Origin: a virus
Virus record (IMG/VR): IMGVR_UViG_3300036770_002847
Coordinates: 1-42,026 of that record
Length of the DNA stretch: 42,026 nucleotides
Reading direction: 5' to 3' (one strand)
The notes below the pieces were generated by a model. It searched no databases, was not told the origin of the DNA, and worked only from the letters and a program-made list of their open reading frames with translations. Made by a program: the position numbers and the translations under genes. Shown piece by piece: positions 1 through 42,026 of this stretch. The number at the start of each line of letters is the position of its first letter. Within the stretch, counting starts at the first letter, position 1.

Positions 1-141
1 CCACCATTAAATTCACCAGGAGTAGAAGTTAAGGTAAAATCAGTTGGTCCTGGTCAATATCAAGAAGAGATTGTATCAAACAAAAAAATTGAACCTAAGT
101 ATGATTATGATGCTGAATTTGGTTTTAAAGAAAAAAAATGA
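1..141 (+). CDS. C-terminal 46 residues of an unidentified protein (5' truncated)
   Basis: An open frame enters from the left edge and stops at a TGA at 139-141. The visible tail is hydrophilic and charged, rich in Lys, Glu and Pro, and ends in a lysine run. It lies 10 bases ahead of uvsX and reads in the same direction, so it probably shares its transcript. I do not recognise the family from this fragment and assign no function. The frame is supported by the AT-rich third positions and by the clean junction with the next gene. Confidence 0.6.
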   Translation, partial: PPLNSPGVEVKVKSVGPGQYQEEIVSNKKIEPKYDYDAEFGFKEKK

Positions 142-151
142 AAGGTAAACT

Positions 152-1231
152 ATGAGTGTTCTTGACAAAATTAAAAAGAATAGTAGCATTAAAGATTCTT
201 CTATTCTTTCGAAATCAAAATTCTTCACCGATAAAGATATGATTCCTACTGGAATACCTATTATTAATGTTGCACTTTCTGGTCGATTGACTGGAGGTTT
301 AACACCAGGACTCACAATGTGGGCAGGTCCGTCTAAACATTTTAAGACGGCATTTTCACTATTAATGGCAAAATCCTATATGGAGAAATACAATGATGCA
401 GCGCTTTTATTCTATGATTCTGAATTTGGTACCCCTCAATCATACTTTGATTCCTTTGGTATTGACACTAATAGGGTTCTCCATACTCCTATTACTGATA
501 TTGAGCAGTTAAAGTTTGACATTATGAATCAATTGCAAAATCTAGAACGTGATGACAGAGTTATCATCGTTGTGGATTCAATTGGTAATCTTGCATCAAA
601 GAAAGAAGTTGAAGATGCATTGGAACAAAAATCTGTTGCTGATATGTCCAGAGCTAAACAAATCAAGTCTCTGTTTCGTATGGTAACACCACATCTAACA
701 ATTAAAAATATTCCAATGATTGTTGTGAATCATACTTACAAAGAGATTGGTATGTTCCCGAAAGATATTGTTGGTGGTGGTACAGGTTCTTACTATTCTG
801 CCGATAACATTTTCATTATTGGGCGCCAACAAGAAAAAGAAGGAACAGAAGTCGTTGGTTACAACTTTATTGTTAATGTGGAAAAGAGTAGATATGTTAA
901 AGAAAAGTCTAAAATTCCTGTGTCAGTATCTTTTGATGGCGGCATTAGCAAGTGGAGTGGTTTACTCGACATTGCGTTGGAATCAGGCCATGTAATTAAA
1001 CCATCTAATGGTTGGTATTCACCAGTAAATAAAGACACAGGTGAAATTGAAGACAAAAAGTATCGAATCAAAGAAGTTGATACGAAAGACTTTTGGTTGC
1101 CAATTTTGAAACAGAAATCTTTCCATGAATTTGTTGAGAACAAATATCGAATTGCATCAGGTGATATTTTACAAGATGATGTTGATGAAGTTTTTGAAGT
1201 AGAAACTATGAACGGAGCAGATGATGAGTGA
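152..1231 (+). CDS. uvsX: UvsX, RecA-like recombinase
   Basis: RecA/Rad51-family ATPase of T4-like phages. It coats single-stranded DNA and drives strand invasion for recombination-dependent replication and repair. The Walker A loop reads GPSKHFKT (residues 59-66), the T4 UvsX variant in which the usual GxxxxGK[ST] loop is altered. A Walker B-like hydrophobic stretch ending VVDSIGN follows near residue 145, and VVNHTYKE near 195 corresponds to the L2-side region. At 359 residues it is slightly shorter than T4 UvsX (about 390). The C-terminal tail is acidic, as is usual for the family. A purine-rich AAGG lies 9 bases before the ATG. The gene 41 helicase follows two small genes later, as in T4, where uvsX-40-41 are adjacent. 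Identification is confident. Confidence 0.95.
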   Translation: MSVLDKIKKNSSIKDSSILSKSKFFTDKDMIPTGIPIINVALSGRLTGGLTPGLTMWAGPSKHFKTAFSLLMAKSYMEKYNDAALLFYDSEFGTPQSYFDSFGIDTNRVLHTPITDIEQLKFDIMNQLQNLERDDRVIIVVDSIGNLASKKEVEDALEQKSVADMSRAKQIKSLFRMVTPHLTIKNIPMIVVNHTYKEIGMFPKDIVGGGTGSYYSADNIFIIGRQQEKEGTEVVGYNFIVNVEKSRYVKEKSKIPVSVSFDGGISKWSGLLDIALESGHVIKPSNGWYSPVNKDTGEIEDKKYRIKEVDTKDFWLPILKQKSFHEFVENKYRIASGDILQDDVDEVFEVETMNGADDE

Positions 1232-1469
1232 TGAATATGCTAAACTGAAACACTCAAAACGCATATTTACAAAAAAAGTTTCATCAAAAAAACAATCTAA
1301 TATTGCCAAAGCATATGGTGTGATTGTTGACCATGTACACAAATATGTTAAACGTAAGTGGGCAAATTGTGGAAATTCAGATTGTGTTATGTGTGGTAAT
1401 CCTAGAAAATTTTTTGGTGAAAAAACAATGCAAGAAAAAAAACTAGAACAGAGGGGTAATGATGACTGA
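1224..1469 (+). CDS. Small basic cysteine-motif protein conserved in T4-like phages
   Basis: An 81-residue basic protein. Its second half carries a compact cysteine cluster, NCGNSDCVMCGNPRKFF (C-x4-C-x2-C), followed by an acidic/Gln tail. The cluster could bind a metal ion, but a fourth ligand is not obvious. I have seen the same CGNPRK signature in small proteins of other T4-like phages, where it has no assigned function. Two ATGs are in frame. The second (1224) is chosen because GGAG at 1214-1217 is spaced correctly from it. The start overlaps the uvsX stop and the end overlaps the next gene, so translation is probably coupled. Function unknown; a role in replication is only suggested by its neighbours. 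Confidence 0.75.
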   Translation: MSDEYAKLKHSKRIFTKKVSSKKQSNIAKAYGVIVDHVHKYVKRKWANCGNSDCVMCGNPRKFFGEKTMQEKKLEQRGNDD

Positions 1470-1785
1470 GGGAATTGATTATTGCTACATTTATCCAAAA
1501 GAAGATAAAGAAACGGTACATATTCGTTTGTTAGATGGTCCTTATAAAGATACTGTATACAAATATGGTAAAGTAAAATTCGAACCAAAAGGTGACGATA
1601 TGTATTTACTTTTTGTTTACGATGTGTTAGAATCTGTTGTTAGTAAGCCGAAGAAGTTGGAAAAAGACGAAGATTTTAAAAAGTATATTGGTGACCTTTT
1701 GGTTGAAATTATGTCGGCAAACATTGAACAGGAAATAATTGATGAAACTGGAACAAGCGATTCTGAAGAATCTTATAAAGAATGA
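1462..1785 (+). CDS. gp40-like protein (putative head vertex assembly chaperone)
   Basis: A 107-residue protein with a beta-rich first half (xxxIRLLDGPYKDxVYKYGKVxF pattern, residues about 20-45) and an acidic helical C-terminus. It occupies the position of T4 gene 40, between uvsX and gene 41. T4 gp40 assists gp20 in initiating prohead assembly at the membrane. The assignment rests on synteny, size and a general resemblance to that family, not on a catalytic motif. The second of two tandem ATGs is preferred because the GAGGGG at 1451-1456 is better spaced from it. The 3' end overlaps the start of the gene 41 homologue by 44 bases. It could instead be an unrelated small protein that uses the same slot. 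Confidence 0.5.
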   Translation: MTEGIDYCYIYPKEDKETVHIRLLDGPYKDTVYKYGKVKFEPKGDDMYLLFVYDVLESVVSKPKKLEKDEDFKKYIGDLLVEIMSANIEQEIIDETGTSDSEESYKE

Positions 1786-3130
1786 GGAATATCTTAGAAA
1801 AACATTACCATTCATAAAGACAGAGTATTTTTCAGAAAAATCAGAAAAGATTCTTTTCGAAGAGATAAAGAACTTCACATCCAAATATAACACATTACCA
1901 ACATACGAATCGCTTGGAATTAGTGTTAAAGAAAAAACAAATCTTACTTCCGATGAAGTGACTAAAATCCAAGATTATCTTTTAGACATTGGTAAAGACC
2001 AAGAGCTATCTAAAGATATTCAATGGTTGGTGGACAAAACAGAAAAATTTTGCCAAGAAAAAGCAATCTATAATGCCGTTCTCGATTCAATCTCAATACT
2101 AGAGGGCAAAGACAAAGATTCTGATAAAGGTGCAATACCAAAAATATTATCTGATGCTTTGGCTGTAAGTTTTGATACTACAGTTGGTCACGATTACTTT
2201 GATAACTCTGATGAACGATATGAGTTCTATCATAGAAAAGAAAAGAAGATTCCTTTTGATTTGGAATATTTTAATAAAATCACAAAAGGTGGTTTACCAG
2301 GCAAAACACTTAATATTGCTCTTGCTGGTACCGGCGTTGGCAAATCTTTGTTCATGTGTCACGTTGCTGCCGGTTGTATGGTACAAGGTAAAAATGTATT
2401 ATACATCACTATGGAAATGGCAGAAGAAAAAATTGCCGAACGAATTGACGCTAATTTACTTAATGTGACAATTGATGACCTACTAGAACTTCCAAAAGAC
2501 CTTTACGATAAGAAAGTTGCCCGTGTACGGGGCATGACCACAGGAAAACTAATTATCAAAGAATATCCGACTGCCTCCGCATCCACAATACATTTTAGAA
2601 CACTACTCAATGAACTCAATCTCAAAAGGTCTTTTGTACCTGATATTATTTTTATCGATTATCTTAACATATGTTGTAGTGCTAGAATCAAAGCAGGTTC
2701 AAACATCAACTCCTATACTTATGTCAAAGCAATTGCCGAAGAATTGCGAGGTCTTGCTGTTGAATTCGGAGTACCAATTGTTTCTGCTACACAAACCACA
2801 AGGTCAGGTTATACAAGTTCCGACCCAGGACTTGAAGATACAAGTGAGTCTTTTGGTTTGCCAGCTACAGCTGATATGATGTTTGCTTTGGTCACAAGTG
2901 AAGAACTTGAAGAACTCGGACAAATAATGGTTAAACAATTAAAGAATCGTTATTCTGACCCAACACACTATAAAAGATTCACTATCGGTATTGACCGTGC
3001 AAAAATGAGACTTTATGATGTGGAACAATCAGCACAAAATCTACAAGATTCTGGTCACAAAGTACAAGATAAACCACTAAACACTTTTGGTGAACGTGAA
3101 AAGAAAAATTTTGATGGATTTAAAGTATGA
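1742..3130 (+). CDS. 41: Replicative DNA helicase, gp41 (DnaB family)
   Basis: Hexameric 5'-to-3' helicase that unwinds DNA at the phage replication fork and works with the gp61 primase encoded at 27474. The N-terminal helical domain is followed by a RecA-like motor with Walker A AGTGVGKS near residues 195-202. A Walker B-type stretch ends IIFIDYLN near residue 303, followed by a DnaB-type VSATQTTR segment (the sensor Gln motif) near 350. The 462-residue length fits the family. The ATG at 1742 is chosen over the upstream TTG because AGGAAA at about 1729 is spaced for it. The gene overlaps the gp40-like gene by 44 bases and the next gene by an ATGA junction, so it belongs to a tightly coupled operon. 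Confidence 0.95.
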   Translation: MKLEQAILKNLIKNEEYLRKTLPFIKTEYFSEKSEKILFEEIKNFTSKYNTLPTYESLGISVKEKTNLTSDEVTKIQDYLLDIGKDQELSKDIQWLVDKTEKFCQEKAIYNAVLDSISILEGKDKDSDKGAIPKILSDALAVSFDTTVGHDYFDNSDERYEFYHRKEKKIPFDLEYFNKITKGGLPGKTLNIALAGTGVGKSLFMCHVAAGCMVQGKNVLYITMEMAEEKIAERIDANLLNVTIDDLLELPKDLYDKKVARVRGMTTGKLIIKEYPTASASTIHFRTLLNELNLKRSFVPDIIFIDYLNICCSARIKAGSNINSYTYVKAIAEELRGLAVEFGVPIVSATQTTRSGYTSSDPGLEDTSESFGLPATADMMFALVTSEELEELGQIMVKQLKNRYSDPTHYKRFTIGIDRAKMRLYDVEQSAQNLQDSGHKVQDKPLNTFGEREKKNFDGFKV

Positions 3131-4239
3131 GTTTAAATAGAGAACAAGCACTACATTGTGCAAAAGTTTTCGAAGATTATTTTGTAAACTTCAATCGTAT
3201 TGATGAATATATGCGTGAGCAGAAAATCAATGCTCTTGCTGATGTACCAACTTCTCTTCCTGGTTTAGGGCCAGAAGAAGATTTGTTTTCAGATTTCACA
3301 ATTCATCCGAAAGATATGGATTTTGAAATTGTGGAATTACAGTCTGATAGATGGCAACATTATTTGGATATTACATCTTCTCATATTAATATTTCCAGTC
3401 CTGGTAGAAATGTTCGTTTAGCTTTATTGGAGAAGAACACTCAGAAATGGGTCGGATTCATACGGATTGGGTCTCCAACGATTATGATGAAGCCTCGTAA
3501 TGAGTTACTAGGTTGTGTAATTACCAACGAAACAGAGACAACTAAATCTTTTAATAGGGCTGCTGGTATGGGTTTTGTTATTGTACCAACACAACCTTTT
3601 GGTTATAATTATCTTGGTGGTAAGTTACTCGCTGCCATTTGTTGTTCACATGAAGTGAGAGAAAAACTAAATGCCAAGTATGGTATGAATACTTGCCTAT
3701 TTGAAACGACTAGTCTGTATGGTTCAACCAAGTCTGTATCACAATATGATGGTATGAAACCATACCTCAGATTTGGTGGTGTAACAGAATCAGATTTCTT
3801 GCCGATGATGCATGGTAAACCATATGAAGATATTAAAAATTATGTTGAGAGTATTGTTGGTGTGTTTGTACCAGAAGATGCAAGTTCACGCAAACTAAAA
3901 ATCAGTAATACAATTATTGCTATGACAAAAGCAGCATTAAAAAGTCACAAAGATGATTATGACTCGTTTATGAACATTATTGAGAAGGCAAAAGGGCTTA
4001 CTGAAAGAAAAAGATATTACTACAGTAACTATGGTATTAAAAATTTTAAAGATATTGTGTTAGGTAAAACAGATAAATTTATCAAAGACGAAAACTATGA
4101 TAAATTTTATCTTGCCAATATCATAGAATGGTGGAAAAATAAAGCAACAAATCGTTATGAGAACCTGATTGCTGATGGTCGATTGAGGAATGAAGTTGAG
4201 GTGTGGACCAATAACACCGATATCGATATTATCAGATAA
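3127..4239 (+). CDS. DruA-like (DUF4338-type) protein
   Basis: A 370-residue soluble protein. Residues about 95-225 show a pattern I associate with the DruA/DUF4338 family. It has a segment reading KWVGFIRIGSP, then FNRAAGMGFVIVPTQPFGYN, then LGGKLLAAICCSHEVRE, then KYGMNTCLFETTSLYG. DruA is the signature protein of Druantia anti-phage systems, but related proteins also occur alone in phages and mobile elements, and the biochemical activity is not firmly known. The ORF overlaps the gene 41 stop by four bases (ATGA), so it is translated with the replication genes. I infer a nucleic-acid role. The family match is by eye and the extended N- and C-terminal regions are unassigned. Confidence 0.6.
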   Translation: MSLNREQALHCAKVFEDYFVNFNRIDEYMREQKINALADVPTSLPGLGPEEDLFSDFTIHPKDMDFEIVELQSDRWQHYLDITSSHINISSPGRNVRLALLEKNTQKWVGFIRIGSPTIMMKPRNELLGCVITNETETTKSFNRAAGMGFVIVPTQPFGYNYLGGKLLAAICCSHEVREKLNAKYGMNTCLFETTSLYGSTKSVSQYDGMKPYLRFGGVTESDFLPMMHGKPYEDIKNYVESIVGVFVPEDASSRKLKISNTIIAMTKAALKSHKDDYDSFMNIIEKAKGLTERKRYYYSNYGIKNFKDIVLGKTDKFIKDENYDKFYLANIIEWWKNKATNRYENLIADGRLRNEVEVWTNNTDIDIIR

Positions 4240-4242
4240 ATA
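4235..4242 (+). promoter_or_regulatory. Late-promoter-like box GATAAATA
   Basis: The box GATAAATA, 19 bases before the ATG at 4261, fits the T4-type late consensus TATAAATA with one change. The identical octamer occurs again ahead of 15982 and 22211, both at block boundaries. In T4 such boxes are read by the gp55 sigma factor with the sliding clamp. It overlaps the stop codon of the preceding gene. Confidence 0.5.
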
Positions 4243-4260
4243 AAAGAAAAAGGATGCATA

Positions 4261-5391
4261 ATGGCAGTCGCTAACGTACAAACACTAACCAAAAAACTTA
4301 AAGATATAGGTCTGTCTGACAAAGAACAGAAGACTGGTTATTTTATTGGACCAAAATCTGGTTCTGGAAAAGAATTTGTAATCTTTCTACCAGAACAATA
4401 TGGTAAGAAAGACAGAAGTTCTTTTCTGAGTACAACCTTAGCTGCCGCACTCAAAGATTTTAAACCAACTTTTGTCACAGGAACTAGAGCAAAATCTACT
4501 GCTGGTCAATTATCATTTAATGGTTCACAAGTTTACATTATTGCAAAGTTGATTGCATCAAAAGGTGGTGCGGGAAACAAAGGTATTGACTTTGAAAAGG
4601 AACTTGAACAAGATTTGATTAAATTAAAAAATGAAATGGTTGGTTACACATACAAAGATTTTATGGAATATTTTATCAAAGGTCCTTTAAAAGGTGATAT
4701 GTTAACTGAAGTTGAAGCGACAGGTAAAGAAAATACTCCACGACCACTTGCTGTAGATGGTCAAGGAAAACTATACGTTTCTGTTCGTGGCGGACCTAAA
4801 ACAGAGGCTATTGGTGATGCTCTTGCTGACCTTGTATGCAAAACAAAAAAAAGAAAACGTTACAATTTATCATTAAAATACGGAAGCACAGTAACTTTCT
4901 TTAACTCTGGTGTTGGTAGAATATTCAATGAAGCAGATTTCAAAGCTGGAAAGTTTGAAAATCCAACAGCACAAGCATTACTGAATATGTTTAAGATTGA
5001 CCCAATTCGTTTTCGTAATGTGTTTATGAACTATAAAGCACCAGACCCTTTAGGTAAAAAATCTAAAGCTGAAAAGGATGTTGTCACACAAAAAATAAAC
5101 AAAAACGATTTGTATAACTTTATCAAAACAGTTATTGGATATGGTTATATTCTAGTACACAAAAATGCAAACAATACAGTTGATTCTTATAACATCACAG
5201 AAGAATTCTTATCTTCTGCCGCAATGCCTGTATCAGATACAATAGAAATTCATTATCCTGTTGCTGGTTCCGCAAAGCGCATAGATATTAAAGTAGAAAC
5301 AAAAAATTTCCATCTAAACTTTAATATAAGAAATAAACAAGGTGGAATTTTACCAAGTCACATTATGTGTGACTACAAAATAAAACACTAA
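4261..5391 (+). CDS. Unassigned late protein with possible PD-(D/E)XK-like core
   Basis: A 376-residue soluble protein with no membrane segment. I do not recognise the family. The middle holds a GNKGIDFEKELEQDL helix (about residues 102-116). After it comes a stretch reading DALADLVCK, then KRYNLSLKYGSTVTFFNSGVG (about 180-215). A GxxFE helix followed by an Asp-strand and a strand ending S-x-K resembles the layout of PD-(D/E)XK nuclease folds, but the match is by eye and the acidic residue usually paired with the Lys is replaced by Ser. A late-promoter-like box and an AGGA ribosome site precede the ATG, suggesting expression with structural genes. A virion or DNA-processing role is possible. 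Confidence 0.55.
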   Translation: MAVANVQTLTKKLKDIGLSDKEQKTGYFIGPKSGSGKEFVIFLPEQYGKKDRSSFLSTTLAAALKDFKPTFVTGTRAKSTAGQLSFNGSQVYIIAKLIASKGGAGNKGIDFEKELEQDLIKLKNEMVGYTYKDFMEYFIKGPLKGDMLTEVEATGKENTPRPLAVDGQGKLYVSVRGGPKTEAIGDALADLVCKTKKRKRYNLSLKYGSTVTFFNSGVGRIFNEADFKAGKFENPTAQALLNMFKIDPIRFRNVFMNYKAPDPLGKKSKAEKDVVTQKINKNDLYNFIKTVIGYGYILVHKNANNTVDSYNITEEFLSSAAMPVSDTIEIHYPVAGSAKRIDIKVETKNFHLNFNIRNKQGGILPSHIMCDYKIKH

Positions 5392-5399
5392 GGTGATAT

Positions 5400-5681
5400 A
5401 TGCCATTAATTGATTTCGATAAACTTGCAAAAGAATATGAAATATTCGATGATGATTTCGGATTCTCGGCCGTTTCTGAAGCAGAATATAATGCTGTAAT
5501 TACAGAGAAAGCCGATACTGTAGAAGAGTATGCTATGAGGTTGAAAGAAGTTGAAAAACTGATAATACCTTTTTTGACAAAGTTACATTCTACTGGAGAT
5601 AAAGAATACATATATTGGCCAAATCGTAAACCCGTAATCGAACAACAAATAGAAAAGATTTTAAAACTAACGAGAAATTAA
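5400..5681 (+). CDS. Hypothetical 93-residue acidic protein
   Basis: A small, mostly helical protein. The first half is strongly acidic (Asp/Glu-rich, residues 5-40) and the second half is basic with an IYWPNRKPVIEQQIEKIL motif near the C-terminus. Ribosome site AAGGTG lies just before the ATG at 5400. It sits 8 bases after the 4261 gene and 2 bases before the first glycosyltransferase, so it is cotranscribed. The WPNRxxxIEQQI ending is familiar from small conserved proteins of T4-like phages, but I know no function for them. Confidence 0.7.
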   Translation: MPLIDFDKLAKEYEIFDDDFGFSAVSEAEYNAVITEKADTVEEYAMRLKEVEKLIIPFLTKLHSTGDKEYIYWPNRKPVIEQQIEKILKLTRN

Positions 5682-5683
5682 TT

Positions 5684-6400
5684 ATGACCGCTACTGTTAT
5701 TGTGCCTGTGACTGGTGTACCTGAATGTGAAAAAGCAATCGATTCGGTTCTCAATCAAACTTATCCAACAACTTGTTATGTCGTTTGTGATGGTGAAGAA
5801 TTTAAAGGTAAAGTTGTTACCATTTTAAGTGAGAGGCTGGGTAACAAAAATCTAAAAGTTTGTTATCTTCCAATTAATGTTGGTGCAAATGGTTTCTATG
5901 GCCATCGTGCATACGCAGCATTCACACATTTAGTAAATACAAAATATGTTATGTACTTGGACCAAGATAATTGGTTGGACTCAAATCACGTTGAATCTTG
6001 TGTTAAAACAATAGAAGAAAAAGAACTTGACTGGTGTTATTCATTACGTAAGATATACACCAAAGATGGAGCATTTGTTGCTGAAGATAATTGTGAATCT
6101 TTAGGTAGATGGCAAACATATCATGGAATCCATCATGTAGACACAAATACATATTGCCTCAAAACAGAAATTGCAATTAAAATTGCTTCTGTTTGGCATG
6201 GTGGTTGGGGACAAGATAGAGTTTTTCTGCAAGCAATCACACAACATTTCCAAAAATGGAACACAACAGGTGAATACACTTTGAACTATAGGGTTGATGG
6301 TCAACAAGGTTCTGTAAATGCTGACTTTTTCATCAACGGAAATAAAATAATGGATGACAGATATAATGGAGAGTTTCCTTGGAAGAAAAATACGGATTAG
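5684..6400 (+). CDS. Family-2-type glycosyltransferase
   Basis: GT-A fold glycosyltransferase of the GT2 type, transferring a sugar from a nucleotide donor. The N-terminus reads VIVPVTGVPECEKAIDSVLNQTYP, the usual first strand and helix. A DxD-equivalent YLDQDNW lies near residue 87, where the metal and sugar nucleotide bind. Near residue 176 comes HGGWGQDRVFLQ, which resembles the acceptor-side E/QDR motif. At 238 residues it is a single catalytic domain with no membrane anchor. It is the first gene of the carbohydrate cluster, 2 bases after the preceding stop, and its end overlaps the next gene by 22 bases. Acceptor and donor cannot be read from sequence. Confidence 0.85.
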   Translation: MTATVIVPVTGVPECEKAIDSVLNQTYPTTCYVVCDGEEFKGKVVTILSERLGNKNLKVCYLPINVGANGFYGHRAYAAFTHLVNTKYVMYLDQDNWLDSNHVESCVKTIEEKELDWCYSLRKIYTKDGAFVAEDNCESLGRWQTYHGIHHVDTNTYCLKTEIAIKIASVWHGGWGQDRVFLQAITQHFQKWNTTGEYTLNYRVDGQQGSVNADFFINGNKIMDDRYNGEFPWKKNTD

Positions 6401-7179
6401 TTGTTGGTGAAAATAGTTTCATTGCACAAAACATAGAAGATATATTTAATTTTGATAAGTGTTCATACAATGAATTCTCAAAAATAGACCTGTCTGGATA
6501 TGATTTTGTTTTAAATTGTGCTTTAAATCCACTATACAAAATTAGCCCTTATGATACGACAATCGATGTTGATTATGAGGTTGGTCGTAGAGCATATGAA
6601 TCTGGTTTACACTATGTCATGCTTTCGACCAGCAAGGTGTATGGTCAGAGTGATGAACTAAAAGTTTATGATGAAAACTCTCAAGTAAATCCATTCGACC
6701 ATTATAGTGAAAACAAACTTATAACCGAAGAAAAACTATTAAAAGAATTTGGTGATGCCGTCACTATTTTGAGAGGTTCTAATATATTTGGTTTTGAATA
6801 TGGTAGAAATTCTTTTATGGGTTACTGTATGTCACAATTGGTGAATGAAGGAAAAATTACACTCACCATATCAGAAAAAACACAAAGAGACTTCCTCCAT
6901 GTTTTTGATGCAGCCGATATAATTACAGAGGCTTGCCGACAAGCCCCCATTGGTGTGTATAATCTGAGTTCTAATTATGGATTAGAAGTTGGTAAAGTTG
7001 TACAAAATCTTGTCGATGGTTATGTCTATGGTGGAAAAATAATTAAACAGAGTGATAAGATTGAAAGGCAATTTATACTCGACAACACAAAATTGAAAAA
7101 AGAATTGAATATTGAAATTGGTCCTTTTTCATTTGAAAAAATTTGTTATAGATTGGGTCAACAGTTATGCAAGATATAG
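6379..7179 (+). CDS. NAD-dependent epimerase/dehydratase (extended SDR)
   Basis: A 266-residue SDR-family nucleotide-sugar enzyme. A Rossmann start GLVVGENSFIAQNI (near residue 6) is a shortened glycine motif. STSKVYG (near 85) and YSENK (near 112) give the Ser/Tyr/Lys catalytic set, and RGSNIFG follows. The nearest familiar types are RmlD-like reductases and 4-epimerases; substrate is not determinable. The start is a TTG at 6379 with GGAG at 6368-6371; no ATG fits the N-terminal Rossmann strand. It overlaps the preceding glycosyltransferase by 22 bases. The first glycine motif deviates from GxxGxxG, which is common in divergent SDRs. Confidence 0.8.
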   Translation: MEEKYGLVVGENSFIAQNIEDIFNFDKCSYNEFSKIDLSGYDFVLNCALNPLYKISPYDTTIDVDYEVGRRAYESGLHYVMLSTSKVYGQSDELKVYDENSQVNPFDHYSENKLITEEKLLKEFGDAVTILRGSNIFGFEYGRNSFMGYCMSQLVNEGKITLTISEKTQRDFLHVFDAADIITEACRQAPIGVYNLSSNYGLEVGKVVQNLVDGYVYGGKIIKQSDKIERQFILDNTKLKKELNIEIGPFSFEKICYRLGQQLCKI

Positions 7180-8024
7180 TTATTTCGGCAATATCAACCT
7201 ACACGTTTGATAAAATCAAACATTGGGTACACTCATTAGAAAGAACTGGTTATAGTGGTCGAAAGGCTATGGTCGTTCATAATGTGACCGATGAAACTAT
7301 TGAAAAATTAAAAGAACATGGATTTGAAATATTCCTAACCAGTCATACTAGAAATAAAGAAAATAATGGTTATCATTTTGCTGATAACTTCACTTATCAA
7401 GTTCCTTTTACACGACACTTTTTTAATTGGTTATTTTTAAAAGACTTGACCGACATTCGATATGTTATTTCTACCGATGTGGATGTGATTTTTCAATCTA
7501 ATCCATCGGAGTGGTTAGAAAAAAACCTAGGCGACAAAAAACTAAACTATGGTTGTGAGGGTCTCAAGTACAAAGATGAACCTTGGGGTAATGAAAACAT
7601 ACACCAGTGTTTTGGACCTATCATACATAATTATATGAAAGATACACCAATTTATAATGCTGGTTCAATGGCAGGTGAACACAAAACATTTATTGATTAT
7701 TCTTTGAATGTTTGGTTGGCGATTCAACACATTCGGCATCCAACACCAGACCAAGCAGGTGTGAATTTGATGTTGTCATTAGAGCCTTACAAATCAATCA
7801 CCAAATTCAATGACCACGATACAAATTGGGCGTGCCAATGTGGTACAACAGTAGACCCAGCAAAAATAAATTCTTTCAGACCAAATCTATTGAGTCCTGA
7901 ACCAACTTTTGATGGTGAATATGTTTACAATAGTAAAGGTGAAAAGTATGTTTTGGTACATCAGTTCAACCGTGTTCCCGAATGGAATGAGAAAATAGTG
8001 AGGAAATATGAAAATAGGATTTAA
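7167..8024 (+). CDS. Putative GT-A glycosyltransferase
   Basis: A 285-residue soluble protein with the layout of a nucleotide-diphospho-sugar transferase. It has a short N-terminal strand (VISAISTYTFDKIKHWVHSL) and an acidic metal-binding motif STDVDVIFQSNP near residue 105. An acceptor-side region follows with YNAGSMAGEH near 172 and TPDQAGVN near 198, similar to the DxxxxN regions of GT8-type and related enzymes. It overlaps the SDR gene upstream by 13 bases and the cytidylyltransferase downstream by 17. The C-terminal VHQFNR is typical of enzymes whose last His helps bind the metal. Specific sugar unknown. Confidence 0.75.
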   Translation: MQDIVISAISTYTFDKIKHWVHSLERTGYSGRKAMVVHNVTDETIEKLKEHGFEIFLTSHTRNKENNGYHFADNFTYQVPFTRHFFNWLFLKDLTDIRYVISTDVDVIFQSNPSEWLEKNLGDKKLNYGCEGLKYKDEPWGNENIHQCFGPIIHNYMKDTPIYNAGSMAGEHKTFIDYSLNVWLAIQHIRHPTPDQAGVNLMLSLEPYKSITKFNDHDTNWACQCGTTVDPAKINSFRPNLLSPEPTFDGEYVYNSKGEKYVLVHQFNRVPEWNEKIVRKYENRI

Positions 8025-8508
8025 TTGTTCGTGCTTTGATTTGTTTCATGCTGGTCATGTTACAATGTTAAAAATGGAAAAAGAAATGTGTGACTATTTA
8101 AAAGTCGCACTTCAAGTTGACCCTACTGTTGACAGACCAGGGCTTAAAAACAAACCAGTAGAATCAATCTATGAAAGATATGTTCGTTTACAATCTTGTA
8201 AATATATTGATGAGATTTTATTGTACGACACAGAAGCAGAACTTCTTAATTTAATTAAATCACAAACAATGCATATTCGTTTTCTAAGTGAAGAATATCG
8301 TGACCGTGATTTTACTGGTAGACAATATTGTTTAGATAATGGCATTGAGATTCATTATCACAAACGCCAACATACATACAGTACATCTGATTTAAGAAGG
8401 CGTGTTTATGAAATGGAACTCAGAAAAAGAGAAGAGAAAAATATTGAAGACATTCCACAATATTCTACTTTTTTAATTGAAAAAGATAAAATAAAATCAG
8501 AGAGATAA
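8008..8508 (+). CDS. Cytidylyltransferase, TagD-like
   Basis: Nucleotidyltransferase with the HxGH signature: NCSCFDLFHAGHVTML (about residues 5-20), where the two His bind the CTP phosphates. The second signature, TYSTSDLRRRV (near 129), corresponds to the ISTTxLR motif. The fold and length (166 residues) resemble glycerol-3-phosphate and related cytidylyltransferases, so the product is likely a CDP-activated alcohol or sugar phosphate. The RfbF-type glucose-1-phosphate cytidylyltransferase is a different fold, so this gene does not by itself supply CDP-glucose to the RfbH-like enzyme downstream. It is translationally coupled to the transferase before it (AGGAA before the ATG). Confidence 0.85.
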   Translation: MKIGFNCSCFDLFHAGHVTMLKMEKEMCDYLKVALQVDPTVDRPGLKNKPVESIYERYVRLQSCKYIDEILLYDTEAELLNLIKSQTMHIRFLSEEYRDRDFTGRQYCLDNGIEIHYHKRQHTYSTSDLRRRVYEMELRKREEKNIEDIPQYSTFLIEKDKIKSER

Positions 8509-8509
8509 A

Positions 8510-9340
8510 ATGAATATTAGTAATGACATTAGTATTGTAACTGCTTTTTTTGATATTGGTCGTGGAAATTTGCCAGCAATGAAACACGGCAGAATACTAC
8601 CACATTATCAACATAGGTCGGTTGAAACTTATTTCGAATTCTTTAAGAATTTGGCAAAATTAGATAATGAAATGGTCGTCTATACGACCGAGGATATGGT
8701 TGAAAGAATTCATAACATAAGAAAATCTTTTGGCCATGAAAAGAAAACAAAAATTATTTCTTTGAAATCTTATTTGCCTGATGATATGCATGAACTCAAA
8801 GAACGTATTCAGAATATCATGGATTCTCCTGAGTATTATAGTAAAGTTGTAAATCCACAACTGATTGAATATTGGCACGCTGATTATGTTCTCGTTAATA
8901 TTTTTAAATCTCTTTATGTCAGTCATGCGATTCAAAGTGGATTTATCAGTAGTCCTGTAACTGCGTGGATTGATTTTGGTTACGTGAGACATGATAATTG
9001 TATACCACCATCAAATAAATGGACTTACAACTTTGACCCCGAAAAAATTCATTTCTTTAATATTAGAGATATAGAACCAGATAGAGCAATTGATGATATC
9101 ATCTATACAGGTGATGTTTATATTCAAGGTTGTCACATGGTTGCTGGTACTAAAAAATGGCAATTGATGAAGCAGTTAATTATGGGTAATTTAGAAGTGT
9201 TACTCAAACACAATTTAATTGATGATGACCAAACACTTTTACTAATGTCTTATCTCACTAAGCCAGAAGAATTTGAATTGCGTTATGTTGACCCTTCCGA
9301 TTGGTTCATCATCTTTAAGGACTATAATCTAAATGCTTAG
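8510..9340 (+). CDS. HtrL/YibB-type putative glycosyltransferase
   Basis: A 276-residue protein with the features of the HtrL_YibB family. The start reads SIVTAFFDIGRGNLP. Then come a HRSVETYFEFFKNLAKL helix, VVYTTEDM, an IRKSFGHEKKTKII segment and AWIDFGYVRH near residue 155. Members lie in LPS and capsule clusters and are thought to be GT-A glycosyltransferases; WIDFG provides the acidic site. Here it is inside a run of transferases, 2 bases after the cytidylyltransferase and overlapping the next gene by 8 bases, which fits that role. The donor and acceptor are unknown. Confidence 0.8.
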   Translation: MNISNDISIVTAFFDIGRGNLPAMKHGRILPHYQHRSVETYFEFFKNLAKLDNEMVVYTTEDMVERIHNIRKSFGHEKKTKIISLKSYLPDDMHELKERIQNIMDSPEYYSKVVNPQLIEYWHADYVLVNIFKSLYVSHAIQSGFISSPVTAWIDFGYVRHDNCIPPSNKWTYNFDPEKIHFFNIRDIEPDRAIDDIIYTGDVYIQGCHMVAGTKKWQLMKQLIMGNLEVLLKHNLIDDDQTLLLMSYLTKPEEFELRYVDPSDWFIIFKDYNLNA

Positions 9341-10067
9341 AGTAATTTCTCCAAGAATACACAATCTAGGTGACTTTGCACATTGTTTGCCGGTACTGTC
9401 TGGTTTACACAAAAGAGTCGAAGAAAAATTATCATTTGTAATATGCGACAGACTTCAGAGATTTAGAGGTCTAAAAGAATTATTATTGGCACAAGATATA
9501 TTCGAAGAAGTTTTATTTGTTAGTGAATTAAAAACAGGACCACAACAATGTATTTTACTTGATGATACTGGTACTGACGAAGGTTATGGTGATAGACCAA
9601 TTGCTGTACAAAAAACTTATACTTTTATAAGAGATACTTTTAAAATTGATTTCGAATGTGATGATGATTTCATCTTAAAATTTCCAGATGTTCTCATATA
9701 CAATCAATGGAATAAAATTATAATTGGGGATAGATGGTCACCAAAAGATGCTCCAGACGTTGATACTAGAAGATATTCGAATCTAATAGAAGCATCAGGA
9801 TGTATACCAAAAGATAAAGCACACTATCTTGACTATACAAGAGATTTGATTTATAATTTAAATCTCATTAAGTACAACTCAAAACCCTTTGTCACAACAT
9901 TTACTGGCATTGGTATACTTGCAGACTTAATGAAGAAAGATTTATTTGTATTGTGGGACGAAGATATGAGAAATTGGCAAGGTTTGCCAGTTGAACATGA
10001 TTTTGACTTACACTATTACAAAAACAGAAATGGTAAATTAAAATATATAAAAGATTTTAAACTATGA
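9333..10067 (+). CDS. GT9-like (heptosyltransferase-type) glycosyltransferase
   Basis: A 244-residue protein opening with HNLGDFAHCLPVLSGLHKR (residues 9-27). This matches the GDxxxxLPxxxxL motif at the N-terminus of GT9 heptosyltransferases and related GT-B enzymes. The usual C-terminal donor-site motif (GGD/ND-S-GxxH) is weak, and the protein is shorter than classical GT9 enzymes (about 320-350), so it may be a divergent or reduced member. It is part of the coupled cluster, overlapping genes on both sides. Low GC and many AAA/ATA codons resemble the following genes. Glycosyltransferase is the best call; activity is uncertain. Confidence 0.6.
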   Translation: MLRVISPRIHNLGDFAHCLPVLSGLHKRVEEKLSFVICDRLQRFRGLKELLLAQDIFEEVLFVSELKTGPQQCILLDDTGTDEGYGDRPIAVQKTYTFIRDTFKIDFECDDDFILKFPDVLIYNQWNKIIIGDRWSPKDAPDVDTRRYSNLIEASGCIPKDKAHYLDYTRDLIYNLNLIKYNSKPFVTTFTGIGILADLMKKDLFVLWDEDMRNWQGLPVEHDFDLHYYKNRNGKLKYIKDFKL

Positions 10068-10717
10068 AAACTGGAATTATTGTAACAACACATTGTGCTG
10101 GTGTTGGCGAGGAAATGAAAAGAAAAATGACCAAGACTATTTGTAAGACACTTAGTCAAACTGGTCATATGTTGTGTCTTGCCTCGCACAGCACCATTGA
10201 TGAAGAGACACAATCTTATTGTGATGGATTTATATACGACAAAGACAATAGTTTTCAAATTGATGGAAAACCAGAAACAAATTTAACTCATGGTATGGCA
10301 GAATTAAAATCCATACACAATGCTGTTAATTTCTTAGAAAGATTTGGTGTAACACATTTTTTAAAAATTGCTTATGATAATATACCATCTGTAGATTACA
10401 ACGATATCATACAAAAGTGTGAAGACATATGTTTTACCGGTGACAAAGAAATGGTGACTGCTTATTGGGGAAATGATTATTCATTGGGCACCCATGTATT
10501 TTATTCAAGTGTTGATTTTTTCAGAAGTTCTATACCTTTAACGACACCGGATGTTTACCAAGAACAATTGGAGCAAAAATTATTTGCAAATTTTAGAAAC
10601 AGAAGCCTTTTAAACAAGGTCTATATAATAGAGAATTATCGTAATTTTTTGGGGCATGAGTTTATACAATATTCTCATGCGGGTGGCAGTAGAGTTGATT
10701 ATTATCCTTTCGAGTAA
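10064..10717 (+). CDS. Probable glycosyltransferase-related protein, unassigned
   Basis: A 217-residue soluble protein. The first strand (MKTGIIVTTHCAGVG), a helix, and a LCLASHSTID strand resemble the start of GT-A transferases. FLKIAYDNIPSVDYND near residue 101 could supply the acidic nucleotide-sugar site. A GTHVFYSSVDFFR segment near 142 resembles acceptor-side regions of transferases that modify glycans. The match is structural by eye and no family is named. It overlaps the upstream GT9-like gene by four bases (ATGA) and precedes the next gene by 3 bases, so its role probably lies in the same glycan pathway. Confidence 0.55.
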   Translation: MKTGIIVTTHCAGVGEEMKRKMTKTICKTLSQTGHMLCLASHSTIDEETQSYCDGFIYDKDNSFQIDGKPETNLTHGMAELKSIHNAVNFLERFGVTHFLKIAYDNIPSVDYNDIIQKCEDICFTGDKEMVTAYWGNDYSLGTHVFYSSVDFFRSSIPLTTPDVYQEQLEQKLFANFRNRSLLNKVYIIENYRNFLGHEFIQYSHAGGSRVDYYPFE

Positions 10718-10720
10718 ACT

Positions 10721-11431
10721 ATGATTATTAATATTCCTTTAGGTGCTTTTGGTGGACCATTGCGTAATGGTGATATGATTGCTGTTGCAAATGTTGTACA
10801 ACATCTTAGAATAATTGAAAATAAAGAAGTAAAATTTCACCTGTTTAGAGATACAATACAAGATGTTGATTATTGTAAAAAATTCTACAATTTTCTATTA
10901 AAAAACACAGATTATTTTTCTGAAACTTTAGGTGATACCAGAATACCTTGGAAAAATATTAATCTTTGGGATTACAGAGGAATGTCTGGTGACTTAGTTC
11001 AAATTAAAAATACAAGAAATAGAGAAAGAAAAATTGTCATTTGTCCTTTGTTTAATGCAACATATAATACCTATAGAAACTGGCCAAGAGCATTGTTTGA
11101 TAGGATGATTGAGGGATTCAAAGAAAAACAATATGATAATTATGTTAAAATAATTTGCACGGAAGAAGATATTCAAATTCCTGGTTGGATAACAAGTAAA
11201 GATTTCGAAACTAACTTAGAACATATTATGAGTTGTGAAGTGTTTATTGGTGGTGACACCGGCACAAGCCATTTTGCAGGCGCTTTATTTCCCGGTCCAC
11301 CAGATTTATCATATTATTATTCTGGCCACGGACTGCTACATACAACACCATTTTATAGTACGATGGGGAAAGGTAGACTTATACAATATTGGAAAGATGT
11401 TGAAGAGGCCTCATGGGAAAAAACAAAATAA
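10721..11431 (+). CDS. GT9/GT-B-type glycosyltransferase
   Basis: A 236-residue protein with two GT9-like signatures. One is KIVICPLFNATYNTYRNWPRAL (about residues 105-126), which resembles the strand and NWP/W loop before the donor site. The other is FIGGDTGTSHFAGAL near 177, the GDTGxxHxA motif that binds the nucleotide sugar in heptosyltransferases. The N-terminal domain is reduced compared with classical members. It has no membrane segment. It overlaps the next gene by 19 bases. Together with the gene at 9333 it could represent two GT-B enzymes or a split pair, since each shows mainly one end of the GT9 pattern. Confidence 0.7.
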   Translation: MIINIPLGAFGGPLRNGDMIAVANVVQHLRIIENKEVKFHLFRDTIQDVDYCKKFYNFLLKNTDYFSETLGDTRIPWKNINLWDYRGMSGDLVQIKNTRNRERKIVICPLFNATYNTYRNWPRALFDRMIEGFKEKQYDNYVKIICTEEDIQIPGWITSKDFETNLEHIMSCEVFIGGDTGTSHFAGALFPGPPDLSYYYSGHGLLHTTPFYSTMGKGRLIQYWKDVEEASWEKTK

Positions 11432-12099
11432 GCATAACTGCAATTGATACACTACATTATACTCCTAGTGTATATGCAATCAAAAGAACACTAGAAACTC
11501 TTGGTGATAAAATTACCAGAGTTTACTGGTTTAGTGATGTGCCTTTTCCTGAAGAAATAGAAACGCCTGTTTTTTGGGTTCGCATACCGAGAATCACCGA
11601 CTACAATGACCAATATGGTTACTATACTTTAAAAGTTTGTCCTGAAGTTTGCATTGAAGATTATAATTTAATTATACACTCTGATGGTTTTGCTGTAAAT
11701 AAAGAAGCATGGACTGATGAATTTTTAGAGTATGATTATATTGGTGCAGCATGGCAAGATGGTAGAATTGGAAATGGTGGTTTCTGTTTACGTTCCAAAA
11801 AATTATATCAAGCATTGAAAAAAATGAATGTTGGTTTTTCAACAGAAGATTATAAACATATCTTAAACAATCCCGATTTTCATGTCATAACAAATGGTAG
11901 ATATTTAATACCAGAAGATAATATTATTTGCAAAATACATAGACACACACTTGAAACTGAATATGAAATTAAATTTGCACCTTTATATCTCGCAAATAGA
12001 TTTAGTGTAGAGCATTTTACAAACCACCAATGGGTCGGTAAAAGTTTAGGTTTTCATGGTAAACACGGCATTGCCGAAAAATATGGAGTTAAATTGTGA
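11413..12099 (+). CDS. DUF5672-like putative glycosyltransferase
   Basis: A 228-residue protein with the pattern I associate with DUF5672. It has NLIIHSDGFAVNKEAWTDEF (about residues 85-104), then YDYIGAAWQDGRIGNGGFCL and RSKKL. These enzymes occur in glycan gene clusters and look like GT-A transferases, in which HSDG supplies the acidic site and GNGGFxLRS the acceptor-side loop. Soluble, no anchor. Its ATG overlaps the upstream gene by 19 bases, and its stop overlaps the GTG of the next gene. Sugar specificity unknown. Confidence 0.8.
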   Translation: MGKNKISITAIDTLHYTPSVYAIKRTLETLGDKITRVYWFSDVPFPEEIETPVFWVRIPRITDYNDQYGYYTLKVCPEVCIEDYNLIIHSDGFAVNKEAWTDEFLEYDYIGAAWQDGRIGNGGFCLRSKKLYQALKKMNVGFSTEDYKHILNNPDFHVITNGRYLIPEDNIICKIHRHTLETEYEIKFAPLYLANRFSVEHFTNHQWVGKSLGFHGKHGIAEKYGVKL

Positions 12100-12809
12100 A
12101 AGATATTAGAGTATATGTACACGCAATGGATGTTCTTAAAGGTCCTGAAATCTTACAAGAACAAGTTGAATTGTTAGAAAAAACTGGTCTGCTCGATGCA
12201 GCAACCGAAATTAACATTGTTCAACAATTTAATGAAAATAGTTTTAAATGGTTAAAAGAAAGATGGAAAGATAGAAATAATATTCTTTACCATAATTATG
12301 GTGACGCATTTGTAGATTGGTATGAAGCAACAACAATGCAGACTATTCAAAATGCGGTACATGGAACAAAAGATGAATTTTATGTACTGTGTATGACAGC
12401 AAAAGGTATGTCCCACTCTGCTGAAGGCCATCATAATTGGCGTAAGTATATGCAATACTTTACTGTGGAGAAATGGAAAGAGTGTGTTGAAAAACTAGAT
12501 GAGGGTTATGAACTTGTTGGTTCACCCTGGTTAGATAATCCACCATATCCATTTATGGCAGGTACTTTCTTTTGGGCTAAGGCATCATATCTAAGAAGAT
12601 GCAAAAAACTTTTGTCTCCTGCTGAAGCAGATTTCAAACCACAATTTGAAGGACAACCACACCATCGATTCGACCTTGAGTGCTGGCCAGGTAGTGGAAA
12701 TCCAAAAGCCTACGATATGAATCCTGGAGAAGTTAATCGTTGGTATGGTCCACCTTCATCATATAGAAATGATATGAAAAACATTTTTGTTTATAACACG
12801 GCAGCTTAA
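12096..12809 (+). CDS. Putative glycosyltransferase, GTG start
   Basis: A 237-residue protein. It shows YHNWRKYMQ-type sequence (HHNWRKYMQYFTVEKW, about residues 109-124), GYELVGSPW near 138, and FMAGTFFWAKASYLRRCKK near 150. A WAxxxYLxxL acceptor-side loop is typical of small GT-A enzymes found next to polysaccharide genes. The start is a GTG at 12096 that overlaps the TGA of the previous gene; GGAG at 12085-12088 is correctly spaced, and no ATG fits. Directly followed by the 4,6-dehydratase gene. Function is inferred from motif resemblance and neighbours. Confidence 0.65.
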   Translation: MKDIRVYVHAMDVLKGPEILQEQVELLEKTGLLDAATEINIVQQFNENSFKWLKERWKDRNNILYHNYGDAFVDWYEATTMQTIQNAVHGTKDEFYVLCMTAKGMSHSAEGHHNWRKYMQYFTVEKWKECVEKLDEGYELVGSPWLDNPPYPFMAGTFFWAKASYLRRCKKLLSPAEADFKPQFEGQPHHRFDLECWPGSGNPKAYDMNPGEVNRWYGPPSSYRNDMKNIFVYNTAA

Positions 12810-12810
12810 C

Positions 12811-13755
12811 ATGATAATAGTTACTGGTGGTGCTGGATTTATTGGTGGAAACTTTTTGTGGTATCTTTATAAGAATAAGATAACTGACCGTGTTGTTTGC
12901 ATTGATAATTTGACATATGCATCCAACATCGAATACATTCAACCATTAATCGATGATGGTTTTGTTTCGTTCAAAGAAACAGATATTGTAGATAAAAAAG
13001 AAATACAAAATATTTTTAAAGGATACAATCCAACACAAATTATAAATTTTGCAGCCGAAAGTCATGTTGATAATTCAATCAATGACTGTATGCCTTTCGT
13101 AAAAACGAATATTGTTGGAACAATTAATCTTCTACAATGTTCAATTGATTGTAAGGATTTGGAGAAATTTATACACGTTTCAACTGATGAAGTTTATGGT
13201 GCATTAGATTTAGATGATGTTTTTGGTTTTACAGAAGAAACCATCTACAGACCAAACAATCCCTATTCAGCATCAAAAGCATCAAGTGACCATTTTGTAC
13301 GTGCATTTCACAAAACGTATGGTTTACCGACAGTTATTACAAACTGTTCAAACAACTATGGTCCAAATCAAAACAAAGAAAAATTTATACCAACAATTAT
13401 TACCAAAGCACTAAAGAATGAAAAGATTCCTGTTTATGGTGATGGTTTATATGTAAGGGATTGGTTGTACGTTGAGGACCATTGTTTTGGTATACACCGA
13501 GTTATGGAAGATGGCATAATTGGTGACAAGTACAATATTGGTGGTGGCACAGAGTTGCCAAACATCGAAATTGTGACTACAATATTAGAGAAATTAGAAA
13601 AACCAAAATCTCTAATTGAGTATGTGAAAGATAGACCTGGCCATGATAGACGATATTCGATTGACTGTTCTAAAATAGAAAGAGAATTGGGATACAAACC
13701 TCGTTACACGATGGAACAAGGATTAGAATTAACAATAAAGGGCTTTATAGAATGA
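12811..13755 (+). CDS. dTDP-glucose 4,6-dehydratase type enzyme (RmlB-like)
   Basis: Extended SDR that converts an NDP-hexose to the 4-keto-6-deoxy sugar. TGGAGFIGG (residues 5-13) binds NAD; FAAESHVDNSI, STDEVYG and YSASKASSDH follow; then TNCSNNYGPNQ, VYGDGLYVRDWLYVEDH and RPGHDRRY. These are the classic RmlB signatures and favour dTDP-glucose over CDP-glucose as substrate. The 314-residue length is usual. The real start is the ATG at 12811, which puts the Rossmann strand at the N-terminus; a TTG 24 bases earlier is rejected. The stop overlaps the 3-dehydrase gene, its likely next step. No RmlA-type thymidylyltransferase is in this window, so the donor probably comes from the host. Confidence 0.9.
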   Translation: MIIVTGGAGFIGGNFLWYLYKNKITDRVVCIDNLTYASNIEYIQPLIDDGFVSFKETDIVDKKEIQNIFKGYNPTQIINFAAESHVDNSINDCMPFVKTNIVGTINLLQCSIDCKDLEKFIHVSTDEVYGALDLDDVFGFTEETIYRPNNPYSASKASSDHFVRAFHKTYGLPTVITNCSNNYGPNQNKEKFIPTIITKALKNEKIPVYGDGLYVRDWLYVEDHCFGIHRVMEDGIIGDKYNIGGGTELPNIEIVTTILEKLEKPKSLIEYVKDRPGHDRRYSIDCSKIERELGYKPRYTMEQGLELTIKGFIE

Positions 13756-15038
13756 ATACACAACAGATGATTGAAAAGTTATCAAAGACAATTCAACCAA
13801 AGTATGTTAAGAATTATGATAATTACAAAGAAGGTGATTTTGTACAATATTCTGGTCAACTTTGGGACGATAAAGAATTGTACGCTGCCATGGACACATT
13901 GCTGAATGGAGCGTGGGTAGTTTCTGGTGAAAAAGTATCAGAGTTTCAAGACGAATTCAGTAAACGATTCAATGTAAAATATTCACATATGGTCAATTCC
14001 GGCAGTTCTGCTAATCTAGTATTGATTACTGCTATGAAAAAGAAATTCGATTGGCAACCAGATGATGAGGTCATTGTTTCGCCTGTTGGTTTTCCAACTA
14101 CGATTGCACCAATTATTCAAAATGGTTTGAAACCCGTTTTTGTTGACATTGAGTTGGACACATTAAATTTTGATATTGATTTAATCGTTGATAAGATTAC
14201 TCCCAAGACAAAAGCAATTTTTGTTTCACCTGTTCTTGGTAATCCTCCTGATATGGACCGATTGGTAGATATCTGTGAGAAACACAATATCTTCTTGCTT
14301 GGTGATAATTGTGATTCATTGGGCACACTATGGAATGGAAAATTAATTACTGACTTGTATTATGCTTGGTCGTGTTCATTCTATCCTGCTCACCACATTT
14401 CTACAGGTGAGGGTGGCATGGTTTCATCAAACGATGAGGACTTTATCAAAGAAGCACGTAGTATTTCTTGGTGGGGTCGTGATTGTTATTGTGTTGGTTC
14501 AAACAATTTATTGGCCTGCGGCACTTGCGGCAAACGTTTTGATACTTGGTTGCCTGGATATGATGGCATTATTGACCACAAATATCTATTTACCAATATT
14601 GGTTACAATCTCAAACCTTTAGACTTGCAAGGTGCCATTGGTATCGAACAGTTAAAGAAATTTGATATGTTGGAATCTAAACGTAGAGAATACAAAGAAA
14701 CCATTCAAAGGTTTGTAGAAGAAAATATTGACGGAGCAAGAGTCATCAATTCTCTACCAGCATCCGACCCATCTTGGTTTGGTGTTCCGATTTATTGTGA
14801 ATCACAAGGCATGAAAGAATTCTTGGTTTCACACTTCGAAACAAATAAGATTCAAACAAGGAACTACTTTAGTGGAAACATTCTGTTGCATCCTGGATAT
14901 AAACACTTGGATGACCATAAAAAGTATCCAAATTCAAACCTTGCATTGAGTAATGTATTCTTCATTGGCTGTTCACCACTATACAATGAAAAAGTTTTAA
15001 ATTATATTAAAGAGGTTTGCAGAAGTTGGAACGATTAA
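13752..15038 (+). CDS. RfbH/E1-type 3-dehydrase (3,6-dideoxyhexose synthesis)
   Basis: DegT/DnrJ/EryC1-fold PMP enzyme that removes the C3 hydroxyl of a 4-keto-6-deoxy NDP-sugar. SFYPAHHISTGEGG (about residues 209-222) has His where aminotransferases have the PLP lysine, the hallmark of E1/RfbH and ColD. Cysteines follow the E1 [2Fe-2S] spacing: the Cys of DNCDSLG, then 57 residues, then C-Y-C. The next Cys comes after 8 residues and another (ACGTCGKRF) after 11, against 7 in the reference, so a small insertion lies there. At 428 residues it matches E1 (about 437) better than the cluster-free ColD. Family members act on CDP- or TDP-sugars; the upstream RmlB-like gene hints at TDP. No E3-type reductase is seen nearby. 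Confidence 0.9.
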   Translation: MNTQQMIEKLSKTIQPKYVKNYDNYKEGDFVQYSGQLWDDKELYAAMDTLLNGAWVVSGEKVSEFQDEFSKRFNVKYSHMVNSGSSANLVLITAMKKKFDWQPDDEVIVSPVGFPTTIAPIIQNGLKPVFVDIELDTLNFDIDLIVDKITPKTKAIFVSPVLGNPPDMDRLVDICEKHNIFLLGDNCDSLGTLWNGKLITDLYYAWSCSFYPAHHISTGEGGMVSSNDEDFIKEARSISWWGRDCYCVGSNNLLACGTCGKRFDTWLPGYDGIIDHKYLFTNIGYNLKPLDLQGAIGIEQLKKFDMLESKRREYKETIQRFVEENIDGARVINSLPASDPSWFGVPIYCESQGMKEFLVSHFETNKIQTRNYFSGNILLHPGYKHLDDHKKYPNSNLALSNVFFIGCSPLYNEKVLNYIKEVCRSWND

Positions 15039-15850
15039 TTAATGTTTTTGGTGGTTCTGGATTTGTAGGTAAAAGATATTCAGAACTTACCAAAAATGTC
15101 ATTGTAAATGACCGAGATGATTACCAGGTAAAAGCTGGTGTTACGGATGTTGTCTACTTCATTTCCACAGTAGACAACTATAATGTGCATACCAATCCAT
15201 ATGTTGACATTGAGACTAATCTTACCACTTTAGTAAAGGTATTGGAATCCTGCAAAGGAAGAGACCTGGTCTTTAACTTTATCAGCTCATGGTTCGTCTA
15301 TGGTGATGTAGAACTACCTGCTAAGGAGACTTCCTATTGCAATCCTAAGGGGTTCTATTCAATCACAAAGAGAGCTGCAGAACAATTACTTATTTCATAT
15401 TGTGAAACTTTTGGTATGAAATATCGTATAATAAGACTAGCAAATGTTTTAGGAAAAGGTGACGGTAAAGTATCAAAAAAGAAAAATGCTCTACAGTATA
15501 TGATTAACGAATTGAAAGAAGGTCGTGATGTGGAAATGTATGATGGTGGTCTAGTTTATAGAGATTATATTCATGTTGATGATGTGGTTACATCGATTTC
15601 GATTTTAATTAACCACAGTAAAACAAATGATATCTACAATGTTGGCAACGGAGAAAAAATCTATATTAAGGACGCACTTGAATATGCACACTCCAAGATA
15701 TCTTCACCTGGTCAATTAAAGAGTAGAGAAACCGCAGAGTTTCACAAGGTAGTTCAAACGAAAGACATGGTACTTGACATTTCCAAAATAAAGACCTTGG
15801 GTTATGAGCCCCAATACGACATTAAAAAAATCATAGATTCTTTACTGTAA
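15026..15850 (+). CDS. NDP-sugar epimerase/reductase (SDR), TTG start
   Basis: A 275-residue extended SDR. INVFGGSGFVGKRY at the N-terminus is the NAD(P) glycine motif. ISSWFVYGD (near residue 88) and YSITKRAAEQL (near 110) give the catalytic Tyr/Lys, followed by RLANVLGKGD and YRDYIHVDDV. Coming right after an RfbH-like dehydrase it could be the terminal 4-keto reductase (paratose/abequose synthase-like), but that is inferred from position. The start is the TTG at 15026 with AGAGG at about 15011-15015; it overlaps the previous gene by 13 bases. The stop codon falls in the left arm of a large hairpin. Confidence 0.8.
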   Translation: MERLINVFGGSGFVGKRYSELTKNVIVNDRDDYQVKAGVTDVVYFISTVDNYNVHTNPYVDIETNLTTLVKVLESCKGRDLVFNFISSWFVYGDVELPAKETSYCNPKGFYSITKRAAEQLLISYCETFGMKYRIIRLANVLGKGDGKVSKKKNALQYMINELKEGRDVEMYDGGLVYRDYIHVDDVVTSISILINHSKTNDIYNVGNGEKIYIKDALEYAHSKISSPGQLKSRETAEFHKVVQTKDMVLDISKIKTLGYEPQYDIKKIIDSLL

Positions 15851-15909
15851 AATCCAACATTCGAACTCACTATGTATCTAATCGAATGTTTCAAATGTTT
15901 TACAGTAAA
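15841..15909 (+). terminator. Compound inverted repeat at the end of the sugar cluster
   Basis: The outer arms TTTACTGTAAAA (15841-15852) and TTTTACAGTAAA (15898-15909) are perfect complements. Inside them, AACATTCGA (15856-15864) pairs with TCGAATGTT (15882-15890) around a 17-base loop. The structure begins at the stop codon of the last sugar gene and ends just before tandem late-promoter-like boxes. There is no clean U-tract after the stem, so it could be a terminator, an mRNA 3'-end stabiliser or a processing site. Confidence 0.6.
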
Positions 15910-15911
15910 AG

Positions 15912-15930
15912 TCTAAATAATGGATAAATA
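15912..15930 (+). promoter_or_regulatory. Tandem late-promoter-like boxes (TCTAAATA, GATAAATA)
   Basis: TCTAAATA at 15912-15919 and GATAAATA at 15923-15930 lie 52 bases or more before the ATG at 15982. They sit directly after the compound hairpin, which marks a transcription boundary. The second box is identical to those at 4235 and 22173. Their presence suggests that the internal-protein block is expressed late. Confidence 0.55.
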
Positions 15931-15981
15931 AAACCAAGTCGCTTTTGCAACCATAGTGTGTTGCTATTCAAGAGGAAATTA

Positions 15982-17157
15982 ATGCTTTCGTTTAAAACTT
16001 TCTTAAAAGAAGAAAATGAGCCTGACGGCAAACTAAAACATATTCACCACGCTGAAGACCGACCACTCCTTCACGGAAATAAAGGTTTTGAACACGCATA
16101 CGCCGCACTCAATCAAGCTCACGGACACATCAAGTCTGGTGGCAACAGTTCTTCTTTAACAATGAAATACGATGGTTCACCATCAATTGTTTTTGGTCAT
16201 CATCCAGAAACAGGTAAATTCTTTGTGGCCAGTAAGTCTGCTTTTAACGTCAATCCAAAAATAAATTATACTCACGCAGACATTTTAAAAAATCATGGCC
16301 ACGCACCGGGTCTGATGGACAAACTCCATTCAGCACTCAATCATCTTAAAAAAGTTGCACCAAAAAGTGGTGTTTATCAGGGTGATATGATGTTCTCTGA
16401 AGGAGATAAGAAAGAATCTAAAAAAGGAGTTTCTTTCACACCAAATACAATTACATACACCGCAAAAGGTGGTGAAGCTGATAAGGCTCGCCGTGCAAAG
16501 ATGGGTGTTGTAGTGCATCAACAATATCATGGTGAAAAATTATCTGATATGAAAGCAGACCCATTCCCAGATACGCATAACTTTAAACAACATCCAGATG
16601 TTTGGCATCGTTCAGCCGAACATGATACCAAACAGGTACATTACTCCGAACAACACCAACAAGATTTTATGAAACACATGAATGCTGCAAAAGAATTACA
16701 TGATAAACACAAAAATGAAATGTATGCAGCTATACAACCACATATGGGTGACGCTAACCACCTATCAACATATATCAACCAAACTGTAAGAACTGGTGAA
16801 AAACCAAATACAAAAGGTTTAATTTCTCACATACAAGACAAATACAAAAAAATGACTGCTAAGTTAAAAACTCCAGCAGCACAAGCAAAGAAAAATGCAG
16901 AGCTAAATAATCATGTGCAGTATATTACACAAAATAAACAACATTATGATAATGCATTACTGATGCATGACCATTTACAAAAAGCTAAGAATGTTCTTGT
17001 TGATACATTAAATCAACATGAAGGAGACTTAGAACATCACATAGATGGCAAAAGAACTGGTCCAGAAGGTTTCGTTATTAATCATGCAGGAGAACCAACG
17101 AAACTAGTCAATCGTGCAGAGTTTGCTAGGGCAAATTTACTTAGAGTTAGAAAATGA
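15982..17157 (+). CDS. Putative head-packaged nucleotidyltransferase (RNA/DNA-ligase-like)
   Basis: A 391-residue protein. Residues 1-10 (MLSFKTFLKE) match the T4 capsid-targeting pattern, with Leu8-x-Glu10 as a prohead-protease site. The body shows motifs of covalent nucleotidyltransferases. MKYDGSPSIVFG (61-72) is like ligase motif I (KxDG), VYQGDMMF (131-138) is in the place of motif III, and EGFVI (362-366) followed by TKLVNR resembles motifs IV and V. Motif order is right but spacing is long, with an inserted His/Lys-rich helical region (about 180-350). The call as ligase-like is mine, by eye. ATG 15982 is chosen over an upstream GTG because AGAGGAA precedes it. It overlaps the next gene by four bases. 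Confidence 0.6.
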   Translation: MLSFKTFLKEENEPDGKLKHIHHAEDRPLLHGNKGFEHAYAALNQAHGHIKSGGNSSSLTMKYDGSPSIVFGHHPETGKFFVASKSAFNVNPKINYTHADILKNHGHAPGLMDKLHSALNHLKKVAPKSGVYQGDMMFSEGDKKESKKGVSFTPNTITYTAKGGEADKARRAKMGVVVHQQYHGEKLSDMKADPFPDTHNFKQHPDVWHRSAEHDTKQVHYSEQHQQDFMKHMNAAKELHDKHKNEMYAAIQPHMGDANHLSTYINQTVRTGEKPNTKGLISHIQDKYKKMTAKLKTPAAQAKKNAELNNHVQYITQNKQHYDNALLMHDHLQKAKNVLVDTLNQHEGDLEHHIDGKRTGPEGFVINHAGEPTKLVNRAEFARANLLRVRK

Positions 17158-18962
17158 AATCATTTTTAGACATACTTAAAGAAGAACAAGAAAACGAAAA
17201 ACATCATGTGATTGCTTTTGGTCGCATGAATCCTCCTACTACCGGTCATTTGAAAATGATAGACCGAGTAAAAAGTATTGCTCAAAAAAATAATGCTTCA
17301 CATACTGTAATTGCATCACATTCACAAGATAGTAAAAAGAATCCACTTTCTGGTGAAGAAAAAATTAAGCACCTAAAACGTTTTTCACCAGGCACAAATT
17401 TTAAATTGTCCTCTAAAGAACACCCAACAATAATGCACGCTGCAGCTGAAGCTCATGCAAGAGGTGTAACACATCTTCACGTTGTTGCTGGTTCAGACCG
17501 TGTTAAAGAATATCACGATTTATTACACAAATACAATGGTAAAAAAGCAGGTCATGGTGAGTATAATTTTAAAAAGATAACTGTACATTCTGCTGGCCAT
17601 CGTGACCCTGATGCCGAAGGTGCAGAGGGAATGTCTGCAACAAAAATGCGAGAACACGCAAAGAATAAAAACTTCTCTTCTTTTAGAGAAGGTGTGCCAC
17701 ATCACGTATCAGATGAACACGCAAAAGAAATGATGCATGATGTTCGTAAGGGTATGGGATTACACGAAGAATATAATCGTGGTATGTTTAAAGCTATTTT
17801 TGTCACTGGTGGTCCAGGTTCTGGTAAAGATGTTGTTATACGTGAAGCTATTCCCGATACTAGAGCGACCGAAATTAGTTTAACACAAGCATTTGACTTT
17901 TTAACAGACAAACAAAAACTATCTGAAAAAAGTGATAACTACAAAAGAGAATCTGTTAGAAACAGAAGTCTTTTAGTTATCAACGGACCAGCAGATTCTT
18001 CAGATGAATTGTTATATGTTAAAGAAGAGTTGGAAGAACTAGGTTACGATACGATTATGGTATTTGTTGATACCACAAATGAAACTAGTCAGAAAAGAAA
18101 CACAAAGCTTTCTCGTATGATGGTCGAGTCGATTCGATACGACAAATGGACACAATCGCAGAATAACAAGAAAAAGTATTCTGATATTTTTGAAAACTTC
18201 ATATCATTCAATAACAACTCAACAATTGAATCTTTAGAAGAAGATATTACTGACACCTACAAAAAAATAAATAGATTTATAGAGAGTGATGGTTTCAATG
18301 AAACTGCACACTCATGGTTAGAAGTTAATATGGGATTAGACATAAACCAAGAGGTCAATTCATTATTTAAGGAAAACAAAAATGATAAAAGAATTTCTTC
18401 ACGTGATAACATTCGGTCTGTTCAGAGCAGGGGACAAAGCTTTAGAAGTTTTAGACAAGGTCCAGCAGCAAAAGGACCAGCAGACGTTAGTCCAGACAAT
18501 CGACCAAACGACCCCAACGCAGACAACATCAAGTGGGACGCAAACAAAAGACCTCCAGGCACCTACATCTTCCGCACCTACGAAGAAACGGACCCAATCA
18601 TCAAAGTCTACCCAGAGCCAAAAGAAAGTAACTTCAGCAAAGACAAAGAAAAAATAAAACGCAAAGGTTTGGTGGACGCCCCAACACCAAATCAAAGATT
18701 AAGAAATGTAACAGGTATAGGGCCGGAATTTGATACTCGCCAGCAGGGAACAGTATACCCTATGTCAGGATTAGGCGATGTTACTTACAGAGAACAAAAA
18801 GAATTTAAAAAGTTTAGAAAAGAAGCCATAGACCACCATACTGTGGATATGGGTGTTGCTGGTGTTATGGGTGGCGCTACAAATAAGGAACTTATGGATA
18901 CCTATTTTGACCCCACAAGAAACATTGGTACCATTTCAAAGAAAAAGAAAGATAAGAAATGA
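17154..18962 (+). CDS. Nucleotidyltransferase/P-loop kinase fusion, putative internal head protein
   Basis: A 602-residue multidomain protein. Residues 1-10 (MKSFLDILKE) match the capsid-targeting pattern. Residues 18-200 form a cytidylyl/adenylyltransferase domain: AFGRMNPPTTGHLKMI contains the TxGH signature and GMSATKMREHA the second motif. From about 214 a P-loop domain begins with VTGGPGSGKDVV, with VFVDTTNE further on, as in small-molecule or nucleic-acid kinases. After a linker, the last 150 residues (PNADNIKWDA, TYIFRTYEE, GTVYPMSGLGDVTYREQ) form a third conserved-looking segment. A transferase-kinase pair suggests metabolism of a nucleotide cofactor or RNA end. A second frame (18382-18657) is open inside the linker. 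Confidence 0.75.
   Translation: MKSFLDILKEEQENEKHHVIAFGRMNPPTTGHLKMIDRVKSIAQKNNASHTVIASHSQDSKKNPLSGEEKIKHLKRFSPGTNFKLSSKEHPTIMHAAAEAHARGVTHLHVVAGSDRVKEYHDLLHKYNGKKAGHGEYNFKKITVHSAGHRDPDAEGAEGMSATKMREHAKNKNFSSFREGVPHHVSDEHAKEMMHDVRKGMGLHEEYNRGMFKAIFVTGGPGSGKDVVIREAIPDTRATEISLTQAFDFLTDKQKLSEKSDNYKRESVRNRSLLVINGPADSSDELLYVKEELEELGYDTIMVFVDTTNETSQKRNTKLSRMMVESIRYDKWTQSQNNKKKYSDIFENFISFNNNSTIESLEEDITDTYKKINRFIESDGFNETAHSWLEVNMGLDINQEVNSLFKENKNDKRISSRDNIRSVQSRGQSFRSFRQGPAAKGPADVSPDNRPNDPNADNIKWDANKRPPGTYIFRTYEETDPIIKVYPEPKESNFSKDKEKIKRKGLVDAPTPNQRLRNVTGIGPEFDTRQQGTVYPMSGLGDVTYREQKEFKKFRKEAIDHHTVDMGVAGVMGGATNKELMDTYFDPTRNIGTISKKKKDKK
18382..18657 (+). CDS. Candidate overprinted ORF inside the fusion gene
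   Basis: A 91-codon ORF in the +1 frame of the 17154 gene. Its ATG follows TAAGGA (about 18368-18373) at good spacing. The predicted protein has a hydrophobic amphipathic start (FLHVITFGLFRAGDKALEVL) and a disordered Thr/Ser/Gln/Lys tail. In this interval the host frame has unusually many C and few T at third positions compared with its flanks, which is what selection on the second frame's Thr/Ser/Ala/Pro codons would produce. The main frame also looks conserved here, so this would be a true dual-coding region. A local compositional shift without translation remains possible. Confidence 0.4.
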   Translation: MIKEFLHVITFGLFRAGDKALEVLDKVQQQKDQQTLVQTIDQTTPTQTTSSGTQTKDLQAPTSSAPTKKRTQSSKSTQSQKKVTSAKTKKK

Positions 18963-19294
18963 TTACCTTTAAACAATTCATTAATGAAAATTATGAATCA
19001 GAAGACCAGCTAGATGAAGCTTCACCAGCTTGGCAACGCTCTGCGGGAAAAGACCCTGAGGGTGGACTGAATAGAAAGGGTATTGCTTCTTATCGCCGTG
19101 AGAATCCAGGTTCAAAACTTTCTATGGCTGTTACAACAAAGCCAAGTAAGTTAAAGAAAGGTTCTAAGGCAGCAAAACGCCGCAAATCATTCTGTGCTAG
19201 AATGGGTGGTATGAAAAAGAGATTAACCTCGGCTAAAACCGCAAATGACCCGGATAGCCGTATCAACAAAGCTTTACGCAAATGGAACTGCTAA
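18959..19294 (+). CDS. Small basic internal head protein with two protease sites
   Basis: A 111-residue, strongly basic protein. MITFKQFINE (1-10) is the capsid-targeting pattern; a second (L)DE|AS site follows at residues 18-22, so the mature part would start at ASPAWQR. The rest carries signatures of a widespread small phage family: GGLNRKGIASYRRENPG, AAKRRKSFCARMGGM and a C-terminal ALRKWNC. The two Cys and dense Arg/Lys suggest nucleic-acid contact. The ATG overlaps the stop of the fusion gene. Function of the family is not known to me; packaging inside the head is inferred from the leader. Confidence 0.75.
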   Translation: MITFKQFINENYESEDQLDEASPAWQRSAGKDPEGGLNRKGIASYRRENPGSKLSMAVTTKPSKLKKGSKAAKRRKSFCARMGGMKKRLTSAKTANDPDSRINKALRKWNC

Positions 19295-19307
19295 CAAGGA
19301 GAATAAA

Positions 19308-20408
19308 ATGTTCACAAAAGTAAATATACCTTCCTCTTTAGTTGATGCTGTAAAAAGCATTACTGAAAAGAAAGAAATGGAAAAAGAAGAGTTGAAAGGT
19401 GACCAGCATAAAATCGACATGAACAAAAATAACAAAGTCGATGCACATGATTTTGCTATTCTCCGTTCCAAAAAGAAAATGAAAGAAGAAACCGAACTCA
19501 CAGAAGACCATTTCAAAATTGGCGATAAAGTCAAGTGTAAAGAAAGTGGTATGACTGGTGAAGTTGTAAAACTCGACAAACCTTCTGGTGAAGATGATGA
19601 AGAGTATTACACAGTCAAGCGTGAAGATGGTAAAACAATGAAATATGCACCAGAGGATTTGACATTGATGAAAGAAGAAAAAGATGGCGGTGCAAGTAAG
19701 AAACAAGAAACAACATTTCACAAGAAGTTAGATACTCTTGTTCATAAAACTTTTGGCAAGAGAAAAGAAGAAATGAAAGAAGAAGCTGAACAGATTGACG
19801 AACTTTCTAAATCCACTCTTGCTTCATACGCTAAAAAAGCAACACATGACGCAAGAATGAAATTTGCAACTGGTAAAGATTTTGAGAGAGTTGGTGCAAA
19901 GACTAGAAAACCAGAATATAAAGCAGGTGCAAAAAAGTGGGAAGACAAGTATAAAAGTGATGCTCGCAGGCGTGAAGCTGGTGTTGGTAAAGCAATTGAC
20001 CGTCTTGCAAAAGAAGGGGTTGAAATTGAAGAAATTGACGAAGCATCTTACTCTGCTAAGTCTGCACGTGCAGGTAAAGATATTGGCAAACCAGGTAAAA
20101 TGTTTAGTAAGATTGCTTCTTCTGCCGCTAAACGTTATGGTTCTAAAGAGAGTGGCGAAAAAGTTGCAGGTGCCGTTCTTGCCAAGTTACGTATGAAAGA
20201 AGACGTTGATATGGATATCGATGATGCAGATGTTGAAGAAATTTTAAATATTGTCGAAAAAACACTCACAGAGCCAGAAATGAAAAAACGTGAAGATGTT
20301 GTTAAGTCAATGAAGAAGGGTTTTTCTGGTTTCAGAAAGCGTTATGGTGATAATGCAAAATCTGTAATGTATGCTACTGCTACCAAAATTGCCAAGGAAA
20401 AAGCATAA
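19308..20408 (+). CDS. Modular lysine-rich protein with EF-hand-like, KOW-like and repeated protease sites
   Basis: A 366-residue highly charged protein built of modules. Residues 37-48 (DMNKNNKVDAHD) fit a 12-residue EF-hand/dockerin calcium loop. Residues 68-120 (FKIGDKVKC, GMTGEVVKLD, YTVKREDG) look like a KOW/SH3 barrel. Sites of type Leu/Ile-x-Glu occur at 64-66, 163-165 and 243-245, the last two as EQIDE|LS and EEIDE|AS. The modules between them are small and basic: LSKSTLASYAKKA (166-178), the AGKDIGKPGKMF to VAGAVLAKLR stretch (255-295), and a C-terminal GFRKRYGDNAKSVMYATATK unit. ATG 19308 has AAGGAG upstream. It lacks the N-terminal leader of its neighbours. Cleavage into peptides is inferred. 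Confidence 0.75.
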   Translation: MFTKVNIPSSLVDAVKSITEKKEMEKEELKGDQHKIDMNKNNKVDAHDFAILRSKKKMKEETELTEDHFKIGDKVKCKESGMTGEVVKLDKPSGEDDEEYYTVKREDGKTMKYAPEDLTLMKEEKDGGASKKQETTFHKKLDTLVHKTFGKRKEEMKEEAEQIDELSKSTLASYAKKATHDARMKFATGKDFERVGAKTRKPEYKAGAKKWEDKYKSDARRREAGVGKAIDRLAKEGVEIEEIDEASYSAKSARAGKDIGKPGKMFSKIASSAAKRYGSKESGEKVAGAVLAKLRMKEDVDMDIDDADVEEILNIVEKTLTEPEMKKREDVVKSMKKGFSGFRKRYGDNAKSVMYATATKIAKEKA

Positions 20409-21298
20409 TGAAAAGATTCAAAGAAAAATTAAACGAACTATCAAACGAACTTCTTCATCGTTACAAAGAGAAGGCAGCAGATGACGCTCGTGCTGCTGAT
20501 GCAAAGGGTGATTTCAAACGTGGAGATAAAAGATTTTCTGGTGTTGTAAAAGCAACCAAGAAACAGTTTGATAATCGTAAGATACCTAAGATGAATGAAG
20601 AAGTTGAACTTGATGAAGCAATTCCAAAATCGACACATTATGCGACCGTTCATTCTTCAAGTAAAAAAATAGTTGCTAAAGGCAATAAAAAAGATATGTT
20701 GAAAAAGATGAAAGAATTGAATAAGAAAGAAACAGGAAGTCATCATTTAGGGATGACACACAGAGGTAAAGTTGGAGATACTTTTGGTGAAGAAGTTGAA
20801 CAAATTGATGAAATTTCTGCACAAACAAAATCTTCTTACATACAAAAGGCCAAAAAAGAAGTTAAAGAGTTGAAACCACACACAAAAGGTGAGTATGGGG
20901 ATATTGCAAAAAATCTCATCAAACGCCGTGAAAAAGGTATTGCAATGGCTAAAGAAGAGATTGAACAAATTGAAGAGAAAAATGCACCAACTTCACCAGA
21001 AAAGTGGGCCCATGCTAAATCAGCAGCAAAATCAAAATTTGATGTATACCCATCAGCATATGCAAATGCTTGGGCTGCTAAAAAATACAAGTCAATGGGT
21101 GGTGGTTGGAAATCTGTAAAAGAAGAAAAAGAAGATGATTTACCATTTACACCAGATAAACCAAAAAAGAACCCTGTGGCAAAAGCAGGTAAGTATGGTG
21201 TGGGTTATTCTACTGCAAAACATTTGGCAAAAATGGCCATGCAGAAAGTTAAAGAAAAAAAACTAAAAGAAACAATGATGGGTAAAATTTCAAACTAG
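20408..21298 (+). CDS. Modular lysine-rich protein with capsid-targeting leader
   Basis: A 296-residue basic protein of the same architecture as its upstream neighbour. MKRFKEKLNE (1-10) fits the leader pattern with Leu8-Asn-Glu10. Internal sites are VELDE|AI (70/71), EQIDE|IS (135/136) and EQIEE|KN (190/191). The units after the first and third sites (LSNELLHRYKEKAADDAR and ISAQTKSSYIQKAKKE) resemble each other and the LSKSTLASYAKKA module of the 19308 gene. Residues 195-235 (SPEKWAHAKSAAK, FDVYPSAYANAWAAKKYK, GGGWK) are a separate module common in phage proteins. The start overlaps the preceding stop (TAATG). Likely processed and packaged; no enzymatic motif is seen. Confidence 0.75.
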   Translation: MKRFKEKLNELSNELLHRYKEKAADDARAADAKGDFKRGDKRFSGVVKATKKQFDNRKIPKMNEEVELDEAIPKSTHYATVHSSSKKIVAKGNKKDMLKKMKELNKKETGSHHLGMTHRGKVGDTFGEEVEQIDEISAQTKSSYIQKAKKEVKELKPHTKGEYGDIAKNLIKRREKGIAMAKEEIEQIEEKNAPTSPEKWAHAKSAAKSKFDVYPSAYANAWAAKKYKSMGGGWKSVKEEKEDDLPFTPDKPKKNPVAKAGKYGVGYSTAKHLAKMAMQKVKEKKLKETMMGKISN

Positions 21299-21302
21299 AG
21301 AT

Positions 21303-22172
21303 ATGAAAATGAAGAAATTAAAAGACATTGTTGTTAACAAAGTTGGACCACCAGCAAAGTTTGGAACAAATCCAATGGAACCATGGTCAACACGAGCCAA
21401 CATTTATGAAGGTCGTGGTTGGTTAGATAGATATTTGGCTGCAAAAGGGTTAGACCCAAGATTCGTTACACCAAACCAAAAAGTTTCATATGCGAAATCG
21501 GGTGACTTTTTGAAATGGAAAAATGACCGAATTCTTCGTGGTGAGTCACTTGAAAATTTTGAAGACGATATTATTAATGAAGACTTGAGAAAATGGTTTA
21601 AACAAAAGTGGGTTCGCATGGACACCAAAGGCAATATAAAAGGTCAATGTGCAAGAGACCCAGGAGAAGGTAAACCCAAATGTCTTCCTGCTGCCAAAGC
21701 AGCTGCTTTAGGTAAAGACAAAAGAGCTGCAGCTGCCAGAAGAAAACGTAGAGAAGACCCTAATCCTGAACGCAGAGGCGCACCAATTAATGTAAGAACG
21801 GAAGATGTATTCTCTGATACATATGCCGCAACACAAACAACTCCTAATGTACAAGATGTTATCGATAATCGTAAAAAAGAAATGTCAAAATCTGCTCGTA
21901 TCATTAAATCAATATACAAGAAAAAGCAGATGAAAGAAGATATGTACGATTGGGAGAAAGAAGATAAGTCAGTAAAGACTTATGGTAAGAAACCAAAAAT
22001 GCAGTCTTTAGAATCAGAGAATGGTAGAAAACCTCCAGCAGCTGCGGTGGTTAGCGGTGGAAAAACATTAACAGGTGTGGACCGTGACGATATCCAAATC
22101 GACCCTATGTTAAAAATGAGACCACCAGGACAAACAGACTTTGATTCGCAAGTTGCGAAAAAAAAGTACTAA
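21303..22172 (+). CDS. Basic modular phage protein with KWFKxKW/PKC motif
   Basis: A 289-residue protein. After a Trp-rich N-terminal part (EPWSTRANIYEGRGWLDRYL), an INE|D site lies at 91-93. Directly after it comes the module DLRKWFKQKWVRMDTKG, CARDPGEGKPKCLPAAKAAAL and RAAAARRKRRED. That KWFKxKW...PKC...A/K-rich unit recurs in many phage proteins without known function and often follows such cleavage-like sites. The C-terminal third is polar and Pro/Lys-rich, probably disordered. It has no N-terminal leader. The ribosome site is weak (AGAG). Placed with the internal-protein block by composition and neighbours; a virion location is inferred. Confidence 0.65.
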   Translation: MKMKKLKDIVVNKVGPPAKFGTNPMEPWSTRANIYEGRGWLDRYLAAKGLDPRFVTPNQKVSYAKSGDFLKWKNDRILRGESLENFEDDIINEDLRKWFKQKWVRMDTKGNIKGQCARDPGEGKPKCLPAAKAAALGKDKRAAAARRKRREDPNPERRGAPINVRTEDVFSDTYAATQTTPNVQDVIDNRKKEMSKSARIIKSIYKKKQMKEDMYDWEKEDKSVKTYGKKPKMQSLESENGRKPPAAAVVSGGKTLTGVDRDDIQIDPMLKMRPPGQTDFDSQVAKKKY

Positions 22173-22180
22173 GATAAATA
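22173..22180 (+). promoter_or_regulatory. Late-promoter-like box GATAAATA
   Basis: GATAAATA just after the stop of the preceding gene and 31 bases before the ATG of the Ig-like virion protein. It is identical to the boxes at 4235 and 15923 and fits the T4-type late consensus with one change. Confidence 0.55.
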
Positions 22181-22210
22181 ATAAGATAACCCAGACTAAA
22201 GGAGAAAATA

Positions 22211-22822
22211 ATGTCATCTTGGGGAAATAACGATAATGCAGCCAACGCACCATATTGGGCTGTAAATTCAACAATTATGAATCAGGAGAATGTGGAATTA
22301 AATTATTCCGCACCTACAGCTGATAACGTAGCATTACTATTTGGTAATACTACAGCAAACGTTTATACACAAGACGAAACGATTGGTTTGTTTGGTGTAG
22401 ACACTACAGAAATGGTTAATCAACCAGGTGCCGCTATGGCAGGTTGGGTAATGAAAACTGAAGGTCAAGGTGGTCGTGCTGGTCGTGTTCAATATGAAAC
22501 CCTTGTTGCAATGGGTTCAATGATTGGTGACGATGAAGATGTGGTCTTCCCAGACTCAGTTATTACCATCACAACTCAACCAGAGAGCAACGCAGCCTTT
22601 ACATCTGGTGAAGACTTAACCTTGTCTGTTGTTGCAACATCTAATCCATCTGTTACACTTGGATATCAATGGTACCAAGATAATGCTACAGAACTGACTG
22701 GTAACACAGCAGCCACATTAAATGTGTTCGCTGTCTCTGCTAACGTAAGTTACTACGTTGTTGTTTCTGGAACAGGTGCTGTCTCTGTAACATCTGATGC
22801 CGCAACAATCAACGTTGTCTAA
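22211..22822 (+). CDS. Virion structural protein with C-terminal Ig-like domain
   Basis: A 203-residue protein with few charged residues. The N-terminal half (SSWGNNDNAANAPYWAVNST, later GWVMKTEGQGGRAGRVQYETLVAMG) resembles small structural proteins of T4-like cyanophages. Residues about 115-203 form an Ig-like beta-sandwich: ITTQPESNAAFTSGEDLTLSV, LGYQWYQDNATEL with the core Trp, then YYVVVSGTGAVSVTSDAATI. Ig domains on phage capsids and tails (for example T4 Hoc) decorate the particle and bind carbohydrate surfaces. GGAG before the ATG and a late-promoter-like box support strong late expression. The exact particle location is unknown. Confidence 0.75.
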   Translation: MSSWGNNDNAANAPYWAVNSTIMNQENVELNYSAPTADNVALLFGNTTANVYTQDETIGLFGVDTTEMVNQPGAAMAGWVMKTEGQGGRAGRVQYETLVAMGSMIGDDEDVVFPDSVITITTQPESNAAFTSGEDLTLSVVATSNPSVTLGYQWYQDNATELTGNTAATLNVFAVSANVSYYVVVSGTGAVSVTSDAATINVV

Positions 22823-22825
22823 TAA

Positions 22826-23302
22826 ATGTTAAAATTCAGAGAATTTATTGTTGAGAACATGGATGCCATATCGATGGCATCCATTGAAAAAGAGAAGGTT
22901 GATTTGAATAAGGAATCAACCAGAACCGAACTCAATAGAACATTACACTTACAATTAGATTCGGACCAGTTTGTTAATCCTTATAATGCTTGGATGAAAG
23001 TACAGAAAACACTTTCAATGTATGGTATAAACCTTCCAACTGTTTTCTTTGATGATGAGTTGGAAGGTGAAGAGATTATTGCTATACACCAGTTCGGTCA
23101 TAAATTTGGAGCAGAGTTGAGTGGTAGTATTACTCCTTACCAAGAAACAAGTGAACCTGAATATTTTTTATATTTTAATTTTGGCATCGGTGATTCTGGA
23201 TTTTATGAAGCATATGCGACTGTTGTTGATGAACAGGAACTAAATTCAATGCTTGACAAAGACGAAGAGAATATTGATGCTGAAGATGATGTAGAAGATT
23301 AA
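22826..23302 (+). CDS. Hypothetical protein with capsid-targeting leader
   Basis: A 158-residue acidic protein. Its N-terminus MLKFREFIVE|N fits the ten-residue leader of the internal proteins (Phe4, Ile8, Glu10). The body is alpha/beta with FVNPYNAWMKVQKTLSMYGI (about 50-70), FDDELEGEE, and a beta-rich YFLYFNFGIGDSGFYEAYATVV stretch (near 113-135), ending in an acidic tail. Unlike the other leader-bearing proteins it is not basic, so it would be an unusual head passenger or a scaffold-like component. It starts 4 bases after the Ig-like gene. I know no functional family. Confidence 0.7.
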   Translation: MLKFREFIVENMDAISMASIEKEKVDLNKESTRTELNRTLHLQLDSDQFVNPYNAWMKVQKTLSMYGINLPTVFFDDELEGEEIIAIHQFGHKFGAELSGSITPYQETSEPEYFLYFNFGIGDSGFYEAYATVVDEQELNSMLDKDEENIDAEDDVED

Positions 23303-23305
23303 TTT

Positions 23306-23692
23306 ATGTTTGAAAATTTGACTGATGATAATTTTGTGATGTTTGCAATGAAGTGTTATGTATCACCTAGTTGCCTTATGTCAGAATTTGAAGGTGATAT
23401 CAAAAGAACGAAATATCTGAAAAGGTTATTTCGTAGATATAAGATAACAAAAAATCTCAAAGAGAGATTGATACTGAATCACATAATCTTATTGAACAAT
23501 GTTTTTGGTCCAGAAGTTACTGCGAGAATATTGTTCTATAAGATAGATGAAAGAGATTATGATATATTGAAAACATTTCTAGCATATCTTAACATTATGC
23601 CAGAAATAATTTATGGAATCAGAGGTAAAAATATTTACTCGTCTGATATTCAAATAGATACAAATGTCGCAGAGATATTGGCAAAGATATGA
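23306..23692 (+). CDS. Conserved hypothetical helical protein
   Basis: A 128-residue protein, mostly helical. It has a KRTKYLKRLFRRYKITKNLKERLIL stretch in parts (residues 29-54), then NHIILLNNVFGPEVTARILFYKI. This LKERLILNHIxxLxNVFG signature is common to a short protein found in many T4-like phages of aquatic hosts, usually of unknown function. The gene overlaps the next by four bases (ATGA). No catalytic motif is visible. Confidence 0.75.
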   Translation: MFENLTDDNFVMFAMKCYVSPSCLMSEFEGDIKRTKYLKRLFRRYKITKNLKERLILNHIILLNNVFGPEVTARILFYKIDERDYDILKTFLAYLNIMPEIIYGIRGKNIYSSDIQIDTNVAEILAKI

Positions 23693-24063
23693 AAAAAACA
23701 GCAAGAGAAAAATTAATTTCAGGACTAAAACGTAGTGGTTATGACGTTGAAAAAAGGCACAAATATTGGAGTGATATGTCCAAAGAATTAGAAAAACAAA
23801 AAAAAGATTATGAGAAAAAAAATTCAGAATTAAAAGAAAGATGTTGGCCAGGACATAAAGCGGTGCCCGGTAAAAAACCATATTCACCTGGCTCTTGTGT
23901 AAAAGAAGATGGTGCGGTAGCAGCAGGTCCAACTAATTCTGTTGGTGGTGGTGCTATTGCTGGTGTTGGTGTTGGACCCCAAGGTGAACCTGGTGTCAAC
24001 ATGAAAAAAAGAAAAAAAGTTATGCCATTTAATATGTTTGTAAGAAAGAAACCTAATCAATGA
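23689..24063 (+). CDS. Small phage protein with CWPGxxxVPGKKPYxxGSC module
   Basis: A 124-residue basic protein. The N-terminal helix (KTAREKLISGLKRSGYD) and a long Lys/Glu helix precede CWPGHKAVPGKKPYSPGSC (about residues 47-65), a short module found in many phage proteins of the internal-protein type. A Gly-rich segment VGGGAIAGVGVGPQGEPGV follows (about 84-102), then a basic C-terminus. The two Cys could form a disulfide or a metal site. Overlaps neighbours by four bases on each side. Function unknown; it closes the run of small virion-like genes before the lysis cassette. Confidence 0.7.
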   Translation: MKKTAREKLISGLKRSGYDVEKRHKYWSDMSKELEKQKKDYEKKNSELKERCWPGHKAVPGKKPYSPGSCVKEDGAVAAGPTNSVGGGAIAGVGVGPQGEPGVNMKKRKKVMPFNMFVRKKPNQ

Positions 24064-24536
24064 TTGGTATTGGTGGCGCAATTAAGGCAATCGTATATCT
24101 TGTAATCGTAGTAGTGATTGCAGGTGGTTTGTGGTATGTAATGAATTTGAAAGCCGACTTAGCCACATCTGAAGCAAACAATCAGAAATTACAAGATGCG
24201 GCTGCTGCACAAGGCGCATTGATTGAATCGATGCAGAGAGACATTGCACAGATACAAGAAACAAACAAACAGTTGGCAGAGCAAAACGAAAAACAGAAAC
24301 AAGATGTTGCAACTCTGTCATCTAAATTTAGCAAGAGAGACTTCGGTGCTCTTGCCGCAGAGAAACCTGCCGTAGTAGAAAAGTTAGTTAATCGTGGTAC
24401 TGCAAATGTGATGCGTTGTTTAGAACTTGCATCAGGCTCACCACTTAACGAAAAAGAGAAAAACGCAAAAACACCAACAGAGGCAAATCGTGAATGTCCG
24501 TCACTTATTAATCCTTCCTACACTGCTCCTAATTAG
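24060..24536 (+). CDS. i-spanin (Rz-like inner-membrane spanin)
   Basis: A 158-residue type II membrane protein. One N-terminal transmembrane segment (about residues 8-28, IKAIVYLVIVVVIAGGLWYV) is followed by a periplasmic Gln/Asn/Glu-rich coiled coil (33-95). This is the topology of phage inner-membrane spanins, which fuse the inner and outer membranes in the last step of Gram-negative lysis. The partner o-spanin gene begins inside its 3' end (24490), the classic overlapping Rz/Rz1 arrangement. The assignment rests on topology and context rather than on sequence identity. Confidence 0.8.
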   Translation: MIGIGGAIKAIVYLVIVVVIAGGLWYVMNLKADLATSEANNQKLQDAAAAQGALIESMQRDIAQIQETNKQLAEQNEKQKQDVATLSSKFSKRDFGALAAEKPAVVEKLVNRGTANVMRCLELASGSPLNEKEKNAKTPTEANRECPSLINPSYTAPN

Positions 24537-24870
24537 CGGTTGTGCTTCTTTTGGCTGGAACTCTAGCGTAAAACCTTTAGAAGTCAAAACAAAAGCAGTA
24601 GAAAGAACAAAGTTAAATCTATCTGAACCAACACCACTCAAAGGTCGTGAACTTGGTTGGATTGTTATCACACCGGAGAACGCAGAACAAGTTTGGGCTA
24701 AATTAAAAGAATCAAATACAGATTTAGTTTTGTTTGCAATCACAGATGACGGTTACGAACAATTAGCAATAACGATGGCTGAACTCAGAAACTTTATCGC
24801 ACAACAGCGTGCTATCATTGTAAAATATAAGGAATACTATGAACCGCCTGAAACTCCTGTTAGTAAGTAG
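24490..24870 (+). CDS. o-spanin (Rz1-like outer-membrane lipoprotein), GTG start
   Basis: A 126-residue lipoprotein. The signal sequence (HLLILPTLLLISGC) ends in a lipobox, LISGC, so Cys at about residue 17 would be acylated. The mature part is soluble alpha/beta with a C-terminal Pro-rich end. The start is the GTG at 24490, with AGAGG 6 bases upstream inside the i-spanin gene; a TTG further upstream would add a long charged extension before the signal peptide and is rejected. The overlap with the i-spanin gene supports the pairing. It is larger than classical Rz1 proteins. Confidence 0.75.
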   Translation: MNVRHLLILPTLLLISGCASFGWNSSVKPLEVKTKAVERTKLNLSEPTPLKGRELGWIVITPENAEQVWAKLKESNTDLVLFAITDDGYEQLAITMAELRNFIAQQRAIIVKYKEYYEPPETPVSK

Positions 24871-25252
24871 TATTGTTGTTGTATTACCTGGTTGTGCAGT
24901 ATGGGATGCCTACTTTATGGCAGGCTATGACAATGTTGAATATGCATTGGTCAACAAAGTCAGAACATTCTCTGAGTTAGCAATTGAAGAATGTGATAAT
25001 GAAGAAAAGACAAAAGCAAATGTTGCAAAGATTCATGGTTATGCCGTTGAATTGAAAAACTTTACGCAATACATTCCTAATAATGAAGATGCAAATAAGT
25101 TAGGTAACAATTTGTTTCAACTAACATCACAAACGAAAGACCATTATGCTAAAAATACTAATGTTTCTCAAAGTTTTTGCAAACTCAAGTTACAACAAAT
25201 TAATCGCAATGCTGAAACCATCCAAAAAGTCATAGGGAGTAAACCAAGATGA
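24839..25252 (+). CDS. Second lysis-cassette lipoprotein
   Basis: A 137-residue protein with a lipoprotein signal: NRLKLLLVSSIVVVLPGC, with lipobox LPGC at about residues 16-19. The mature part is helical with two further Cys (EECDNEE and SFCKLKL), which may form a disulfide. It overlaps the o-spanin gene by 32 bases and has AAGGA before its ATG. Two lipoproteins in one lysis cassette is unusual; this could be an alternative o-spanin or a superinfection-exclusion lipoprotein. Which of the two pairs with the i-spanin is not decided by sequence. Confidence 0.7.
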   Translation: MNRLKLLLVSSIVVVLPGCAVWDAYFMAGYDNVEYALVNKVRTFSELAIEECDNEEKTKANVAKIHGYAVELKNFTQYIPNNEDANKLGNNLFQLTSQTKDHYAKNTNVSQSFCKLKLQQINRNAETIQKVIGSKPR

Positions 25253-25458
25253 GTGATATTGTCGAATTAGAATATAACTTCAATGAAATCAATCGTGCAT
25301 TTGAAAATCACGAAATTTCTAAAGAAGAATACAAGAATCTTTTAGAAGGCTTAGAGATTGAAAAGGCAGTCACAATGAATGCCGAAGAACTTCAACGCAA
25401 AGAACAATTAAATTTTGCAATTAATGCTGCTATCTCCGCTGTATCATTAATTGCCTAA
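25249..25458 (+). CDS. Small protein with C-terminal hydrophobic helix
   Basis: A 69-residue protein. The acidic helical part reads YNFNEINRAFENHEISKEEYKNL, followed by a short hydrophobic C-terminus (NFAINAAISAVSLIA), long enough for a weak membrane helix. The start overlaps the previous stop (ATGA). Its place between the spanins and endolysin suggests a part in lysis timing, but no specific function can be assigned. Confidence 0.65.
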   Translation: MSDIVELEYNFNEINRAFENHEISKEEYKNLLEGLEIEKAVTMNAEELQRKEQLNFAINAAISAVSLIA

Positions 25459-25461
25459 ATA
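25454..25461 (+). promoter_or_regulatory. Possible late-promoter-like box CCTAAATA
   Basis: CCTAAATA overlaps the stop of the small 25249 gene and lies 21 bases before the endolysin ATG. It is weaker than the GATAAATA boxes but sits at one of the few gaps in this block. It could give the endolysin its own late transcript. Confidence 0.3.
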
Positions 25462-25482
25462 TAAAACCACAGAGGTAAACAC

Positions 25483-26100
25483 ATGACTTTAGAACAATTA
25501 AAACAAATGATTGGAAATAATCCTTACGCTGATAATTGGCATAGGGTGTTAGAACAATTGTTACCTGAATATGAGATTAATACTCCGCAACGCATAGCTG
25601 CATTTATAGCACAATGTGCTCATGAATCTGGTAATTTTAGAGTATTAAAAGAGAACTTAAATTATCGTGCTGCAACTCTGCGTAAAATTTTTCCAAAATA
25701 TTTCCCAACTGACGAACTGGCAAACGAATACGCATCGAAACCAAACAAACAAGAAGCAATAGCAAATAAAGTTTATGCAAATCGTATGGGTAATGGTGAT
25801 GAGGCAAGCGGAGACGGATTTCGTTACTGTGGTCGTGGACTTATTCAATTAACAGGTAAAGATAATTATACATTCTTTGCTGGAAGTTTAGGTATTTCAG
25901 TTGAAGAAGCAGCTGAATATTTACAGACATTTGAAGGTGCTGTACAATCAGCTTGTTGGTTTTGGGAGACAAACAATCTGAACAAGTGGGCAGACACGGG
26001 TGACATTAAAGAATTAACTAGAAGAATCAATGGTGGTTACATTGGTTTAGAAGACCGCATCAAACACTACGAACACGCATTACATATTTTAGGAGCATAA
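25483..26100 (+). CDS. Endolysin, GH19 (chitinase-like) muramidase
   Basis: A 205-residue lytic enzyme of glycoside hydrolase family 19. IAAFIAQCAHESGNFRVLKENLNY (about residues 37-60) contains the catalytic Glu in AHESG. GDGFRYCGRGLIQLTGKDNY (about 108-127) is the family's substrate-binding signature, and ELTRRINGGYIGLEDR closes the domain. In phages this fold cleaves peptidoglycan. No signal peptide or SAR segment is seen at the N-terminus, so export needs a holin, for which the gene at 26305 is a candidate. AGAGG lies before the ATG. Confidence 0.92.
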   Translation: MTLEQLKQMIGNNPYADNWHRVLEQLLPEYEINTPQRIAAFIAQCAHESGNFRVLKENLNYRAATLRKIFPKYFPTDELANEYASKPNKQEAIANKVYANRMGNGDEASGDGFRYCGRGLIQLTGKDNYTFFAGSLGISVEEAAEYLQTFEGAVQSACWFWETNNLNKWADTGDIKELTRRINGGYIGLEDRIKHYEHALHILGA

Positions 26101-26101
26101 A

Positions 26102-26305
26102 ATGAAAAATCTATTACTCGCTGTTTTAACTTCAGTTGCCTTTGTTGCTGGTGCTTCTGCTGCCGAAACTAAAAAGGTATGTGTTGATGTAAAAGACAAA
26201 AATGGTCAAGTAGTTAAAGATGCCAAAGGTAATGCAAAACAAAATTGTAAAGAAATGAAAGTGCATAAGAAATTAGAAGGCACTAAAGTACCCGAGAAAA
26301 AATAA
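26102..26305 (+). CDS. Small secreted protein
   Basis: A 67-residue protein with a clear signal peptide (KNLLLAVLTSVAFVAGASA, predicted cleavage after ASA). The mature part is a small basic domain of about 46 residues with two Cys (VCVDVKDKNGQ and KQNCKEM). The gene starts 2 bases after the endolysin stop and overlaps the next start by one base. A periplasmic role in lysis or superinfection control is plausible, but nothing identifies it further. Confidence 0.65.
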   Translation: MKNLLLAVLTSVAFVAGASAAETKKVCVDVKDKNGQVVKDAKGNAKQNCKEMKVHKKLEGTKVPEKK

Positions 26306-26727
26306 TGTCAACCGAAGATTTATCCGAAATTAAGGTCGATGTTGGTGTTTTAAAGACACAAGTATTGACCTTATCATCACTTTGTAATAAAATGGACACA
26401 GTTATAGACAAACTTATGGACCAACACGACCGCCACATTACCAAAGTATATGTGGATATGGATGCTAGAAGAGTGGAAACAGATAAAGACATTAAAGAAA
26501 TAAACCAAAGAATCGATACCATGTTGGACAAAATACAAAATTCCGAAATAAGAATTATGGAAAAAATTGATGACCTGCGTGTAGAAATGCAGGAACACAA
26601 CAAAAAAGAAAAAGAATCTTTAGACAAACTTCTGCAATGGAAGTGGATGGTTGCCGGTGGTATTATTGTTGTGTCGTGGTTGATTGCTAATATAAATTTT
26701 GATACAATATCGGCATTAGTTAAGTAA
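26305..26727 (+). CDS. Holin candidate: coiled coil with C-terminal membrane segment
   Basis: A 140-residue protein. Residues 5-110 are a continuous heptad-like coiled coil (Leu/Ile/Met at regular spacing, Asp/Glu/Lys between). One transmembrane helix follows near the C-terminus (about residues 114-133, KWMVAGGIIVVSWLIANI). This layout resembles XhlA-type holin-associated proteins and single-span holins. Its place right after the endolysin supports a role in lysis. With only one membrane segment it may act with a second protein. Not proven by a family motif. Confidence 0.6.
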   Translation: MSTEDLSEIKVDVGVLKTQVLTLSSLCNKMDTVIDKLMDQHDRHITKVYVDMDARRVETDKDIKEINQRIDTMLDKIQNSEIRIMEKIDDLRVEMQEHNKKEKESLDKLLQWKWMVAGGIIVVSWLIANINFDTISALVK

Positions 26728-26752
26728 ACAATTTTTTGGCATTTTATAAATT

Positions 26753-27469
26753 ATGAATTACAAATATTTGAAATATGAACCTCTCATAAAACTCGCAGAA
26801 GAACTACCTATACCACCAAAAAATGTAATTGATGAAGCATTTAAAATTGCCGATTCACACCAACACGAAGAAAACCAAAAACATCTAGAAGAAGATAGTT
26901 ATGAAATTGTAAGTAAAAGAGAAAGTGATAATTTTTGGCCAAATTTGAGTAGTGAAATAAAAGAAGAATTTCTTCCGTGCGTTAAGGAAGAAATGATTAA
27001 AATGAAAAATTACGACTGGTCAAAATGTTTGGGATTGCCTATAAGTTTAGTTGAGAGTTACACTAGTGAATGTGGATATTTTAAATATCTAGATGGAAAT
27101 GAAATAATATGGCAATGGGTTGAAAAAAATATACCATATAAGATAGATAATATTAGTGTATTTACATTATATGGTGGTAAAAAAATTTTACCACATCAAG
27201 ACTTTGCAAAAAATCAACTTAATATGATAATTGAGTGCAATGATGAAACAATAAATTATGTTTATGAACCAAAAAAAGAATTTCAACATTTAAATACAAA
27301 TGCATACTCTTTTGTACCATACGAAAGAATTGATGTTGTACAGGAAATTAAAGTTGAAAAAAATAAATGGTATTATTTTCCAGCAACTAGAATTCATAGC
27401 ATTGAAAATATAAACAACACAAGAAGAGTTGGAATATCATTAATTATTGATAACAACTATATTATTTAA
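26753..27469 (+). CDS. 2OG-Fe(II)-oxygenase-like protein
   Basis: A 238-residue protein whose C-terminal half shows the double-stranded beta-helix iron site. HxD lies in LPHQDFAKNQ (about residue 146), the distal His in RIHSIEN, and the 2-oxoglutarate-binding Arg in RRVGISLII. Such enzymes are common in aquatic T4-like phages; substrates are mostly unknown. The gene looks more AT-rich than its neighbours, follows a 25-base gap with no clear ribosome site, and separates the lysis block from the primase gene. This suggests a late arrival. The N-terminal helical region is unassigned. Confidence 0.65.
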   Translation: MNYKYLKYEPLIKLAEELPIPPKNVIDEAFKIADSHQHEENQKHLEEDSYEIVSKRESDNFWPNLSSEIKEEFLPCVKEEMIKMKNYDWSKCLGLPISLVESYTSECGYFKYLDGNEIIWQWVEKNIPYKIDNISVFTLYGGKKILPHQDFAKNQLNMIIECNDETINYVYEPKKEFQHLNTNAYSFVPYERIDVVQEIKVEKNKWYYFPATRIHSIENINNTRRVGISLIIDNNYII

Positions 27470-27473
27470 AATT

Positions 27474-28487
27474 ATGAGCGTTTACATTGATAGAACATTT
27501 CTTCTCCGCATTTCCAATCAACTAGAAAGATTTGCAAAGAAGAAAGACGACCTGTACAATTTCAGGTGTCCCATCTGTGGTGATTCCCAAAAGAACAAAA
27601 CAAAGGCTAGGGGTTTCGTTTATCGAAAGAAAAATGATTACTTCTATATGTGCCACAATTGTGGTATCTCAACCACATTCTATAATTTTTTACGGCAAGT
27701 CGATGAGAGTTTAATAAAAGAATATCAACTTGAACGATATAAAAATGGTGAAACAGGAAACAACAATTATCCTAAACCAGAATTTGAAGAAATCAAATCT
27801 GAAAAACCAGTGTTCAAACAAAAATTACCTCTCGAATCAATTAATGATTTACCTGATGGACATTATGCAAAAGTATATGTTGAACAAAGAAAAATACCAG
27901 AAAAACATTATGCAAGTCTTTACTTTGCACCAGACTTCAAAAAATTTGTTGAGGGACTTCAAATAGAAAAAGATGGCTTAAAAGAAGATGACCCACGACT
28001 AGTCATTCCGTTTTATGATGAAAACAAAAACTTGATTGCATTTCAAGGTAGAGCACTAAGTGAATCTAAACTTCGGTATATAACAATTAAAGTTGATTCT
28101 GACAACAAAAAAATATTTGGCTTAGAAAGAGCGAACACAGAGAATAATATTTGTGTGGTCGAGGGACCAATCGACTCTTTATTCCTAGACAATGCAATCG
28201 CTACAGCAGATTCTAATTTGGAATCGATTGGAGAGTCTTTGGACAAGTCCCAAGTCACGTTAGTGTTCGACAATGAACCACGAAACAAAGAGATTGTTAG
28301 ACAGATGGAACACGCAATTGATAATCACTTTCGTATTGTGATATGGCCAGAATTTATTGAAGAAAAAGATATCAATGATATGGTACTTGGTGGTTTCTCA
28401 CCAGACGAAATTCAAGATATTATAGATAAAAATACATTCGTTAATCTCAGAGCGAAAATGGAGTTTGTTAATTGGAAGAAAATATAA
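27474..28487 (+). CDS. 61: DNA primase, gp61-like
   Basis: A 337-residue primase that synthesises RNA primers at the fork with the gp41 helicase. The N-terminus has a zinc-binding pair: CPICGDS (about residue 32) and MCHNCG (about 59). A TOPRIM domain follows: ICVVEGPIDSL (about 217) carries the catalytic Glu, and LVFDNEPRNKE (about 255) the acidic metal site. Length and order match T4 gp61 (342). ATG 27474 is chosen because it gives the normal N-terminus; an upstream in-frame start lies inside the previous gene. The 3' end overlaps the next gene by 16 bases. Confidence 0.92.
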   Translation: MSVYIDRTFLLRISNQLERFAKKKDDLYNFRCPICGDSQKNKTKARGFVYRKKNDYFYMCHNCGISTTFYNFLRQVDESLIKEYQLERYKNGETGNNNYPKPEFEEIKSEKPVFKQKLPLESINDLPDGHYAKVYVEQRKIPEKHYASLYFAPDFKKFVEGLQIEKDGLKEDDPRLVIPFYDENKNLIAFQGRALSESKLRYITIKVDSDNKKIFGLERANTENNICVVEGPIDSLFLDNAIATADSNLESIGESLDKSQVTLVFDNEPRNKEIVRQMEHAIDNHFRIVIWPEFIEEKDINDMVLGGFSPDEIQDIIDKNTFVNLRAKMEFVNWKKI

Positions 28488-28954
28488 TTGCGTGGTTACA
28501 ACGCATATCTGAGAAAAAGGATGAACTTGGTGGATTTTCTATTTGTCCTTTCGCAAGAAAGGCAATGAACGAAAAAAAAATATTTTGGTCGTATATAAAT
28601 CACAATGCGGAAACCTACATACTCAATCACATCAAAAATTGTTTCAAAGATGTTATTGACTTTGAGGTAATTCTATATTACAATGTAGAGAAAAATTTAT
28701 CTGATAGTGATTTACTTACCATCATTAGTAATTTACAAAAAGAAAGAACTGATTTGATTTTTTTAAAAGACCATCCAGATAATCCTGGTTATATCAATGG
28801 TTTGTATACTGGTAATGGAGAATATCCCGTAATATTGGTTCAACCAAAAAATAAATTATTAGAAGCAAGGTCATCTTTAGAAAAAACAAATTATTATAGT
28901 TATTGGTCCGAAGAATATAAAAAAGAAATATGGAGTTATGGTGATGAAAGTTGA
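28472..28954 (+). CDS. Conserved hypothetical protein with CPFA motif, TTG start
   Basis: A 160-residue protein. GGFSICPFARKA (residues 20-31) is a short motif shared by small proteins of T4-like phages and some bacterial proteins of unknown function. A beta-alpha-beta core follows, then DHPDNPGYINGLYTGNGEYPVILVQ. The start is a TTG at 28472 with GGAG at 28460-28463; no ATG is available before the motif. The end overlaps the ThyX start. Its place between primase and ThyX suggests a metabolic or replication role, but I name none. Confidence 0.65.
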   Translation: MEENIIAWLQRISEKKDELGGFSICPFARKAMNEKKIFWSYINHNAETYILNHIKNCFKDVIDFEVILYYNVEKNLSDSDLLTIISNLQKERTDLIFLKDHPDNPGYINGLYTGNGEYPVILVQPKNKLLEARSSLEKTNYYSYWSEEYKKEIWSYGDES

Positions 28955-29615
28955 ACTAATGAGTTATTCGCAACCAGATGTTTATTTTGTTGAAAACACA
29001 ACAGAATTGGTTGCTTGGTGTGCAAGGGTGTCAAATCCAAATAATCAGTCAAATAGAGAAACAAGTGAAAAATTGATTCGATATCTAATTAAACATCAAC
29101 ATTGGTCACCACTTGAAATGGTGTCTATGTGTTTAGAAATTGAAACCACAAGGGATATCGCAAGACAAATGTTGAGACACCGTTCGTTCAGCTTTCAGGA
29201 ATTTTCACAACGATATGCTGACCCAACCAAAGACCTCGATTTTGTAATTCGTGAAGCAAGATTACAAGATGAAAAGAATCGTCAAAATTCTGTAGAACTA
29301 GATATGAATAATGACGAACACAGACAAACACAATATCTATGGGAAAACCTCCAGAAAGATTTAATTAACCGAAGCAAAGAAGCATATGCTTGGGCCATTT
29401 CTAGAGGTATAGCAAAAGAGCAGGCTAGGGCTGTTCTGCCCGAAGGCAATACTGTCTCTCGTTTGTATATGAATGGAACTTTGCGTAGTTGGATACACTA
29501 CATACAACTCCGTTCAGCAAATGGCACACAGAAAGAACACATCGAAATAGCAAAGAAGTGCGCTGAAGTAATTGCCAAAGTATTTCCTATGGCAAAAGAA
29601 TTCGTAGAACAATAA
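28944..29615 (+). CDS. thyX: FAD-dependent thymidylate synthase ThyX
   Basis: A 223-residue flavoenzyme that methylates dUMP to dTMP using methylenetetrahydrofolate and NADPH. The ThyX signature RHRSFSFQEFSQRY (about residues 76-89) fits RHRxxSxxxxSxRY. VLPEGNTVSRLYMNGTLRSW (about 156-175) contributes the substrate site. ATG 28944 is chosen because GGAG at 28932-28935 is well spaced; another ATG lies 6 bases earlier. The gene overlaps the previous one and is followed closely by nrdA, so deoxynucleotide supply genes are grouped. Confidence 0.95.
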   Translation: MKVELMSYSQPDVYFVENTTELVAWCARVSNPNNQSNRETSEKLIRYLIKHQHWSPLEMVSMCLEIETTRDIARQMLRHRSFSFQEFSQRYADPTKDLDFVIREARLQDEKNRQNSVELDMNNDEHRQTQYLWENLQKDLINRSKEAYAWAISRGIAKEQARAVLPEGNTVSRLYMNGTLRSWIHYIQLRSANGTQKEHIEIAKKCAEVIAKVFPMAKEFVEQ

Positions 29616-29631
29616 TAATTTGGAGCAACAT

Positions 29632-31431
29632 ATGACACCAGGTATTGTACATGGTATTAAAGTAGACTATTCACGTGATTCACTATTCGATGAGTTAGGC
29701 ATCAAAAGATTACAAGAGAGTTATATGCGAGAAGATGAGGCTTCTCCACAAGAAAGGTTTGCTTATGTTTCAAAGACTTTTGGAAGTAATGAAGAACACG
29801 CTCAAAGACTTTATGACTATAGTAGCAAGCATTGGTTATCTTACAGCACTCCTATTCTTTCATTTGGTCGTAGTAAGCGGGGTCTTCCTATCAGCTGTTT
29901 TCTTAACTTTATCGAAGATACTGCGGAGGGACTAGTTGATAATCTTTCTGAAACTAATTGGCTTTCTATGCTTGGGGGTGGCGTTGGTATTGGCTTTGGT
30001 ATACGGTCTGCTGATGACAAATCAACCGGAGTCATGCCGCACCTCAAAATCTATGATGCATCTTCACTCGCTTACCGTCAAGGTCGGACTCGGCGTGGTA
30101 GTTATGCTGCCTATCTGGATATTTCTCATCCTGATATTATCGCCTTTTTAGAGATGCGTAAACCAACTGGTGACCCCAATGTACGTTGTTTAAATCTTCA
30201 CCATGGAATTAATATTACGGACGATTTCATGCAACTCATTGAACGTTGTATGTTAGATAAAGACGCTGATGATTCTTGGAATTTAAAAGACCCTCATACT
30301 GGAGAGGTACGTGAAACTGTATCAGCAAAACATCTATGGCAACAAATTTTAGAAATTCGTATGCACACGGGTGAACCATATATTCATTTCATTGATACTA
30401 GTAACCGTGAAATGCCAGAATTTTTAAAGAAAAAAGGATTACGCATTAATCAATCCAATCTTTGTTCAGAAATTATTTTACCAACCAATGAGCAAAGAAC
30501 TGCTGTTTGTTGTTTATCATCATTGAATTTAGAATACTATGATGAGTGGAAAGATGACCAGTTATTTTTAAAAGATGTTGCAGAAATGCTCGATAATGTT
30601 TTACAATATTTTATTGACCATGCACCAGAAGAAATTTCTAGAGCAAAATACTCTGCAAAAATGGAACGTTCTATTGGTATTGGAGCCTTAGGCTTTCATG
30701 CATATTTACAAAAAAATAATATTGCTTGGGAATCTGCATTGGCAACTTCTGCGAATCATAAAATATTCAAACATATCAAAAAAGGTCTAGATGATGCAAA
30801 TATTGAACTTGGTACTGAAAGAGGTGAAGCACCTGATACAATGGGCACCGGTAGGCGCTTTTCTCACATGGTGGCTATTGCACCCAATGCCTCCAGTAGT
30901 ATTATCATGGGTAATACCAGTCCTAGTATTGAACCATTTCGTGCAAACGCTTATAGACAAGACACACTAAGTGGAGCACATTTAAATAAAAATAAGTATT
31001 TGGATGAAATTATCAAGGAGAAAACCAATGCTGACGACAAGCTCGACTATAATGAAATCTGGTCAAGTATCATTGCCAATGATGGAAGCGTTCAGCACTT
31101 GGAATTCTTGGACGATTGGACAAAGGATGTTTTCAAAACAAGTATGGAAATTGACCAAAGATGGGTTGTGGACCATGCAGCTAACAGACAGAGTTACATT
31201 GACCAGGCACAATCGTTAAATTTATTCTTTAGACCAGATTCAAACATCAAATACATCCATGCCGTTCATTTTACAGCATGGAAAAAAGGATTGAAAACAC
31301 TTTATTATTGTCGTTCTGAAAAAATTGGTAAAGCAGATAAAGTTGCCAAGAAGATTGAGAGAGAAGTAATTAAAGAAATTGACATGGCCGAAATCGCACA
31401 AGGAAATGATTGTTTAGCTTGTGAAGGATAG
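29632..31431 (+). CDS. nrdA: Ribonucleotide reductase class I alpha subunit, NrdA
   Basis: A 599-residue catalytic subunit. Conserved elements include TPILSFGRSKRGLPISCFLNF in parts (active-site Cys in PISC), SMLGGGVGIGFG, NLCSEI (the thiyl-radical Cys), CCLSSLNL (redox partner), SIGIGALGFHAYLQ, and the C-terminal CLACEG pair that receives electrons. It is shorter than bacterial NrdA because the N-terminal ATP-cone domain is missing, so dATP inhibition through that domain is probably absent, as in other phage enzymes. ATG 29632 has GGAG 7 bases upstream. A 2OG-oxygenase-like gene separates it from nrdB. Confidence 0.95.
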   Translation: MTPGIVHGIKVDYSRDSLFDELGIKRLQESYMREDEASPQERFAYVSKTFGSNEEHAQRLYDYSSKHWLSYSTPILSFGRSKRGLPISCFLNFIEDTAEGLVDNLSETNWLSMLGGGVGIGFGIRSADDKSTGVMPHLKIYDASSLAYRQGRTRRGSYAAYLDISHPDIIAFLEMRKPTGDPNVRCLNLHHGINITDDFMQLIERCMLDKDADDSWNLKDPHTGEVRETVSAKHLWQQILEIRMHTGEPYIHFIDTSNREMPEFLKKKGLRINQSNLCSEIILPTNEQRTAVCCLSSLNLEYYDEWKDDQLFLKDVAEMLDNVLQYFIDHAPEEISRAKYSAKMERSIGIGALGFHAYLQKNNIAWESALATSANHKIFKHIKKGLDDANIELGTERGEAPDTMGTGRRFSHMVAIAPNASSSIIMGNTSPSIEPFRANAYRQDTLSGAHLNKNKYLDEIIKEKTNADDKLDYNEIWSSIIANDGSVQHLEFLDDWTKDVFKTSMEIDQRWVVDHAANRQSYIDQAQSLNLFFRPDSNIKYIHAVHFTAWKKGLKTLYYCRSEKIGKADKVAKKIEREVIKEIDMAEIAQGNDCLACEG

Positions 31432-31432
31432 T

Positions 31433-32044
31433 ATGTTTGCAAAATTAAACGTTGAATGTCCAAAAATTGAAATAAATGAAAACATTTTTGGTAAAAGCTT
31501 TGAAACAAAAGATTCACAAAATATGTCATTTAAAAATTTAGATGATGAAAGTAAAATACTTTTAAAAAAAGCTATTGAAAATGGTGTTGGAGGAATAAAA
31601 TATTCTGAACTCACTTTATATAAAAATATATTTGAAAGTTTAGTTCCAAAATGTTTATATAATGATAATACTGATGCATTTGTTCTTCAAGTTATTCGAG
31701 CAAAATCTTATGTAACTCCACACAGAGATGATACAAGAAAAACAGCAATAAATTTTTATTTGAAAACTAATAACGAAAGAACTGTATTCTACAAAAATCC
31801 AAAAAAAGAAATTTTTGCAGATGGAAATTATCTCTATGACTTATCTTGGGTTGAAGAATGTGATTCTTTCATAGCAAAAGATTTTGACGTATATGTTTTG
31901 AATGTGAATAAAATTCATAGTGTATTAAACTGTAAAGGTGAAGACAATTTGAGAATTTCTGTATCATTTGGCACAACTTTACCATACGAAGAAGTTTATA
32001 CAATACTAAAAAACAATAATCTTATCTGGAGAGAAAATGATTAA
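31433..32044 (+). CDS. 2OG-Fe(II)-oxygenase-like protein between nrdA and nrdB
   Basis: A 203-residue protein with an iron-site pattern: HxD in VTPHRDDTRKTAINFYL (about residue 97), a distal His in NKIHSVLN (about 162), and Arg in NLRISVSFG. It resembles the 26753 protein in layout though not closely in sequence. It sits 1 base after nrdA, with AAGGA before its ATG at 31433, and overlaps the nrdB start. It is more AT-rich than the flanking reductase genes. Substrate unknown; its place suggests it was inserted into an nrdA-nrdB pair. Confidence 0.65.
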   Translation: MFAKLNVECPKIEINENIFGKSFETKDSQNMSFKNLDDESKILLKKAIENGVGGIKYSELTLYKNIFESLVPKCLYNDNTDAFVLQVIRAKSYVTPHRDDTRKTAINFYLKTNNERTVFYKNPKKEIFADGNYLYDLSWVEECDSFIAKDFDVYVLNVNKIHSVLNCKGEDNLRISVSFGTTLPYEEVYTILKNNNLIWREND

Positions 32045-33023
32045 GAAAACAGATTTTAAATTGAATGAAGAAAGAAATTATTTTAAACCATTCAGTTATC
32101 CTTGGGCATATGATTCATGGTTGAAACATGAACAGTCTCATTGGTTGCATACAGAAGTTCCTATGTTAGAGGATGTAAAAGATTGGAAAAAGAAATTAAG
32201 TGAAGATGAAAAACACTTCTTAACACAAATCTTCCGTTTCTTCACACAAGGTGATATTGACGTTGCTGGTGGTTATGTTAAAAACTATCTGCCATATTTT
32301 CCACAACCTGAAGTTCGTATGATGCTCATGGGTTTTGCTGCTCGTGAAGCATTACATATTGCTGCATATTCACATTTGATTGAAACTCTTGGTTTACCAG
32401 AAACAACATACAATGAATTTTTAGAGTATGAGGCAATGAGAGCAAAACATGATTATGTGCTAGACCTGTCCAGTAAAAACACCACTAAAGAAAATACAGC
32501 AACACATATTGCCGTGTTCTCAGCATTTACTGAAGGTATGCAGTTGTTCTCATCATTCATCATGTTATTAAACTTTCCACGACATGGTAAGATGAAAGGC
32601 ATGGGACAAATCATCACATGGTCAATCGTTGATGAGACACAACACGCAGAATCAATGATTAGATTGTTTAGAACATATATAGAAGAAAATCGTGAAATTT
32701 GGAATGATGAACTCAAATCAAAAATATATTCTATCGCTGAAAAAATGGTAGAACTGGAAGATAAATTTATTGATTTGGCTTTCAATACAAACAACATGGA
32801 AAATTTATCAGCAGAAGATGTTAAGAAATATATTCGTTACATTGCAGATAGAAGATTGATTTCTTTAGGCCTAAAAGGTGTATTCAAAGTTAAAAAGAAT
32901 CCTTTACCTTGGGTTGAAGAAATGATTAACGCACCAACACATACTAATTTCTTTGAGAATCGTGCGACTGATTATGCCAAAGGTGCTTTATCGGGAAATT
33001 GGGGAGAAGTTTGGGCTCATTAA
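32037..33023 (+). CDS. nrdB: Ribonucleotide reductase class I beta subunit, NrdB
   Basis: A 328-residue ferritin-like subunit that generates the radical for NrdA. The diiron ligands are visible in REALHIAAYSHL (Glu and His), EGMQLF (Glu) and DETQHAESM (Glu and His). The Tyr four residues after the His in HIAAY is at the radical-tyrosine position, so this looks like a Tyr-radical enzyme. The C-terminus (GNWGEVWAH) is the peptide that docks on NrdA. It overlaps the upstream gene by 8 bases. Confidence 0.95.
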   Translation: MIKKTDFKLNEERNYFKPFSYPWAYDSWLKHEQSHWLHTEVPMLEDVKDWKKKLSEDEKHFLTQIFRFFTQGDIDVAGGYVKNYLPYFPQPEVRMMLMGFAAREALHIAAYSHLIETLGLPETTYNEFLEYEAMRAKHDYVLDLSSKNTTKENTATHIAVFSAFTEGMQLFSSFIMLLNFPRHGKMKGMGQIITWSIVDETQHAESMIRLFRTYIEENREIWNDELKSKIYSIAEKMVELEDKFIDLAFNTNNMENLSAEDVKKYIRYIADRRLISLGLKGVFKVKKNPLPWVEEMINAPTHTNFFENRATDYAKGALSGNWGEVWAH

Positions 33024-33024
33024 A

Positions 33025-33864
33025 ATGAAATACAAAAGCATATTCATTAGTGATGTGCATTTGGGAACGAAAGACTGTAAAGCAGAAATATTAAATAATT
33101 TTTTAAAGAACAATAATTGTGAAACGCTTTACTTAATCGGTGATATAATTGATGGATGGAAGATACAACAGAACAAGTGGCGATGGAAACAGAGCCACAC
33201 CAATGTCGTGCGAAGAATATTGGGTTACGCAAAGAGAGGCACAAGAGTTATCTACATTGCGGGAAACCATGATGAATTTCTCAGACCAATGATACCATAT
33301 GGTTTCAGTTTTGGTAATGTAGAAATCTTCAATCAATTTGAACACATTGGTGTTGACGGTAAACACTATCTGGTCACTCATGGTGACTTATTTGATGGTA
33401 TTACACGATTGGCACCATGGCTCTCTTTTTTAGGAGACAGAGCATATGATTTCGTTTTGTATCTTAATACTAAGTTCAATTGGGTTCGTCACCGTCTTGG
33501 CTTTGGTTATTGGAGTCTGTCTAAGTATCTTAAAATTAAAGTAAAGAAAGCAGTAGATTTTATATTTCAGTTTGAGAAAAACCTTGCTGCATACTGTAAA
33601 AGAAAAGGTTATGATGGTGTCATTTGTGGTCACATACATACTGCTGAAATAAAAGATATCGATGGCGTTGTTTATATGAATGATGGTGATTGGGTAGAAT
33701 CATGCACTGCCTTAGTTGAACATTACGATGGAAAATGGGAAATCGTAACTTGGACCAAGGAGAGCGATGATGTGGTTAATGATATTGATAGCAGTTCACG
33801 CAAACAATCCAAACGACATACCAGGGAAGATAACACTCCAGTTTCAGACACAACAACAATGTGA
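33025..33864 (+). CDS. LpxH-like metallophosphoesterase
   Basis: A 279-residue calcineurin-type phosphoesterase. All metal-site motifs are present: SDVHLGTKD (about residue 9), IGDIIDGWK (about 37), AGNHDEFLRP (about 77), THGDLFDG (about 113) and CGHIHTAEI (about 200). The pattern is that of UDP-2,3-diacylglucosamine diphosphatases, which make lipid X in lipid A synthesis, and their longer relatives. The ATG at 33025 follows the nrdB stop by 1 base; an upstream ATG inside nrdB is rejected. It is unusual in phages; it could alter host lipid A or act on another nucleotide diphosphate. Its 3' end overlaps a small hidden gene. Confidence 0.85.
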   Translation: MKYKSIFISDVHLGTKDCKAEILNNFLKNNNCETLYLIGDIIDGWKIQQNKWRWKQSHTNVVRRILGYAKRGTRVIYIAGNHDEFLRPMIPYGFSFGNVEIFNQFEHIGVDGKHYLVTHGDLFDGITRLAPWLSFLGDRAYDFVLYLNTKFNWVRHRLGFGYWSLSKYLKIKVKKAVDFIFQFEKNLAAYCKRKGYDGVICGHIHTAEIKDIDGVVYMNDGDWVESCTALVEHYDGKWEIVTWTKESDDVVNDIDSSSRKQSKRHTREDNTPVSDTTTM

Positions 33865-33943
33865 GCAAGTTTTAAGCACAATGACTTATTGGTTGAAGTT
33901 TGATTCATTTAAGGTAGAAGGTAAATGCTCTCCGATAAAATAA
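33770..33943 (+). CDS. Hidden 57-residue membrane/secreted protein
   Basis: A 57-codon ORF in a frame different from both neighbours. It starts in the 3' end of the LpxH-like gene and runs past the glycosyltransferase start. AAGGAG at 33758-33763 is 6 bases before the ATG at 33770 (an adjacent ATG lies at 33767). The protein begins with a short hydrophobic segment (WLMILIAVHA), then NNPNDIPGKITLQF, a Cys-containing QQQCEQVLSTMTYWLKF and SFKVEGKC. This pattern recalls short conserved proteins of T4-like phages. It is also the only ORF spanning the otherwise empty 33865-33924 gap. Confidence 0.65.
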   Translation: MWLMILIAVHANNPNDIPGKITLQFQTQQQCEQVLSTMTYWLKFDSFKVEGKCSPIK

Positions 33944-34635
33944 CCATAGTTGTTCCTTGTAAGAATGAAGAAAATTATATTGGAAATCTGTTAGTGCATT
34001 TGCGTTGGCAAGCAGGGATAAGTAACACACGAATTATTATTGCTGATTGTTCCACGGACAACACACGACAAGTTATTGAAGCGACCAAAGGTGATTTAAA
34101 TGTTGAGGTCATTGAAGGTGGTCCCGTATCAATCGCCAAAAACAATGGCGCTAAACTTGTAAAAACACCTTATATTTTGTTTATAGATAGTGATGTGAGG
34201 TTCTTCACCAATACTGTTATTTTTGATTGTGTGGAGATATTAGAGAATGAAAAACTGGATTTGATTGGTCTTTATGCAAAATGTTATGATAAAAGCATTA
34301 GAGCACAAATTGGTTTTATGATATTTAATGGCATTAATCGCATAATGAAACATTGGGTTCCATTTGCAGTTGGTGCTTTCTTTTTAACCCGGCGTGATGT
34401 TTTTGAGGCACTTGGTGGTTTTCCTGCAAAGTATGAAACCAGTGAAGACTTCTTCCTCTCAAAAAAATATCATGTCAAAAAGTTTAAGTTGGTCAATCAT
34501 TATTTTGGCCAAGATAGTAGACGATTTCAAAAGATGGGTTACTTTGGTATGGCGTGGTATCTCATTAAAAACTTTTGGAATCGAAACAACGAAAGTTATT
34601 GGAATAGTATAGACTATTCAAAGTATTGGAAATAA
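33925..34635 (+). CDS. Family-2 glycosyltransferase
   Basis: A 236-residue GT2 enzyme. ITIVVPCKNEENYIGNLLVHL (residues 6-26) and IIIADCSTDNT form the nucleotide-binding strands. FIDSDVRFF (about 87) is the DxD metal motif, and FAVGAFFLTRRDVFEALGGF with SEDFFLSKK (about 140-178) is the acceptor and catalytic ED region. A weak hydrophobic stretch precedes the C-terminus but no clear membrane anchor is seen. It follows the LpxH-like gene, and both could act on the host envelope. Ribosome site AAGG precedes the ATG. Confidence 0.88.
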   Translation: MLSDKITIVVPCKNEENYIGNLLVHLRWQAGISNTRIIIADCSTDNTRQVIEATKGDLNVEVIEGGPVSIAKNNGAKLVKTPYILFIDSDVRFFTNTVIFDCVEILENEKLDLIGLYAKCYDKSIRAQIGFMIFNGINRIMKHWVPFAVGAFFLTRRDVFEALGGFPAKYETSEDFFLSKKYHVKKFKLVNHYFGQDSRRFQKMGYFGMAWYLIKNFWNRNNESYWNSIDYSKYWK

Positions 34636-34638
34636 AAT

Positions 34639-34827
34639 ATGTCAAAAAAATCTATTGCAGCAGAATGTAACAATTGTGAATCGACTTATTCTATCGATTA
34701 CATTGAACAAATAGTATCATCAGAATATCCTGAATTTTGTCCATTTTGTGGAGAAATGATTGAAGAAATCTCGGAAGAATATATAGAGGATGAATATGAT
34801 TCTGACGATGATGACAAATGGAACTAA
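34639..34827 (+). CDS. Small zinc-ribbon-like acidic protein
   Basis: A 62-residue protein with two Cys pairs, CNNC (10-13) and CPFC (34-37), the spacing of a zinc ribbon. A very acidic tail follows (about 20 Asp/Glu-rich residues). It starts 4 bases after the glycosyltransferase stop and overlaps the next gene. Small phage zinc ribbons often bind transcription or DNA proteins, but no function is assigned here. Confidence 0.75.
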   Translation: MSKKSIAAECNNCESTYSIDYIEQIVSSEYPEFCPFCGEMIEEISEEYIEDEYDSDDDDKWN

Positions 34828-35255
34828 ACTGGATATACGAAGATAAAAATTTTACTGAAGACTTGATTGGTGATAATCACGGGTTCGTGTATGAGATTAC
34901 TAATCTCACGAATAATAGAAAGTACATAGGCAAGAAATTTTTTTATTCTGCCAAAACCAAACAAGTCAAGGGTAAAAAAAAGAAAATCAAGGTACCAAGT
35001 GATTGGCAAACTTACTTTGGAAGTAGTGACATTCTCAATAAAGATGTGTTAGAATTGGGGCATGAAAACTTTCAAAGAAAAATTTTGCATCTTTGTAAAA
35101 CAAAAGGTGAATGTGGTTACCTTGAAGCCAAAGAACAATTCAATCGAAGTGTCTTAGAAAGTGACGAATACTATAATACATGGATTATGGTGCGTGTTCG
35201 AAAATCTCATATAAAGGATTACAATGTTAGACTTTCTAAAACCATTGAAGGATGA
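34818..35255 (+). CDS. GIY-YIG-like endonuclease
   Basis: A 145-residue protein with a diverged GIY-YIG nuclease start: GFVYEITNLTNNRKYIGKK (residues 22-40), with the two beta strands carrying Tyr and the YIG triplet. Then come a Lys-rich insertion, WQTYFGSS near 73, and YLEAKEQFNRSVLES with a Glu near 107 that fits the metal site, followed by EYYNTW. Such stand-alone proteins are frequent in T4-like phages and may be DNA-repair or intron-less homing nucleases. The ATG overlaps the zinc-ribbon gene by 10 bases. Confidence 0.75.
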   Translation: MELNWIYEDKNFTEDLIGDNHGFVYEITNLTNNRKYIGKKFFYSAKTKQVKGKKKKIKVPSDWQTYFGSSDILNKDVLELGHENFQRKILHLCKTKGECGYLEAKEQFNRSVLESDEYYNTWIMVRVRKSHIKDYNVRLSKTIEG

Positions 35256-35568
35256 AGAGTATGATGCTTTTTTCTTTTTGCCTGGCGAATCTGATGAACA
35301 AATTCACATTGAACTAAATCATTATAAAAATCCAGGTGAAAAAATTAAAGGTAGTGAAATTGGTGATTGGTGGCACATAGTATTATTTAAAGAAGGTGAA
35401 GAAGGTGACATTACCAATTTAGATAATTTCGAAGCTATTTTAGGATGTCCACTTGAATACGCATCCACATTAATACCAAATAACTGGAATGGTATGATTG
35501 CCAAAAAGACAACCACTTCTGATGCATTTGTGGAAAAGCTGGTTGCCAAGTTGAAATCGGTATGTTAG
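35224..35568 (+). CDS. Hypothetical 114-residue protein
   Basis: A soluble acidic protein with a beta-rich centre (EQIHIELNHYKNPGEKIK, GDWWHIVLFKEG) and a helical C-terminus. AAAGGA precedes the ATG, which lies inside the end of the GIY-YIG-like gene (32-base overlap). No family is recognised. The 31 bases after it, before the RNase H gene, contain nothing notable. Confidence 0.65.
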   Translation: MLDFLKPLKDEEYDAFFFLPGESDEQIHIELNHYKNPGEKIKGSEIGDWWHIVLFKEGEEGDITNLDNFEAILGCPLEYASTLIPNNWNGMIAKKTTTSDAFVEKLVAKLKSVC

Positions 35569-35599
35569 CATAGAGACTTTGGAAACTTGAAAGTTTATT

Positions 35600-36463
35600 A
35601 TGATACTCGTTGACCTTAACCAAGTTCTGCTTGCAGGCCTAATGGCTCAAATTGCAAATCACAAAGGTGGTAAATTAGAAGAAAGTCTAATTCGCCACAT
35701 GGTTTTAAATATTATTCGCACACACGTTAAAAACTTCAAAAATGAATATGGTGAAGTTGTATTGTGTTGTGACAATCGAAAATATTGGCGCAAAGATTTC
35801 TTTCCTTTCTATAAAGCGAGCCGTAAGAAAAATCGTGAAAAGTCTGATTTAGACTGGCATATGATTTTTGACATTCTGGCAAAACTCAAACAAGAACTCA
35901 GAGAACATTTTCCATATAAAGTGATTGACGTTGAAGGAGCAGAAGCTGATGATATTATCGGCACACTTGCACCTCGACACATTACGCATGAAAATATTCT
36001 GATTCTATCAAGTGATGGTGATTTTCTACAATTGCAAATGTATAACAGTAAAGGCAAGTATAAAATCAAACAATACAATCCATCCATGAAAAAATATGTT
36101 ATTTCGGAGAATCCAGTTCTGGACCTAAAAGAAAAAATTATCCGTGGTGACAAAGGTGATGGTATACCAAATATCTTTTCTCCGTCCGATTGTTTTGTGC
36201 GTGATTTAAGACAGAAACCAATCACTAAAGGTGTGATTGAGAAACTACTCAAAGAAGAGACTGGAGAGTGGTCGGATGAGTCCGCATTGACTGGTTATTC
36301 ACGCAATCAAACTCTGATTGACCTTAGAATGATTCCAGAAGAGATAAAAGAAAAAATCATAAATACATATGAGAATACAAAACCTGCCAGTAGGCAAGGT
36401 CTATTGAATTACTTTGTGGAACATCGACTGAAAAACTTAATGGATGTAATCGAGGAATTTTAA
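35600..36463 (+). CDS. rnh: Ribonuclease H (T4 Rnh-type 5'-nuclease)
   Basis: A 287-residue FEN/5'-exonuclease-family enzyme that removes RNA primers from Okazaki fragments. Acidic metal residues are visible in MILVDLNQ (Asp5), VVLCCDNRKYWRKDFFPFYKASR (about 52-74), EGAEADDIIGTLA (about 113-125) and LSSDGDFLQL (about 138-147), followed by RGDKGDGIPNIF (about 193-204), the DNA-binding helix-hairpin region. Length and motif order match T4 RNase H (305). The start overlaps no gene; the stop overlaps the next ATG by one base. Confidence 0.93.
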   Translation: MILVDLNQVLLAGLMAQIANHKGGKLEESLIRHMVLNIIRTHVKNFKNEYGEVVLCCDNRKYWRKDFFPFYKASRKKNREKSDLDWHMIFDILAKLKQELREHFPYKVIDVEGAEADDIIGTLAPRHITHENILILSSDGDFLQLQMYNSKGKYKIKQYNPSMKKYVISENPVLDLKEKIIRGDKGDGIPNIFSPSDCFVRDLRQKPITKGVIEKLLKEETGEWSDESALTGYSRNQTLIDLRMIPEEIKEKIINTYENTKPASRQGLLNYFVEHRLKNLMDVIEEF

Positions 36464-36891
36464 TGAAAAATATATATGAAATATTAGATGAATTTGAGAA
36501 AGCATCATCTAAAAGCGAAAGAATGGCAGTTATAGAAAAAAACTTGAGCAAGACACTTGTACAAGTATTGGAACTAACTTTTCATCCTGGTTACGAATGG
36601 CTTATAACAGAACTACCACACGATTATCAAATACCATCAGACAATTTGCTTCCAGGTTTATCAAGGACGCAACTATCAACAGAAATCCGGAAACTCTATC
36701 TATTTCGAAAAGGCGATGCTACAGCAGAGAAATTGCATCCAAGAAAGAGAGTTGAGTTGCTCATTCAAATGCTCGAATCTTTAGAACCTAGAGAAGCAGA
36801 AGTAGTAATTGGCATCTTTAATAAAGATTTGGGTGTCAAAGGTCTAAATTACAAATTCGTCAAAGAGGCATTTCCAAATCTACTTCCTTAA
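36463..36891 (+). CDS. Conserved T4-like hypothetical protein next to rnh
   Basis: A 142-residue helical protein. It has an N-terminal KSERMAVIEKNLSKTLVQVLELTF region, then FHPGYEWLITELPHDY, and a Lys/Arg-rich HPRKRVELLIQMLESLEPREAEVV with GLNYKFVKEAFPNLLP at the end. Proteins of this layout are conserved beside rnh or replication genes in T4-like phages of aquatic hosts, without a known role. The last 15 residues suggest a docking peptide. Coupled to rnh by a one-base overlap. Confidence 0.75.
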   Translation: MKNIYEILDEFEKASSKSERMAVIEKNLSKTLVQVLELTFHPGYEWLITELPHDYQIPSDNLLPGLSRTQLSTEIRKLYLFRKGDATAEKLHPRKRVELLIQMLESLEPREAEVVIGIFNKDLGVKGLNYKFVKEAFPNLLP

Positions 36892-37263
36892 ATGTACAAA
36901 AAAGAAAAAATAATAATAACAACAGGTACATTCGACATTATCTCAAGTGAAGAAATAAATTTCCTAAAAAAATGCAAAAGAAAAGGAGACTGGCTAGTGG
37001 TCGGCGTTCATACTGACACCTACATTAGCAAAAGGCTCTATAAAGTCATGCAATCATATAACACAAGAAAAGAAGTTGTGGAAAATTTAAAATTTGTTGA
37101 TGAGGTGTTTTCATTTGATGATTCTGATGGTACCGTATGTCAATTATTAAAAATCATAAAAATTTGTTATCCTGGAGCAGAAATAACTTTTCTATCGCAA
37201 AAGGATTTAGAGAATGCTCCCGAAAAAAAGATTCGGGGCATTAATTTTGAAGTAATCAAATAG
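36892..37263 (+). CDS. Degenerate cytidylyltransferase-like protein
   Basis: A 123-residue protein with the TagD/GCT fold pattern: IIITTGTFDIISSEEINFLKKCKRKGDWLVVGVHTD in segments (residues 6-42). Functional members have a HxGH motif after FDL(L/F); here the positions read SSEE, so both catalytic histidines are missing. The C-terminal half (FVDEVFSFDDSDG, EITFLSQKDL) still resembles the fold, but the ISTTxLR motif is absent. It is probably not an active nucleotidyltransferase; it may bind a partner or ligand. It starts directly after the previous stop. Confidence 0.75.
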   Translation: MYKKEKIIITTGTFDIISSEEINFLKKCKRKGDWLVVGVHTDTYISKRLYKVMQSYNTRKEVVENLKFVDEVFSFDDSDGTVCQLLKIIKICYPGAEITFLSQKDLENAPEKKIRGINFEVIK

Positions 37264-37275
37264 GAGAAAAAGAAA

Positions 37276-37464
37276 GTGTCTAAATTCGTGGGTAAGTTCC
37301 GCAAAAACCAAGACTACAATGACGATTATCAATACGCACCTTCAAAAAAGAAGCACAAAAAGGAACACGCAGAAATTCGTAAATTAAAATCTGTATATTA
37401 CGAAGATATGCTTTCCGAATATGACGATAAAAATATACCAAAAAAATATCGACATTTCTCTTAA
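37276..37464 (+). CDS. Small basic phage protein, GTG start
   Basis: A 62-residue basic protein starting KFVGKFRKNQDYNDDY, then KKKHKKEHAEIRKLKSVYYEDM, with a C-terminal KYRHFS. The FVGKFRKN start recurs in small proteins of T4-like phages. The start is the GTG at 37276 with TAGGAG at 37261-37266. Lys-rich composition suggests nucleic-acid binding, but no function is known. It is the last gene before the structured intergenic region. Confidence 0.7.
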   Translation: MSKFVGKFRKNQDYNDDYQYAPSKKKHKKEHAEIRKLKSVYYEDMLSEYDDKNIPKKYRHFS

Positions 37465-37698
37465 ATTTTAGCATAAGTAAGTATGCTGCTGTTTGATATA
37501 AAATAGCAGCTTCTAATATTACTCTCCATTATGTTGTTTTTATACAACACCTCCCCTTGCCATCCTTCTAGGATTGTCATATAATCATAGACTATGATGA
37601 AATTGACACCTGGAATCATTTTTACCAAAAACACTCTGGATGTCTTTCCTCGTAAACTCACTTTTTTACTTTTTTGAAGAAAATTGGGATTTTATATT
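37465..37698. other. Structured intergenic region with several hairpins
   Basis: 234 bases without a convincing gene. Inverted repeats seen: AGCATA (37470-37475) with TATGCT (37482-37487); GCTGCT (37485-37490) with AGCAGC (37505-37510), sharing bases with the first so the two are mutually exclusive; the TGTTGT/ACAACA element (37532-37550); ATCATA (37584-37589) with TATGAT (37593-37598). A T-rich run lies at about 37661-37676. A 66-codon minus-strand ORF is rejected. Terminator, attenuator or small RNA are all possible. Confidence 0.55.
37532..37550 (-). repeat. 19-bp palindromic element, left copy
   Basis: TGTTGTTTTTATACAACAC. It is an imperfect palindrome (TGTTGT-N6-ACAACA) and the exact reverse complement of 38381-38399. 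The two copies point toward opposite directions around a block of four small genes. An operator or paired RNA hairpin are the main possibilities. Confidence 0.7.
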
Positions 37699-37854
37699 AT
37701 GGCAAATATTGAAAAAATGACATTTATTGTCAAATTGAAGAAACCGGTGTGCAGAACACCAATCAAACCAGTGCAAACGCACAAAAATGACGTAAAATTT
37801 AGCCGGAAAGTCAAACATCCGGCAAAAATGTCGTATTTTTTAAAAGGAGAGTGA
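37699..37854 (+). CDS. Small basic 51-residue protein
   Basis: A 51-codon ORF, shorter than usual cut-offs. The protein (MTFIVKLKKPVCRTPIKP near its start, FSRKVKHPAKMSYF near its end) is strongly basic. The stop overlaps the purine-rich ribosome site of the next gene. No strong Shine-Dalgarno precedes its ATG. The DNA within it holds three short hairpins: GGTGT/ACACC at 37746-37760, GTGC/GCAC at 37771-37782, GCCGGA/TCCGGC at 37802-37823, so it could also be a structured leader. Coding potential is moderate: AT-rich third positions and a KKPVCRTPxKP motif that recurs in small phage proteins. Confidence 0.5.
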   Translation: MANIEKMTFIVKLKKPVCRTPIKPVQTHKNDVKFSRKVKHPAKMSYFLKGE

Positions 37855-37857
37855 AAA

Positions 37858-38049
37858 TTGTACGCTAGCTATGAAGAGGATATCATTTATCGTGGCGTAA
37901 ATGATGTTTTATTTGAACTTGAACGTCTTCCTATCGCTGATGTTGCTGATTTACTAGTCAAATATGCGCCGGAATTGTCAAAAGAACTGAATTCGAGCCT
38001 TACTAACAGTCTGATTGCTCGTAAAATTATCGAGGATATCAAAAAATGA
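37858..38049 (+). CDS. Small acidic helical protein, TTG start
   Basis: A 63-residue protein, helical and acidic (YEEDIIYRGVNDVLFELERL, DLLVKYAPELSKEL). The only suitable start is the TTG at 37858, with AAGGAG at 37844-37849. The stop overlaps the next gene's ATG. No family recognised. Confidence 0.65.
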   Translation: MYASYEEDIIYRGVNDVLFELERLPIADVADLLVKYAPELSKELNSSLTNSLIARKIIEDIKK

Positions 38050-38213
38050 GTGAAAATACACAAAATTATCAATATATGCAAGATGCTGAACTTGTTGGAA
38101 ATGAAATTCCTGCTTGGAAAATGCTAGAGAAGATTGTACATCAATGGGTAGTAACAAGGAAACATGAAGAATCGCTCCAAGAGTATCAAAATAGAAAAGA
38201 ACTTTATGCATAA
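38046..38213 (+). CDS. Small 55-residue protein
   Basis: A 55-codon ORF overlapping the previous stop (ATGA) and fitting between its neighbours. The protein is helical with NEIPAWKMLEKIVHQWVV in the middle and a charged C-terminus (ESLQEYQNRKEL). No motif is recognised. The chain of start/stop overlaps on both sides supports translation. Confidence 0.6.
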   Translation: MSENTQNYQYMQDAELVGNEIPAWKMLEKIVHQWVVTRKHEESLQEYQNRKELYA

Positions 38214-38376
38214 ATCTTACACTTCAGAGGTTTTAGATGCCGATGATGGTAGTGGAGATTTAGTCATAACTATTCCTGAAGAAATTCTTCAATACCAGAA
38301 CTGGAAAGAAGGACAGGCATTAATGATGGAAGTCAAAGATGGTAAAATTTATCTTACCGCTTTACCCAAAGAGTAG
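38206..38376 (+). CDS. AbrB/MazE-like small DNA-binding or antitoxin-type protein
   Basis: A 56-residue protein with the SpoVT/AbrB-type swapped-hairpin pattern: YTSEVLDADDGSGDLVITIPEEIL, then QNWKEGQALMMEV, DGKIYLTAL. Such domains bind DNA as dimers in antitoxins and transition-state regulators. An alternative ATG at 38164, with AAGGA closely before it, would add 14 basic residues. The ATG at 38206 is preferred because it places the domain at the N-terminus and overlaps the preceding stop. It lies directly before the right copy of the palindromic element and could be its regulator. No toxin gene is seen beside it. Confidence 0.65.
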   Translation: MHKSYTSEVLDADDGSGDLVITIPEEILQYQNWKEGQALMMEVKDGKIYLTALPKE

Positions 38377-38380
38377 TAAA

Positions 38381-38399
38381 GTGTTGTATAAAAACAACA
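38381..38399 (+). repeat. 19-bp palindromic element, right copy
   Basis: GTGTTGTATAAAAACAACA, the exact reverse complement of 37532-37550. It begins 5 bases after the AbrB-like gene and ends 17 bases before the promoter-like sequence of the next operon, a position that fits an operator. Confidence 0.7.
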
Positions 38400-38415
38400 G
38401 TTGAAGTGGCAAGTG

Positions 38416-38444
38416 TTGCCGGCACACAATTTTTGTAGTAGAAT
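38416..38444 (+). promoter_or_regulatory. Sigma-70-like promoter before the CobT-like gene
   Basis: TTGCCG at 38416-38421, a 17-base spacer, and TAGAAT at 38439-38444 fit a host sigma-70 promoter (4 and 5 matches of 6). Transcription would start near 38450, about 20 bases before the ATG at 38469. A weak GTGT/ACAC hairpin followed by T5 (38413-38434) overlaps it and could end upstream transcripts. Confidence 0.5.
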
Positions 38445-38468
38445 GGTCTCTCTTAACTAGGAAAGCTT

Positions 38469-40640
38469 ATGGAACTCATTCAATCTAAATCACTGCTTGC
38501 CAAATTAATGGCGACTGAAAACCTTATCGTTGAACAGCGCAAGGTCTCTACCGCATCCTTTGATGTTAAAAACCGTGTACTTACTGTACCCATACTTGAT
38601 AAAAATATTTCAGCACAACTTTATGACCTTTTTATGGGACATGAAGTTGGTCACGCACTTTATACACCACTAGATGGTATGGATAAAGCTCGAGAGCAAA
38701 AACTTTCATTGTCTCTGATGAATGTGTTGGAAGATGTTCGTATTGAGCGTAAAATCAAAAACAAATATCCTGGCATCCGTCAATCGTTTGTTCGTGGTTA
38801 CAAAGAACTCATTGATAAAAACTTTTTCGACACAAATGGTATCGACCTCAATGATTTAAATTTTATTGACCGCATCAATCTTTTCTTTAAAGGTGGTCCA
38901 GGTCAAGGCATTGGCTTTACTGATTTCGAAAAATCTTTAATTCAAGAGGTTGAATCTACAGAAACTTATGATGATGTAATTGAAGTTGCTAAAAAAGTTT
39001 CTGAATACACCAAACAACAAGAAGAAGAAAAACAAAAAGCAAATCCTCAAGAACCTGAATATAATGATGAATCTGAAGAAGATTATGATTTTGAGGATGA
39101 TTACGGTGATTATGAAGAAGTAGAATCTAATGATGATTGGAATTCTTCAGAAGAAGAAGAAAAACAGTCACCATCTTTTGAGAGCAAAAAGAATTTTTCA
39201 AAAGATGAAAAAACAGAAGCTGAAGAAGAAGTAGAATCTAAAACAGATAAAGCTTTTCGTAAAAACGAAAGTCAACTCTTTGATAATGGCAATCGTATTC
39301 ACTACTATGGAAATATTCCAGATGTAGATTTGAATAAGATTGTTATTCCATACAAAAAGCTTTGGTCTCGGTATCGTGAATGGGTAAAAACATTTTTGGT
39401 AACAAATTATGGACCAGAATCGACAGGCCTTAACACCAAAGAATTTACGAAAATTCGTAATGATTCCAAAAAAGTTGTTTCTTATCTAGCTAAAGAATTT
39501 GAAATGCGTAAAAACGCAGAACAAATGAAACGTGCTTCAGTTGCAAAAACTGGTGAATTGAACATGGAGAAAATTTACGCTTATAAACTAAGTGAAGATA
39601 TTTTCAAAAAGATTACTGTTGTTCCTGGTGGCAAATCGCACGGCATCGTTATGTTTATTGATTGGTCTGGTTCGATGTGTGATTATTTGGACAACACAAT
39701 CAAACAACTTTTCAATCTTACAATGTTTTGTAAAAAAGTGAATCTGCCATTTGAAGTATATGCGTTTACTTCAACATATCTAGATGATAGTGAACCGCAA
39801 AAAGGAAGATATCTCGACACACAAAAAACTGGAGATATTTCATTTAGTGATGTAAATTTATTGAACCTTCTGTCTAGTAAAATGTCGGCATCAGAATTAC
39901 ACTATGCTTGTTCCGCATTGCTTTTTGCTTCAGAAAAATACGGAAATAGAAGTTTTGCAAATCCTAGACCCTACTGGCTTGATTTGGCTGGAACTCCACT
40001 CAATGAAACTGTTATCGCAGCTATGAAAATTGTTCCCCAATTCAAAAAAGATTACAAGTTACAAATTGTAAATACTGTTTTTCTTTCTGACGGTGATGGT
40101 CACAATCTAACCGAAGTTTGGTTTGACAGTAAAGAAAGAGAAAGAAAAGTAGCAGGTCGAGGTAATGATGAGAAACAAGCTAGTCTTGGTCGTTACGATG
40201 GTTTCGAAAAGATTTTTGTTATTCGTGACACCGAAACAAAGAATGAAGAAAGAATTTTAATTAACAACTTAGAAAACCGTGACTTGACTGCGGCATATAT
40301 TCGGTTGTTGAAAAAGAAAACTGGCTGTAATGTAATTGGTTTTTATATTCTTTCAAGCCGTAATTTCGGTAGTGAGTCGAGAATGTTTTTTCCACAAACA
40401 GCCGATTTTAATAAATTGCGTTCTGATTTCCGCAAGAATAAATATCAAGTAGTTACAAGTGCCGGTTACGATGAATACTATTTGCTGCGTGCTGAAGGAC
40501 TGGATATCGATGATGATGTTGAATTTGAAGTAAAAGAAAATGCAACAACTCGTAGTCTAGTTACAGCATTTAGCAAATATACAAGTAACAGAGTTACAAA
40601 CCGGGTTGTGTTGAACCGTTTCGTAGGACTGATTACATGA
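38469..40640 (+). CDS. CobT/VWA-like protein with HExxH metalloprotease motif
   Basis: A 723-residue protein. Near the N-terminus GHEVGHALYTP contains HExxH (His58-Glu59, His62), followed by a helical region with EDVRIERKIKNKYPG, typical of phage proteins annotated as peptidases or CobT-like. An acidic low-complexity stretch (about 190-265) follows. From about 390 a von Willebrand A domain begins: IVMFIDWSGSMCDYL carries the DxSxS MIDAS site, with FLSDGDGHN near 542. Such proteins usually work with a MoxR/CobS AAA ATPase. None is in this window. It has its own sigma-70-like promoter and begins an operon with three or more further genes. Exact function unknown. Confidence 0.85.
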   Translation: MELIQSKSLLAKLMATENLIVEQRKVSTASFDVKNRVLTVPILDKNISAQLYDLFMGHEVGHALYTPLDGMDKAREQKLSLSLMNVLEDVRIERKIKNKYPGIRQSFVRGYKELIDKNFFDTNGIDLNDLNFIDRINLFFKGGPGQGIGFTDFEKSLIQEVESTETYDDVIEVAKKVSEYTKQQEEEKQKANPQEPEYNDESEEDYDFEDDYGDYEEVESNDDWNSSEEEEKQSPSFESKKNFSKDEKTEAEEEVESKTDKAFRKNESQLFDNGNRIHYYGNIPDVDLNKIVIPYKKLWSRYREWVKTFLVTNYGPESTGLNTKEFTKIRNDSKKVVSYLAKEFEMRKNAEQMKRASVAKTGELNMEKIYAYKLSEDIFKKITVVPGGKSHGIVMFIDWSGSMCDYLDNTIKQLFNLTMFCKKVNLPFEVYAFTSTYLDDSEPQKGRYLDTQKTGDISFSDVNLLNLLSSKMSASELHYACSALLFASEKYGNRSFANPRPYWLDLAGTPLNETVIAAMKIVPQFKKDYKLQIVNTVFLSDGDGHNLTEVWFDSKERERKVAGRGNDEKQASLGRYDGFEKIFVIRDTETKNEERILINNLENRDLTAAYIRLLKKKTGCNVIGFYILSSRNFGSESRMFFPQTADFNKLRSDFRKNKYQVVTSAGYDEYYLLRAEGLDIDDDVEFEVKENATTRSLVTAFSKYTSNRVTNRVVLNRFVGLIT

Positions 40641-40834
40641 GTTTAGATAGCGAATTTGAGAACAACAATAAAATCGCAAAGGTCCGCAGAACCAGCAATG
40701 GTTTTGCGGTCGACCTTTTTATAGACCATAAACCATTTCAAACAGTATCCGCTTTTACTGTCGATGAAGCAGAATCGATTGCGGAAGACTTTGTTTTAAA
40801 TGCTGATGGGAGTCCACAATTTTTAACTGAATAG
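40637..40834 (+). CDS. Small hypothetical protein
   Basis: A 65-residue alpha/beta protein (KIAKVRRTSNGFAVDLFIDHKPFQT in parts, then VDEAESIAEDFVLNADG). Overlaps the preceding gene by ATGA and ends 7 bases before the MazG-like gene. It may be a small dsRBD-like or Arc-like fold, but no motif settles this. Confidence 0.65.
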   Translation: MSLDSEFENNNKIAKVRRTSNGFAVDLFIDHKPFQTVSAFTVDEAESIAEDFVLNADGSPQFLTE

Positions 40835-40841
40835 ATATATT

Positions 40842-41132
40842 ATGAACAATATTGAAAAAGAAGTGATGTTAATTGCACAAGAAGAATGTGCAGAAGTGAT
40901 TCAAGCAATTAGTAAAGTGTTTCGATTTGGTATGGATGATGTTCACCCAACCACAAATAAATCAAACAAAGATTCGTTAGAAGAAGAAACTGGTGATTTG
41001 TTGTGTATGATTCAATTGATGATAGAAAAAGGTATTATCAACGAATCAAACGTTAACAAAGCATCATTACAAAAAAGAATCAAACTTGAAAAATGGTCAA
41101 ACATTTTTGAAGAAGATAAGATTATTAATTAA
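40842..41132 (+). CDS. MazG-like nucleotide pyrophosphohydrolase
   Basis: A 96-residue all-helical NTP pyrophosphatase. EECAEVIQAISKVFRFG (about residues 14-30) supplies the ExxE metal motif and LEEETGDLLCMIQLM (about 46-60) the ExxD motif, the four acidic ligands of the family. Phage MazG proteins remove ppGpp-like or damaged nucleotides, or alter the host stringent response; the substrate of this short form is unknown. Its stop overlaps the next small gene by one base. Confidence 0.85.
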   Translation: MNNIEKEVMLIAQEECAEVIQAISKVFRFGMDDVHPTTNKSNKDSLEEETGDLLCMIQLMIEKGIINESNVNKASLQKRIKLEKWSNIFEEDKIIN

Positions 41133-41251
41133 TGGATATACATGAATTGATTCGGTTTTTGAATCGTGTTTACGTATGGATGCCAACAAATAGTCCAATA
41201 CGTGGAGAATTACTTCATGTGATTCAAAAACTGAAAGGTCAAATACGATGA
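41132..41251 (+). CDS. Small 39-residue protein
   Basis: A 39-codon ORF filling the gap between the MazG-like and GalE-like genes. Start ATG overlaps the MazG stop, and the stop TGA overlaps the next ATG (ATGA). The protein is helical and basic (ELIRFLNRVYVWMP, GELLHVIQKLKGQ). Tight coupling at both ends supports it; no function is known. Confidence 0.55.
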   Translation: MDIHELIRFLNRVYVWMPTNSPIRGELLHVIQKLKGQIR

Positions 41252-42026
41252 GAAATGTTTTGGTCACCGGTAATGCCGGATATATCGGTCAACATTTAGT
41301 TAAACTGTTGGCAGAACACGGTGGGTATAATATTTACGGGCAAGATTTAAATTATATGTCACGTGAAAAACATCAACCACTTTATGGTGTCAACATTACT
41401 GACATACAAGACACCAATTCAATATATAAAATCGAATTTGATAGTGTCGTACATTTGGCGGCACTTGTGCGTGTTGGTGAATCTGTTGAACAACCTGCCA
41501 GATACTATCGAACCAATATTTCTGGTTCAATGAATCTAATCGACAATCTATCATATGACAATTTTGTGTTTGCATCAACAGGTGCAGCAGAAAAAATGTC
41601 TTCACCATACGCAATCTCAAAGAAAGTCATTGAAGATTATATAAAAGACAAAGCCCAAAAGTTCACAACCTTTCGTTTCTACAATGTTGTTGGTTCTGAG
41701 TATGGTATTCAACCAACAAATCCAGACGGAATTCTGTCAAATCTAATCAAAGCAAAAGAGACCGGACAGTTTACGATTCATGGTGACACTTATCCGACCA
41801 AAGATGGTACCTGTGTGCGTGAATATGTACACGTAATGGATATTTGTAGAGCAATCATCAAAGCAATTGAAAAACCAACCAATCAAATTGAGAATCTTGC
41901 TTATGGTGATACAAGAACAGCCAAAGAGATTGTAGACATTTTTAAAGATGTAAATGATGTTGAATTTAAAACTGTTATTGGACCAGCAAGAGATGGTGAT
42001 GCCGCTGAATATTTCCTTAAAAATCA
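41248..42026 (+). CDS. UDP-glucose 4-epimerase-like (GalE), 3' truncated
   Basis: An extended SDR that runs off the right edge (259 complete codons). VLVTGNAGYIGQHLV is the NAD glycine motif. HLAALVRVGESV, FASTGAAEKMSSPYAISKK (Tyr/Lys pair), RFYNVVG and YPTKDGTCVREYVHVMD follow; the last is the GalE signature. It would interconvert UDP-glucose and UDP-galactose or a related pair. It probably belongs to a further carbohydrate cluster outside the window. The region in place of the usual SSAxVYG motif is shortened (STGAAEKM), as in some divergent epimerases. Confidence 0.85.
   Translation, partial: MRNVLVTGNAGYIGQHLVKLLAEHGGYNIYGQDLNYMSREKHQPLYGVNITDIQDTNSIYKIEFDSVVHLAALVRVGESVEQPARYYRTNISGSMNLIDNLSYDNFVFASTGAAEKMSSPYAISKKVIEDYIKDKAQKFTTFRFYNVVGSEYGIQPTNPDGILSNLIKAKETGQFTIHGDTYPTKDGTCVREYVHVMDICRAIIKAIEKPTNQIENLAYGDTRTAKEIVDIFKDVNDVEFKTVIGPARDGDAAEYFLKN

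Follow-up and report, generated by a model that had tools for sequence, protein, structure and literature searches.

The closest described system is that of the internal proteins of phage T4. IPI, IPII and IPIII have unrelated bodies and share a ten-residue leader (MKTYQEFIAE). According to PMC9026906, residues 4 and 7 of the IPIII leader serve targeting and residues 8 and 10 serve processing, and gp21 cuts after L/I-X-E. The same text places CTS-like starts in close T4 relatives, and many head-internal proteins (inner-body and ejection proteins), a gp21-like protease and redundant propeptide sites in phiKZ and SPN3US. The tag described below is T4's own and is already known. Propeptides of phiKZ and SPN3US are longer, carry a different short motif before Glu and are not known to include a ten-residue leader. 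A further comparison is offered by the virion enzymes of cyanomyoviruses, namely NMNAT-like or cytidylyltransferase proteins, SAM hydrolase and APH-like kinase. These are found repeatedly, with their route of entry unexplained and contamination not excluded; no targeting signal is offered for them in the available text of published cyanomyovirus work.

The 42,026-base virus record, covered in full by the window, is probably a fragment. The gene content of this freshwater phage is T4-like, close to Kyanoviridae, and includes uvsX, gp41 helicase, spanins, endolysin, primase, ribonucleotide reductase and a large peptidase. The order uvsX, gp41, cluster of unknown proteins, primase and ribonucleotide reductase is common to the window, Methylophilales phage Melnitz and Pelagibacter phage HTVC008M. 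No match to the window was obtained in a near-identity DNA search of annotated phages, nor by tblastn in annotated phages for the protein at 20408. Viral-contig scans with the proteins at 19245, 20408, 22826 and 17154 returned few loci.

Five proteins of the window, all on the + strand, begin with a leader of the T4 kind: MLSFKTFLKE (15982..16011) on a DUF6267 protein, MKSFLDILKE (17154..17183) on a cytidylyltransferase protein, MITFKQFINE (18959..18988) on a DUF6321 protein, MKRFKEKLNE (20408..20437) directly before an LSxELL..YKEKA module, and MLKFREFIVE (22826..22855) on an acidic protein. The cut is predicted after E10, as marked for the first two. All five sequences listed in the first-pass annotation are present in the translations, and direct reading of the N-termini gives F4, L/I8 and E10 in 5/5. 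At position 7 the residues are, in gene order, F, I, F, K and F, that is, hydrophobic in 4/5, with K7 in the protein at 20408. Length, register, the residues at 4, 7, 8 and 10 and the attachment to unrelated bodies are as in T4. Unlike the T4 internal proteins, which have Tyr at 4, the window leaders have Phe; they stand on enzymes and modular proteins of many families at once, their genes are clustered after uvsX/gp41, and internal sites occur before small domains.

Two of the starts need comment. The start at 15982 is an internal ATG within a longer GTG frame, preceded by AAGAGGAAAT; homologues align from this ATG. At 22826 no clear Shine-Dalgarno sequence precedes the ATG, and the start-site caller missed this start in favour of 22874. 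The start was kept as first annotated; a leader of this kind recurs on six clustered proteins of the same kind.

Chance does not account for the five leaders. From residue frequencies at the leader positions, 0.14 leader starts are expected in the 58 window genes (P of at least five = 3e-7), and five were reached in 0 of 20,000 shuffles of window N-terminal residues. In a scan of T4, the window and eight relatives (ten genomes or records), 23 of 1,807 called genes open with M..[FY]...[LI].E, the strict pattern, compared with 3 of roughly 7,700 internal methionines. With a hydrophobic residue required at position 7, internal Met matches fall to 0 in the same ten. In T4 the scan recovers IPII and IPIII, as positive controls, together with gp61.1. 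About 170 loci yield 198 matches to the leader pattern, compared with 0 to 19 for seven permuted or altered control patterns.

Conservation is confined to a few side chains. Among 38 aligned DUF6267 relatives, F4, F/Y7, L/I8 and E10 are each kept in 38/38, while residues 2, 3, 5, 6 and 9 vary. A variable linker follows, and the body is nearly constant from residue 17. Relatives from viral contigs have F4, L/I8 and E10 throughout and an aromatic residue at 7. The fixed positions are the four mapped genetically in the T4 capsid-targeting sequence. The register and the L/I-X-E site that the first-pass annotation gave for T4 agree with the IPIII genetics in PMC9026906. In most homologues of the cytidylyltransferase, position 8 is V, I or something else and the site reads L7-x-E9, a shift by one. 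Duplication of 5' ends is conceivable because the leader genes are neighbours, and the shared start could then be a duplication relic, or else a signal at the translation level, with no targeting role. This is extremely improbable: distant phages have leaders on a wide range of unrelated bodies, and T4's own packaged proteins bear one. The constancy of four side chains, beside free variation at five of the ten residues, led to the rejection of a duplication or RNA-level origin.

The leader is, with high confidence, a T4-type capsid-targeting sequence. Its residues 4 and 7 would bind the scaffold core, and the prohead would form around a core holding the tagged proteins. A gp21-type protease would then cut after Glu10 of the L/I-x-E site, removing the leader, and would probably also cut at least some internal linkers. 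The bodies (cytidylyltransferase-like enzyme, DUF6267, DUF6321 and others) would remain inside the head alongside the DNA, and the cargo may be delivered into the host. The earlier proposal that the leader is a sorting tag is supported by its conservation, by the protease and gp23 site of relatives and by the virion proteins of relatives.

The search for gp21 suggested in the first-pass annotation gave none in the 42-kb window, where head genes gp20 to gp23 were likewise not found; it succeeded in relatives. The gp21-type protease family PF03420 is present in 11/14 related or control records, T4 included as control, and in 5/7 viral contigs related to the window. The GELxHP and GVSxRG motifs are kept in the proteases of relatives. 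In eight relatives gp23 has an L-x-E that aligns with the T4 LTE65 site and lies immediately ahead of the conserved shell fold. An S77 protease and a gp23 L-x-E site, as in T4, are present in relatives. Because relatives have both, the specificity needed for cutting the leader exists in the group, as seen in relatives rather than in this phage. The cytidylyltransferase body contains six further [LI]xE; the motif alone therefore does not decide cutting. DUF6267 bodies avoid [LI]xE (0.76 vs. 2.45).

The leader might instead be a docking helix for membrane, portal, tail or the like, with presence in virions due to other reasons. It looks amphipathic, and the AlphaFold model of the DUF6267 protein has a short helix at leader residues 4-8, of low confidence, unlike the body. 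No report of peptides beginning at residue 11 is contained in the available text of the cited virion papers. Docking elsewhere would give no reason for the invariance of the protease-recognition positions 8 and 10 and is judged very improbable.

The bodies behind the leaders are unrelated, as first annotated. Three are DUF6267, cytidylyltransferase with P-loop and DUF6321; the other two match no Pfam family above the cut-off. The DUF6267 protein (15982..17157, +) has ligase-type motifs (KYDGS, EGFV and KLV), which recall covalent nucleotidyltransferases. It was not accepted as a proven ligase; its best Foldseek matches are ATP-dependent ligases with E of 0.1 or worse, none significant. The protein at 17154..18962 (+) consists of a cytidylyltransferase/NMNAT-like domain followed by a P-loop domain; it is NMNAT-like according to cyanophage papers. 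Homologues are detected in cyanophage virions, and no solved structure matched it by sequence. Of the two packaged enzymes first proposed, only the cytidylyltransferase is clear; the DUF6267 protein is at best ligase-like. The claim of several basic proteins holds for the protein at 20408 and for the DUF6321 protein (18959..19294, +), which is assigned by Pfam family and is basic by charge, but not for the protein at 22826..23302 (+), which is acidic (pI 4.1).

DUF6321 serves as a natural control. Small phages, T7-like ones among them, have it too, and in P-SCSP1c it adjoins the major capsid gene. In these small phages it begins bare, e.g. MAKTPAWQRKEGK or MANVSLKIGKHK, and lacks both the leader and the site. 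In the five contigs of the scan that have both S77 protease and gp23 it is preceded by a leader or by [LI]xE. One DUF6321 probe for the podophage comparison was a hand-written consensus; it served solely to retrieve records, and the sequences compared were those of the records themselves.

Virion proteins of relatives bear the leader. S-SM1 virions contain the cytidylyltransferase T4-GC190 (Sullivan et al., PMC3037559). This protein is SSM1_190, starts with MKKFSAFLNE and is the sole S-SM1 gene with a strict leader. In S-CREM2 the strict leader is present on 3 of 207 called genes: SAM hydrolase (MKDFDSFLEE), APH-like kinase (MKRFDAFLTE) and cytidylyltransferase (MKNFSSFLTE), the last homologous to that of the window. 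All three of these enzymes are among the 52 virion proteins listed in PMC10665884, compared with 52/207 genes overall (Fisher P = 0.015); the leader pattern was fixed before the comparison. Near-match leaders of gp136 (MQTFSMFFSE) and gp13 (MKDLHSFLTE) are also on proteins of that list. The S-SZBM1 cytidylyltransferase, with a nine-residue form of the leader (MRFRQFIIE), is detected in virions. The small S-SZBM1_191 (MKSFKSFLSE) is absent from the 30 virion proteins found in that phage, so the strict leader scores 0/1 there. DUF6267 of S-CREM2 and S-SZBM1 is leaderless and appears in neither virion list. On these small numbers, detection follows the leader more than the body. High expression is raised in PMC10665884 as an alternative reason for enzymes in virions, and the cyanophage virion enzymes could then be lysate contamination, as its authors allow. 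Contamination is very improbable: exactly the strict-leader enzymes are detected, and polymerase, helicase and other core replication enzymes are not in the S-CREM2 list.

The proteins at 18959, 19308, 20408, 21303 and 23689 are mosaics of short domains, which other phages have in different arrangements. Often an acidic stretch ending in [LI]-x-E, e.g. EEVEQIDE, precedes such a domain. In the DUF6321 protein a second cut is predicted immediately before the DUF6321 domain, QLDE/ASPAWQ (19016..19018, +; the slash marks the cut). The modular basic protein at 19308..20408 (+; probable start 19308) is without leader and has linkers ELTE (19503), EQIDE (19800) and EEIDE (20040), each ending at a candidate cut. 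The leader-bearing modular basic protein at 20408..21298 (+) has linkers EVELDE (20615), EVEQIDE (20810) and EIEQIEE (20975), likewise. The modular basic protein at 21303..22172 (+), without leader, has a predicted cut IINE/DLRKWF at 21579-21581, and the basic modular protein at 23689..24063 (+) a predicted cut SELKE/RCWPG at 23836-23838.

The same domain stands behind a leader in one phage and behind an internal linker in another, joined at the same residue. The RCWPG module follows the leader directly in relatives (MKSFKNFIAE/RCWPG), compared with SELKE/RCWPG here. The AEYQG module occurs as MLTFTQFIAE/AEYQG and, internally, as PLDE/AEYQG, ELTE/AEYQG and PLEE/AEFQG. MKRFKEKLNE/LSNELL is likewise paired with internal SLDE/LSPATH. 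According to the virion list, S-CREM2 gp160 is a virion protein; it contains three window domain types, each preceded by LSE, LEE or ISE. A relative of the LRKWF module of the protein at 21303 is found in gp160. S-P4 has a comparable module fusion in a protein with a structural annotation.

The modules of 14 domain families occur in 234 distinct contexts. In 129 of these, [LI]xE stands right where the module starts; the frequency elsewhere in these proteins predicts 15. Homologues among the 234 contexts share ancestry, and only the other contexts are independent because the seed domains were cut by eye after [LI]xE sites. An offset scan gives a sharp [LI]xE peak at -1/-2 before the domain. Inside modules [LI]xE is scarce (6 vs. 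12.5 shuffled; 9 of 300 shuffles as low).

Small domains behind a leader or an acidic [LI]-x-E linker suggest, from their sequences, head-internal polyproteins cut by the same protease. Because L/I-x-E stands before many small domains, the modular proteins are probably cut into several internal peptides. It is somewhat favoured that aquatic T4-like phages make head-internal polyproteins, in which small, mostly basic domains and acidic linkers with protease sites are shuffled behind leader or linker, and one protease matures the capsid and frees the cargo for the host. Alternatively, and less probably, the leader is a real capsid-targeting sequence while the internal acidic [LI]xE linkers are uncut flexible spacers. 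In such linkers x-Glu is common because they are Glu-rich; enrichment is weak or absent in 4 of the 14 families (MYATAT, RKWFKQ, GAIAG and DNDGD), and the protease motif also occurs within the folded cytidylyltransferase. Uncut spacers would agree poorly with the excess of sites at module starts, with their rarity inside modules and with identical modules (AEYQG, RCWPG) that join leader or linker at the same residue. They are regarded as a possible but rather unlikely arrangement.

Should the polyprotein reading hold, one protease would mature the capsid and, within the head, free a large and interchangeable cargo of peptides and enzymes for delivery to the host. In the literature searched, neither the leader on enzymes across aquatic T4-like phages, nor the site shared between domains of modular proteins, nor prohead protease, internal proteins and polyprotein joined in one account, was found; capsid targeting and cyanophages appear together in a single paper there. 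A ten-residue tag readable from sequence predicts packaged proteins. It gives a handle on DUF6267, DUF6321 and the small modules of phages that are among the most common in water, and suggests a natural cargo-loading system beyond T4.

T4 itself has a further candidate in gp61.1. No record of gp61.1 in virions was found in the literature searched. The protein has a strict leader (MKTFKEFIKE) and a similar genome neighbourhood, between gp41 and gp61; it differs in being a 54-residue protein.

The prohead protease gp21 begins MKLIxE or MRLIxE in most relatives (genomes G001 and G002 and others), which places an I-x-E site near residue 6. Autoprocessing of the protease at its own N-terminus fits this position. 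T4 gp61.1 (NC_000866, 18966-19130), an uncharacterised protein of 54 residues whose gene is flanked by gp41 and gp61, carries the strict capsid-targeting leader MKTFKEFIKE. At locus L185, a protein with the leader MKSFKDYLIE has a HAD-phosphatase-like start, VFDVDDTLF.

The Cas9-like nuclease of cyanophage S-CREM2 (OR473000 7704-10313, locus L294), a virion protein, contains a leader-like stretch, LRFASFMAE, at residues 17-25, with the predicted cut before AA. The stretch does not lie at the annotated start. It begins with a CTG codon, so it is uncertain whether the annotated start is mis-set. S-SZBM1 gp191 (OL473597 122311-122628, locus L295), which bears a strict leader, is absent among the proteins detected in S-SZBM1 virions. 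Its non-detection is either a counterexample or a result of shallow mass spectrometry.

If read from 19245, the long frame in the window would share 50 bases with the gene before it; the true start of this modular gene is probably the ATG at 19308 (MFTKVNIPSS). In T7-like cyanophages (loci L265 and L267) a DUF6321 gene without leader lies close to that of the major capsid protein.

Sugar-nucleotide genes follow one another at 5684-15850 of the window (glycosyltransferase, epimerases, GDP-mannose dehydratase type, DegT aminotransferase, HtrL/YibB). Four of the window's cluster proteins are matched at 100% identity in a second contig, IMGVR_UViG_3300035670_006473 (38,367 bases; loci L170, L174, L179 and L259).
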